Source: Sporisorium sorghi
Lineage: Eukaryota; Basidiomycota; Ustilaginomycetes; Ustilaginales; Ustilaginaceae
Direction: 5' to 3'
DNA length: 52,457 bases
NCBI GenBank assembly: GCA_023212695.1
Contig: JALCCG010000126.1
Span: 1-52,457, forward strand
Of the stretch, positions 1 through 52,457 are shown in pieces. The notes beneath the pieces are model-generated. The model was not told where the DNA came from and searched no databases. It saw only the letters and a program-made list of their open reading frames with translations. Made by a program: the position numbers and the translations under genes. Each line of letters starts with the position of its first letter. Position 1 is the first letter of the stretch.

Positions 1-67
<67 letters not shown>

Positions 68-77
68 CCCCCCCCCC

Positions 78-117
<40 letters not shown>
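1..117. repeat. poly-C homopolymer at window edge
   Basis: The first 117 bases are C except for one G near 67 and one A near 78. Nothing resembles the TTAGGG-type telomere repeat of smut fungi. It could be a real homopolymer, but an assembly or sequencing artefact at a contig end is at least as likely. Confidence 0.9.
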
Positions 118-554
118 TGTCTGTCGCTGGCAACAAAAGCCAAAATCACGCGGATACAGCGGCTGATCCGTACAGTCGCGACCAACGAACCCACCAAGCA
201 CAGCCTCTCTGTGAGCTTGAGCGGCGTGCGATCGGTGAAAGGGTTGGTGGGAGTCTGCAGCTCCACTGGCAAAGTCAAATGAAATCGCTCTTGAGCGTTG
301 TCTGCTTGTTGTTGACCCGTGGGTAAAAAGTGCAGGTACGCCGAGCTTGCGCACTTTTGGAGGGACTGACAACGTTTGCTTTCAACTCCCAACTCCCACG
401 CTGTGCGACGGAATGAAGCCGGGACTTGCTCTCCGTGAGACTCTCAGCGTGTGAGAGGGGGGGGGAAAGAGATGGGGACACATGAGAGGACGAAAGATGA
501 AGCAGAGTCACAGTCTCTCTTGCCCCTGAGCGACGACCTAGGGCGCATCGAAAG

Positions 555-562
555 TTATAAAA
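555..562 (+). promoter_or_regulatory. TATA box
   Basis: The sequence TATAAAAG lies about 150 bp upstream of the leader intron and 241 bp before the start codon. It is the clearest TATA element seen in the window and fits a strongly or conditionally expressed gene. The transcription start is not known. Confidence 0.5.
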
Positions 563-708
563 GTTGGCCATCTCCTCGTCGACCATCACCTCCATTGTTC
601 GCTTGACATCGCCACATCGTTCTCTCATTCTCTCTACTCTATACCAACTCGCCTCTACACTCGCAAACACATATCGTTGATCGATATCGTCCATCGCAAA
701 ACTTTCAA

Positions 709-794
709 GTAAGTGTTGCTTCAACCATGTCGCCTCGCATCCTCAATCCTGCGCCTTCCCTCGCTAACCACTCCTCATCCTCTTCCTCTCACAG
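709..794 (+). other. intron in 5' untranslated leader
   Basis: GTAAGT at 709, a CTAAC branch-point-like site at 764-768 and a pyrimidine-rich tract ending in CACAG at 794 make a well-formed 86-bp intron. It ends 8 bp before the start codon at 803. Its size matches the 81-88 bp of many other introns in the window. Confidence 0.65.
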
Positions 795-802
795 CCGCAA
801 GA

Positions 803-1138
803 ATGAAGACCTTCGCCACCCTCCTCGTCTTCGCCACCCTCGCCCTGCTCAACACCGTCCACACCGCACCCCTGCCCTCCTCCGCAGTCCTGCTCACGCT
901 CGGCGACAGCCGCACCGCCCGCTGCGATCTGCCCCAGCAGCCCTCGCGCGACAAGGCCGACCTGGTCGCGAGCCACCTCACCGCCTCGGGCACCCTCTCG
1001 TGCCCCCACATCCAGGAGCACCCGTCCGGCGGCAAGGTCATCAGGTGCGAGCAGAGCCACCTCGCCGACACGGACTCGGCGAACAAGGTGCTCAAGGATG
1101 CGTGTGAGACGCACCAGGGCCAGCACTCGGTTGCCTAA
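803..1138 (+). CDS. small secreted protein, unknown function
   Basis: The product has 111 residues. An N-terminal hydrophobic stretch (MKTFATLLVFATLALL) followed by a small-residue site around VHTA (residues 19-22) is a typical signal peptide, so the mature protein is about 90 residues and secreted. It holds four cysteines (41, 67, 82, 101), which could form two disulfide bonds. There is no membrane anchor, enzyme motif or recognisable domain. The ATG at 803 was chosen because it puts the signal peptide at the N-terminus and directly follows a good leader intron. The frame stays open further upstream, but only through that intron. Small cysteine-containing secreted proteins are common effector candidates in plant-associated smuts. 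That role is inference; a cell-wall or antimicrobial role is equally open. Confidence 0.7.
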   Translation: MKTFATLLVFATLALLNTVHTAPLPSSAVLLTLGDSRTARCDLPQQPSRDKADLVASHLTASGTLSCPHIQEHPSGGKVIRCEQSHLADTDSANKVLKDACETHQGQHSVA

Positions 1139-1419
1139 TCTGGGCCGCCGTCGAAACTGACGCACAAAATGTCTCGAGGTGTTTCGAGAAACGGCGGGGC
1201 GTCGTCGAAGCGATCTTGGCCTGCTGTACCGGTTGCACCAGTCAAACGTGGTCGACTTTGCCACTCGGCTTCTTCATTCACACCTTCTGTTCGTCTTTGT
1301 TCGTGACGCAATCGTATCCTTTCCCCACCCCTCACTCTTCACAAAGCCTTCATGCTCGATGCTTGAATTGGCATTTTACGTCTGCTGACAGTGAACGCTC
1401 CGCTCCCCTTGCTCGCTCT

Positions 1420-4400
1420 CTAACCCCTCTTGCTCGGCGCCAAAGCAGCCGCACTCGCCGTCTGCCCCTTGTACACCTTCCGCTTCCCCGCGTCATCCTG
1501 AACATCCTCTTTCGTGAAATAATGCTTGGCCACCTCCAACAGCCACTCGCTCCGAATCTGCATCGTCTGCCGCATAAAGTTCTTGCTCGTCTCGACCAGC
1601 TCGAAATAGCACAGAAACGGCGGCTGCGGGATCTGCTTATACAGGCAACTCGACGGATGAATGTGAATCGTCGTGTTCTGCTTAATCGCGCGGTACGCCT
1701 CGCCGCCCTTCTGTATGCGCGCCGTGTTCATAAAGTAACCCGCCAGGATCGAGCGCTGGATCCCCGAGATATCCGCCGGATCCGCATTGCTCTCCGGCGT
1801 CAGCTCGACGCGCTCGCACAGCTGCGCCAGCTGGTCGCGCACGTCGCGCACGCGCGCCAATACCTTGGGCTGCACGAAATTGTCGATGCAAAACTGATGG
1901 TCGTAGTTGCTCTGCACCCACTGCTCCCACACGTTGAGCAGCGTGAAATGGTCGCCACCCGTGCGTACGAAGGCTGCGCGCGCGCGGTCGGCGTGCATCT
2001 TCTTGTCCTTTGGCCGGAAGAACAGCGCCGACGATTCGGACAGCATCGACACGATCGACAGCACCTCCTCGGTGCACCGGTACGTCTCGGACGCCAGGAT
2101 CGCTTTGGATAGTTGCGGATCCACTGGAAACTCGGCCATTCGGCGGCCCAGCTTGGTCAGCTCGCCCTTGTCGTTGAGCGCGCCCAGCGCGTACAGCAGC
2201 TCGAACGACCGCATCAGCGTATCCGACGGCGGCGGGTCGAGGAAATCAAAGTTGAGCAGATCGTTAATCCCGAGCGACTTGAGCAGCAGCACCACATTGG
2301 CCAAGTTGGTCCGCTGGATCTCCGGAGTCGTGTTCTCGTCCATCTCGTTCCGAAAGGCCCACTTGGTAAACAGCCTGAAGCACTTGCCCGGCCCCACCCG
2401 CCCTGCTCGACCCGCCCGCTGATTCGCCGACGCGCGCGAACACGGCACCACCGTCAGCGACGACATGCCCGTGCGCGGATTGTACGAGTTCTGCTTGACA
2501 AACCCCGGGTCAATCACAAACACCACGCCGTCAATCGTGATGCTCGTCTCGGCAATGTTGGTGGCCAGCACCACCTTCCTCGCGCCCTCAGGCGTCGGTT
2601 CAAAGATCTTGGCCTGCATCTCGCTCGGCAGGTTGGCGTAGATGGGGCAGACGATGAGCTCGGCGATCTTATTGCCCAACGCCCGACTCGTCTCTTGCAG
2701 ATTCTCCATCGCCGCGTCGATTTCGTCTTGGCCTGTCAAAAAGACGAGAATGTCGCCGCGCGGTTGCGTTGTGTGAATCTGGAACACCGTCGTGATGGCG
2801 GCATGCAGGTAGTTGGCCTCGGGCTGCGGCGTATAGTGAATGTCGACGGGGTATCTGCGTCCTGGCACGTTAAAGATGGGCGCATCGTCGAAAAACTCCG
2901 AAAACTTCTCAGCGTCGAGCGTAGCACTCGAGATGAGCAGCTTCAGGTCCGGCCGAAAACGTGCAATGTCCTTGACCAGCCCGAAAAGCACATCCGTACT
3001 CAAAGTTCGCTCGTGCGCCTCGTCGATAATGAGCGCAGAGTACGAACTCAAGACCGGCTCGGTGAGAAACTCGCGCAGCAACATTCCATCGGTCATGTAT
3101 TTGATCACCGTATCGTCCGAGGTGCAGTCTTCGAAGCGGATGCTGTAGCCGCACTCGCGACCGAGACGCACGCCCATCTCTTCGGCAACACGCGCAGCGA
3201 CGCTCATGGCGGCGACACGACGCGGCTGAGTGCATCCCACCTTTTTGCCATTCTTGGTGTAGCCGGCTTCGTGCAGGAACTGCGGCAGCTGCGTCGTCTT
3301 TCCCGAGCCCGTCTCGCCGACGACGATGAGCACCTGGTACTCGTCGATGGCATCCAGCAATTCTTGTCGCAGCGCGTAGACGGGCAGCGATTCGCGCGTT
3401 GCTTGGATCTTGGCGGCTTTGGTCTCGGCCTCGTCGATCTGCTGCTGCAGCAGCTTGTCCCTGGCGCTCATCGCGTTGGACGAGGTGCCGGCCATCTGCG
3501 ACTCGACGACAAACTGGATCGTCTGGCTTTCGTCGAAGACGTAATCGTACTGTTCGACGAGCTCCTTGGCTGCCTCGTTGGCCGGTTCGGGAACGTAGCG
3601 CGAACGGTCTATCTGCTCCTTTTCAAACTGCTCGGCGTCTGTGACGTGCGTCTGCTGCGCGAGCCGTTCGGAGCGGGCATCGTTGTAGCGCTGGTAGAGC
3701 GCCTGCTCCTTTTTGGCTAGGTCCAGCTTGCCCTTTTCGGTGATGTAGTCCTCGGGCATCGCGTAGCCGGTATCGCCGTCGTCGATACGGGCTCGTTCTT
3801 CTGCGAGGCGCAGCACCTCCTTCTTGTACTCGAGATCCCGCTGTTCGCGCTTCGTCATTTTCAGACCGCGAAAGAACCGCTCCTCGTCTTGGATCTCGAG
3901 GCGGAGGAGCTCCATGCGCTGCTGTGCTCGTTTCGCGAGGTACTCTTGCCTAGATCGATCGCGGAGGCTGGACATGGCTGCGGAACGGGCGTCGTCGTCC
4001 TCGGCCAAGAGACGTCGCGCGGCTGCTTCCGGGTTTAGGCGGGCTGAGGTGCGGTCCTCGACCACGTTGCGCGTGCTGCCCTTGTCCTTGTCGCGGATGC
4101 GTCTGGCAAACTCGTCGCGCTCGGCGAGGTCTTTGAGTCTTGCACGCTCTCGCGAGTCCTCGTCTGATTCGGATGCCGAGGCATTGCGGCGCGGGCTAGG
4201 CGATCTGGATTGTCTGCGGTTGTCACTCCGGGGTGGTGAAGCGGGATGCGATTCCGCATCGCGCGTGCTGACATCCTTTTTTTTCTTCTTCTTCTTTTCC
4301 GGCTTGATGGCGAGCTCCTCTTCGCCGTTTTCCTCATCCAGCAAAAGCCCGTAGCGCTTCTTGCTGCTCTTTGCATCTGCGTTTCCATCCTTGCTCGAGG

Positions 4401-4647
4401 TCGAGGCCGCAGATTGCGGGTTGCTCTGACTAGCTCGAGGCACTCTGTTGTAAAGTTCGTTGGCGAAAGTGCGCGCCTCGTCGGTAGAGGGAAGACCGAG
4501 CGAGGTAAGGCTCTGAAACAGATCTGTTGGCGTCGATACGGAGGATGCAGAGACTTGGATAAAGTCGATGATGGACGACTGCGAGAGCCCAAAGAAGCGC
4601 ATGCTGTTGTCGCTGATCCAGCGCCGCAGCTCGGGATTGGACGTCAT
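1420..4647 (-). CDS. PRP2: DEAH-box pre-mRNA splicing helicase Prp2/DHX16
   Basis: Prp2/DHX16 is the ATP-dependent RNA helicase that remodels the activated spliceosome before the first splicing step. The 1,075-residue intronless frame has a charged, disordered N-terminal third with RS/SP-rich and lysine-rich tracts, as is usual for this family. The core follows with all key motifs: GETGSGKT (444-451, motif I), DEAH (542-545, motif II), SATLDAEKF (motif III) and QRAGRAGR (743-750, motif VI). Behind it are the HA2 and OB-fold regions typical of DEAH/RHA helicases. The N-terminal stretch starting MTSNPELRRWISDNSM resembles that of Prp2/DHX16 rather than Prp16, Prp22 or Prp43. The start is the first in-frame ATG. 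Its promoter must lie in the 340 bp between it and ATG14. The DEAH class is certain; the Prp2 assignment is very likely. Confidence 0.95.
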   Translation of the reverse strand: MTSNPELRRWISDNSMRFFGLSQSSIIDFIQVSASSVSTPTDLFQSLTSLGLPSTDEARTFANELYNRVPRASQSNPQSAASTSSKDGNADAKSSKKRYGLLLDEENGEEELAIKPEKKKKKKKDVSTRDAESHPASPPRSDNRRQSRSPSPRRNASASESDEDSRERARLKDLAERDEFARRIRDKDKGSTRNVVEDRTSARLNPEAAARRLLAEDDDARSAAMSSLRDRSRQEYLAKRAQQRMELLRLEIQDEERFFRGLKMTKREQRDLEYKKEVLRLAEERARIDDGDTGYAMPEDYITEKGKLDLAKKEQALYQRYNDARSERLAQQTHVTDAEQFEKEQIDRSRYVPEPANEAAKELVEQYDYVFDESQTIQFVVESQMAGTSSNAMSARDKLLQQQIDEAETKAAKIQATRESLPVYALRQELLDAIDEYQVLIVVGETGSGKTTQLPQFLHEAGYTKNGKKVGCTQPRRVAAMSVAARVAEEMGVRLGRECGYSIRFEDCTSDDTVIKYMTDGMLLREFLTEPVLSSYSALIIDEAHERTLSTDVLFGLVKDIARFRPDLKLLISSATLDAEKFSEFFDDAPIFNVPGRRYPVDIHYTPQPEANYLHAAITTVFQIHTTQPRGDILVFLTGQDEIDAAMENLQETSRALGNKIAELIVCPIYANLPSEMQAKIFEPTPEGARKVVLATNIAETSITIDGVVFVIDPGFVKQNSYNPRTGMSSLTVVPCSRASANQRAGRAGRVGPGKCFRLFTKWAFRNEMDENTTPEIQRTNLANVVLLLKSLGINDLLNFDFLDPPPSDTLMRSFELLYALGALNDKGELTKLGRRMAEFPVDPQLSKAILASETYRCTEEVLSIVSMLSESSALFFRPKDKKMHADRARAAFVRTGGDHFTLLNVWEQWVQSNYDHQFCIDNFVQPKVLARVRDVRDQLAQLCERVELTPESNADPADISGIQRSILAGYFMNTARIQKGGEAYRAIKQNTTIHIHPSSCLYKQIPQPPFLCYFELVETSKNFMRQTMQIRSEWLLEVAKHYFTKEDVQDDAGKRKVYKGQTASAAALAPSKRG

Positions 4648-4987
4648 TTTCGGCTGTTTGTGGGAGAGAATGACTGCTTCGAGGCAATCAGTCTCCGCTT
4701 AGAAAACGAGCCTGGATGTGAAGGCTTGTGCGGACAAAGGCAGGATGTAGATGGTTGCAAGAAGGTAAGCGGGGAGAGAGCTCGAGCTAGTTACAACTCA
4801 GCTTTCTGGAATTTTGACGAGCTCGGATCACGGAAAACCACGTTGGACCCTGGATGCCGCTCATCACCTCATGACCTGATTCATGAGCATTCAAACGTCG
4901 ACACAACACAGACAAGGCCTCTTACAGTGGCAATTGCGAGAGGTGACATTCACGGAGACAAGCATGATACAGCGACGGAGCAAGGTT
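4648..4987. promoter_or_regulatory. intergenic: PRP2 promoter / ATG14 3' region
   Basis: No gene is seen. An interrupted palindrome at 4868-4887 (CTCATGA, six bases, TCATGAG) lies about 220 bp upstream of the PRP2 start and could be a dimer-binding site, but it may be chance. The rest is presumed 3' untranslated sequence of ATG14 and promoter of PRP2. Confidence 0.4.
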
Positions 4988-7645
4988 CTAGACAAGATCC
5001 CAGCCTTCATCAGCGGATTGCTTGCGAGACTTTGCGCCGAGTCCGCGCGCCGAGTCGGTGGAACTCAAATTGCCAACACTCACCTCGACACCATTGAAGA
5101 TGACAGCACCGGGCCCGACCTTGGCCGGCAGAGGCTGCGATGTCTTTGAGCGAGAAGATGAATCTCCACTCGACGGTGCGTCCTTGCCCAATGATCCACC
5201 CTTGGCTTGAGAAACGTCACGCCCGCGTTGGCGCAAAAAGTCGAGCGAGGGAGGGGGCTGAGCAGACGCCGCCGAGCCACCACGCGGATCTGCACCGACC
5301 CGTTGCTTCTGTAGGCTGCTCACCGTATCCGGTCGCGTCGTTTTCCTCGTCGAGTTCGACTCTGGATGCTTCTCGGTCTTCGGCAGAGGTGTACGACCGG
5401 GTTGGGGCTGCGAGGATGGCTTGGGCGCCGCCGAGGATGGATCCTTAATGTCGAGCACCGAGGCTGCTGCCTCGCCAACATCCACATAGCTCTGCTCGAG
5501 CACCTTGGGCTGCGTCTGGGTGGGTCTCGAAGCTGACTGGCGTGATGTGGCAGCCTTGTGCGAATCGGTCTTGGAGACACCACGCTTGTAGGTATCGGCG
5601 GCTGCGTTGTTGGGCTCCAAGATCTGAGCAAGCTGCTCGTAATCCAAACTCGGCAAGCTGAGGTCCTGAATACTCGACGGCCGAATGTGATTAGCGTGCG
5701 CGAGACGACCGAGTTCGGGTTGCTGCAGGAGCCTGCTCAAAAGCTCGAGTGGGTTGGCTGCAGCGGCGACGAGATCGAGCTTGAGGCCCTGCTTGGTGGC
5801 AAGGTAGGCGACGTTGTAGCAGAGCATGACGAGCGCCGAGACAAACGACTTTGCGGCCTGATCTGGCTTGGCTTTGGAGCTCGTGCGTGCATCTGATTCC
5901 GCTCGACGGTGTTGGTCTGTGTCGGCAACCGTGCTGTCGGAGCCCTCACTGGATCTGGATGGATGCGTTGCGGCGGAGGACAGGCCCCATGGCAGTGAGG
6001 CGCCCGAGGAAAGATGGATGTACGACTCGATGGTAGACAGAGTGGATGCACCGAGACCATAGGTAGACTCTGCGAGATTGTTGAGCTTGGAGGGTCGAGC
6101 GGCGGCGGAAGGCGAGGCGGTGAGGTGGGTGTATGCGCTCGACGAGAGGTAGAGATGTTTCGCGCTGGAGCCTCCGCCGCCATCCCAGAGCGGATCGGGA
6201 CGCAAGGCGAGCCTGCCCTTGTGCTGCTCTATCGAAAAAGGCAGAGCGACGCCGAGGTAGGCGGCTACGAGCCGGAGCAAGTTGGCGGCGTACGTGACAG
6301 CGCCATTGACATTCTCGCGTGGATAACGACGGGCATCGCTGGGCAAGGGCAGTGGAAGCGACGTAATCGACCAGCTACTCGAGGAAGACGGCGTCGGCGA
6401 CGTGACAACAGTGGCTCCGGGCGGTCGACTAGCCGAGATTGCGTCGTTGTGAGGGCTGCGGACATTTGCTATGTAAGAGGACGAGTTGCTCTGACCTAGA
6501 CCAAAGGCGCCAGGAATGTAGCGCTCCGAGAGTCGGCTGATGCGCTGCGCCACGGAGTTGCTGGCGGAAAGATCGAGAGGACGTGACCGCAGAGGTTGAG
6601 CTGATTTTGAGGACAGGGTATCGGGTGGAGATACGGAATAGAGAGCGAAAGCCTGTCGAGCAAGGGCAGCTCTGGTCGCTGCGAGTTTGCTCGACACAGC
6701 TGCAGCCTCTGTCTGAAGCAATGCAAGGTCGAGGCGAGCTCGAGTGAGGATGGCACCGAGCTGATGTTGGGTCGACTCTGGAGCCAAAGTGGCGGCATCT
6801 GCGGGCTCGTCCGTCTGACGCTCGTAGTGGGTATAGACGTCGGTGTAGACAAGAGGCACATCGATGTGGTCGGCAGCTGGATGAGCCAGCCAGCGTGACT
6901 TTGCAGCTAGACGAGAACGCTGAGCGGCCGAGGCCGAGGCGGGCGCCGAGGAGCCTTCGAGTGCCGACCAGGCCTTTGCGAGGTTCTGTTTTCGTAGAGC
7001 AATGTGAGCCAGCTTCTCCTTGAGCGCTTCTCGGCCTTGAAGGTGGGCATGCTGTGACTTGGAGATGCACTGATGAATGGATTGTACGCGAGATCGGATG
7101 GCGGCTTGCTGCGCCCGTAGCTGGATGAGCGAGTGCAGAACGAGAGGATGTTGCGTTGCATCGGAGGACGATGATGGCTCCGGAGCATTGGTATCGAATG
7201 GATCTGGTAGTGCGTTCTCGTTAATCGTGTGGATGTGCGATGGCTGCGATAGAGAGGCAGCGGGAGACGTATCGCTGGTAACGCTGGCTTGATCGAATAG
7301 AAGCTGGCTGACGGCAGCTTTGGCCTTGTCACGAGACAGTCCAAGCCTGCGCATCTCGGCATGGTGCGCTTGGATTCTTGAAGCGAGGCACGGATCGCAG
7401 TAGAATCGAGTATCCATCTGATGGCAATGATGACAGGCATGCGGCTCTGTGGTGGACGAAGCTGATGTCGAGGGAGCAGTGGCGGCATGCTTTAATTTGG
7501 CACGAGTGGGGATGGGTTGATGAGATCGTGAGGACGACGGTGACCCACCGTTCTTGAGTCTGTTTGAGGGCGAAGAGGTGCCGATCGAGTGACGAGATGG
7601 AGGTTGGCTAGGCCTCGATGGGCCTGGAGTAGAGGTGGACGCCAT
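4988..7645 (-). CDS. ATG14: autophagy protein Atg14 (PI3-kinase complex I subunit)
   Basis: Atg14 directs the Vps34-Vps15-Atg6 lipid kinase complex to the autophagosome formation site. The 885-residue frame shows the diagnostic N-terminal double CxxC motif: Cys71-x2-Cys74-x8-Cys83-x2-Cys86, the spacing found in yeast and animal Atg14 and absent from Vps38/UVRAG. Predicted helical, coiled-coil-prone stretches follow at about 165-240 and 290-330. The hydrophobic region around 440-460 (NGAVTYAANLLRLVAAYLGV) matches the conserved Atg14/UVRAG domain. The protein is far longer than yeast or human Atg14 because of Ser/Ala-rich disordered inserts. The last residues, DEGWDLV, look like an Atg8-interacting motif. 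The start is the first ATG. It lies head to head with RBX1 across 513 bp. Confidence 0.88.
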   Translation of the reverse strand: MASTSTPGPSRPSQPPSRHSIGTSSPSNRLKNGGSPSSSRSHQPIPTRAKLKHAATAPSTSASSTTEPHACHHCHQMDTRFYCDPCLASRIQAHHAEMRRLGLSRDKAKAAVSQLLFDQASVTSDTSPAASLSQPSHIHTINENALPDPFDTNAPEPSSSSDATQHPLVLHSLIQLRAQQAAIRSRVQSIHQCISKSQHAHLQGREALKEKLAHIALRKQNLAKAWSALEGSSAPASASAAQRSRLAAKSRWLAHPAADHIDVPLVYTDVYTHYERQTDEPADAATLAPESTQHQLGAILTRARLDLALLQTEAAAVSSKLAATRAALARQAFALYSVSPPDTLSSKSAQPLRSRPLDLSASNSVAQRISRLSERYIPGAFGLGQSNSSSYIANVRSPHNDAISASRPPGATVVTSPTPSSSSSWSITSLPLPLPSDARRYPRENVNGAVTYAANLLRLVAAYLGVALPFSIEQHKGRLALRPDPLWDGGGGSSAKHLYLSSSAYTHLTASPSAAARPSKLNNLAESTYGLGASTLSTIESYIHLSSGASLPWGLSSAATHPSRSSEGSDSTVADTDQHRRAESDARTSSKAKPDQAAKSFVSALVMLCYNVAYLATKQGLKLDLVAAAANPLELLSRLLQQPELGRLAHANHIRPSSIQDLSLPSLDYEQLAQILEPNNAAADTYKRGVSKTDSHKAATSRQSASRPTQTQPKVLEQSYVDVGEAAASVLDIKDPSSAAPKPSSQPQPGRTPLPKTEKHPESNSTRKTTRPDTVSSLQKQRVGADPRGGSAASAQPPPSLDFLRQRGRDVSQAKGGSLGKDAPSSGDSSSRSKTSQPLPAKVGPGAVIFNGVEVSVGNLSSTDSARGLGAKSRKQSADEGWDLV

Positions 7646-8158
7646 GGTGGATGTGGTTGTGATGGTGGCGTGGGAACGTCGTCAAATTACTAGAGCCTAT
7701 ACAAAAGAGGCACCGCCGACATGTAGTTGATGGCGAATCACATGATCTTTTGAATGGCACAACGCTTTGTGCGGGTGCGAGTGAGTGTGATTGATGAATG
7801 AGAGTGTGACAACCTCTCAGCTCATCTCGGCAGCTCGTCGTGGGAACCTGGTGATTGTGACTACACGATGAACGTGATGGACGTGACCATCTGGAGAGTT
7901 GGTTGTCGGCACTTGCGAACGCTGAGTTGAAGCTCTCTCGTGCTTTTGGACCCTGAACAGCCTTTTTGGCGCCAACTCGGCGAATCGGGTCCTGTCCCGA
8001 TGCGCGCGTGTTTCGCCTCCACCTGTGCAAAAGCGCAGTCTGTGCGAGAAACCGAAAAGGTCGTTTGTTTGTCACTTTGCTCATCGCTCTTTTCGTCTTT
8101 GCCATCATCATCGTCGACACGGTATCGATCAGCCGGCATACAGACACACTCACACACG
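7646..8158. promoter_or_regulatory. divergent promoter region ATG14 / RBX1
   Basis: This 513-bp stretch separates two start codons pointing away from each other. I see no additional gene and no convincing TATA box. A short CACA-rich tract directly precedes the RBX1 start. Confidence 0.5.
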
Positions 8159-8763
8159 ATGGCCGAAAACGCACCAATGGAGGTCGACTCTCCGACCACC
8201 AAGCAGCCTCGCTTCCAGGTCAAAAAGGTATGTACTTGCGGCTCTGTGTTGGCGAGGCGAAATGAATCAAGATCTGGCTGACCTCGAATCTCTTGTATTT
8301 CGCACTGACAGTGGAACGCCGTCTGTCTCTGGTCGTGGGACATCGTAGTCGACAACTGTGCCATCTGCAGAAACCACATCATGGACCTTTGCATCGAATG
8401 TCAGGCCAATCAGGGCTCAGCGACCACCGAAGAATGCACCGTCGCCTGGGGTCAATGCAATGTGCGTATATCATCCTTCTCGACACAACGGCGGTTGGAC
8501 TCGAACTGACCTGCTTTCTGTTTAACTCTACGATCCATCGAACAGCACGCCTTCCACTTCCACTGCATCTCGCGATGGCTCAAGACTCGTCAAGTCTGCC
8601 CACTCGACAACCGAGAGTGGGAACTCCAAAAGTATGTCTCGACTTTCGTTTCGCGTCAAGTGGCTTTCTTGCCAATACGCCGTGCCGCCACTGTGGTCGT
8701 CAATGATTCTGACAAGCTCCGTCCCTCTTCACCTACTCTTCCTTTCACAGGTACGGTCGTTAG
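8159..8763 (+). CDS. RBX1: RING-box protein Rbx1/Roc1/Hrt1, cullin-RING ligase subunit
   Basis: Rbx1 is the RING-H2 subunit of cullin-RING ubiquitin ligases (SCF and relatives). It recruits the E2 and helps attach Nedd8 to cullins. Four coding exons, 8159-8227, 8312-8461, 8546-8631 and 8751-8763, join in frame to 105 residues, close to the 108 of human RBX1. They read through hallmarks such as [19 protein letters not shown], the zinc ligands of [13 protein letters not shown] and [19 protein letters not shown], and end [10 protein letters not shown]. All introns have GT-AG borders (84, 84 and 119 bp). The last coding exon is only 13 bases including the stop. The conserved core is complete; only the N-terminus ([17 protein letters not shown]) varies, as usual. 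Confidence 0.97.
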
Positions 8764-9000
8764 CGTCATTGGCAAACGCCAGCCCGACGCACGCTCGACT
8801 ACCTCAGCACCGCCTTTCTTGTACACTAGCATCTCTACTCGGTTTCATGTCATTTCTGTTTCTCTCCTGCAATTCGTCTTCTCTTGCTGATCGGTCTCTC
8901 TGCACAAACCAGTCTCGTTGTGTTGTTGCTCAGCGCACTGATGCAAAGCACTTCAAATTGCTGCTCGTGCACTCTAGGGTTGCTCCATTCTTATTTTGGG

Positions 9001-12000
9001 TCAGAGCCCAGAAATCTTGGTCAGTCGCACAATGCCATCCTCGGAAGCAGAGGCAAGCACCGCATCGTCTCCGTCTTCGAGCACCGCTGGCCGGAACGCC
9101 AGCTGGTTGATCTGCTCTGACGCTAGATGTGGCACTTGCACCGTCGTCGTCCATTCTCCACCGCCTTCAGTCGACTTTCGCTGCAGAATCTCGACCCCGC
9201 CATCCTCTTTGCCCACGGCAAGCACCAGATCCGCTCCAAACGCGATCGACGTGACCGCTTCGTCAAACTTGACCGTCTGCAACAACGCAAAAGGCTTCTC
9301 GCTTGCCCCATCCTCGAGCTGCAGCTCAAAGACCTTGATCGTCTTGTCCCTCGACGCCGTCGCAAACACGTACGGTCGAACAGCGTCGGTCGACCAGGCG
9401 CAGTCCCAAACGATACGCGCGTGCGAGCGCTCGCCTGTGAACGGCACAAACCGGACCTCGCCGTCCCCGCTCGACGCAGCGACCCGCTCGAACATCCTCC
9501 AGCTTCGGTCGCGCGAGCATGTGAGCACAAAGCGTGAATCCATGCTCCACTGAATGCGCGTGATGCTCAGCGTGTGCCCCTCGAGCACCGCGCACTCTCG
9601 CCAGTTCTGATCGCGGTCGTGGATGCGCACCACGGCGTGATCCTGACTCGTCGCTTTGCAGCACGAAGCAACGAAGCGTCCGCCCGTCGTCGTTCGCCCG
9701 CCATCCACGGGATTGGCCGGGTTGGCGCTAACCCAGAGCAGCTCGTATCCGTGCCCGTACAGCTTCTCGAGCTCGGGCCAGAGCGTCTCGACCGAAAGTT
9801 GTTCTTCCGAAGGCGGCTGACGCAGCACCGCAGAGAGCGATTCCTTGGCTGATCCAATCGGCTGGCCGCTGGCCGAGGGCGCTTCTTCGATCGTGGATCC
9901 CTCAAACACAGCGCGGTTTGACAGTCCCAGCGGCGGAACACTGGCGCCAACAGGACGAGCAGAGACATCCTCGCCCTTGCTCGTGCCCGAATTAGCACCT
10001 TGACTGCTTGCGGATAGACGCAGCTGATGAGACACGCGGTGCCGTTTCGCTGTTTCCAGAGCCTGAATGCGACGGGCTCCCTGTGCGGCGAGCCACTTGC
10101 GGATGGCGGTGCTGCCGATCTTGCTCTCGGCCAGCGCCTTGGCATCGCCCTGCAGCTCGGTCTCGCCTTCGCTGCCGACGACGCCAATGACCCAGTTCTC
10201 GAGCGACTCGAGCCCATTCTCTTTCCGCTTGCCATCGATAAACTCGGCACCAGAGAGGGTCTCGTCCGTGACGACGAGCGCCTGTAGATCCGCTTCGGTG
10301 GCTGCAGGACCAGCTACGTCCTCGAGCTTGACTACGCGCTGGTTGAGCGCAGTGAATGGAAGACGGACGAGGCTGATAAAGGCATTGACGGTGGCGATGC
10401 GCTCGTCGATGCGCTCGAGGAGGGCGGCATTGGACTTCTTCGTGAGCATGGCATCGTCTGTAACGCCGACAATGATCTCGCGGTCGGCGATAAGCGCTGC
10501 CATGGTGAGCAGGATCTTGTGTCCGACGTGAAGGTGGTCGAAAGTGCCACCCAGCGCTACCACTGGGTAGCATGTCAAGCCCTTACCGTCATCTCGGCCG
10601 ACGGAATCGCTGCTTTCCTGCAAGCTAAAGTCGGACTCGATCTTGCGAGTTTGGGTGCCGAGCTCCTGCCACGTCGTTGCTGCGTGTTGATCGAGACTGA
10701 CGTCCAGCAGCACTTCGACCTCTGGACTGTATAGTCGTTTGGCAGTCTTTGCAAGCGAGGCATCAGGAACGAGCAGAATCGTAAGATTGGCGAGCATTAA
10801 GCCACGTCGAACAGCAACGCTCCAGGCCTGAGCGTAGAGCCACTTGAGATAAAGCTCGATCTGCTTGAAGCTGAGACCCTCGAAAGGCCTTTGGAAGAGA
10901 GCCGACGACACCATTGCGGTGACGGAATCGGTCTGCTCCTTGCAGTGTTGCTCGACCGTCTGCTTGACGAGATCGCCATGTCGCTTTGCTGACGCGAGAA
11001 GACCGAATCTTGGATCGATCGACAGATGGAGCAAAGTATCGTTTCCTGCAGCGGGACGAGATGCCGCCCGCGACTCGGCCTCCGAACCGAGGGTTGCGCA
11101 GTGGAGGCCATTCTTGCCAGCAGTGCCAACAAATCCACGCGGAGCAGCAAAGACGCGCAACACCTTTTCGTCGGCAGCCGAGACAAAGTTGAGTCGGTCG
11201 AGCCAGGAGACGGAATGCAGATCGTATCCATGCGACTGAGGGCGTGCGACTTCATGCCAAGTAGCTTTTCGTGGATCGAGACGCTGCGCACGCTTCTGCA
11301 TGGGACGGGCATGCAAGCGTGTGGTCTGATCGTCAGAACAACTGACAAAGTACTCTCCACAAGGCTCCCATGCCAGGGATCGGGCGCCGGCAAAGTGGCC
11401 CGTGACAGGGTCAGTGACCTGCCATGTTGCGGCTTGTTGTGAGAGACTCCAAATGTGCGCCGAGCCTCCCCAGCCATGCGCAACTACGCCAGAGACGGGC
11501 TGCTCAGGATCGACCGAAGCGGATTCGGGAAGGCTTGGCTGCCACAGAGCGCCAAAGAAGCCGAGGTTGCTGGCACCGCCGACCTCGCCGAATCGCTGGG
11601 AGGGCATCCAGATGGAAGAGGCGAGGTGGTGCATGGTGGGACCTCGAGCGCGCTGTGCTCCTCCCGAAGAGAGGAGGTTCAAGTCAAAGGCGGCAAAGGG
11701 AGACGACGAATTGGTCTCGGACAGCTGTCCAGAAGGTGTCCATAGGATGAGACTGTTGTCCGCCGAGGACGAAAGAAGCGCCGCGGGCTGGGCAGGGCGA
11801 CCATTCGCAGCCAAAACAGCTGGATGCCAGCGCACTCCAGTGACCCAATTGTCGTGTCCGACCAGCAAGGCGTCAAAGGTGATGGCCCAGGTCTGTTTCG
11901 TCCCGTCTGCTCGCTCGATGGCGAAAGGATGTGCGCGAGTCGAGATCTCCCCGGCTTTTGTGCTACGGTCCGATTCGATCTTGGCAACCATTTGCTCAAA

Positions 12001-12849
12001 GTCGTCGTCCGTCTTAGCCGAAGCTGGTGCCTGCTGTGACGACGTCGTCTCAGGTTGGTCTGTAGGAGCAATCTTCCATAGCCTGACGCTGGCGTCTTGG
12101 GATCCACTGGCCAGCATGACAGTGTCGGCGTGCTGTTCGTCATCGGCAGCGGTAAAGGTGTTGCAGAGATCTAGCGATTTGATCCAGTCCTCGTGTCCTT
12201 CCAACGAGAGCTTGTGCTGGAACTCGAGCTGGCTGGCGGCGATACGCGAGGTGTAGATGTCGATCTTGTTTGTCGTCGTTGCCAACGTCATGAGCAGATG
12301 AGGCGAATTGCTGTCTGGCAATACCAACAGCGAAACATCCAGAGGAAATTGTCCTTTGAGATCCGCGCTCTGCACCAGCGTCGGCGCTTGCGAAAGATCA
12401 TCGGACAGCATCCATACTTTTAGCAGACCGTCGGAAGCACCCGAGACGATGACTGAACACCGATCCAATGAGGCATGGGAAGATCGGAGCACTCCGATGG
12501 CAGATACCGAGCCTTGATGTGCTTGCTGAATGGTGAGCGCCTTTGTCCAGCCTTGGTCTCCAAGAGCCCATACGCCAATCGCTCCTTCGGCAGATCCGGC
12601 TACGATGCAAGGATGCAACGAGATGCTGCTCAGCGTGGCAGACTTGAGGCATGTGATGGTCTTGGAGAAGCCTGTAGACAGCAGCTGCGTCACTCCAGCT
12701 GAGGAAGGGTGACCTGGCCGGTCCCAGATGGCTATCGACTTGTTGGCCGCATAGGCGATGACACTGTGAGGAGCATTGGCCCAGTCGGCGATGTGATTGG
12801 CGCGATTGAATGCCGCCGAAATGTACGAGCTCGAAGCCTGCGATGCCAT
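9001..12849 (-). CDS. ELP2: Elongator subunit Elp2 with inserted phosphopantetheine adenylyltransferase
   Basis: One uninterrupted intronless frame of 1,282 residues. Residues 1 to about 573 form the first Elp2 WD40 propeller, ending KVLRVFAAPRGF as in animal and fungal Elp2. From about 974 the Elp2 sequence resumes at LGLSNRAVFEG, followed by LWPELEKLYGHGYELLW and the second propeller to residue 1282. Between them, about 590-955 is a eukaryotic Cab4-type phosphopantetheine adenylyltransferase (ATP + 4'-phosphopantetheine to dephospho-CoA). It has GGTFDHLHVGH (767-777, with the HxGH site at 774-777), VVTDETLSGAEFI and ESKIGSTAIR (908-917), so the catalytic motifs look intact. Elp2 is a scaffold of the six-subunit Elongator complex, which makes the cm5U34 tRNA modification using acetyl-CoA. 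The ATG at 12849 was chosen because the 59 upstream codons contain no ATG. Elp2 and PPAT identities are both near certain; activity of the PPAT part is inference. Confidence 0.95.
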   Translation of the reverse strand: MASQASSSYISAAFNRANHIADWANAPHSVIAYAANKSIAIWDRPGHPSSAGVTQLLSTGFSKTITCLKSATLSSISLHPCIVAGSAEGAIGVWALGDQGWTKALTIQQAHQGSVSAIGVLRSSHASLDRCSVIVSGASDGLLKVWMLSDDLSQAPTLVQSADLKGQFPLDVSLLVLPDSNSPHLLMTLATTTNKIDIYTSRIAASQLEFQHKLSLEGHEDWIKSLDLCNTFTAADDEQHADTVMLASGSQDASVRLWKIAPTDQPETTSSQQAPASAKTDDDFEQMVAKIESDRSTKAGEISTRAHPFAIERADGTKQTWAITFDALLVGHDNWVTGVRWHPAVLAANGRPAQPAALLSSSADNSLILWTPSGQLSETNSSSPFAAFDLNLLSSGGAQRARGPTMHHLASSIWMPSQRFGEVGGASNLGFFGALWQPSLPESASVDPEQPVSGVVAHGWGGSAHIWSLSQQAATWQVTDPVTGHFAGARSLAWEPCGEYFVSCSDDQTTRLHARPMQKRAQRLDPRKATWHEVARPQSHGYDLHSVSWLDRLNFVSAADEKVLRVFAAPRGFVGTAGKNGLHCATLGSEAESRAASRPAAGNDTLLHLSIDPRFGLLASAKRHGDLVKQTVEQHCKEQTDSVTAMVSSALFQRPFEGLSFKQIELYLKWLYAQAWSVAVRRGLMLANLTILLVPDASLAKTAKRLYSPEVEVLLDVSLDQHAATTWQELGTQTRKIESDFSLQESSDSVGRDDGKGLTCYPVVALGGTFDHLHVGHKILLTMAALIADREIIVGVTDDAMLTKKSNAALLERIDERIATVNAFISLVRLPFTALNQRVVKLEDVAGPAATEADLQALVVTDETLSGAEFIDGKRKENGLESLENWVIGVVGSEGETELQGDAKALAESKIGSTAIRKWLAAQGARRIQALETAKRHRVSHQLRLSASSQGANSGTSKGEDVSARPVGASVPPLGLSNRAVFEGSTIEEAPSASGQPIGSAKESLSAVLRQPPSEEQLSVETLWPELEKLYGHGYELLWVSANPANPVDGGRTTTGGRFVASCCKATSQDHAVVRIHDRDQNWRECAVLEGHTLSITRIQWSMDSRFVLTCSRDRSWRMFERVAASSGDGEVRFVPFTGERSHARIVWDCAWSTDAVRPYVFATASRDKTIKVFELQLEDGASEKPFALLQTVKFDEAVTSIAFGADLVLAVGKEDGGVEILQRKSTEGGGEWTTTVQVPHLASEQINQLAFRPAVLEDGDDAVLASASEDGIVRLTKISGL

Positions 12850-13144
12850 CTTCTCGTGCTGTAGCAGGTGTCCAGTGTGGTAGGTTGTATGTGATGTGAT
12901 GGTAGCAAAAGGTAGTGCAAGAGCATGGCTTAAGCGAAAGAAAAGTCCAAAAAGAATTTTTTGGCGGAAGGGCCGAAGAACAAAAAAAGAAGGGTCCGAC
13001 GCCGTCTCGAAGCGCTTTTCCTCCACTTGAGCAGAGCGGCTTCGGTTGATCAGAGCGTTGACACATGATGAAGGAGGTGATGCTCAGCTGCAGTCTCCTT
13101 TCATCCACCAAGGCCACCATGTGACAGCGATCAATCAGTCCAAC
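12850..13144. promoter_or_regulatory. shared divergent promoter ELP2 / ATE1
   Basis: Only 295 bp separate the two start codons, so these genes probably share a bidirectional promoter. A-rich tracts lie near 12950-12990. In-frame open extensions of both genes enter this stretch but have no ATG, so I treat it as non-coding. Confidence 0.55.
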
Positions 13145-14734
13145 ATGCCGAACAAGCGCAGTAAGGTCCAGCTGTCCATCATCTCGCCTACTGGCTACAC
13201 GGCATCTACCTGCGGCTACTGCACAGCTCCCGGCTCTGGCAAACGAAGCGCCTGCAAATCCAGCAAGTCGTACGGCATCTGGGTACACCGCCTCTCGCCC
13301 TATCACTATCAGAGCCTCATCGACCGAGGATGGAGACGCTCAGGCGACTATATCTACAAGCCGGACCTGCTCAGGACATGCTGCGCTCAAATACCCATTC
13401 GCCTCGACGCTCGTGATTTTCGACCAAAGAAGAGCCACAAGCGGGCACTCACGAATCTGCTCTTTCGAGTACGTCAGACCAAGCCAAAGCCCGCCAAGTG
13501 GAAGGGCAGGTGGAGCAGGGAACGAGACTGGAATCTAGAGGACCGCTGGAACGAGATCGTCCCGCCGCCCGTCCCAAAGGATGAGGCTTCTACGTCCTCG
13601 TCGACGTGGGCGGATAAAGTGGCAGGTCCTATCACGCGCAGACTCTCAGTGCGTTTAGGTCTCGCCGCCACCTCAGACGAAAAGTATCAGCTTTTCCGCA
13701 AATACCAGGCGACGATCCATGGCGAGTCGGATAAGGACATCAGCAGCGAAAAGGGCTTCCGTCGCTTCTTGGTCGACACGAGCCTTGCATTGACCTGGCC
13801 CTCCACTGGCGAACCGCTGAGCCCCGCCGAAGAGACGCAATGGCGAGCCAAAAGCCTGGACCCGGCAAACTTGCCTCAAGAGCTGCCGTACGGCTGCTAC
13901 CATCAAGAGTACCGCCTCGACGACAAGCTCATTGGCGTGGGCGTGCTCGATATCCTGCCCAACTGCGTCAGCAGCGTCTACCTCTTCTACGATCCCGAAT
14001 ACAAGGATTGGCAGCTAGGCAAGGTTTCGGCGCTACAAGAGATTGCCTTGACCAAGCGGTTAGGTCGACTCGGAGCCATGGCAGATATCACTCGCTACTA
14101 TATGGGCTTCTACATCCACACGTGCCAAAAGATGAAGTACAAGGCAGAGTATCGCCCGAGTCAGGTGCTCGATTGCGACACCGACACATGGCGGGATCTG
14201 GTGGATGTGACCTCCAATTTGGACGCAAAGCAGTTTTTTGGTTGGTCAGATGGCCAACATCAGCGGGTGAGCAACTCAAGAGCCGAGCTTCAAGCATCGG
14301 ATGTGGACGCAGAAGACAAAGTTATCCGCGTGCCTACTCAGCCACGTCCGCCGCCAGGGATGCTCGATGCCGCTGCCATTCTCAAGAGTCTCGTGCAGTA
14401 TCTGCACGGCTCTTCTTTGCCCGAGGCCGGGTCTGGGTTGGATCTCCTGCAGCACGCCATGGTGCTGGAAGCGCAAAACCAGTCGCAAGGCATCAAACCG
14501 CTCTTGGTAAGTCGTCGAGCCCCCGTCTTTGAGCCTAGATTCCGGTCAAATTGACGAGTCTCCGTTGCCTCTTTGGCTTGTTGTCAACAGATGTCCAACA
14601 TCCTTCGCGACTACGTGCAGAGCAGTGGTGGACAACCAGACGATGATGAGGACTCAGAGCTGGTACAGGTGGTGGAGTGTGTCGCTGCGCTGTCGAGTCC
14701 CGAGCTGGTCGCCGAGATGGTCGTGTTCATCTGA
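13145..14734 (+). CDS. ATE1: arginyl-tRNA--protein transferase Ate1
   Basis: Ate1 transfers arginine from Arg-tRNA to N-terminal Asp, Glu or oxidised Cys, creating N-degrons read by the Ubr1 ubiquitin ligase. Two exons, 13145-14506 and 14591-14734, split by an 84-bp GTAAGT...CAG intron in phase 0, encode 501 residues. The N-terminal ATE_N domain shows TCGYC (Cys23, Cys26) and a Cys-Cys pair near residues 75-76, the conserved Cys cluster linked to metal or Fe-S binding. The C-terminal GNAT-like half includes VGVLDILPNCVSSVYLFYDPEY and the typical YYMGFYIHTCQKMKYKAEYRPS. Length is close to the yeast enzyme. ATG 13145 is the first ATG of the frame. It is head to head with ELP2 and tail to tail with DSS1. 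Confidence 0.96.
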
Positions 14735-14863
14735 AGTCATTGAATCAAAGCAAGTCAGGTTGCTGTTCGAACTTGTGTGCGTCGAGGGCAGATCGTCAGA
14801 CACCGGTCGGTCGTTGGATAGTGGTACAATGTGAGTTGAAATTGCGCAGAGATTGAGAAGAGA

Positions 14864-15304
14864 TCAGGTGGACATGGCTTGTGGTGCGCTGCTTTGCTTG
14901 TCGAGCTCGGCGCGCAAAGCTTTGCTAAAGTCGTCTTCGACGGTATCGTCATCCCAAGAGTCTTGCCAGAGGTGGTCGCCCGTGCTGACGGAAGAAGCAC
15001 CCATGGTGAGGCCGACGCCGGCACCAGGTGCGTTGGATGCGCCTGCGGTCAAGTGTGAAAGGTCGGTTTCTGCATCGTTCCAGTCTGTTGGCGATTGAGC
15101 GGGAAAGGGGGTCAGCTTGTCGCCGAGTCAACGCAAGCAAATTCGAGAAAGGATGATAGACTTACCCTGCTCGTCAAACTCTTCAAACTCGTCGTCCTCG
15201 TCGAGAGCACCGAGAGATGGCAGAGACGACTTGGGCTCTTCGGTTGGCTTTGTAGACTGTGGCTCTGGTTTGGAGTTCTGTGCGTTGGAGCTGGTCGCCG
15301 ACAT
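14864..15304 (-). CDS. DSS1: Dss1/Sem1, proteasome lid subunit and BRCA2-type partner
   Basis: Dss1/Sem1 is a small acidic disordered protein of the 26S proteasome lid. It also binds BRCA2-family proteins (Brh2 in Ustilago) and the TREX-2 export complex. Two exons, 15166-15304 and 14864-15084, separated by an 81-bp intron, join to 119 residues. The signature is complete: [17 protein letters not shown], then a linker rich in Gly/Ala/Ser, then [18 protein letters not shown] and a final helix KALRAELDK. These are the acidic and aromatic segments that bind Rpn3/Rpn7 and the BRCA2 helical/OB region. The linker makes it longer than the 70-residue human form. A TTG-started extension of six codons is ignored. 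Its 3' end is 129 bp from that of ATE1. Confidence 0.93.
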
Positions 15305-16345
15305 GGTTGCCAGAGGATGCAAGCACTTGACGAGCTTGTGTTGCTGGATGGAGATTGACCAAGGGAACTTTGAGATGATTCGTTTTGAGCGGTGTTGAGC
15401 TCAAGCGTGTTGACTCCGTTTTAGAGATGAGCTGGCTGATGGTAGCTTTGCAAGGTGAAGGCGAAGAGGCAAGAGAGAGAGCAAGCTGAGTCGGTGAGTG
15501 TTGCTTCGCCATCAAAAAGTGGAGTGCAGCAGCTCCTCAGCCTTGGTTCGCATGCGCGTTCCCGATCACAAAATTTGGAATTTTGTTAGATTTGCCCTAC
15601 GAATCGGCATGGTCCGTGAACGCGAAGAAAAGCATCACAATAGACTGTGAGACATCACACACGCTGCATCTATCAGCGCCACCTCAAGGAACAGCCGGCT
15701 ACTCGACTATGTATTGGATTCACCTTCGACTGACCCGAAAGACGGTGCAACATCCGATGATCTGCTCATCTTGAGTGTGCTCAGGGCGGAGAGGCCGAAG
15801 AGCTGTTTGTTCCACGTAGCAGCAGTCACAGAGAGTGGGAAATGAGAACGCGTTCTGCAGCAGCTGCCGCCTTTCTCGCTTTGAATCTGCACGTCAACTT
15901 GGACTTCAAACAGCCAGCTGATTTGTATTGAATTTCCGGGCTGCATTTGAAAATCGAGCCAGTCGAGTGAAAGTGGCAGCGGATTCGCTGACAGGCTGGC
16001 TCGAGACACTTCCAACGCATCATCAACCCCAGTCCGAGTGAGTTTTGAGCCTGAGCAAGACAGACGACGCACGCCCCTTCCAAGTGCACTGAGCACACGT
16101 CTCTCTCTTTTCCTCTCTCTCTCCTCACCTCCTCACCACCTCATCCTCATCCGCAATCCTCGATCTCATCCTCGTTTCTGCCTTTTCGCATTTCCAGCAC
16201 AGCGGTCGACTTGGGCATTTCGCGATCGAGGTTCTTACCATTCATCGTCACTCATTCTACTCGCTTGCTGGACCTCCCATCGACCACGATCACGCTCTCG
16301 CTCTAGCACTCGAGCTGGCCGGCATCGTGCCCAGGCGCACCAACC
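15305..16345. promoter_or_regulatory. divergent promoter region DSS1 / SEC31
   Basis: No gene is supported in this 1,041-bp stretch. It contains a short perfect palindrome at 15569-15585 (CAAAATT, TGG, AATTTTG) and, from about 16090, a long pyrimidine-rich CT/CCTCA leader running into the SEC31 start, which is typical of highly expressed fungal genes. Confidence 0.5.
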
Positions 16346-19300
16346 ATGAAGGCTTACATCAACCGCACCGCCACTTTTGCATGGTCGCCTGCTACCTACG
16401 AATCCGACTCACCCCTCATCGCAACGGGTACCGTCGCCGGTGCTCTCGACGAATCCTTCAGCAATGAATCCGTCCTCGAGCTCTGGCAGCCTTCCTACAC
16501 CGCCTCTGCCTCCGCCTCGGCCGATGCAAAGCCGCTAGGCAGCATCTCCACCAGCGCTCGCTTCAACCGCCTCGCTTGGGGCTACGCCAACCCTTCGCGT
16601 CCCAATGGTCTCCTCGCAGCTGGTCTCGAGAATGGCGAACTTGGCATCTGGGATGCCCAAAAGATCCTCGCAGGCGCTTCCGAGTCCGACGCGCAGGTGA
16701 TCAAAAACACAACACATACCGGTCCCGTTCGTGGCCTCGACTTCAACCCTCTTCAGCCTAACCTCCTCTCCAGTGGTGCCGTCGCCGGCGAAATCTTCAT
16801 CTGGGATCTCAACTCGCCTGCAAAGCCCTACTCGCCCGGCGCACGCTCTCAAAAGCTCGACGAGATCACCTCCTTGGCTTGGAACTGCCAGGTCCCTCAC
16901 GTCCTCGCCACCTCTTCTAGCAGCGGATACACGGTCGTCTGGGATCTCAAGGGCAAGCGCGAAGTTGTCGCTCTTCAGTATGGCGGTGGTGCTGGCACTG
17001 CAGGTGGCTCGCTTGGCTTCAACGCTGGAGGTGCCCTCGCTGCTGGTGGTCGACGCGGCATGAGCGCTGTTGCTTGGCATCCCGACACTCCAACTCGTCT
17101 CGTCACCGCCAGCGAAGACGACTCGAGCCCCGTCATCATGCTCTGGGATCTTCGAAACTCGCGCGCTCCCGAAAAGATCATGACCGGCCACGACAAGGGC
17201 GTCCTTTCGCTCTCCTGGTGCAAGCAGGACGCCGATCTTCTCCTCTCTTGCGGCAAGGATAACCGCTCCATCTGTTGGAACCCTCAGACTTGCGAGGTGG
17301 TCGGCGAGCTGCCCTCCAGCTCCAATTGGTCTTTCGAAGTTCAGTGGTCTCCTCGCAACCCCGGCATGCTTGCTACTGCCAGCTTCGACGGCAAGATTGG
17401 CGTCCACTCGCTTCAGAGCACCAACGCTCCCGAGGCCGACGCTCCAGCCCCACAGCAAGCCACGGACGACTCGGACTTCTTCAACCAGACCCCCGCTACC
17501 GAGACCACCTCCAAGGGTTTGTCGCTCAAGCAGCCTCCCAAGTGGCTCCGTCGTCCCGTCTCGGCCGTCTTTGGCTTCGGTGGTCAGCTCGTTTCCAGCG
17601 GTGGTCCTTCCTCCAAACCTTTCACTCCTACCGTCCACCTCCGCGACATTGTCTCAGAACCCTCCATCGTCGAAAGGGCCACCAAGTTGCAACAAGCCCT
17701 CGACGGTCAGAGCCTCGCCGAGTTCTGCGCAGAACGCAGCCAGGACCCTTCCACCCGCCCCGACGACATTGCAAACTGGAAGGCGCTTCAGACCCTCTTC
17801 CGTGCCGACTCCCGCGACGAGCTCGTCGTCTTGCTCGGCTTCTCCAAAGAGGATGTCGCCCAAAAAGTGTCCAAGTCCATCGCAGCTTTCAAGTCCAATG
17901 GCACCGCCACTACAGAGCCAGAGGCCGCTTCAATCGACAAGGTCATCGACGAAGCTGAGCCGGCTCAGCCTGCCGCTCCCACAGAGGCTGCTGTGACGGA
18001 AGAAGCTGCCCCCGTCGTCCAGGCAGCCGCCGAATCCGAAGCGAAGCAACCCGAAGAGCCAGGTCTGTTCGGCGATGACACCGCAGACCAAAACAAGGAC
18101 GCCTCGGACTTCTTCAGCCAGATCTCGGCTGATGCTACCCCGGCCAGCCGATCCGCTCTGCCCAGCCACCTTCTCTCCGAGTCTCAGGCACCCATCCAAT
18201 CCTCCGCCGCTGCCACTGCTGGCTCGCCAGGCCCGTCGTCCGTCGCGAGCGAAAACATCCGTCCCTCCACCTTCAAGATCTACCCCACCGAGGAATCCGA
18301 GGCCGACAAGCTCATCACCCGTGCCCTTGTGCTTGGCGACTTTGAGAGCGCCGTCTCGCTCTGCATCAACAGCGATCGCTTCGCCGATGCCTTCCTCCTT
18401 GCCGTTCGCGGCGGTCAGGACCTCCTCGACAAGACACAAAAGGCGTACTTTGAGAAGCGCACCGCACAGCTTCCTTACCTGCGCCTCTTCCAGAGCATCG
18501 TCTCGGACGATCTTTCCGATGTCGTCCAGAACGCCGACCTGGGCGAGTGGCAGGAGATCTTCGTCGTTTTGTGCACGTTTGCCAAGCAGGACGAGTTCAG
18601 CAACTTGACCGAGCAGCTCGGCCAGCGTCTCGAGTTCCAGTACACTGTTGCACGCAACTCGGACACCGCTCAGGCCAAAGAGCACCGCAAGAACGCCGTT
18701 CTCTGCTACCTCGCCGCCGGCAAGCTGGAAAAGGTCGCGGGCATGTGGATCGACGAGATGAAGGAGGAGGAGCTCGCGCTTCGATCCGACAGCAAGAGCG
18801 CCGACGCCTCCCACGAAGGCACCCTCTACTCTGCGCGTGCCGAAGCCCTGCAGACCTTCATGGAGAAGATCACCGTCTTCCAGAGCGCTGTTGGCTACGT
18901 CGATGTCGATCTCCAGCAGCCTACGCAGGATTCGATCGTCGCAGAGACCGGCGCCCGCTCCTACAAGCTGGCTCCGCTCTACGACCGCATTCACGAGTAC
19001 GTCGAGCTGCTCGCCGATCAAGGTCTCATCACGCCTGCTCTCAGGTTCGCGAACCAGACGCCCTCCGATTACCGACCTCACGGTCCCGTCGACCAGGGCT
19101 CTACCGGTTCGCTCACTGCCACGGCGCTCAAACAGCGCTTGCTCAGGGCCGAGATCGCACGTCCCAAGGGCGAAACGGCTGCTGCCTCATCGTCTGTCAA
19201 CAACAGTGTCACGGCTGCTGCTGCGTCCGCCTCTTCGTACGCTGCGGCACCCACCTCGAATGGATACGCTCCCTACGACTACGGCAGCTCGACCACTTCA

Positions 19301-20602
19301 AGCGTGCCATCCATTCCCACTGTGCCCTCTGTGCCTTCCGTACCTACGTATCAGGACCCGTACGCAGCTGTTGCCCCTGCCCCTGCGGCGGCTGCTCCTC
19401 AGCCTGCCACGCAGTCGCGATATGCACCGGCGGTGCCGGCTGTCGTGCCCGCGGCTACGCAGCCTGAACCGGCGCAGACCAACACTTACGGCGCTTACGG
19501 TGCCCAGGGCTACCAGTCGGCCTACCAGCCAGCTCAGCCCATGATCCCCGCTCCACCCACCTTCGGTGGCGCTTCGTACCAGCAACAGCAGCAGCAGCAG
19601 CTCCCTCCTCCTCCGCCTCTCAAGCGTGATCAGTCGGGCTGGAACGACGTTCCTGCAGGCCTTGCTGCGCCCAAGCGCACCCCAAGTGCCATGTCGCAGC
19701 ACAAGACTGCAGCAGCCATCACCTCGCCCTTCCCCAACGCCCCTGCTCAGGCACCTTCACCATACGGCGGCGCTCCTGGTGCTCCGCCCGCCGGACCTCC
19801 TCGTGGTGCGACGCCCTCTCGAGGCATGATGAGCCCACCACCCCAAGGTCCTCCCTCGGGTCCTGGTCTTGCACAGCAGCGAAACGGCCCTCCTGGTGTC
19901 CGACCCCCTCCTATGGGTCCCGCGCAGGGTCAGCCGCGACCTGGTCAGCAGCAGGGCCCCTACGGCGCACCAGCTCAAGGTCAGCCACAGCCCGGTCCAC
20001 CTGGCCAGGCTGCTCCTTCCGCTGGCCCCTACGCCCGACCTCCTGCAGGTCCCGCTGGTCCCTACGGCAATGGCGTTCAGCAACAGCAGGGCATGCCGCC
20101 AGCGGCTCCCGGTGCCGGCGCACTCCGACCTCCAGGCCAGGGCGCACCTGGTGCTCCTGGTCTCGCAGGTCCGCCCGGTGTACCTCAGCGTTCGGCAACG
20201 CCAGGGGGCGGTGCCGGTGCGCCTCCCCGCAGCGCCACTCCGGGTGCTCGCAACGCTTCGCAAATGAAGTACCCACCCGGTGACCGCTCCCACATTCCTG
20301 AAAACCAGCGACCCATCCAGCACGCCTTGCAGCGCGAGATCGCACGACTCAAGTCGACCGCGCCACCTGCTCAAAAGAGGATGGTCGACGACACGGAGCG
20401 CCGCATCAATCTGCTGCTCGACCATCTCAACTGCGGCACCATTGACGCCAAGACCGTGTCGGGTCTCATGCAGATTGTCGCCGCCATCGAGGCGAGAAAC
20501 AAGCAAGCTGCGCTCAACATCCACCTGCAGCTCGTCACCAGCAGCTCTGGCGATGTCGCTGCGGGCCTTGTTGGTGTCAAGATGATCATTTCGCGTCTGT
20601 GA
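16346..20602 (+). CDS. SEC31: COPII outer coat subunit Sec31
   Basis: Sec31 pairs with Sec13 to form the outer cage of COPII vesicles at ER exit sites and stimulates Sar1 GTP hydrolysis. The intronless frame encodes 1,418 residues. A WD40 propeller occupies about 1-370 (opening MKAYINRTATFAWSP, with VVWDLKGKR and MLWDLRNSRAPEK blades). A linker follows, then the helical ancestral coatomer element at about 650-870 (ADKLITRALVLGDFESAVS onward). Next is a Pro/Gln/Gly-rich disordered region at about 985-1310 that in yeast contacts Sec23-Sar1. A conserved helical C-terminus (RMVDDTERRINLLLDHL) closes the protein. Domain order and length match the family. The start is the first ATG, preceded by a CT-rich leader. 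A CAG-type Gln run lies near residue 1083. Confidence 0.97.
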   Translation: MKAYINRTATFAWSPATYESDSPLIATGTVAGALDESFSNESVLELWQPSYTASASASADAKPLGSISTSARFNRLAWGYANPSRPNGLLAAGLENGELGIWDAQKILAGASESDAQVIKNTTHTGPVRGLDFNPLQPNLLSSGAVAGEIFIWDLNSPAKPYSPGARSQKLDEITSLAWNCQVPHVLATSSSSGYTVVWDLKGKREVVALQYGGGAGTAGGSLGFNAGGALAAGGRRGMSAVAWHPDTPTRLVTASEDDSSPVIMLWDLRNSRAPEKIMTGHDKGVLSLSWCKQDADLLLSCGKDNRSICWNPQTCEVVGELPSSSNWSFEVQWSPRNPGMLATASFDGKIGVHSLQSTNAPEADAPAPQQATDDSDFFNQTPATETTSKGLSLKQPPKWLRRPVSAVFGFGGQLVSSGGPSSKPFTPTVHLRDIVSEPSIVERATKLQQALDGQSLAEFCAERSQDPSTRPDDIANWKALQTLFRADSRDELVVLLGFSKEDVAQKVSKSIAAFKSNGTATTEPEAASIDKVIDEAEPAQPAAPTEAAVTEEAAPVVQAAAESEAKQPEEPGLFGDDTADQNKDASDFFSQISADATPASRSALPSHLLSESQAPIQSSAAATAGSPGPSSVASENIRPSTFKIYPTEESEADKLITRALVLGDFESAVSLCINSDRFADAFLLAVRGGQDLLDKTQKAYFEKRTAQLPYLRLFQSIVSDDLSDVVQNADLGEWQEIFVVLCTFAKQDEFSNLTEQLGQRLEFQYTVARNSDTAQAKEHRKNAVLCYLAAGKLEKVAGMWIDEMKEEELALRSDSKSADASHEGTLYSARAEALQTFMEKITVFQSAVGYVDVDLQQPTQDSIVAETGARSYKLAPLYDRIHEYVELLADQGLITPALRFANQTPSDYRPHGPVDQGSTGSLTATALKQRLLRAEIARPKGETAAASSSVNNSVTAAAASASSYAAAPTSNGYAPYDYGSSTTSSVPSIPTVPSVPSVPTYQDPYAAVAPAPAAAAPQPATQSRYAPAVPAVVPAATQPEPAQTNTYGAYGAQGYQSAYQPAQPMIPAPPTFGGASYQQQQQQQLPPPPPLKRDQSGWNDVPAGLAAPKRTPSAMSQHKTAAAITSPFPNAPAQAPSPYGGAPGAPPAGPPRGATPSRGMMSPPPQGPPSGPGLAQQRNGPPGVRPPPMGPAQGQPRPGQQQGPYGAPAQGQPQPGPPGQAAPSAGPYARPPAGPAGPYGNGVQQQQGMPPAAPGAGALRPPGQGAPGAPGLAGPPGVPQRSATPGGGAGAPPRSATPGARNASQMKYPPGDRSHIPENQRPIQHALQREIARLKSTAPPAQKRMVDDTERRINLLLDHLNCGTIDAKTVSGLMQIVAAIEARNKQAALNIHLQLVTSSSGDVAAGLVGVKMIISRL

Positions 20603-21140
20603 AATGAGCGAGAGTTTTTGGTGGCGGCATGGGTGCGGCGACCGGTTCGGATTGGCTGGAGTTAGTAGAGCTCTTTCCATGGAAGTCCTCCCTTTTCCTT
20701 TGTCGTCTCCAACCCCCAAATGTGTATATCCTTGTGTTTCGTAATTCTATCCAAAACATGTTCTGCGTTCTTGCTTGCTGTGGCTGTCCTCGGGTAGGAG
20801 TGGTGGTTACGAGCTGATGAATGCAGCGAGAGTGAAAGAGGTCCTGCGAGCATGAGGGGGCGTTTTGTTTGCGCTCCACTTTGTGCGGCTGAGAGAGCGG
20901 GAAACCAAAAAAATGAAGTGAGCGCATGCAGGAACCTCGCCTCGCCGTTCCACGTCGTATGTTGATTTTGACGGGCTCGATCGTGTTGTTCTTCCTTGCC
21001 TTCTCACCACATTCATCGTCTCGGTCTCGATTTCTCAAGGACCTTTCCGAGTGACTGCATCGCAGCCGTAGCTCAGTCCAACAGCTCGGACGCTCCTAGA
21101 ACACCTGGCTCACGCCGCGCTTCACATCACAACTCGCGCC
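20603..21140. other. intergenic between SEC31 and the NECAP-type gene
   Basis: This 538-bp stretch holds the SEC31 3' region and the promoter of the next gene on the same strand. I see no coding region. A GTAGCTCAG string at about 21069 resembles part of a tRNA A-box, but no B-box or cloverleaf follows. Confidence 0.45.
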
Positions 21141-21992
21141 ATGTCAGCAGGCTACGAGACGGTGCTGTTTGTCGCACGCGAGTGCTTCGTCTACCGCGTG
21201 CCGCCGCGCTCCTCCACCGCAGGCTACAAAGCAGGAGAGTGGGGGGACATGGAAGCCTTTCTCTGGAAAGGCCGGCTGCGCATCATGGAGACGTCCGAAT
21301 CCACCACGTGCTCGATCCGGTTGGAGGATGGCGAATCAGGCGAGCTCTTCGCTGAATGCCCCTACGACGTCACGGGGACCTCGGTCGAGCCGGTGCTTGA
21401 TTCGAGCAGGTACTTTGTCCTCCGCGTCGAATCGCAGGGTGCAGATGGGAAGAAGAAGGCGTACATCGGCATGGGTGTAAGTATTGACCACAAGGAACGC
21501 AAATCCTTTCGCTGCAGACCTCTTGACCAGCTTCACTGACATCTTACCGTCACGCGACTCCCAGTTCCAAGACAGGAGCGACAGCTTCGACTTCAATGTC
21601 GCACTTCAAGATTGGACAAAGTGAGTCTGCCTGAATCGACTCCTTCGCACCCACTGCTCTCCCACCACTGACCATCGTACCCCGCCGCCCATCGCTTTTA
21701 CCCATCACCCGCTTGCGCACACAGACGTCAAAAAGCGGCCGCAAACCGAGCCGCGAACCCTTCAACAGACGACGGCGGAGCACTCATCGACGACGGACCC
21801 TCACCACACCTCCCCGCTGGGCCGAAAAAGGACTTCTCGTTGAAAGAAGGCGAGACATTCGCCATCAAGCTCCCCGGCGGCGGTGGCCGCAAGATCACTT
21901 CTGCTTCCTCGTCGTCATCTTCAAGTTCAGCGTTCGGTGGTGGGTTCGGTGGCGGACCTCTGCTGCCTCCACCGCCGAGCAAGAAGAGATGA
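21141..21992 (+). CDS. NECAP-type adaptin-ear-binding coat-associated protein
   Basis: NECAP proteins act in clathrin-mediated endocytosis by binding AP-2 and its partners. Three exons, 21141-21476, 21565-21620 and 21725-21992, with introns of 88 and 104 bp, join to 219 residues. The N-terminal PHear domain is recognisable: ETVLFVARECFVYRVPPR, GEWGDMEAFLWKGRLRI, YFVLRVES, AYIGMGFQDRSDSFDFNVALQDW. The tail has the family's KDFSLKEGETFAIKLPGG and a closing Gly/Pro stretch PLLPPPPSKKR. I do not see the WxxF motif that ends animal NECAPs. The gene lies downstream of SEC31 in the same direction, so two vesicle-coat genes are adjacent. Confidence 0.93.
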
Positions 21993-22210
21993 TTGCCTCG
22001 CATACGCATTGCTCGCTCAAACGGACACTCTTCACTCGCTTACTCACTCGACGCAATGACAAAAAATGCAAGTCAAGGCTTTCAATTGCATGTCCATCTC
22101 TTGCAACAGAAAACAACGGGACGGCGACATGCATCTGTGGCCGCCTGCCTGGGTATCCAAAGGGAAAAGACGGTGAAGCAGTAAGAAATGGAGCATGAGA
22201 TGGGACTCAT

Positions 22211-25200
22211 TCAGGGTAGGAACTTCATCCATTTGGAAAGCCCCTCCAAACCTTTGATGGTGAGCGGCAGGGCTGGCTGTCGGTAGTCAAAGTTAGGAAT
22301 CTGGAACCCCAGGATTTCGACCCTGGCAGCCACCTCCAAATCCAGCATGATCTGCCCCTTGCTCTTGAGAAATGCGCCCACCATCTGCTCGAGCGGTTGC
22401 GCCAAGGTGACCGTCACGGGAGAGCTGCGCTGCTGCCCCGGCTGCTTGACACTGCCCGCCGGCACGCGCAACGGATGGGACGACTCGTACGTGATCGTGC
22501 AGCTGCCAAACGGCTGGCCCTTGTACGAGGCCATGAACGACATGGCGCACAGATCGAACGGTACTCCTAGAGGATTGTTGACAACAAACTCTGCATCCAC
22601 CGAGGCAGCGGTCAGAGCAGTGACGCCGAGCGTGATCGAAATACTGTCGATCAAAGTGCGGTCCATCATGGGCTTGAGGTCGAACGAAAGCTGGATGCTT
22701 TTCAGCGCGGGGATGAGCAAGGGGATCTCGCTCGACTCGTCGTCGCCCCGAATCTCTAGCGTGGTTGTGCGGCCCGACAAGAAGTTGGCGGGAATGTCGC
22801 GCACCGCCTTCTCCACCTCGGGCGGCGGGCAGTATCGAAAGTGAATGTCGTGGATTGCAACCGGCCCGGATTCCAGCTTGAACCCCTTGGGGATGTGAGC
22901 CCTTCCCACGTAATGGCCCCTGTAGTAAGCGGCCATGGTGAGATCTGTATCCGGCAGGGCCAGCTTGAACGTCTTGCTCGGATTGTTGAGGTAAAGCGAA
23001 AAGACAATCTTGAGATAGTCGCTCGACGCCTCTTCAATCTGCAGGTTGGTGTACTGGACAGGGCTTGATCGAAGACCGCGCACGCCGTCCATCTGCAAAA
23101 TGTGTGGCTGCTTGCCAAGGTCGACGTCGACAAAGATTTCACCAAATGCAACGTCGACGCGGGCACGAGCCTTGCCGCGGATGCTGATCTTGTCCGTCTC
23201 CTCGCAGTCGGCAATGTGGGCGATGAGTTGGGCGAGTGCCTCGGTCGGCTCTGTGACGAGCTTGAATGATCCAGGCGCAAGCCGGACCAGACGACACGAT
23301 CCAGCACTGTCTGCGCCTCCGTCATCGCCGTTGCTCTCTTCGACAGGAGTGCACGATTGTACGTCCGTGTCAATCACGCCCGTGCCAACGCATCCGTACC
23401 CTTCGTAATGCACCTCAATGTCGGCTTGAACGGACAGCACCTCAAAGCGGACATTGAGCGGCACTTGGACTTGGAATGCAATCTCGTCTATGTCGGCGTG
23501 CATGGGCTCTTGTCGATAGAAGCTGGCAAAGAGCTGCTTGATGCGCATGTGGTTGATGACCGGATGCGCGCCCTGATGCAGCACCGTCGTTGTCGAAACC
23601 TGTTGAAAAGCTTGATCCAGCCATGGCACTTGCTTTTGCGAAAAGTTCGAGCTGCCCGATGTACTGACAGAGCCGGTCCGCGAAAGCTTGGTAGAGTCGG
23701 TTCCGTGGCCCGTGGCGGACGGTGTCCTTTGCATCGAATTGGTCGAACTTTTGCTGCGAAGGTGCGGAGGCACCTGAGATCGACCGAGCGCCGTGTGTTG
23801 CAGCATCTCGCCCATGGCAAACGCTCGGTATCCCTTGACGGTCAATTCGACGGGCGTGCCAGCCAAGAGGGCGGTCGCAAGCCTGCCGAGCGTCTGCAGA
23901 GCAGCCGATTTATACTGGGCAATAGGCTGGTTGGCCTTGAACGATTCACTGCCGATGAAAACGTAGCCGCTGGCATCAAACTCGACATCTGCCGTCGTCA
24001 GAGTGAAGACAATGTCTTCAGCAGTGATGATACCGATTTGCACGCCTTCAAACTCGATGCCTGCCTCGATCTTGGATAGTCCAACTGCAACGAGGCCCTT
24101 GTGTGGAATGCTGACTCGAGTCCGAATCTTGAAGGCTTTCTCCTTGCGACTGGGGTGGCCGGAGCTGCCGCTGGATGCGGATGCAGCACTCAGCGCCCTG
24201 CCTCGGCCTGGACCCGTTGGCGCTGCTACCTCGTCGAAGAGATCAAAGGTTTTCAAGGTGAGCCCTCTCAGACCGCCAAGTCCCGGCAACACGACTGATT
24301 TGGTCAGCACTGCCGGAAACTCGGCTCCACCTGCTACGACTCGACAAGCATTCGAGGAGAGTCGGATCGGCAGCTCTTGGTTCTGAATGAGCTCAGAGAC
24401 AAAGGCTGAAAAGTTGGCGACACTCTTTGGCCCGGCACTGGGCAGAATACGCAGGCGCGTCTTGAGCAGCTCTTCGCTCCCTGAGACACCTCGCAGAGAT
24501 TCGGCAAAGACGATCCGAGCAACGACGGCCGACTCGTCTGCCGCATCTTTGGCAGGTCCATGTGTAATGTTGAGGCCTTGATCGAAGTGAATTTCGATGT
24601 CGAGTGGCCCGAAGTCAACCAGGCCGATGTCCGCTTCGGCATTAAGCCCTTTTTCGTCCATGTCGAGGATCTTGAGCTTGGTGATCGAAACCCTAGCCTG
24701 CTCAACCAGGACATCGACAAGCGGCGCACCGATCGTGGGAAGGATGTTCCGGGCTGTCTTGACCGTGATGGCGATGGGAAGCTGATGCTGAACGAAATTG
24801 ATCAGGCCGGGTACACGAAAATCGCCGATGGATACTTCCGCAGAGATGTCTGCCGAGACTTTGAGCGAAGAAAGAGCGCTGGCGACTAGGTTGGGTAGAT
24901 CGAGCACCTCATTTGGCTCGGATTTGGCTCGACTTGGCGACGGTGATACCGCCGACATTGCCTTGGTCGCGCCTTGCTCTGGCGGCATGAGCTCCAGTGC
25001 AGCGAGCAGACTGTGATTAAGCTGGATACCCTTTCGCTTGGCCTCGTTCTGAAGGATGCGCACGTACGAAGAACCGCCTGCCGACAAGCTGAAAGGGAGA
25101 CTGGCGTGGACGGGGCTGTCTGAGACTAGCATCAGTGCGGGCCAGTCGGCAGGGGTGCAGATTTCTCCGAGGCAGATAGGATCGGATGCAGAATTCGCGC

Positions 25201-26626
25201 CTCTGGAATCGTGGTCCTCCACGTCTTGGAATGCTTTCACCTTGAGCGAATGGATGTGCAGCGGCGGTCCCAGTTGATTGCGAAGAGTGGCGCGAGCGTA
25301 AAGCTGAGACTGAGGTAATGAGCTGATATCTTCAGGAGGAACAAGCGATGCACCGTCGAGCAGCTTCGAGCTCATGCCGAGTGCGGGAAGCAGAGCCGAG
25401 ATGCGGACGTCTTTGAAGAGCGTGGCGATCCACGGTACGTCGGAAGAGGTGTTGGAGCCAACCACGTTGACCGAGATGGAGCGATTCTCGAGAAGGTAGC
25501 GGATCAGAGTAACGCTGGCAGTGCGCGCAGGATCGCCTTCGGGTGGTACCAGCACATTGCCGCGGATGCTAAGATCGGTGGATCCAGGCTTGAGCGAGAG
25601 ACTGGGAAGGATGACCTCTCCAATAGAGGCATTCTTATCGGCTCCGCTGGATCTGAGCTCGTTGATGTCAGTCTGCAATTGGAGACGGACATCACCGAGA
25701 TGAGCAGAGATCTCTGCTGGATTGTGCAGCTGGACGTTGGCTACGAATGAGATGCCCGAGGTAGGATCGCCACGCAGGAGCTTGAAGCCTTGGATGGGAC
25801 TACGTTGTGGAGCTTGCGAAGAAGACGCTGATGTCGTGGATGCAAAGGACAGAACACCGCCGAGATGGCTGAGGCCCTGAAGACTGATTCGCTTTTCGAG
25901 CGAGACACGTTTGAAAGACATTGCGTACGCTTTGACTTCGGTGTTGGACGAGGCCACCCTCAGAACGACAGGCCCGGTCGAAGCCAGCAAAGTGCGAAAG
26001 AGCGCCGCCAGCCCTGTGCTGCCGGAAGGCGCAGTGAGCTGCCCTTCGACGACAAGGCCGGTATTTTTGGTTGCATTCCTGATCTTGATGGGGGACAAGC
26101 TGATGTTTCCGACTTTCGAGTCATCCGCAGAGTTGAGGTAGAGATTGAGGCCGTCGGGAAAGGAGATCTTGGCTTTTGCGGGACCAGTCTTACCAACGCG
26201 GATGCGCAGGCTGATATGGAAGCCATCTGAAGTCAGATCTGCAACCTGGATGGAATCGACCGAGATGACGGATCTGGAAACGATCTGGTCGACCGCCTGC
26301 TTTGCGATGTCGAGAGAGAGGTTGCTCTTCGTCTTTGCATTGGATGATCCGCTTCCGCCGGCCGAAGACGTACTAGCGAAGCTCTGTTGGGTGTGGAGCT
26401 CATTTCCGGCGAATGCGGATCTAGTCGAGGTGGTGGATGCGGATCCGACGATGCTGCTCGACGCGTCGGTAGTGGGAGGAGATGCAGGATTTTCGTGGTC
26501 CTTGATGCTATTGACAGTATGCTCTTGGGCAACAGCTGCACTGGAGCTCGAGCCTCTACGTTTGGATGATTTGCCTTCGGAAGACTTTGACAAGGTCTTG
26601 CGGATGTTTTTGAAGAAAGACGGCAT
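22211..26626 (-). CDS. large tandem LEA2/DUF3712-type protein, unknown function
   Basis: The intronless frame encodes 1,471 residues. The N-terminus MPSFFKNIRKTLSKSS could form a basic amphipathic helix, followed by about 90 disordered Ser/Lys-rich residues. The rest is a series of beta-rich modules with recurring phrases such as VSVDSIQVADLTSDGFHISLR, KAKISFPDGLNLYL, GPVVLRVAS and VFSLYLNNPSKTFKLAL. These resemble LEA-2 (LEA14-like) and fungal DUF3712 modules. One DUF3712-like unit is clear at about 700-800 (RIVFAESLRGVSGSEELL). I count at least four modules. There is no signal peptide or obvious membrane helix. Yeast Tag1, a vacuolar protein linked to autophagy termination, has related modules but is shorter and membrane anchored, so orthology is doubtful. 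Function is not known. Confidence 0.75.
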   Translation of the reverse strand: MPSFFKNIRKTLSKSSEGKSSKRRGSSSSAAVAQEHTVNSIKDHENPASPPTTDASSSIVGSASTTSTRSAFAGNELHTQQSFASTSSAGGSGSSNAKTKSNLSLDIAKQAVDQIVSRSVISVDSIQVADLTSDGFHISLRIRVGKTGPAKAKISFPDGLNLYLNSADDSKVGNISLSPIKIRNATKNTGLVVEGQLTAPSGSTGLAALFRTLLASTGPVVLRVASSNTEVKAYAMSFKRVSLEKRISLQGLSHLGGVLSFASTTSASSSQAPQRSPIQGFKLLRGDPTSGISFVANVQLHNPAEISAHLGDVRLQLQTDINELRSSGADKNASIGEVILPSLSLKPGSTDLSIRGNVLVPPEGDPARTASVTLIRYLLENRSISVNVVGSNTSSDVPWIATLFKDVRISALLPALGMSSKLLDGASLVPPEDISSLPQSQLYARATLRNQLGPPLHIHSLKVKAFQDVEDHDSRGANSASDPICLGEICTPADWPALMLVSDSPVHASLPFSLSAGGSSYVRILQNEAKRKGIQLNHSLLAALELMPPEQGATKAMSAVSPSPSRAKSEPNEVLDLPNLVASALSSLKVSADISAEVSIGDFRVPGLINFVQHQLPIAITVKTARNILPTIGAPLVDVLVEQARVSITKLKILDMDEKGLNAEADIGLVDFGPLDIEIHFDQGLNITHGPAKDAADESAVVARIVFAESLRGVSGSEELLKTRLRILPSAGPKSVANFSAFVSELIQNQELPIRLSSNACRVVAGGAEFPAVLTKSVVLPGLGGLRGLTLKTFDLFDEVAAPTGPGRGRALSAASASSGSSGHPSRKEKAFKIRTRVSIPHKGLVAVGLSKIEAGIEFEGVQIGIITAEDIVFTLTTADVEFDASGYVFIGSESFKANQPIAQYKSAALQTLGRLATALLAGTPVELTVKGYRAFAMGEMLQHTALGRSQVPPHLRSKSSTNSMQRTPSATGHGTDSTKLSRTGSVSTSGSSNFSQKQVPWLDQAFQQVSTTTVLHQGAHPVINHMRIKQLFASFYRQEPMHADIDEIAFQVQVPLNVRFEVLSVQADIEVHYEGYGCVGTGVIDTDVQSCTPVEESNGDDGGADSAGSCRLVRLAPGSFKLVTEPTEALAQLIAHIADCEETDKISIRGKARARVDVAFGEIFVDVDLGKQPHILQMDGVRGLRSSPVQYTNLQIEEASSDYLKIVFSLYLNNPSKTFKLALPDTDLTMAAYYRGHYVGRAHIPKGFKLESGPVAIHDIHFRYCPPPEVEKAVRDIPANFLSGRTTTLEIRGDDESSEIPLLIPALKSIQLSFDLKPMMDRTLIDSISITLGVTALTAASVDAEFVVNNPLGVPFDLCAMSFMASYKGQPFGSCTITYESSHPLRVPAGSVKQPGQQRSSPVTVTLAQPLEQMVGAFLKSKGQIMLDLEVAARVEILGFQIPNFDYRQPALPLTIKGLEGLSKWMKFLP

Positions 26627-28636
26627 TGTCGGCGGCCGCCATAGGATATCACCAGTGGAGGATTGCCAGAAAGTCTCTTCCGCGTTCGTCTATGGTGAGG
26701 AGTAGGTTGGAGATGGTGGTGGTGAGGTGGCAAGAAGCGAGATGGATGGCTGAGTCGTCTTGACCTCGGAAGCACCGATCTCGTGATGAGGAGCCGTGCC
26801 CTCCTCCACAACCATGCGCGTTCTGATTGCATTCCAACCCAAAAATCGGAACAGGCTCAGCAGCAGCTGTCATCCAACCTAATTTTGGATGGACTTGAAC
26901 CCCTTCATGCCTGAATTCCAGTCTGTTGAGGATCGGCGGCGGACATACCCCGCATGAGCAGCAGAGGGTTTCCTGCTCAAAAAAACGTACGTAGGACCCT
27001 TGCTCGCTCCGTCCTTCACGTGAAAGGACTCTCGCTATCTGTCACTCTCTCTCCCTCTTGGCGAAGAGCAGACGGAATACAGCAAACATGCTCGTTGAGG
27101 AAAGCTTCTCGAGCTTGCGTTGGCGCTTTTCTCTTGGCGAGGCTGCGGTCTCGTTGTGTAGCGACACAGCCATGGGTCCATGCTTACACACATCTTCGTT
27201 GCCCTCTTGGCATGACCTGGTCTGTCTGTTTGCGTCGTTGGCGATCCAGGAGGCTCACTATCTCGATCCAAGCGATCGATCCTCCCCAGATCCGCCTCGA
27301 TTCGGCTCGCACTCTGCCACTCATCCTTCACAATGGATGCTTGAAACCACTGCAGCATTCCACCTGGCAATGATCATGAGTCTTCTGCGAATCTGCCACT
27401 TGTTCAGAGCTCGTCGACGACTCCTGTTTGTGCGAGTCATATCGTGAAAAAAGGAAAAAGTCGTCCTTTGGTTGTTCGCGGAGCCACCCCAGCAGCCACC
27501 CCAGGTGGCTGCTGGGGTGGCTCCGGGGACGACTTTTTCCTTTTTTCACGATATGAATCGGCGAAATCCTCGTCGATAAGAGGGCACTGCGAAAGCAAGA
27601 GTCGATCACATGGCTTGAGTAAGATGTTTTTGTAGAAGTGGCCCATCACGGAACCAGCCCCGGCAAGAGCAAAATGATGTTAAAAATCCCGCTAAGCAAA
27701 AGTGACGTCCGCCAACAGATGCAAAGCTGATTCTGTATGTCTAACAAATGATGGCCCAATTCTGGTTCTGGCGACCAAAGATAAGAGACTTTCGAGACTG
27801 GCGCGAACACTTTTCCTAAAACTACCAGACCTCGGGTTTCGTGAAGAATCATCCGCAATGCCGATCATTCACCTTGTGCGTCCAAAGTTCAAAAAAAGAT
27901 GGGGAGGGAGATTCAAAGGATGATTTTCAATCGCAATTGTTGGGCAAACACGGACTTCCTGACATTTTTTGCAGCGTTTTCAGGCTAGTTGAGCTGAAAA
28001 TCATAAAATTTCATTTTATGAACGGTCTTTCTGCGAAGTTTTTGACGTTTTGAGCAACGCTTTTGGCCGCTCGTTTATGAATTTGCGCAATTCCGAGAAC
28101 ATCGCTGAAAAAAAATTGCGAACCGTCACATTCTCTGCAAGCCTTCACCGACACTCGGAGCTGCAGACTTTGATAACTCAGATGGGTTTGAGCTTGTTTC
28201 GTCCATTCTCTCAAATAATTGCCAACCGAAAAAGATGGTCAAAAAATTCACATTTCATCGAATGCGCGTTCTAAAACCCCAAAACAGACCACTTTGCATC
28301 TTCTCACCGGTCACAGCCGAAAGCCAGAGACACATGTTTTGCGGGCCACTGACTGTATGAAATCGTTTCGCTCATGTCAGCTTCTTTCTCACGAGTGATC
28401 ATGTGGGTGCCTTCGAATTTGCACAAAAAGGTCACTTGCATTCACCTTTGGTTCGGTCATCAACGACAACTGGCGCCTCAGGTCGAGACGCAAACACGCC
28501 TCTCGAATCGCCATGCACGGCTGCGCTCCTCATCAGACACCGTCGGCAGCCCAGACACACCTCGATCACTCAAAAGCACACACACGACGTCATTCACACG
28601 ATGATGACAAGAGCTCGAGCGACAGTCTCTAGCATT
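26627..28636. other. gene-poor stretch with hairpin and AT-rich island
   Basis: About 2 kb without a supportable gene. The first 300 bp are the likely promoter of the minus-strand LEA2-type gene. A long hairpin lies at 27437-27556. From about 27640 to 28370 the sequence is visibly richer in A and T than the rest of the window and has only short frames without family features. The last 250 bp are the 3' region of APC4. Confidence 0.6.
27437..27556. repeat. 120-bp inverted repeat (hairpin)
   Basis: The outer arms 27437-27464 and 27529-27556 are perfect 28-bp reverse complements (TCATATCGTGAAAA... against ...TTTTCACGATATGA). The inner arms 27480-27500 and 27504-27524 are perfect 21-bp reverse complements around a 3-base loop. 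They are joined by 15 unpaired bases on the left and 4 on the right. Pairing may continue weakly outward (TCGACGA on both sides). No target-site duplication is seen. It could be a MITE-like remnant, a fold-back duplication, or the template of a hairpin RNA. Confidence 0.9.
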
Positions 28637-31459
28637 TTACTCCTCCTCCTGCATAGCCACGTCGCCGGCGAGCTCGACGACCGAGATGTCGAGGTACATG
28701 ATCCTCCTGCCGTCCTGCTCGATGACGGTGACCGTCTGTTTGTTGGTGTTGACGGCGAGCCTGGCTGGGTCGAAGTCCTTCTCGAACTCGGTTGCGCGGC
28801 TCGGCGTGACGGTTGCGATTGTACCAGTAGCTTCGGCGCCGGAGCCATGGGTGGAGAAGGGCAGGTCGGCGAGGTTGAAGCCGAGCACCACGCTGACTGA
28901 AGAGGAAGGGAGATGTGCGAGGACGAGCAGTTCTGCCTCGCCGTAGAACCCGAGGTCGAGGATGGAGATGTCTTCGGCGCCGGGGATGGTGAAGTGCGCT
29001 ATGGAGGGTGGATCGGCAGCGGCAAGGGTGTCCTGACGGACGACGAGGACGGAAGTGCCCGACGAAGCGTCTCGAGAGGCGGAGCGGAGGATGTAGGCTG
29101 AGCACAGAATCCCGGCGGACACGACGGATGTGGTGCAGATGCGACTGGCTCGGTCTTGGTTGTTTTCGGCAGAAGAAGACATCGACAGAGCGGCGGCAGC
29201 AGGTTCCTGTACTAAGCTCCAGCCTTGTTTCGCGGCTGGACCCGAAACTGTCTGCTCAACCATCGCTTGCTCCAAGCCTGCATCAAGAAGCCGCCCCAGC
29301 TGGCTGCCGAGCATCTCGACTGCCCTGCTCAACGTCGGCAAGATTGCCAGCGGCGCCTTCTGACTCTTCTTCGACAGGTCTCCTCCTTCGCGCTGTGTTT
29401 TCTCCTTGACCCTTCCTGCGCCAGGAGCAGCCAGAAATGATCGAGCTGCTTCCAAAGCCTCCTGCAACGACACCCTCTTCGGCTTCTCAGCGAGAACCTG
29501 TTCGATAGCCTCCGCCGCAAGATTGCTCCCCATCCTTGCATGAATGTCCTCGTTCTCAAAACCTCTGTCGATGTAGGTGGCGACGTAGTGAACGTCGTAC
29601 GTGATAGGCAGCCTGGGTTCGTCCTGATCCTGCTTGATCCTCTCCTGCCTTTCCCTCTCTGTCCTGCACCATCGGTAGAACTCTTGCGAGATGAGCGCCT
29701 CCAAATCCACCTCTTTTGCCAAACTCAGGGTCGAATCCAGCGAAGCCTGCAAAATCTTGAGCGCTTGACGCAGCCCCTCATCGCTCTGGCCGAAGAAGCG
29801 ACACTGGCCCAGAAGGCTAGAGAGACAGACGATGCAGCGCTCCAATGCTGGCTTGAGGCTTTCCGAGATGAGCTTTTTGAGCGCGTACATGGCCGTGTGG
29901 GTCTGCTGCTCGAGCCGCGTGAGGACACCCTCGGTGAGATTGCCGAGTAGGAACTGTTCCGCCGCTGGACCGGCGCGACCTGTGAGGAGGACATTGACAA
30001 GTTCGTACTTCATGTCGCCGCCGAACTTGATGCTCAGATCGTCGACGTTCTTGGACCACTCGTTGGTGACTTTTTGCACGTATTCCTTCTGGTAGATCTG
30101 CTGCAGGGCAGAGGCGGAATCGAGTGCGTAGCCCAGGTAGAAGCGGAGGAGGTGGCTGGCGCGACTGACTGCAGCGATCCTGCGGCGCACGCTGAGTGGG
30201 CCATACCGAGTTGCAACGGGCAAAGGCAGTTGAATCTGCTGCTGAGAAAAGGCCAAGCCACTGGACAAAGAGTTTGAGACGACGCGAGTCATATCGGGAG
30301 ACAGCCAAAGCGTGCGAGCCGGGCACGCTAACATTTCGTCGGGATGTGCGTCTGGAGTGTGCTGGGGCTTCAGCGAGCCAATGTTGACGTGACCGTCCAA
30401 GATGAGATGTCCCCAAGCAGTCGCGGGGCGAGAGACAAGAACGACGGTCTCAGGCGACAATGGCAGCGCACGATCTGGATCGAGAGTGAGAGCTGCGTCC
30501 CCGCCTTCGAGCAAGCGCAGATCCGTGTCCGCCTTGGCCAGGTGCGGGATATTTGCCAGAGGCCCTCTGCCTTGCACTGCGAGGTGGGAGGGGTACTGAA
30601 AGCTCGGCGGTGGTTTCTGACCGCTCATCTGCATCATTCTGAGCTGATGAGGCATGAGGTTGCCCGTGCCGCCCGCGGATGCAAAGGTGTCGGCGGTAGG
30701 CAGCACCGGCAGAGGCGAGAATTTCGTCAAGATGGATTCGCTGCTTCCGTCGACAGCATCGTTGGCCACGCCAAAGTCGACATCGAGCCATGTTGCAGTC
30801 ATTGGCTGGATGAGAGCGTCAGCGTTGTCGTTGCTGCTGCTAGTGTTGTCCGCAGAGTGAACAGCGACGGTGGACAAGAGGCGACCATCTTGCACCGAGT
30901 AGGTGCGGAGAAACGTCGTCGTGCGCCAGGTAGCGGTCGATGTAGATGCTACGGGTGATCTCTTGACGCTTGCGAGCACGGCAACGCGATCGCCCTTGGG
31001 GCTCCAAGCCAGATCGTGAAGGTGCACATCCTCGTGTTCCTGTTGGGTTGCACCTGCAGCGGTGGCTGGCAGATCCATGACCTTGTCGAAAGTGAGCGGT
31101 ACAGACCAGACTGCGCTGCTTTCATCGCCCATTCGCCATAGGACAAGATGGATCTGTGGCCCACGCTTGGGTTCGGGAGCGCCTTGAGCGTTGGAAGCCT
31201 GTGCTCCACGTTGTCGAGTAGCAAGCATGCGCTGTACGAGTGCGAATTGGGCCGCCGACATGCCTGGCGGTGCGGTGGGTGCTGGAGCCGATTGAGAAGC
31301 AGCATCTTTGAGGATGAGCAGGACGAGATCCATGCGAGGGTTGGCAGAAGTGCGGAGTAAAGTGGCAGGCTTGTCGAGGCGTTGATCTGCCAGAACGGGG
31401 AACATGCCGATCTGGCTGCCATCGCCGACGATGGAGCCGTCGGTCAAAGAGACTGGCAT
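28637..31459 (-). CDS. APC4: anaphase-promoting complex subunit 4 (Apc4)
   Basis: Apc4 is a structural scaffold of the anaphase-promoting complex/cyclosome, the ubiquitin ligase for mitotic cyclins and securin. The intronless frame encodes 940 residues. The N-terminal half is a divergent WD40-type propeller (PRMDLVLLIL near the start, LHDLAWSPKGDRVAVLA in the middle). The helical Apc4 long domain lies at about 440-655, with MKYELVNVLLTGRAGPAAEQFLL and the run LTEGVLTRLEQQTHTAMYALKK (positions about 495-530), matching the family pattern of a conserved gate before the helical bundle. The C-terminal third returns to beta-rich sequence. It is somewhat longer than human APC4 (808). The start is the first ATG. 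Assignment rests on the long domain and overall architecture. Confidence 0.85.
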   Translation of the reverse strand: MPVSLTDGSIVGDGSQIGMFPVLADQRLDKPATLLRTSANPRMDLVLLILKDAASQSAPAPTAPPGMSAAQFALVQRMLATRQRGAQASNAQGAPEPKRGPQIHLVLWRMGDESSAVWSVPLTFDKVMDLPATAAGATQQEHEDVHLHDLAWSPKGDRVAVLASVKRSPVASTSTATWRTTTFLRTYSVQDGRLLSTVAVHSADNTSSSNDNADALIQPMTATWLDVDFGVANDAVDGSSESILTKFSPLPVLPTADTFASAGGTGNLMPHQLRMMQMSGQKPPPSFQYPSHLAVQGRGPLANIPHLAKADTDLRLLEGGDAALTLDPDRALPLSPETVVLVSRPATAWGHLILDGHVNIGSLKPQHTPDAHPDEMLACPARTLWLSPDMTRVVSNSLSSGLAFSQQQIQLPLPVATRYGPLSVRRRIAAVSRASHLLRFYLGYALDSASALQQIYQKEYVQKVTNEWSKNVDDLSIKFGGDMKYELVNVLLTGRAGPAAEQFLLGNLTEGVLTRLEQQTHTAMYALKKLISESLKPALERCIVCLSSLLGQCRFFGQSDEGLRQALKILQASLDSTLSLAKEVDLEALISQEFYRWCRTERERQERIKQDQDEPRLPITYDVHYVATYIDRGFENEDIHARMGSNLAAEAIEQVLAEKPKRVSLQEALEAARSFLAAPGAGRVKEKTQREGGDLSKKSQKAPLAILPTLSRAVEMLGSQLGRLLDAGLEQAMVEQTVSGPAAKQGWSLVQEPAAAALSMSSSAENNQDRASRICTTSVVSAGILCSAYILRSASRDASSGTSVLVVRQDTLAAADPPSIAHFTIPGAEDISILDLGFYGEAELLVLAHLPSSSVSVVLGFNLADLPFSTHGSGAEATGTIATVTPSRATEFEKDFDPARLAVNTNKQTVTVIEQDGRRIMYLDISVVELAGDVAMQEEE

Positions 31460-31799
31460 GCTGTTTTGAGGAGGTTGATTGATGCTCAGGTCATCGTAGG
31501 TGAGAGTGAGAATGGAAGGAAAGAAAGAAGGACGAGGAGGACAGTTGGAAGCAAAGTGTTATTCTCGATGGGAATCCGTGCATCAAACACTCTTTTTTCT
31601 TCGAGTTCGCGTCAACTTTACGCGTGACTGACCGATGTCCATCGCGGACATTTGGCTCATAACGGTGTCTTTGCTCATATCGAAGCAATGACGAAACACT
31701 CGGACATCCTCAGACACAGCAACATACAATACTACGCAACCGAGCGAATCTAGGAAAACAATGTGATTGCGAATGGATTGCTGCTGTAATTGAGCTGTT
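31460..31799. other. intergenic between ETF-alpha and APC4
   Basis: This 340-bp stretch holds the promoter and leader of APC4 and the 3' region of ETF-alpha, both on the minus strand. I see no gene or distinct motif in it. Confidence 0.45.
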
Positions 31800-32948
31800 T
31801 TACTTGATCTTCTCGAGCATCTCAGGGACAGCCTCGTAGAGGTCAGCCACAAGCCCAAGATCGGCAACCTGGAAGATGGGAGCGTCTGCGTCCTTGTTGA
31901 TGGCGACGATGGTCTTGCTGTCCTTCATACCGGCCAAGTGCTGGATGGCACCCGAGATACCAACAGCGACGTAAAGCTCAGGGGCGATGATCTTGCCCGT
32001 CTGACCGACCTGGAGCGCGTTGTCGGCGTAGCCAGCGTCGACAGCAGCACGCGACGCACCAACAGCGGCGTTGAGCGAGTCGGCGAGAGGCTCAATGTAC
32101 TTGACAAAGTTGTCGGCCGACTTGAGCGCACGACCACCCGAGACGACACGGGGAGCGGTGGCAAGGTCCGGGCGCGACGACTCGGAGACCTTCTCCTCGA
32201 TGAAGTCGGTGAGCGACTCGACGGCGTCAGGCTTGACCTCTTCGGTGGTGGCGCTTCCGCCCTCCTGCGCAGCAGCGTCAAAGGCGGTACCTCGGACGGT
32301 GAAGACCTTGACCTTGTCGGAGCTCTTGAGGGTGGCAATGGCGTTACCGGCGTAGATGGGGCGGATGAACGTGTCTTCGCCCTCGAGGCCGATAATGTCG
32401 GAGATCTGGGACGAGTCGAGGAGAGCAGCGGCACGAGGGAAGATGTCACGGCCCACAGCGGTGTGTCCTGTGCAGACGTGGGTGTACGAGTTGGACTCAA
32501 CGATCTTCTTGATGAGGGGAGCAATCGGTTCAGAGAGGTTGTTGGCAAAGTCGGCGTGCTTGGCGACAAGAACCTTCTTGAGGCCAGGGAGCCTGGAGAG
32601 AGAGGAAGGGAGCGTTTTCAATCAAGATATCGCAGAACGAGAGTCAGTAAGGGAGTATTGCATCTTAGCGCTGGGAATGACCACTTACTTGGCAGCCTTC
32701 TCGGCAACCTGGCTAGCGGATGCGTCGTCAGCTACGACGAGCGCATCAATGTCGCCACCGAGCTTCTGTGCGGCGGTGAGAGCGGAGAGGGTGGCAGCAG
32801 CAAAGTTGCCCTTCTTGTGCTCGAGGAAGACAAGCGTGTTGGCGAGGTCGACACGCGAAGTAGCAAAGCCACGACGAAGAGGCAGAGCGGTGCGCGCGGT
32901 GGAAGCGCTACGCAGAGCGACGCGAGGGAGCATAGCGGTGGCGATCAT
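31800..32948 (-). CDS. ETFA: electron transfer flavoprotein alpha subunit, mitochondrial
   Basis: ETF-alpha and ETF-beta carry electrons from mitochondrial acyl-CoA and other dehydrogenases to ETF-ubiquinone oxidoreductase. Two exons, 32689-32948 and 31800-32592, with a 96-bp intron, join to 350 residues, the usual length. The N-terminus ([14 protein letters not shown]...RRGFATS) is an Arg/Ser/Ala-rich mitochondrial targeting peptide. The mature part starts with the family's [11 protein letters not shown]. The C-terminal FAD-binding domain is complete, including [36 protein letters not shown] and [16 protein letters not shown]. The upstream open frame begins at a GTG and is ignored; ATG 32948 is the first. 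It is head to head with the DHH nuclease gene. Confidence 0.97.
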
Positions 32949-33426
32949 TTTAGCAGGAAGCGTGGCGATGCGTGTGAGTTTAGGTGATCGATAGGTGATG
33001 ATGGTGAAGAGGAGGAGGAAGGCGGAGTAGCCGACCTGCTCAACTGCCCGGATCGCTTCGGACACAGAGTCACTCACACCCGCACTTTCGGCCTCTCCGC
33101 TTTCAACAGCCTCGATTTCGCACGCTCTGTCTGTCTGTGACTGAATTCAGCCAGACGACTTGCGACCGGCTCTTCCGTCTCCCCGCACCCGAGTCTTTTG
33201 CGCGCAACTAAGTATTACTTAATTGTTTTTCACATGAGATGTGAGTATTAGAGTCGTAACATCTTGTGGGGGTTTTTTTTTTCTTCTTTTTTTTTTTTTT
33301 TCGCTGACTGCTGAGTGACGTCGTTGGCATTTCGCAAAACTGACGTGAGGCCAAAGTGCCTCAAGACAAGATCTGCGCAGCAAGCAGCAGCAGCAAGCGT
33401 GTTGGACCCTTTCGACATTTTGAGCA
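32949..33426. promoter_or_regulatory. divergent promoter region ETFA / DHH nuclease
   Basis: This 478-bp stretch separates the two start codons. It contains a T-rich tract at 33273-33301 about 130 bp upstream of the DHH start. Poly(dT) tracts of this kind often act as nucleosome-excluding promoter elements in fungi. No gene is seen. Confidence 0.5.
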
Positions 33427-35154
33427 ATGCCATCCTTCTCATCAGCTCACCATGTCGATGCCACTCTCAGCTTGACCCGCTCGAGCACTACTCACTATTA
33501 CAAGCAAGAACGGCGAGATATGCCGCCTCGTTTACTTTGGCGCTCAGTCCTCGCTCTGCCATCTAGATTGCCTCGATTAGCTGCTCAAACACGACACCCT
33601 CCAATCACTGCCTTCACGCTCGCAGCCATGTCGAAACGATCCGCTTCGTCATCTACTTCCACCCTCACAGCTTCTCCAACAAAGCGCACAAAAGCGAGCA
33701 CCTCAGCAAAGCCACTGAAATCCACGTCGCCCACACCTTCAACAGCACCCATCCAAGTAGCCCGTCTATCCCCAACGCATCCAGAATGGCCGGCCTCTCC
33801 TTCCAAGCTACAAGAAGCCACCGCGTTCCTGCAAGCATGCGCAGCTTCCCCAGCATCGGAACGAATCCTACTCGTACCAGATAAGGACGCAGACGGCCTC
33901 TGTTCCGGCGTCATCATGTACCGCACTCTCGTTCAAGCTCTACACATCGACCCGTCTCGCATCGACATCCACGTCATGACCAAAGGCAGCAACCCGTCCG
34001 CTGAAACGCAGCGCGAGTCCATGAGCGAGTACGGGGCGAAATGGATCATCGTACTCGATCAGGGCTCTCGCAACGGGCCGGCTCTTGTGCCTGGTGCAGA
34101 GCACGGGTGGGACTCCGACCGCGCGGATGCTGTTCGGACGATGGTGGTGGACCACCACTGGTTGCCGGCGGGGGATCCGGGGCCGGAGGGTTGTCTGATG
34201 CTCAATGCGTGTCATCACAAGCCGGTGGCTACGGCGTCGCTGCTCACGTGGGTGCTGTGCCGTCCGCTGTGGATTGACGAGCAGCTTGCGCAGGACCAGG
34301 TCGACTACGTGGCGGTGCTCGGCACTATGGGCGATCTCAGCGTCAACGTCGACTGGTCTGCGCCCTTTCCAGACCTCACACTGGAAGTGAAGAAATGGAC
34401 CAAGAAGCGGCTCGGCTCAGCCATAGCGCTGCTGAACGCCCCGCGACGCACACCGGACTTCGACGTGGTCACAGCCTGGTCGGCGCTCCTCGCATCGACC
34501 TCGCCACTCACCATCCTCGACCCCGCCACCAACGCTCACGCCGCTCGACTGTACGAAGCCCGCGACGCAGTGACGCTCGAGACCGAGCGCTGTACACACA
34601 CGCCGCCCAAGTTCTCCAAGGACGGCCGCGTGGCAGTGCTGCGCATCACGTCGGCGTTCCAGGTGCATCCCTCCATCGCCACACGCTGGATGGGCGCGCT
34701 CAAGAGCAAAAATCTGCAGGTGGTCATGTGCGCCAACGACGGGTACACCCCCGGCATGGTCAACTTCAGCTGTCGCATTGCGGGTGTAGCCAAGAAGAGG
34801 GGCGAGGAGGTGAACATTATCGAGGTTCTTAATAGCTATGCGGATCGGGATGGGGAGTGGAAGGCGGAGGTCATGGCGGCGGTGGGCGGGAGTGCGTTCA
34901 ATGGGCATCCGCAGGCGAGCGGCGGGATCTTTCCGAGGGAGCATTGGGAGAAGTTTTACGAGTTGATGCAGATCGGTGTGCCTCCAGATGGGTCTTCGAG
35001 AGCGGGAGGAGGTGAGGGAGGAGCAGGGGCCAAGGCGGGCAAAGCGAAGTTGCCGGCGCAGAAGAACAATTTGCTCGCAATGGGGTTTTCTACCTCGCCC
35101 AAGAAGAAGCCGTCGCAACAGCAGCAGCAGACGGAGCAAGCTGCGTCGTCGTAG
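33427..35154 (+). CDS. DHH-family phosphoesterase (RecJ-like nuclease)
   Basis: The DHH superfamily includes RecJ exonucleases, oligoribonucleases and Cdc45. This 575-residue intronless frame has all core motifs: DKDADG (152-157), VVDHH (Asp242-His243-His244), GTMGD (Asp303) and a DHHA1 domain ending in GGSAFNGHPQASGG (His494). The metal-binding residues look intact, so a Mn-dependent phosphodiesterase acting on single-stranded nucleic acid or short nucleotides is likely; the substrate cannot be read from sequence. Three in-frame ATGs matter: 33427, 33520 and 33628. The segment from 33520 (MPPRLLWRSVLALPSRLPRLA) looks like a mitochondrial presequence, while the start at 33628 would give a form beginning MSKRSAS with a PTKRTKA basic stretch. 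The gene is convergent with KU80, 114 bp apart. Confidence 0.88.
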   Translation: MPSFSSAHHVDATLSLTRSSTTHYYKQERRDMPPRLLWRSVLALPSRLPRLAAQTRHPPITAFTLAAMSKRSASSSTSTLTASPTKRTKASTSAKPLKSTSPTPSTAPIQVARLSPTHPEWPASPSKLQEATAFLQACAASPASERILLVPDKDADGLCSGVIMYRTLVQALHIDPSRIDIHVMTKGSNPSAETQRESMSEYGAKWIIVLDQGSRNGPALVPGAEHGWDSDRADAVRTMVVDHHWLPAGDPGPEGCLMLNACHHKPVATASLLTWVLCRPLWIDEQLAQDQVDYVAVLGTMGDLSVNVDWSAPFPDLTLEVKKWTKKRLGSAIALLNAPRRTPDFDVVTAWSALLASTSPLTILDPATNAHAARLYEARDAVTLETERCTHTPPKFSKDGRVAVLRITSAFQVHPSIATRWMGALKSKNLQVVMCANDGYTPGMVNFSCRIAGVAKKRGEEVNIIEVLNSYADRDGEWKAEVMAAVGGSAFNGHPQASGGIFPREHWEKFYELMQIGVPPDGSSRAGGGEGGAGAKAGKAKLPAQKNNLLAMGFSTSPKKKPSQQQQQTEQAASS

Positions 35155-35268
35155 ATGCTCTCACCATGTCGCGCAATTCTCACAATTCAGACTGTCACAT
35201 TTTCACGCAGAACAGGCTGAAAATCGCGCACCACGCTTCGAGGTTCCCCACCACTTCGTGGGACAGGC

Positions 35269-37737
35269 TCACACCTCTTCCGTGTCGACAAACTCCATCG
35301 CATCCTCGGGCGTGACATCCGACTGTGCCGCCTCATCCTCCTGCTCCGTCACCAGCCCATACTCAAGGTGACCTTTGAGCGTCGACTCCCAGAACTCTTT
35401 GTGCTCTTTCAACAGCACACTCTTGAAAGCGCGGCTGAACGAGTTCCAGTTGATCGCCTCTTCGTACTCCTGCGCGACCTTTTTTCCTGCCTTCATGCAT
35501 TCTGCTGCGGCGTCGTATCGTTTCTCGCCGACAAGGTGGTAGAGGGTAGACTGGAGCGAGTTGATCGCCGAGGTGACGTCGTCCTTCTCGACGAGCTCGT
35601 GGAGGTGGTTGACTGGGTCCGAGAGACGCAAGAGTGACTTCTGCGCTGGCTGCTGAGAAGGTGGCTCGGCCTTGGCCGCGGCGGTTGTGGCGCCAATGGC
35701 AGAGACAGAGTCACCTTCGTCCTCGGTAGCGTCCGAATCGTCGTCGAGCACAACCTTCTTGCTTTCAGCGCCAGCCGACGATGTGGCTTCGTACCGCGGT
35801 GCCTTTCTGGCTTCGCCTTGCTCTTCGACAGCTGCTGACGTTGACGCCGTCGGAGCTCTGTTTCGATGGTTCGCATCTTCCTGCATAACGTTGAGAGTGC
35901 GCTTCTTTCGGTCCGCATTGCCCTTTGGTGGAACGTAGGCGATCTTGAACCTGTCTCGACACTTTTGTGCTGCCTCTGTCGCCGCTTTCTTGACATCTTC
36001 AGGCGCTTCGAGAAACTTGACGAGCTCTGGGTGCGGGCCGGGCAGCTCCTTGGCCTCGGGACGGATGAAGCGTTGGCGCACTGCAGTCTTCAGACCGTGT
36101 ATGGCAGGGTTGTACGAGTCGAGCACGTCGAACCATCCGTCGGGCAACTCGAGGCTGTCGACAAAGGCGTCCATCGCCTGCTGATCCGCGTCATCGGGGA
36201 TGGTCGGGCCTTGACGAAGCTCAGTGCCGTCCGTGGTGATGACTCTGTCGAGAGGCGGGAAGGGGAACCTTCGCAAGTCTTCACGGAAAGGAGCCTTGGA
36301 GTAGAAAAAGTACTCGTTGTGTTCTTCGACTTTTGGTTTGAGAACGCCCAACTCGGGCTCGGCGCTATCTTTGCAGACGAGTCGGACGACAGCCAAGACA
36401 TCCATCTCGACCATGGCCCTCACCAGCGTCGAAATTTGGAGTTGCGCTTTGATCTGGACGTGATCGGCAAAGACGTACCAGATCTGATCCATGTTGTACT
36501 CGCGTCTGTACGCGGATGCGTTGAAGAAGTGCAGGATCTCCATGCTCTTGTGTGTGTCCATCTCGCCAAAAGATTCGTCGGGGACGGGGATGAGACTGGC
36601 GCCGAGCTTCCATGCTCTCGTGAAGCTAGCGTCCGAGTCAGGCGGGAGCGGTTCGGGCTGCTTGTTCGAGTTGGCGACGGCAGCGAGCTGATCGAGGAGG
36701 AAGTATTCTCGCTTGAGGTCAGCGCGATAGACGATGGATGATTCCGAGTCTTCGTCCTTCGTGAGCGCTACGGGTGTAGAGGTGGGGTTGAGATGGCTGC
36801 GACGTGCCTCTTCGCGTTTGCGCTCTTCCGCGGCATCGGCGCTTTCTCGCGCAAGCTTGGAGATCTTGGATTGGGTCATGGGTCGAGCTGGGTCGGTCAT
36901 CTTGTAGAGACCGATGGGGATCTGGAAGGATCCCTTGGAGGCGAGGTCTTCTGGATCGCCAAAGCTGAGGATGGTCTTCTGCGGTGCCGGTCTCGTAACC
37001 TGGATGTTTGGCATTGCAGATTGTGCGATGGCCGAGGTAGCTGTCGCAAATCCGGCGGTGGGGATCTGGGCGAGAAAGTTTTGCCAGAAGCGTTCATTCC
37101 TTTGCTTGGTCTTGTCCTTGCCTTCGAGTTTGAGACCGGATTCTGGGTCATCGAAATCAACGCCAAGGAGACGCAGAGTGATGTTGTCGTCGACAAGCCT
37201 GTTGCGGATGGCCTCTGCGCCATCAAAGCCAAAGTGCGAGTGGCCGTCTGTGACGAGATAGACGGTGCGCTTCCAAGTGTTCTTTTGTGACGGTTTGATG
37301 CCGCCCTTTTGCGGATCGGATGCAAGCTGGATGGCATCGACGAGCGCAGCCAGTGGATCTGCATTCGGTGCCTTTTGGTCTTTGTGCACGGCACGAAGGC
37401 TCTGAACGAGATCCAAGGTGTCGAGTGTGGGAAGTGCGGGCCAGAAGATCTCGTCGATGCCGTCGTAGTCGCTCGGGTTGTCAGGGATCGAGTTGTTGGT
37501 GCGTGGCGAGCCATATGTGATGATGGCAACACGCGTTGTCTTGAGACCGCGGAGGATGATCTCTGCAATGCGCGTCGATACGAACTCGCAAACCCATTGC
37601 AGATGCGTGGTGGAGCGAGTGCGTCGCTGGACAGTCTGATTTTCTGTGACGATGCGGTCCTCGACCTGGCGCGTCTCTCCCATGCGGGAGGAGATGTCGA
37701 GGACGAAGATTGTGATGGAGTTGGACTCGACACTCAT
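35269..37737 (-). CDS. KU80: Ku80 DNA end-binding protein
   Basis: Ku80 and Ku70 form the ring that binds double-strand break ends and telomeres and starts non-homologous end joining. The 822-residue intronless frame begins with a von Willebrand A-like domain (about 1-245: ITIFVLDISSRMGE, RVAIITYGSP, RTVYLVTDGHSHFG). The Ku beta-barrel core follows at about 260-510 (REYFLLDQL, GASLIPVPDESFGEMDTHKSM, MDVLAVVRLV, FFYSKAPFREDLRRFPFPPL), then a linker rich in Lys and Asp/Glu. At about 705-790 is a helical domain (SAINSLQSTLYHLVGEKRYD) resembling the Ku80 C-terminal domain of animals, and the protein ends in acidic residues. It is longer than yeast Yku80 (629). The start is the first ATG. Confidence 0.95.
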   Translation of the reverse strand: MSVESNSITIFVLDISSRMGETRQVEDRIVTENQTVQRRTRSTTHLQWVCEFVSTRIAEIILRGLKTTRVAIITYGSPRTNNSIPDNPSDYDGIDEIFWPALPTLDTLDLVQSLRAVHKDQKAPNADPLAALVDAIQLASDPQKGGIKPSQKNTWKRTVYLVTDGHSHFGFDGAEAIRNRLVDDNITLRLLGVDFDDPESGLKLEGKDKTKQRNERFWQNFLAQIPTAGFATATSAIAQSAMPNIQVTRPAPQKTILSFGDPEDLASKGSFQIPIGLYKMTDPARPMTQSKISKLARESADAAEERKREEARRSHLNPTSTPVALTKDEDSESSIVYRADLKREYFLLDQLAAVANSNKQPEPLPPDSDASFTRAWKLGASLIPVPDESFGEMDTHKSMEILHFFNASAYRREYNMDQIWYVFADHVQIKAQLQISTLVRAMVEMDVLAVVRLVCKDSAEPELGVLKPKVEEHNEYFFYSKAPFREDLRRFPFPPLDRVITTDGTELRQGPTIPDDADQQAMDAFVDSLELPDGWFDVLDSYNPAIHGLKTAVRQRFIRPEAKELPGPHPELVKFLEAPEDVKKAATEAAQKCRDRFKIAYVPPKGNADRKKRTLNVMQEDANHRNRAPTASTSAAVEEQGEARKAPRYEATSSAGAESKKVVLDDDSDATEDEGDSVSAIGATTAAAKAEPPSQQPAQKSLLRLSDPVNHLHELVEKDDVTSAINSLQSTLYHLVGEKRYDAAAECMKAGKKVAQEYEEAINWNSFSRAFKSVLLKEHKEFWESTLKGHLEYGLVTEQEDEAAQSDVTPEDAMEFVDTEEV

Positions 37738-37982
37738 GTTGGGCTGGAAGCGAGTGCGATCATGATCAAGCGGGGTATATGAAGAAGAGTAGATGGTGGT
37801 AGAAAGGAAAGAAGGAAGGAAGCTCAGTTTCCAGAAAACGCCTAAATGCGCACTTTACGAAAAAAAAAAAGTCCAACACTGCGCACGAATGTCTCAAATA
37901 GCGCGCCGCGCGAATGAATCATCGAGACAAAACGTATGCTCTAACTGAATGACATTGAAGAGTCTATCCGAATGCATGCAGC

Positions 37983-38939
37983 TCAGTACTTTGCAAGGCC
38001 GAGAGTGTTGATGCCATCCTTGATCGATTGCTTTTCCCCTTTCTATCAAGTTGTAAGGGCGAAGTGGAAATGGATGTCAGTGACTGTCCGCTGTCCATTT
38101 TGAAAGCAAGCAAACTTACGATGAGACCAGAGATGGCCTTGAACTTGGGATGAGAAGCATCGACTGTGGCATACGTCGAAAAAGCAAGAATACACGCATT
38201 AGCCAGTATTGTTACCTTTGCTGAGGAAGGATAGTAAAGACTCGCCAAGCATCTGAAAGAGGACTGACTCTGACGTTGTGATCTTGGCACCCGAGTCGCG
38301 CATTCTCTGTCAATGGGGAATGGATTGAACAGACGTCAGCAAAAGGGTTGATTGCATCGAAGCTCGAGTGGCTGAGGCGTTGAATACTCACCTCGAGGGC
38401 GACGTTAATCTCGCCTACGTTGCAGCTGGATACACCGTCCTTGATGACATGCACCTGGATGCCCCTTTCAAGCAGATCGAGCGTGGTTTGGAGGATGCAG
38501 ACATGCGATTCGATACCAAAGATGACGACATGCTGAATGTCACCAGCACTCTTGAGCCACTTGTCGGTGATGTCGGGGAGGTCCATGCTGAATTTGGTCT
38601 TTGGATGCACCGCACTCGCCGAGATGTCTGGCAATTCCTTGAGGAGATCGCTCAGAGGAGAGACGGTGGCTCCCAGCGCTACATCGCAAGAAAGAGGATG
38701 TGTCAGCCACTGTCACAGAGGCGATCGTGTAGGATCAGAGACATACCCTTGGGGTTCTGTTCGGTGGTGAAGACAGGAACATCGAGGATCTTGGCTGCCT
38801 TGAGCATGCGTGCTGAGGTGTTTGTGACCAAGTCAAAGTTGGCGATGGCGGTCTTGAACCTCTCCTGCATATCGCACAGGAAGAACGCCGTCTTTGGCAG
38901 CTCGATGCGAGCGGTTCGAAAAGCTGTTGCTGCTGCCAT
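37983..38939 (-). CDS. isochorismatase-family hydrolase
   Basis: Five exons, 38747-38939, 38392-38678, 38216-38306, 38120-38163 and 37983-38042, all with GT-AG introns (68, 85, 52 and 77 bp), join to 224 residues. The fold is a cysteine hydrolase of the isochorismatase/nicotinamidase superfamily. Catalytic Asp is in FFLCDMQERF, Lys in PKTKFSM and the nucleophile Cys in FGIESHVCILQTTLDLL. TEQNPKALGATV and the final KDGINTLGLAKY also fit the ISOC1/ISOC2-like eukaryotic branch. Substrate is unknown; true isochorismate hydrolysis is not implied. No targeting signal is seen, so it is probably cytosolic. It is the most intron-dense gene here. Confidence 0.92.
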
Positions 38940-40183
38940 GGTTGCTGTTGATGGTAGAAAGGATGGATCGTGGTGAAGAGGATCGTCAGACCCTTCCGAA
39001 GCAGCAGCAAAATGCGGGGGAAAAAGGCTGCTCTGTGCGCAACCAAAAAAAGGTGGAGGGAAAAATATGCCTTGGTGAGAAGTTTCGATCTGACATCTAA
39101 GGAAAAAGGCACCGGACGAGAAGATGAACCACGAACGGCGAATCGACAGGGTCCAGTTCGCGGATCCTTGCAGCAAAAAAATTGAGAAGAACGCCGGACA
39201 GACAGCAAACAACAAACAGCTGCTGCCAGTCGCGTCACGATGTGCATTGGAATGAAAAAAACGCGCGCGACGTGGGTTCAGGATGATGACACAGCAGACG
39301 ATCAATAAGATGCTGTCGAGCAGCACTCTGCATTGTCGGTGGCGTAGGGAGTAGTCGACTGCATTGAGAGGCTTTGACGAGGCCCCCGATGCTCAGATTG
39401 CAGTCACGACAGCGTTGAGTGATGGCTACGCCGAAAAGCAGTCGGAAGAAGCGATCAAAGTGGACCGACACGCGGCCGAATGCTGCCCACGATCAAAAGA
39501 GACAGGAGGACCGGACGGCTGTGTCTATGAGCAGAGAGATTCGAGCGGGACAGCCGAACAGCAACCAGAGACCAATTCCCACGCAGCAGCAGCATTCACA
39601 AAGCAGATGGTACAGTAGGCGGAATCGAGCCGAGACTTGTTTGTCGCGCGACTGCAGCAAAAGCGAGGGTGCCTTGCTGCCAAAAATGCTGAATCTGACT
39701 GTGTAGGAACATCCGCAAAGCACGGAAGAGCCGTCTGAGCTGCGTTGCGAGCTGCGGTCTCAGCTTGGACTCTTTGAGCCTTCAGAAGCAATGCGAGCGA
39801 GTGAGGGAGCGCGTGCGTGCGATACAACAAGTCGTCGTCGTGTCCCCTTCCCTTGGGCGGTGTGTGTGTTTTTGTCTGCTCTCGATTTCTGAAAATCATC
39901 CCTCCGCAGCCTACGTAGCCAAAGTGAACGAACGGCACATCCGACTTTGCTTTCTTGCTTCCAAACCTCTTTCTGATCAATCACTCCAACGCCGCTGTTC
40001 TCTCGCATCGTTGGCTATCGTTCAGTCTACTCAGTATTTGGACAGACAGTTGCCACTCAATCGCCTCACTTAAATACTGTCGGAACAGAGCGACCACCTC
40101 CCTTTCCCCCTCGCCCATGCCGACTGCCACCATCTCGAGCTAGCTTCCAACCCCCTTTGCTACCATCGTGGCTCGCGACCATC
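38940..40183. promoter_or_regulatory. divergent promoter region isochorismatase-like / sirtuin
   Basis: A 1,244-bp stretch between two divergent starts. The longest frames in it have no family features and shifting composition, so I call no gene. It contains several A-rich tracts at 39035-39065 and 39180, and a CTCGAGC-type site just before the sirtuin leader. Its length is unusual for this compact region. Confidence 0.45.
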
Positions 40184-43100
40184 ATGATCGTCATCAACAT
40201 TCCCACCGACGGGCACGTCTCGCTCCCACCAGAGCCCCGTCCTCGACCAACCCTAGACAACGCTTCTGCTCCCGCCAACCACTCTTCTTCTTCTTCTTCT
40301 TCTTCTTCCTCCTCATCAGGTAGCAGCACGCCTCTGTCCAGCTCTGGACCTTCTTCTCGGCGCCTCTCTCGTCGAGTTCAGAGCATGGCAGTTGCCAATT
40401 TGCTTCGTAGCGACTCTCCCAAACCAGCCAAATCAACCGCCGCCCACTCCACAGCAGCAAGCTCTTCTTCCACCTCGGATCTCAAGGCGCTCAAGTACGA
40501 TCTCCCCGCCGACATTGCCGTCCCTCCCTTTGCTCAGCCTTCCAAGGATGTCGATCGCGACCTCGCTCGTCTCTACGAAGCTGTCTCCGGTGCACGTCGC
40601 ATCGCCGTCATCTGCGGCGCTGGCATCTCGGTCTCGTCTCCAGCCAACATCCCCGACTTTCGTTCCGCTCACGGTCTCTTCAAGAAGCTGAAAGAAAAGC
40701 ACCCGACTGCAGGCCTCTCTTCCGGCAAGGACCTCTTTGACGCTCGTCTCTTTAGCTCCGAGTCCACTTCGGCCCTCTTCTATTCGATGGTTGCAGAGCT
40801 CAAGCGACTGGCCGACGAGGCAGAGCCCACCATCTTTCACCGTTTCCTCAAGCGTCTAGACGACGAGGGTCGGCTTCAACGCGTGTACACCCAAAACATT
40901 GACGGTCTCGAAGAAAAGGCCGGCCTCACTTTCGGGCTTGGCGAGGCTGGCGATTCTACCACCACTGTTCGAGCACTCGGCAAGCGCAAGAGGCTCGGCT
41001 CGGCTGCCTTCTCGCGCTCCAAGTCCGACTCACACCTCCTCTTTGCCCAGAAGCAGCAAGAGCAAGATGTCCAAAAGGCGCTCGCACAGAAGCCCATGTT
41101 TCCTCGCACCATCCCGCTTCACGGCACACTGCAGACCCTCACGTGTGCCCTCTGCAACCACAAGCTCATGCTCGGCAACACGGTCCATCACCAGCCCGAC
41201 TATCGAGACATGTCGCCCTCCTCCCGCGAAGGCTCCGCATCGCTCGGTCACGAGGAGAGTAAACACGCCATGGAGCTGCTTCAGAACGGCGAGCCCGTCC
41301 CCTGCCCACGATGCCAAACCGCAGACGAAGTGCGTACCTCCAACAACATGCGTTCCCGCGGTGTCGGCAGGATGAAGGTCGACATTGTCCTCTATGGAGG
41401 CCAGAACGAGGGCGCAGAACGCGTCGGCCAGTGCCTTCAGCGTGACATTCTCGGCCTTCGAGATCCCAACGAGCCGCCTGTGCCCGAATCTGCCGCGGAG
41501 ACGCGTGCCCGCGAGCGCAAAGAGGCCAAAGAAGCCGCCAAGCTCGAGCTCGAGATGCGTCAGCAGCAGCTCACCACCGTCAAAGAAGAGGAAAGCAAGA
41601 ACAAAGCCGATACCAGTGTCGACTCGGAAGGCGTCGTCGATCTCGAGCTGGGCTCTCTCTTACCGACCCAAGACTCCAAGGACGACATCCTGGCAAGGGC
41701 GTTTGCTGAGGAAGGCGACGACAAGAGCACAAGCGGCAACAGCAGCGTTGGTCCGTCTATCCTGTCTTCGCAGCCTGCTCCAGCTTCGGCCAGGAGTATC
41801 ACCATCGCAGAGCCCGTCGTGCCACCCAAGAAGAGAGCAACGCGTCCGCCTAGGCTTAAGCCTCTGCCTCCCGATCTTCTCATCGTCGCCGGCACCTCTC
41901 TCAAAGTCCCAGGCACCAAACGAATCGTTCGCGAGTTTGCCAAGGCTTGTCACGCCCAAGACGAGTGGCTCATCTACTCTTCCGAGGACGAGGACGAGAG
42001 CAGCACCGCTGAAGACGCTCCCAACAAGAAGCGAGGCAAAGACGCAAAGGCAACAGGCGACAAGTCCGGCAAGAATCGTCGCGCCAATGGCGCAGCAGCT
42101 GACCTCGCTGAAGATGACGATGAAGACGAAGACGAGGATCACGAGATCCATGATCCTACTTGTCCCATTCGAACCATCCTGTTCAACTACGATTTCCCCA
42201 ACCCGGCACGCGAATGGGAAGACGTCTTTGACGTGTGGATCCAGGGTGATCTGCAACGAGCAGCACTTTCGCTCTTCCCACCCAAACACGTCGACGACGA
42301 TGCGCCTGCCGAAGCAAAGGCGATCGAGCAAATTGTCGGCAGCCACACTTGGGCTAAGTTCAAAGATTACCTCGAGGAGCAGCGCAAGCTCGCCAAGAAG
42401 GAAAAGAAGAAAGCAGCTGTTGCAGCGACGGCGGGCAGTCTAGGGTCGCGCAAGGGCAAGCTGGGCAGGACCATGTCTGCTGCAGCCAAGATGGAGGGCG
42501 CAGGTGGCGCATCGTCGACTGAATCGACGCCAGCCCCAGTAGCGAGTTCACAGGCTGATTCGGGCAGGGCGGCGGCGAGAGCCAAAGCGGCAAAAGCGAG
42601 GAGCAGGTCCGAGTCGCCCGTCAAGAAACGTCCTGCTGTTGCCAAGAATGGTACTGCGAATGGAACAAAGGGCAATGGACTGAAGCGGAGCAACAGCAAA
42701 AAGAGCAATCCGTTCTTGGCCGACTCGGAGTCTTCGAGCGCAACCGTCAGTGTGGACATTCCGCCGATTGCCGAGGAAGGCGAGGAAAACGAAAGACCTG
42801 GACGCTCGCAGGGAAAAGAGCGTGACGATGGCACACGACACAACAAGAGGAGGAAGGAGCAGCTGCCATCGTCTGCAAGGGAAAAGCTCGCTGCTCCTTC
42901 TTCCGCTGGACGCAAGCCTGGCTGGTCGCGTAGCGTTACCATGCCTGAAGCAAGCCCGCAGCTCACGGTGCTCATCGAGAACCAGGCTGTCAACAATCGC
43001 AGTGTTGATGGTGGCGTCAAGGCGAAAAGGGAGCAGCTGAGTGTCAAGGATGTGGGAGTGGGTGTCAAACCTTCGACGGCGTATGCTGCACAGACGGGGA

Positions 43101-43210
43101 TGGGCAAGGGACGCGCCAAGAGGAGTCTGTCAGTGGCTGGGGCGGCAGTCGGGACTGGACGAAAGAATGGTTGGACGAGGACGCAGAGCGAGACGGCTGC
43201 TTGTCTTTGA
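40184..43210 (+). CDS. sirtuin deacetylase, Hst3/Hst4 type
   Basis: Sirtuins are NAD-dependent deacylases; the Hst3/Hst4 branch removes acetyl from histone H3 Lys56 after S phase. The intronless frame from the first ATG gives 1,008 residues. Core motifs are ICGAGIS (around 145-149), IPDFRSAHGLF, QNIDG (237-241) and the catalytic His313 in LHG. Zinc cysteines are 321/324 and 374/377. Then come MKVDIVLYGG (about 400) and PDLLIVAGTSLKVPG (about 562). The DIVLYGG phrase is typical of the Hst3/Hst4 class. The core is interrupted by low-complexity inserts, and the last 350 residues are basic and disordered with nuclear-signal-like KKRP and NKRRKEQ runs. A poly-Ser tract near residue 35 comes from a CTT repeat. 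The open codons before 40184 begin at TTG and are ignored. Confidence 0.9.
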   Translation: MIVINIPTDGHVSLPPEPRPRPTLDNASAPANHSSSSSSSSSSSSGSSTPLSSSGPSSRRLSRRVQSMAVANLLRSDSPKPAKSTAAHSTAASSSSTSDLKALKYDLPADIAVPPFAQPSKDVDRDLARLYEAVSGARRIAVICGAGISVSSPANIPDFRSAHGLFKKLKEKHPTAGLSSGKDLFDARLFSSESTSALFYSMVAELKRLADEAEPTIFHRFLKRLDDEGRLQRVYTQNIDGLEEKAGLTFGLGEAGDSTTTVRALGKRKRLGSAAFSRSKSDSHLLFAQKQQEQDVQKALAQKPMFPRTIPLHGTLQTLTCALCNHKLMLGNTVHHQPDYRDMSPSSREGSASLGHEESKHAMELLQNGEPVPCPRCQTADEVRTSNNMRSRGVGRMKVDIVLYGGQNEGAERVGQCLQRDILGLRDPNEPPVPESAAETRARERKEAKEAAKLELEMRQQQLTTVKEEESKNKADTSVDSEGVVDLELGSLLPTQDSKDDILARAFAEEGDDKSTSGNSSVGPSILSSQPAPASARSITIAEPVVPPKKRATRPPRLKPLPPDLLIVAGTSLKVPGTKRIVREFAKACHAQDEWLIYSSEDEDESSTAEDAPNKKRGKDAKATGDKSGKNRRANGAAADLAEDDDEDEDEDHEIHDPTCPIRTILFNYDFPNPAREWEDVFDVWIQGDLQRAALSLFPPKHVDDDAPAEAKAIEQIVGSHTWAKFKDYLEEQRKLAKKEKKKAAVAATAGSLGSRKGKLGRTMSAAAKMEGAGGASSTESTPAPVASSQADSGRAAARAKAAKARSRSESPVKKRPAVAKNGTANGTKGNGLKRSNSKKSNPFLADSESSSATVSVDIPPIAEEGEENERPGRSQGKERDDGTRHNKRRKEQLPSSAREKLAAPSSAGRKPGWSRSVTMPEASPQLTVLIENQAVNNRSVDGGVKAKREQLSVKDVGVGVKPSTAYAAQTGMGKGRAKRSLSVAGAAVGTGRKNGWTRTQSETAACL
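40283..40310 (+). repeat. CTT/TCT microsatellite encoding poly-Ser
   Basis: About nine TTC/TCT triplets in the sirtuin gene encode a run of serines in the disordered N-terminus. Length variation would keep the frame. Confidence 0.85.
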
Positions 43211-43489
43211 ATGGTGTTAGCAATGCAGACGTGAAGAGACACTTTGTGTGATTGCGCTTGTGTTGGTTTGAGACAGGAAGAGTGTGAGGGATGTGAACAT
43301 GTTGCGTTGCGTTGAGGTCATCGACGCGGGGAGAAGTGGAGCAGAAATCTAGTTACAAGACGAAATTTCTTATCCGCGATCGAGCCAGCTTCCGGTTTCG
43401 TCGTTATCATCACCATCATCTCCCGTCTCGGTTCTTGATCGTTTAACGACATCAGCATACCTCTCTGAGATCCGATCGACTGCGGAAAG

Positions 43490-44096
43490 ATGAGTGACCC
43501 GACTGCAACACCAACAACCAGCACGACGAACGAGGTGGCATGTGTAGATTGCCAACCGGATCCGGCGCATCCTTCCGCCGTCGATCCCGCTGCCGATGAA
43601 GGCGGGAAACAGGAGGACCTGATGGACCCCACCACCTTTGTCCCACCACTCAGCCGTGTCGATGGCATGCCCATGCCGCTGGTCGTCATCGAGGTAAGTT
43701 CCGCCTACCTCCTTTCGCTCCCTTGCACAAAAGATCCCGCGTCGCTGACGTTCCGTTTGTCACCACTGCTGCGAACAGTACTGCCAACGGTGCAAATTCG
43801 GCCTGCGCGCCAACTGGTTTCAACAGGAGCTGCTGTCCACCTTCGCCCCCACCGCCCCCTCCAGCGATGCAGCGCCAAGCGCGAGTATAGCCAGCGTCAT
43901 GCTCATCCCCAAGGTCGACGACCTCTCCGCCGGCAGGTTCCGGATCTACATCGCCACGGAGGGAAGTGTAGAGGGGTTGAGGCTCGTTTGGGATCGTAAG
44001 GTCGAAGGAGGGTTCCCCGAGATGCGTGTTCTCAAGCAGAAGGTCAGAGATGTCGTCAATCCCGGGTTTGGGTTGGGCCACAGCGACAAGAAGTAG
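43490..44096 (+). CDS. Rdx/SelW-type thioredoxin-fold protein (cysteine form)
   Basis: Two exons, 43490-43693 and 43779-44096, with an 85-bp GTAAGT...ACAG intron in phase 0, encode 173 residues. After a disordered Thr/Pro/Asp-rich N-terminus, the Rdx (SelT/SelW/SelH) domain starts at VVIEYCQRCKFGLRANWFQQELLSTF. It holds the redox CxxC (Cys-Gln-Arg-Cys) at the usual place after the first beta strand. Further on is the family's GRFRIYIATEG and FPEMRVLKQKVRDVVNPGFGLGHSD. In selenoprotein relatives the second Cys can be selenocysteine; here it is Cys. The role is probably thiol redox, substrate unknown. The gene follows the sirtuin by 279 bp on the same strand and is convergent with the next gene. 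Confidence 0.9.
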
Positions 44097-44238
44097 CTTA
44101 GGGTCAGCGCAAGGCACGCCGCGCAACAGGGCGAGAACGAGGTGTCGAACAGTCCAGCACGACACAGATCGATGGCAGAGCGAAAGAAGAGCATGCCAAC
44201 AGCAAAAAGGGTGTTGCATTGCGTCAAAAGGCATCGAT

Positions 44239-46500
44239 TCAGTTGGCACTCCTGGCGTAATTCCTCCCGGAAGCAGGCAGACCCGGCGGCCTCGCGACCC
44301 AGCCCATCGCCGCCGTAATCCCGCGCAACAGATCCGGCCTATACCTCGCCGCCGCAACCACGGTCCCCACCGCCGCACCAAACGTCAACCTCTCGGCCCA
44401 CAACGCCGTCTGCTCGCCCTGGCTCAACCAGCCCGGCTTAGCACCCTCGACCATCGCAAATAGCGCCCTCGGCGCCACGTACAACGCCATCTCGGCCCGC
44501 TTGCGCTTCTCCTCAATGAAAATGCTAAACCCACATGCGATGCTCCCCAGCCCCGGTCCCAAGCCAGCATCCCAAAAGTTGAACGGCACCTTGGGAAACA
44601 GGCGCGGCAGCAGCGCCGAGCGCGCCAGGCAGATGGGGAACCAATTGCCCACAATGTACGTCGCGAGGAACGCAGCGGAGCGCGCGGCGCCGGTGAGCAC
44701 CTTGATGAGGTTTGGCAGGGGCGAGGCGAGGAAGCCGCGCGGATTGAACAGCAGACGCGGGAGGAGGTGGACGGGCACGTAGATGGCCATGCTCATGCGC
44801 CAGCCGCGGATCCAGCGGTAGAGCGCGTTCTTGTAGCAGTTGCCTCCGCCCGTGCCGCAGTGGACGAGCTCGCACGGCATACCGCCCATCTCGCCGCGTC
44901 CGCGTGGACCGGAGGCACCGTTGAGCACGTAGCCCGGATTGGGACCCTTGTCGCTGTGCTCGCCTGCGGCTGCTCTGGCCTGCACAACCATAGCGCGCGC
45001 CTCGGCAGCCGTTTCCGGCAACCGCGTCGGATCACCCCACTCGTACGGATGCCCCAACTCCTCCGCCAGACTTCCCAACAGATGCACACCTTCCGGCGAC
45101 ATCGTTTTGCTATTGTACCTCCACTCCAACGGCTTGCCCGTGCGTATACACCGCAATGCCAACAACAGCCGCTCGTCCATAGTCGCGAGGTTGGTGATCC
45201 ACTTCACATACGTAGGCGGCAGACGCTCCGGATGGTAGAACCACGCCCACATGATCTGCGCGCAGCAGACGACAAAGATGAGCCCCTCGGCCTGGTCGGC
45301 CATGCCGAGCGCGGCGCGTCGCAGCAGGGTGCTGCTGCTCGATGAGGCGGTGGTGGAAGAGCGCAGACGGTCTTTGCGTGCGGCAGCGGGCGCGGCGAGG
45401 GCACGGACGAGCGTGTCCATGCCTCGCACGAGCGCGAACAGCGTCAGGTCGATGGTGGGGCTCGGTCGGCCGAGCGGCGGCCTGGACTGCTTTTCCTGTG
45501 GAGATGGCTCGGATGCCGAGGGCAGCGGCGAGGTCGGTGGAGGAGCTGCACCGTCGTCCGATGAGATCTTGGGCAGAGGCTGCAGCGTGGCCGAGGGCGA
45601 AGGAGGTGCTTTGGGATCCGGACTCGCGGGCATGTTGGGGCTGACGCCAGCATTGTTGCCGAGATGCGGAGATGGCGTGCCGGGGACGGTGAGGCTTGTG
45701 AGTCTCGACAAGAAATGCCCCGCGGGAGCCAAGCTTGCGATGCGCGGCGTCGACGTGGTGTTGTTGAGCCTCCTTCCCAAGAAGCCGAGGTTGGAGGGAC
45801 GCAAGCTCTTCGGGATCCAGCCTGGCGTTGTGTCGATGGTAAGAAGGGGTGGTCCACCGCCGGCAGCGTTGGCCGCAGCCGCCTGTTTAGCTTGGAGAGC
45901 TGCTTGACTCTTGTGCTGCAACATCATCATGGCCAGCGCCGAGCTGAGCGAAGAAGCGACGAAAGTGGAAGCAATACGAGCGTGTCGCAGCGCGCGAAGC
46001 GTGTGCTCCTGAGACGACGTGGCCGGATTGACGAGCTTGAGCGCATAGTACTTGGCGATGGGCCACCAGACGAGCGTCTCTGAAATCCTCCAACCCGCCA
46101 TAGCCAAGAAGCAGCTAATCGCCATACCATCCGATCCCAACGCGACGAGCAGCGCCTTTGCGATGGCCTGCAACAGCGTGGGCAGCCGGTAGAAGCTGGG
46201 CAGGATGGGTTTAAGGGAATGCAGCAAGCCCGATTTGGGTACTGGCTGACCCGACTCCTTGGCGACCTTGTGTTCTTCGATGAGACGTTTTTCGGAGGCT
46301 CGGATGCGTTTGAGCTCGGCGGTGACGAATCGAATGAGTGCCTTGAGGATCGCGGGCAAGATGTCCATGATGTAGCCTAGAAGGTATGCTTTCGCAGCTG
46401 GCATGAGGAGCGACTCGAGCTGGTCCCTGGCGATGCGTCGACGCGCGGCATTCTGAGGTTTGGCTGCCGCCGCGGCCCGCAAGGTCGAAGCGGCTACCAT
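44239..46500 (-). CDS. TMEM135-like multi-pass membrane protein
   Basis: The 753-residue intronless frame has roughly eight or nine hydrophobic segments, for example YLLGYIMDILPAILKALI, the stretch at about 110-150, GLIFVVCCAQIMWAWFY and SAAFLATYIVGNWFPICL. About residues 255-400 are a Pro/Ser-rich disordered loop. The phrase MPCELVHCGTGGGNC (541-555) followed by YKNALYRWIRGWRMSMAIYV matches the Cys-rich signature of TMEM135-type proteins. EEKRKRAEMALYVAPRALF near the C-terminus is typical of fungal members. Animal TMEM135 sits in peroxisomes and mitochondria and affects mitochondrial dynamics and lipid handling; the fungal role is not established. ATG 46500 was chosen because upstream codons lack an ATG and family similarity begins after it. 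Confidence 0.8.
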   Translation of the reverse strand: MVAASTLRAAAAAKPQNAARRRIARDQLESLLMPAAKAYLLGYIMDILPAILKALIRFVTAELKRIRASEKRLIEEHKVAKESGQPVPKSGLLHSLKPILPSFYRLPTLLQAIAKALLVALGSDGMAISCFLAMAGWRISETLVWWPIAKYYALKLVNPATSSQEHTLRALRHARIASTFVASSLSSALAMMMLQHKSQAALQAKQAAAANAAGGGPPLLTIDTTPGWIPKSLRPSNLGFLGRRLNNTTSTPRIASLAPAGHFLSRLTSLTVPGTPSPHLGNNAGVSPNMPASPDPKAPPSPSATLQPLPKISSDDGAAPPPTSPLPSASEPSPQEKQSRPPLGRPSPTIDLTLFALVRGMDTLVRALAAPAAARKDRLRSSTTASSSSSTLLRRAALGMADQAEGLIFVVCCAQIMWAWFYHPERLPPTYVKWITNLATMDERLLLALRCIRTGKPLEWRYNSKTMSPEGVHLLGSLAEELGHPYEWGDPTRLPETAAEARAMVVQARAAAGEHSDKGPNPGYVLNGASGPRGRGEMGGMPCELVHCGTGGGNCYKNALYRWIRGWRMSMAIYVPVHLLPRLLFNPRGFLASPLPNLIKVLTGAARSAAFLATYIVGNWFPICLARSALLPRLFPKVPFNFWDAGLGPGLGSIACGFSIFIEEKRKRAEMALYVAPRALFAMVEGAKPGWLSQGEQTALWAERLTFGAAVGTVVAAARYRPDLLRGITAAMGWVARPPGLPASGRNYARSAN

Positions 46501-46919
46501 TGTTCGTTGACGCCGATGATTCTGAGGGAAGGTGGTGGTGATGAGGATGAGGAGTGGTTGGTGCTGAGCAAGCAAGCGCGTCCGTGTTCCCTTGTGCGTG
46601 TTGCTGCAGGTGAAATGCTGGCTGCACGGCTGCAGCTTCGGTTGCATGACACACACGGACGCAGATCGAGCCGGAAGACCCGTCTGCGGAACGATGCCGA
46701 GCAGATTCGGGCGAAGGCTGACTGGCTGACTGGGCTGGCTCGTGCTTTTCACGAAAATTCACACATCGCGTATCGCTGCAGATGTCACATTTTGCGAGCG
46801 GATGATCCCGAACCTTCTCACGATCCATCACCCTCTCTCTCGAAAGTCACATTCATTGCAAAGTGCGGTGCGGTGCGGTGTACGGCCGAGATCATTCGAT
46901 TGGAGCTGAAACTGTGATA
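46501..46919. other. intergenic between seven-helix protein gene and TMEM135-like gene
   Basis: This 419-bp stretch holds the promoter of the TMEM135-like gene and the 3' region of the next gene on the same minus strand. I see no gene in it. A short GCGGT repeat lies at about 46866-46880. Confidence 0.45.
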
Positions 46920-49900
46920 TCACTGTGGGCAAGAGTGCTTGTCGGATGGCCCGACTGGTTGTGCTGCTGCTGCTGCTGCTGCTGCTGCTGTGCTGTAGCG
47001 TTGGATCAGAGAATCGTCTTCGTCGACGACGGTAAACTGATGTCGTGCGATCATCACGGCGACACCCTTGATTCGGCTCTTGCGACGCTTCTTGATGGGT
47101 TTGTGCAGTAGTCTCTTTTCGTGTGGCGAGTTGTTGGTGGTGGTGGCATCTAGACTCGTCTTTTGTAATGCTGAGCTATTCGACGTCCTGGCGAGCCGAT
47201 TCCGCAACTCGCGCTTGGGAGAGTCTTGGTGATCGAGTCGCACGAGCTTCCTCATCATCGTCGTCGTCGCTTTCGACTCGGCGCCCGTCTTGTTGGATCT
47301 GGTGAGTGTAAGACTCCTCCTCAATCTCGTTGAAGGGCCCGATACGTCTGCTGCCGATACGTCCACCAGCTGGAAGCTGCTGCTGCTGCTGCTGCTGCTG
47401 CTGGTATCGTCCTTGCTATCTCGGCTGGCATCCCCAGCAGTTGCGGAAGAGTCTTGCAATGGCAGCTTGATGGGCGACTGCATCCATATGCCCTGGTCCA
47501 TGCCCAATTGACCCAGCCGCACGCTCCTCGACCTCGGCGATGGATCCACCTGTGCTTTCTCTTCCGGCGATCGCAGCAAGTCGGAACTCGTGGCTTCAGC
47601 ACCAATGAACGAACGAATCGCCGCTTTTCGTCCCGCTGCAGCTCGACGTCTCATGCGACTTCGAGGCGTTACAAACGGTAGCTGCCGCTCTTCCACCTCT
47701 TGTCCTTCATCTCGATCCTCGCAGCTATCACCCTCGATCCCGTCCACCGAGTCAGTCGACCTGGGATCCGGAGTAGCGTCACCCTCGCTCTCCTGCTGCT
47801 GACACGCCAGAGACAGCGGCAGCCCAAGACGCATCGAGCTCGCATCGGCTGTGCTTGCCGTCTTGTCGCCAACAAGCTTGCTCCCGCTTGCCGCGCTGCT
47901 TGTTCGGAATCCTGATGTTCGCAAGGTGGTGGCCAGCTCGGTCACTTCCTCGATCCTCGATAATGTCTTGTGCGGGAACATGACCTCGTGCTCCATCAGC
48001 AGCTGGCTCACCCGAAGCTGCTCTGCTTCGCGTTCCAGCAACAGCGACTCTCGAGATGCTCCGGCCGCTTCCTGGATGCTGCCAATGGGTTCAGCGATGT
48101 TGGAGTCCAATTTGGAGCTTGACGAAGCGTCCAGCACATCGTTGCTTGTAGTGTTGCCAGGGTCGGGCTTTGGGGCCTGGGGACTGTCCTGGTCTGGCTC
48201 GGTCTGTTCTTGCGATGAACAAAGTCGTTGCTTCTCGCTCTCTTCCGCGACCTGCTCGTCTTCAGGTTCTTCCTCCACGGTGTCTAGGAACGGAGCTCGA
48301 GCAAGCCGCCTTGGATCGAAGCCCATCAGATCGTAGTCTCCCTCTTCCGCCCCTGGGACTTGCTCGTTTCCATGCTTGAAAGCCCGCAGCGCTTCGTCGC
48401 TGTCAGCGTTCTGCTGGATACATCGTTCCCAAGTATCGTGCATGGTCATGTCTGCCAGATCTATCTCGTCAAATCCGACCGCTTCGCCGTCAAAGTCTGC
48501 CTCGAAATGCTCCGAGAGGCTGCTCTTCTCGTCACCCTCCGCACCATTCCAGGCACCAGCACCTCCTTCCGATGCCTCATCTACCTCCGAAGCACAAGAG
48601 TCAACATTGACCGTATCGAGCATCTCCTCTATCGTATCGCCGTGCTCATCGTCGAGCATATCCATGATCGAGTCGGCGCGCGACAGATTGCGTCGATGCG
48701 CCTTCCTCGCTCCCTGTTTCATGCTGTTTTCCTCGACAAAGTTTGGCGAAGGTGTCTCTTGCTGTTCGCCAAACACCCGTGAATTCTGCCGAGGAGCAGC
48801 GGGCGACGGAGAAAAGCTCAGGTCCATGAGCGACGAGGGGCAGGTCCCAGCACTTGTTGAAGGCGAGCTATCGACGTGCGAGCCAGGCGTGTCTCTCCTG
48901 CCTTTTGAAGTGTTCCGGCTAAGCATGCCCAGCTCGATCCCGAATGCCGACGCGAACGTCCTGCTGCGGATCTTTTTGACTTGCTGTTCGCCTCTGCCTC
49001 TGGAGCTCGGTGATCCGGCGGGGGTCACATTGGTCACGCTAGCCGCCCGCCTCAGCGAGCGTATGCGGCTTGAGATGCTTGAGAACGAAAGGGTGCTGGA
49101 GGTGGACCCTTTACGCACCAGCTCCACCTCGGCCTGATCGTGCTCTATCGTCGTCATTCTCGAGCCTGACTGTTCACCCTCACCGTCGTAGTTGCGGGTG
49201 CGATCTCCAGCAGCGACAAGGCTCTGCGAGATCGAGTTCTGCGTCCCGCCAATCGAAGCAGCAGTGCGAAAGTCGCAGCTCGACTCGAGCGAGTGAATCA
49301 CAATCGTGTCGCAGTCCTCGGTCGCCGAGTCGTACTTGCTGACGTTTCTATGGCTAGACTCGCCGTCGATCGAAGCATACCCTTTGGGCGGACTGCGGCG
49401 TAAGCTCTGATTGAAGGACGCGCCGCCTCGATGGTCGGCTATGCGGCTGTGCCCTCCGTTGCCACGGAGAATGTCCATGATCTCGGAGAACAGTCGCGAT
49501 GCGCTGTTGCCCATGACTTGCGAATCGTCGTTGCTAGAAAAGCTGGGTGAGGCTGCGGGATGCGTATCGGGTCGTTTTGGTGTGCGTGGTGCTGTGGCTT
49601 GTCGTTTGGTCGGCGATTGCAGGTCGGTGTGGTCGGTGAGTGGTTGGATGTCGGTTAGCAGGCGAGGGCTTCCAGGGGTGTCGTCCATGTCCAGTATCAC
49701 TTCGGGCGACTGCTCGTCCGCTGTATCTCCGGGCAGATCCATCTGTCGAGACACCGCATCGACAGAGTCGCCACCAGCCTCGTCGAAATGCAAAGAAACC
49801 AAGGACGATACAGCATGCGCCGCGCCCTCAAACCCGTAGCACTGCGTGATACACGTGCGTTCGCTATCCGCGGTCCAATGCCCTTGCACATGCGGCGCTT

Positions 49901-51764
49901 CCAGCAATCCCTCTACCACCGCCGACGCCACAGCGGCAGGGAGGAGTGAATGCCTCGCACTACTGTTCCTCGCCTTGGCAGCTCTCACCGCACCATCCTG
50001 CCCCGGCGCTGCGCAGGGAAGCACTTCAAGCCTGGGCTTTGGATTGAGCATCAAGTTGAGACCGCGCACAAAGCTGCTGCGCGGCGCGACGACGCGGTCG
50101 CCACTGATCTTGCCCGCAGTCCAGTGCTTGCCGAGATACGGGACGCTTTTGGCGGACGACAGGCTCTGGCGCTGTCTGGCTGTGGCTCCTGCTTCGTTCC
50201 AGCCGAGGAGGCTGTGGTCGTAGCCGTTGAGCTCGGACTCGAGCGGGCAGGAGCGAGAGCGTAGGTGAGGTCGGCGGTTGCGGAGCGTGTCGGGGGTGTC
50301 GTACACGACGACGGCTGATGAGGCGATGGATGAGCGAGGCGAGGTTGCAGAGGTGTCTTGATGTTGGATTCGCGGGATAGGATCTGAGGTTGGAGCAGGT
50401 CGACGCCGTTTCGAACAGCCGAGAGCGAGTTCTTGAACGAGCAGCATCGTGGCAGGAAAGCAGAATGCGGAAAGCAGGATGAACGTCTGCCCGCTGGAAG
50501 CTTTGACCAGTACTGCAGTGGAAGAGAGCGCGATCGGCCACCAGAGTGAAGCCAAGCACGCTGCGAGCCGTAGCCAGGATGTCTTGGATCGGATACTTTC
50601 ACCATCTGACTGATTCCTGCTGCTGTTCGCTCTTTGATTCAGCAACAGCTCCTCCGTCGCGGTACCACTCAGTCTTGAGATTGGACGGCTGCTGTCATCC
50701 ACAAAGCCAGGCGACGGAGTCCTGGATGACAAGCTGGCACCCTGAAAAGGCGCCGAGGACTTTCTCGTCGAAGCAGCATACCGCGAAGCGTGCCCTGCAC
50801 CCGCCGCAAGATCAATCCTCGACGCAGCCGCCAGACTGTTGAGCGCATCGCGCGACCCCAACGAAAAAGCCGAGCCGAGGTGGTACGGATTGTTGGAGCT
50901 TGCAACCGCCGATGCGTAGCCCACGGACGCCGTCGCTGCATCGATCGTTCGATCTGAGCCGGCAGCTTCGCCCAGGATACCACGGACGAGCTTGGGGCCG
51001 TAGTCGACGCTGGAATCTGAGGGGTGGGGACGCTGTAGGCCGAACTCGGTCTTGAGGGGGCTGTCGAGGTCGATGTGCCGCGTCCAGGGGTCGGGTTGGG
51101 TGTGGATGAGGAGAGAGAGGCTTGGTGCTCGAGGTGTTGTGGTGGAAGGCCGAGGTGGTGCGCATGGGTTCTGGTTGGCGAATTTGGCGTTGGAGGTGCG
51201 GGAGGATATGATGGCGAGAAGCGCTGTGGCACAAGCGGCGAACACGATCTGCGTCGTGACGATAAGAGTCTTGGTGGTGGGTGCGGTTGCACACGAAGCC
51301 GACCCACGAAGAACGGACGAGCATCGGACGGCAGCAATCGTAGCGATGCCAGCAATGATCACGACCGCTACCACCGCCATCGAGACCATTCGGAGACGCT
51401 TATTCGATCTGCGCTTCCAGTTCAAGCTCGCTGCCACGGCAGCAAACGCGACCGGTCTGAGCACCAACACTGTCGCTGTCGCAAACGTGGTCGCTGCACT
51501 CTCGAAAGCTGTATCCCAGATCGAGTGCACTCCTCCTCCATCACCCTGTCGTGCATGGGCGACGAACAGCGGCGCAACAGCAACGAGCAGAACCGCATCC
51601 AGCACGCATACGCAGAGCTGCAGACGCTGCCAGTGGTCCAACTTGGACCCGGCTCGGCCACTGTTACGACGTGTGGCGCGTACAGTGCTGATCACCGAGC
51701 CGACGAAAACGACCAAGCTGGACGCGATGCTGAGCAGTGTCAAGACGATCAAGAGGACGGACAT
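46920..51764 (-). CDS. seven-helix membrane protein with very long C-terminal tail, unknown
   Basis: The intronless frame from ATG 51764 encodes 1,614 residues. Seven hydrophobic segments are visible at about 2-26, 48-69, 88-113, 126-146, 165-187, 398-420 and 425-447. Arg/Lys-rich loops after helices 1, 3 and 7 place the N-terminus outside and the C-terminus in the cytosol. The fifth-to-sixth loop (about 210 residues) and the tail (about 1,165 residues) are Ser-rich and disordered with many acidic patches. The tail also has poly-Ser and poly-Ala runs from CTG repeats. Helix 6 contains LWWPIAL. This is G-protein-coupled-receptor topology, but I recognise no known receptor class, and a transporter-like or sensor protein is possible. 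An in-frame ATG at 51932 would add 56 residues. Confidence 0.7.
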   Translation of the reverse strand: MSVLLIVLTLLSIASSLVVFVGSVISTVRATRRNSGRAGSKLDHWQRLQLCVCVLDAVLLVAVAPLFVAHARQGDGGGVHSIWDTAFESAATTFATATVLVLRPVAFAAVAASLNWKRRSNKRLRMVSMAVVAVVIIAGIATIAAVRCSSVLRGSASCATAPTTKTLIVTTQIVFAACATALLAIISSRTSNAKFANQNPCAPPRPSTTTPRAPSLSLLIHTQPDPWTRHIDLDSPLKTEFGLQRPHPSDSSVDYGPKLVRGILGEAAGSDRTIDAATASVGYASAVASSNNPYHLGSAFSLGSRDALNSLAAASRIDLAAGAGHASRYAASTRKSSAPFQGASLSSRTPSPGFVDDSSRPISRLSGTATEELLLNQRANSSRNQSDGESIRSKTSWLRLAACLASLWWPIALSSTAVLVKASSGQTFILLSAFCFPATMLLVQELALGCSKRRRPAPTSDPIPRIQHQDTSATSPRSSIASSAVVVYDTPDTLRNRRPHLRSRSCPLESELNGYDHSLLGWNEAGATARQRQSLSSAKSVPYLGKHWTAGKISGDRVVAPRSSFVRGLNLMLNPKPRLEVLPCAAPGQDGAVRAAKARNSSARHSLLPAAVASAVVEGLLEAPHVQGHWTADSERTCITQCYGFEGAAHAVSSLVSLHFDEAGGDSVDAVSRQMDLPGDTADEQSPEVILDMDDTPGSPRLLTDIQPLTDHTDLQSPTKRQATAPRTPKRPDTHPAASPSFSSNDDSQVMGNSASRLFSEIMDILRGNGGHSRIADHRGGASFNQSLRRSPPKGYASIDGESSHRNVSKYDSATEDCDTIVIHSLESSCDFRTAASIGGTQNSISQSLVAAGDRTRNYDGEGEQSGSRMTTIEHDQAEVELVRKGSTSSTLSFSSISSRIRSLRRAASVTNVTPAGSPSSRGRGEQQVKKIRSRTFASAFGIELGMLSRNTSKGRRDTPGSHVDSSPSTSAGTCPSSLMDLSFSPSPAAPRQNSRVFGEQQETPSPNFVEENSMKQGARKAHRRNLSRADSIMDMLDDEHGDTIEEMLDTVNVDSCASEVDEASEGGAGAWNGAEGDEKSSLSEHFEADFDGEAVGFDEIDLADMTMHDTWERCIQQNADSDEALRAFKHGNEQVPGAEEGDYDLMGFDPRRLARAPFLDTVEEEPEDEQVAEESEKQRLCSSQEQTEPDQDSPQAPKPDPGNTTSNDVLDASSSSKLDSNIAEPIGSIQEAAGASRESLLLEREAEQLRVSQLLMEHEVMFPHKTLSRIEEVTELATTLRTSGFRTSSAASGSKLVGDKTASTADASSMRLGLPLSLACQQQESEGDATPDPRSTDSVDGIEGDSCEDRDEGQEVEERQLPFVTPRSRMRRRAAAGRKAAIRSFIGAEATSSDLLRSPEEKAQVDPSPRSRSVRLGQLGMDQGIWMQSPIKLPLQDSSATAGDASRDSKDDTSSSSSSSSSFQLVDVSAADVSGPSTRLRRSLTLTRSNKTGAESKATTTMMRKLVRLDHQDSPKRELRNRLARTSNSSALQKTSLDATTTNNSPHEKRLLHKPIKKRRKSRIKGVAVMIARHQFTVVDEDDSLIQRYSTAAAAAAAAAQPVGPSDKHSCPQ
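46963..46990 (-). repeat. CAG/CTG microsatellite encoding poly-Ala
   Basis: About nine CTG units (plus strand) fall in the last codons of the seven-helix protein and encode an alanine run 15 to 20 residues before its C-terminus. Confidence 0.85.
47377..47403 (-). repeat. CAG/CTG microsatellite encoding poly-Ser
   Basis: Nine CTG units (plus strand) read as AGC on the coding strand and encode a serine run in the tail of the seven-helix protein. The frame differs from the alanine run at 46963. Confidence 0.85.
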
Positions 51765-52398
51765 GTTGGTGTGTAGTGGTCGATGTCGGTCGTGCTTGAC
51801 GGTGATGGTGATGGAAGGTAAAGTGAGACTACGACTGCGCAGTTCAAACAGGCAACTCCGGCAAGCTAGCCCCACTTTCCGCCTCAAAAAGAGACGACTT
51901 TGAAGAAAGCGCAAAAGCACATCACACTTCATTTTGTATGCGCAGACAGAGTTAAACGGCCACACGATCTGCAGGGTGGCCTCTTTCTCTCTCCCTTTCT
52001 CTCTCTGCACCGTCACATCCACACGAGCAAGCGGCTCATTGTCGATCCGGAGCTGCCTGTGATTGTGCGAGCGAGCCGCTGTTCGAGTGCCCTTATTCGA
52101 AAGATTTGACTCGAGGAGGAAAGGTCTCTAATGTATGACGACGGTGCGGTGTTGGACAAGTGTCGGGCACGACGGCGCAGCAGCAGCAGCAGCAGGGAGA
52201 GCGGCGCAGGCAAATGAGCTGTGTGTGTCTCGAGTTGAGTGTTGGTCTCAGGCGCAGTGTGCGCAGCGCAACAGCACGTGTCGGCCGAAAACAATTTTCC
52301 TTTTCAAAAAAAAATAACACACACACAAAAGCAACGCGAAACAGGCGCGCGCACAGTCACACAGCGCAGTGTCACGAGCTCTCTCGCACAAGCACTCG

Positions 52399-52436
<38 letters not shown>

Positions 52437-52457
52437 GATTATGTACGCGCCCTTACC
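51765..52457. promoter_or_regulatory. upstream region of the seven-helix protein gene, to window end
   Basis: No further gene is seen. The stretch includes an in-frame upstream ATG at 51932, a CAG repeat at 52178-52195 and a run of 34 A at 52399-52432. It is presumed promoter and leader of the seven-helix gene plus flanking sequence. Confidence 0.45.
52399..52432. repeat. poly-A homopolymer, 34 bases
   Basis: An uninterrupted A run preceded by non-repetitive sequence. No retroelement features precede it on the plus strand within the window, so it is reported as a simple homopolymer. Confidence 0.85.

What the first reader, a model, noticed from the sequence alone, without database searches (positions are those of the whole stretch)
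9001..12849. CoA-biosynthesis enzyme (PPAT/Cab4) inserted between the two propellers of Elongator subunit Elp2
Seen: one open frame without stops or introns reads Elp2 propeller 1 (to KVLRVFAAPRGF, residue 573), then a complete Cab4-like PPAT (about 590-955), then Elp2 from LGLSNRAVFEG (974) to the end. The junctions fall exactly in the inter-propeller linker, so both propellers stay whole. PPAT motifs HxGH (774-777) and ESKIGSTAIR (908-917) are intact. Known: Elongator's Elp3 uses acetyl-CoA to modify tRNA wobble uridines, and yeast Cab4 is a separate essential protein. Inference: the fusion could supply or sense CoA at Elongator, or make a normally dispensable Elp2 essential. I know of no published description.
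Basis: partly seen in the sequence, partly recalled or inferred. Interest (0 to 1): 0.92.

Follow-up and report, generated by a model that had tools for sequence, protein, structure and literature searches.

The report
CoA-making enzyme inside an Elongator subunit
In a smut-like fungus and its relatives (Malassezia among them), one open gene encodes a subunit of the tRNA-modifying Elongator complex with an entire coenzyme-A-synthesis enzyme, its conserved catalytic residues kept, set between its two halves; this is likely the cell's only copy of that enzyme, so the Elongator gene is predicted to be essential for making coenzyme A.

Summary
Window 12849-9001 (minus strand) is one 1,282-codon open frame: Elp2 propeller 1, a full fungal phosphopantetheine adenylyltransferase (PPAT, Cab4 type), Elp2 propeller 2. 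It is neither an artefact nor local: of 46 proteins found with the insert as query, 43 are Elp2 chains; those with names are Ustilaginomycetes, Exobasidiomycetes and Malassezia. The join is in the inter-propeller linker (336-444 residues in 45 fused chains; 30-43 in 77 unfused). Catalytic columns are invariant in 46 of 46 fused rows used; most Elp2 residues needed in yeast are kept. AlphaFold models give a confident PPAT and, for a full Malassezia chain, an Elp2 that superposes on yeast Elp2 over 724 of 772 residues at 2.3 A. In the window's own assembly three PPAT queries find no other fungal PPAT; a bacterial-type CoaD lies on a bacterial-looking contig. Exception: Tilletia has separate Elp2 and PPAT genes; split or older state is unresolved. 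Best reading: a two-job protein whose middle part is the fungus's sole PPAT, predicted to make an Elongator gene essential. Coupling to Elongator's acetyl-CoA chemistry is possible and untested. My open-access searches found no description.

The parts
9001..12849 (-). Elp2-PPAT fusion gene, 1,282 codons plus stop, no intron needed
   Evidence: Open frame; Elp2 chains of the PDB match both ends; PPAT models match the middle.
11131..12849 (-). Elp2 propeller 1, residues 1-573
   Evidence: phmmer to 8avg_B, 8ptx_B, 5m2n_A; HEDW 219-222, HGYD 540-543, DEK 560-562 counted.
9985..11121 (-). Inserted fungal PPAT, residues 577-955 (alpha/beta N-terminal part about 590-740, catalytic part about 763-925)
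10519..10530 (-). HxGH nucleotide-binding motif, residues 774-777
   Evidence: GGTFDHLHVGHK; both His and Gly776 identical in 46 of 46 fused rows.
10099..10122 (-). Second PPAT motif KIGSTAIR, residues 910-917
   Evidence: K910, G912, S913, I916, R917 identical in 46 of 46 fused rows; Gly912 also in 5 of 5 Tilletia and 18 of 110 other stand-alone rows.
9004..9930 (-). Elp2 propeller 2, residues 974-1282, beginning LGLSNRAVFEG
   Evidence: phmmer to PDB Elp2; EKLYGH 1028-1033 and Arg 1113, 1115, 1145, 1167 counted.
12850..13144 (.). Intergenic stretch shared with the divergent ATE1 gene (in-frame ATG at 13145); likely holds both promoters
   Evidence: Sequence; ATE_N and ATE_C domains in the + frame 13046-14551. 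Start choice and promoter role inferred.

Best explanation
[quoted passage not shown] Shown: the open frame, the architecture and its conservation, the invariant catalytic residues, the largely kept Elp2 residues, and the lack of a second fungal PPAT match in this assembly. Predicted: the folds and the undisturbed propeller geometry (the full chain modelled is a Malassezia relative). Inferred: activity, incorporation in Elongator (two PPATs per complex, since yeast Elongator holds two copies of each subunit, PMC10018365), and essentiality of the gene through PPAT. I take the PPAT to be an independent tethered domain that needs no regulation by Elongator; coupling is the main rival.
Against: No activity, expression or genetic data. 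The insert scores 89.2 bits against a cut-off of 104 in the best PPAT model, and below the cut-offs of two other PPAT models. The second motif has G where 92 of 110 non-Tilletia stand-alone rows have S. Some Elp2 positions that matter in yeast vary in fused rows (E220, E422, Y542, D543, D560, E1028). A bacterial-type CoaD sits in the same assembly (C331), so the assembly is mixed. PPCS (Cab2) was not found on a fungal-looking contig: PF04127 hit only a bacterial CoaBC, so my six-frame search can miss a fungal gene. Tilletia does without the fusion.
Confidence: 0.8

Rival explanations
1. The fusion is functionally coupled: PPAT on Elp2 feeds or reports CoA status to Elp3, which uses acetyl-CoA to modify wobble uridines, so tRNA modification and CoA synthesis are tuned together.
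For: The fusion is kept with both parts largely intact over three classes. Precedents, from abstracts or passages: the PPAT part of human COASY alone binds the acetyltransferase CBP, and COASY inhibits CBP-mediated acetylation (PMC5847545); pyruvate-derived acetyl-CoA feeds Elongator in mouse cells under joint control (PMC11696611); acetyl-CoA carboxylase came along with purified yeast Elongator (PMC10018365).
Against: PPAT makes dephospho-CoA, two steps from acetyl-CoA, and no DPCK is fused. Tilletia keeps the two genes apart. Another CoA enzyme of these fungi is fused to a VPS9-like protein (PMC6695811), which speaks for fusions without pathway logic. On Acc1 the passage I saw breaks off at a co-IP result that begins 'As we did not observe'.
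Confidence: 0.2
2. The chain is separated after transcription or translation (alternative transcript, long splice or proteolysis), so free PPAT and plain Elp2 are what the cell uses.
For: Not excluded: no RNA or protein data. A scan for short intron-like patterns (donor, branch site, acceptor within about 230 bases) found one, at bases 3634-3834 of the CDS; splices long enough to remove the whole PPAT were not scanned for.
Against: The frame is open through both joints in the window, and 38 of the 46 rows are predicted proteins that run through from propeller 1 to propeller 2. The one short pattern lies in propeller 2, not at the insert.
Confidence: 0.08
3. The insert is no longer an enzyme but a structural or sensing relic; real PPAT is encoded elsewhere, in a gap of the assembly or too divergent to find.
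For: Score below the NCBIfam cut-off; Gly for Ser in the second motif; fungal PPCS also missed here.
Against: Invariant catalytic columns in 46 of 46 fused rows; the same Gly occurs in 18 of 110 stand-alone PPATs; among the 120 stand-alone-size rows listed I saw no name of a non-Tilletia Ustilaginomycotina.
Confidence: 0.06
4. Assembly or gene-model artefact.
For: The assembly contains bacterial-looking contigs.
Against: Same architecture in proteins of 22 named species (three names cut short) from several sources; same linker.
Confidence: 0.005

Closest known systems
Elongator subunit Elp2 (yeast 5m2n, 4xfv, 8asw_B; human 8ptx_B)
   Same: Two WD40 propellers, same order, most functional residues kept, predicted geometry the same.
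   Different: Linker with a median of 398 residues holding an enzyme instead of 35.
Fungal stand-alone PPAT (yeast Cab4 by recall; basidiomycete relatives)
   Same: Full length including the N-terminal part; catalytic columns; the tree places it beside basidiomycete PPATs.
   Different: Not free: carried inside Elp2. A849 (44 of 46 fused) and T861 (46 of 46) are shared with 5 of 5 Tilletia PPATs, where other stand-alone rows have T (108 of 110) and S (110 of 110).
Human CoA synthase COASY (PPAT-DPCK)
   Same: A PPAT in a multidomain protein; its PPAT part binds an acetyltransferase (PMC5847545, passages).
   Different: Partner there is the next enzyme of the pathway; here a tRNA-modification subunit.
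UmHal3 of Ustilago maydis (VPS9-like part plus PPCDC) and S. pombe Hal3-thymidylate synthase
   Same: A CoA-synthesis enzyme fused to a protein of another pathway; UmHal3 is the sole functional PPCDC and essential (PMC6695811, abstract and passages). The window's assembly has the same VPS9-PPCDC frame.
   Different: Terminal fusions of PPCDC, published; here an in-linker insertion of PPAT, for which I found no publication.

Membership tests
PPAT (CoaD/Cab4) | HxGH motif in GGTFDHLHxGHK | tested here: met
   H774, G776, H777, K778 in 46 of 46 fused rows.
PPAT (CoaD/Cab4) | Second motif K-x-[SG]-S-T-x-x-R and conserved Lys/Arg of the site | tested here: met
   K910, S913, R917, K805, R817, R875 in 46 of 46, T914 in 45 of 46; which of these correspond to E. 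coli catalytic residues is recalled, not computed.
PPAT (CoaD/Cab4) | PPAT fold | tested here: met
PPAT (CoaD/Cab4) | Score over the curated cut-off of NCBIfam PRK00777 | tested here: inconclusive
   89.2 of 104 bits. The library serves bacteria and archaea; in the 14 control genomes the model was over its cut-off in only 3. Pfam CTP_transf_like is over its cut-off.
PPAT (CoaD/Cab4) | Makes dephospho-CoA | not testable with these tools
   No assay.
Elp2 | Two propellers with Elp2 sequence | tested here: met
   E 1.8e-100 to 8avg_B; whole-chain superposition of the Malassezia member.
Elp2 | Residues needed for Elongator function in yeast | tested here: met
   Mostly. Exceptions among 37 fused rows: E220 in 17, E1028 in 16, D543 in 22, E422 in 27, Y542 in 30, D560 in 32; of these E220 (11 of 15), E1028 (1 of 15), D543 (14 of 15) and D560 (13 of 15) also vary in unfused rows.
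Elp2 | Sits in an Elongator complex | not testable with these tools
   Only presence of Elp1, Elp3 and Elp4 genes was tested.

The most novel reading that the evidence does not exclude
In Ustilaginomycotina the CoA pathway is physically built into Elongator: every Elongator carries two copies of the cell's only PPAT, which is held by CoA and its precursors and tells, or feeds, the acetyl-CoA-using Elp3, so that decoding through wobble-uridine modification follows CoA status. If PPAT still meets PPCDC as in yeast's CoA-synthesising complex, the VPS9-PPCDC fusion of Ustilaginales would join Elongator and an endosome-type protein in one CoA factory.
Probability: 0.15. Interest if true: 0.93.

Novelty: new variant of a known kind. 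Interest (0 to 1): 0.78.

Why it matters
A subunit of a widely shared tRNA-modifying machine has become the carrier of an enzyme needed for coenzyme A, across much of a fungal subphylum that includes smuts and the skin yeasts Malassezia. Elongator subunits are usually dispensable in fungi (recalled); here deletion of ELP2 would be predicted to kill through CoA loss, which could mislead a genetic screen. It gives a natural construct for asking whether CoA supply and tRNA wobble modification talk to each other, and Tilletia gives the unfused comparison. It also shows that automatic names ('Elongator complex protein 2' on fusions, 'Elongator subunit elp2' on stand-alone Tilletia PPATs) hide an enzyme.

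Tried and rejected
Assembly error: rejected by relatives. A second PPAT in the assembly: three queries found no other strong match; the CTP_transf_like sweep gave six places, this locus and five others, each looked at. The CoaD on C331 (TIGR01510, 198.8 bits) was considered as a fungal PPAT and set aside: its contig also holds a PRK13670 gene and a flavoprotein that looks bacterial by eye, and GC is 0.49-0.52 at such loci against 0.56-0.63 at the fungal-looking ones.

Dating the fusion: PPAT tree (46 fused rows, 35 of the 115 stand-alone rows), Elp2 tree without the insert and a joined tree. The free trees need two changes of the fused state, and in the PPAT tree starred branches put Tilletia inside the fused rows; but holding all fused rows together is not rejected (p-AU 0.252, 0.257, 0.404), and in the other two trees the place of Tilletia is open. 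So I cannot say whether Tilletia split the gene or never had the fusion. Rows dropped: P0034, P0036 and P0179 from the Elp2 tree (pattern not found); P0004, P0006, P0017, P0032, P0040, P0046 (fragments or a second model of one strain) from the fused rows; P0027, P0031, P0035 judged unfit for a full-length model because their N-terminus is cut.

Moniliellomycetes and Peribolosporomycetes (classes listed) were not seen by name or 18: untested. dN/dS was not attempted: I knew of no collection here with DNA of related fungi. A WHIM1-PPAT combination (P0043-P0045) turned up; only P0043 was scanned.

Literature: ten searches. Searches returned no paper; the rest gave capped listings (for example 20 of 185, 20 of 155, 15 of 79) of titles and abstract beginnings, none about this fusion. 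Six papers were opened, by passages only. Only open-licence PMC papers are held, so a description elsewhere is possible.
Full report
What was checked. PDB Elp2 chains match in blocks that end near 575 and resume near 960-965 (best 8avg_B, E 1.8e-100). The stretch between matches Pfam CTP_transf_like over its cut-off and, below the curated cut-off, the PPAT model PRK00777 (89.2 of 104 bits). Base composition by codon position and codon usage are alike in the three parts (codon-usage correlation 0.74 insert-propeller 1, 0.68 insert-propeller 2, 0.67 between the propellers).

How far it reaches. With the insert (590-955) as query against proteins of 0.55 to 1.75 times the full length, 46 proteins came back (991 best candidates scored). 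One search checked all 46: 43 carry GGTFDH together with at least one Elp2 mark (38 with both the GHxDW mark of propeller 1 and the LGLSN mark of propeller 2); three (P0043-P0045) carry PPAT with neither mark, and P0043 has a WHIM1 domain instead (the other two by the precomputed domains). Names as printed, some cut short: Sporis..., Sporisorium graminicola, Pseudozyma hubeiensis, Kalmanozyma, Mela..., Ustilago loliicola, Testicularia, Pseu..., Violaceomyces, Tilletiaria, Ceraceosorus (two), Jaminaea, Parajaminaea, Sympodiomycopsis, Microstroma, Meira, Exobasidium and, four Malassezia: 22 species. The taxonomy tool puts Violaceomyces in Ustilaginomycetes and Jaminaea, Tilletiaria and Tilletia in Exobasidiomycetes; Malasseziomycetes is a third class; the class of the other genera is recalled.

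The reverse view. With part of propeller 1 (300-573) as query, 480 proteins matched and 120 were listed. Of these 120, 41 have GGTFDH and 79 do not; none without it is over 1,000 residues. The distance from the end of propeller 1 to the LGLSN motif is 336-444 residues (median 398) in 45 fused chains and 30-43 (median 35) in 77 unfused. The unfused Ustilaginomycotina named are Tilletia walkeri (P0168, 921 aa) and T. horrida (P0176, 985 aa). P0167 (723 aa) looks like a fusion model cut short inside the insert.

Tilletia. Stand-alone-size relatives of the insert (216 matches, 120 listed) include five Tilletia proteins of 344-364 aa. Two of them (P0048, P0051) are named 'Elongator subunit elp2' by their source although PPAT is the only domain seen (P0048; P0051 by the precomputed domains). 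The other named rows are mostly Agaricomycotina and Pucciniomycotina (by recall of the genera) with some other fungi; some unnamed ones are fragments of fusions. In the PPAT tree fused and Tilletia rows form one group (100/99), next to basidiomycete PPATs, and Tilletia shares A849 and T861 with the fused rows. That tree puts Tilletia inside the fused rows, yet one fused clade is not rejected. So either the insertion preceded the split of all sampled classes and Tilletia undid it, or it came just after Tilletia left; which, is open.

Are both parts sound? PPAT: H774, G776, H777, K778, K805, R817, R875, K910, S913, R917 are identical in 46 of 46 fused rows. The second motif reads K-x-G-S-T where most stand-alone proteins have K-x-S-S-T; 18 of 110 of those also have G, so it is not a mark of loss (inference). 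Elp2: of the yeast residues whose change hurts Elongator (PMC5286394, passages), Lys, Tyr, Gly and His of EKLYGH are in 37 of 37 fused rows, the four Arg of the basic patch in 36 or 37 of 37, H, D and W of HEDW in 37 of 37, E and K of DEK in 37 of 37; E220, E1028, D543, E422, Y542 and D560 vary.

Is it the only PPAT? In the window's assembly (23.17 Mb, 469 contigs) the PPAT family, the insert and a stand-alone Serendipita PPAT all lead to this locus as the only strong match (one search adds two weak places at E 0.05 and 0.22). The other members of the superfamily found were looked at one by one. The assembly also holds bacterial-looking contigs with CoaD, CoaBC, CoaE and NadD and a PanC-like frame (by eye); I do not count their CoaD as the fungus's. 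PanK, PPCDC and DPCK are present on fungal-looking contigs; fungal PPCS was not found. Elp1, Elp3 and Elp4 are present.

How it most likely works. The simplest account is a tethered, independent enzyme: two Elp2 per Elongator would carry two PPATs. Yeast CAB1-CAB5 are essential genes (PMC8494682, abstract and passages), so with the PPAT here the ELP2 gene is predicted to be essential. A parallel is published: UmHal3, a 1,430-residue protein with a VPS9-like part, is the only functional PPCDC of Ustilago maydis and essential, and the combination was seen in Ustilaginales but not in Malasseziales (PMC6695811, abstract and passages). The window's assembly has the same kind of frame, VPS9 at 778-910 and flavoprotein at 1244-1463 of 1,475 aa. 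That parallel argues that CoA enzymes can be hosted by unrelated proteins without a shared purpose.

Could it be more? Reasons to test coupling: the COASY PPAT part binds the acetyltransferase CBP (PMC5847545, passages); acetyl-CoA made from pyruvate feeds Elongator (PMC11696611, abstract and passages); the ATP-citrate lyase-HAT1 module points to local supply to an acetyltransferase (PMC10241871, abstract beginning). None concerns this protein. Against: PPAT stands two steps before acetyl-CoA, and Tilletia lives without the fusion.

Verdict. A real, conserved and, as far as my open-access searches go, undescribed fusion of two known families: a new variant of a known kind, with a clear prediction and simple tests.

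Noticed in passing
G000 contigs C33, C46, C111, C331, C460 (loci L005, L007, L009, L012, L013, L019, L020, L023): The assembly that holds the window also holds bacterial-looking contigs (GC 0.49-0.52) with CoaD, NadD, CoaE, CoaBC and a PRK13670 gene and a PanC-like frame (by eye); perhaps a spore-forming Firmicute such as Paenibacillus (by recall, not tested).
   Followed up: partly
L024:1853-6280 (-), G000 contig C100: VPS9 domain and PPCDC (flavoprotein) in one 1,475-aa frame: the counterpart of the published UmHal3. Two CoA-synthesis enzymes of this fungus thus lie in fusions with proteins of other pathways.
   Followed up: partly
P0043, P0044, P0045 (unnamed proteins): A different PPAT combination: a WHIM1-domain protein followed by a PPAT with KLSSTAIR, in three related proteins. 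May be a second fusion or merged neighbouring gene models (P0043 scanned).
   Followed up: no
P0048, P0051, P0176 (Tilletia horrida): Stand-alone Tilletia PPATs are named 'Elongator subunit elp2' by their source, as is the true unfused Elp2: a name probably carried over from the fused relatives.
   Followed up: partly
window 13046-14551 (+): ATE1 (arginyl-tRNA-protein transferase) lies head to head with the fusion gene, about 300 bases between the two ATGs.
   Followed up: no
window 1423-4647 (-), 4991-7645 (-), 16346-20599 (+), 22214-26626 (-): Neighbours: DEAD/DEAH-type helicase with OB and HA2 domains, ATG14/VPS38-like protein, WD40 plus weak SRA1 protein (Sec31-like, by recall), DUF3712/LEA_2 protein.
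   Followed up: no
G000, PF04127 search: No fungal phosphopantothenoylcysteine synthetase (Cab2) was found; only a bacterial CoaBC matched. Probably a limit of the model or of the six-frame search.
   Followed up: no
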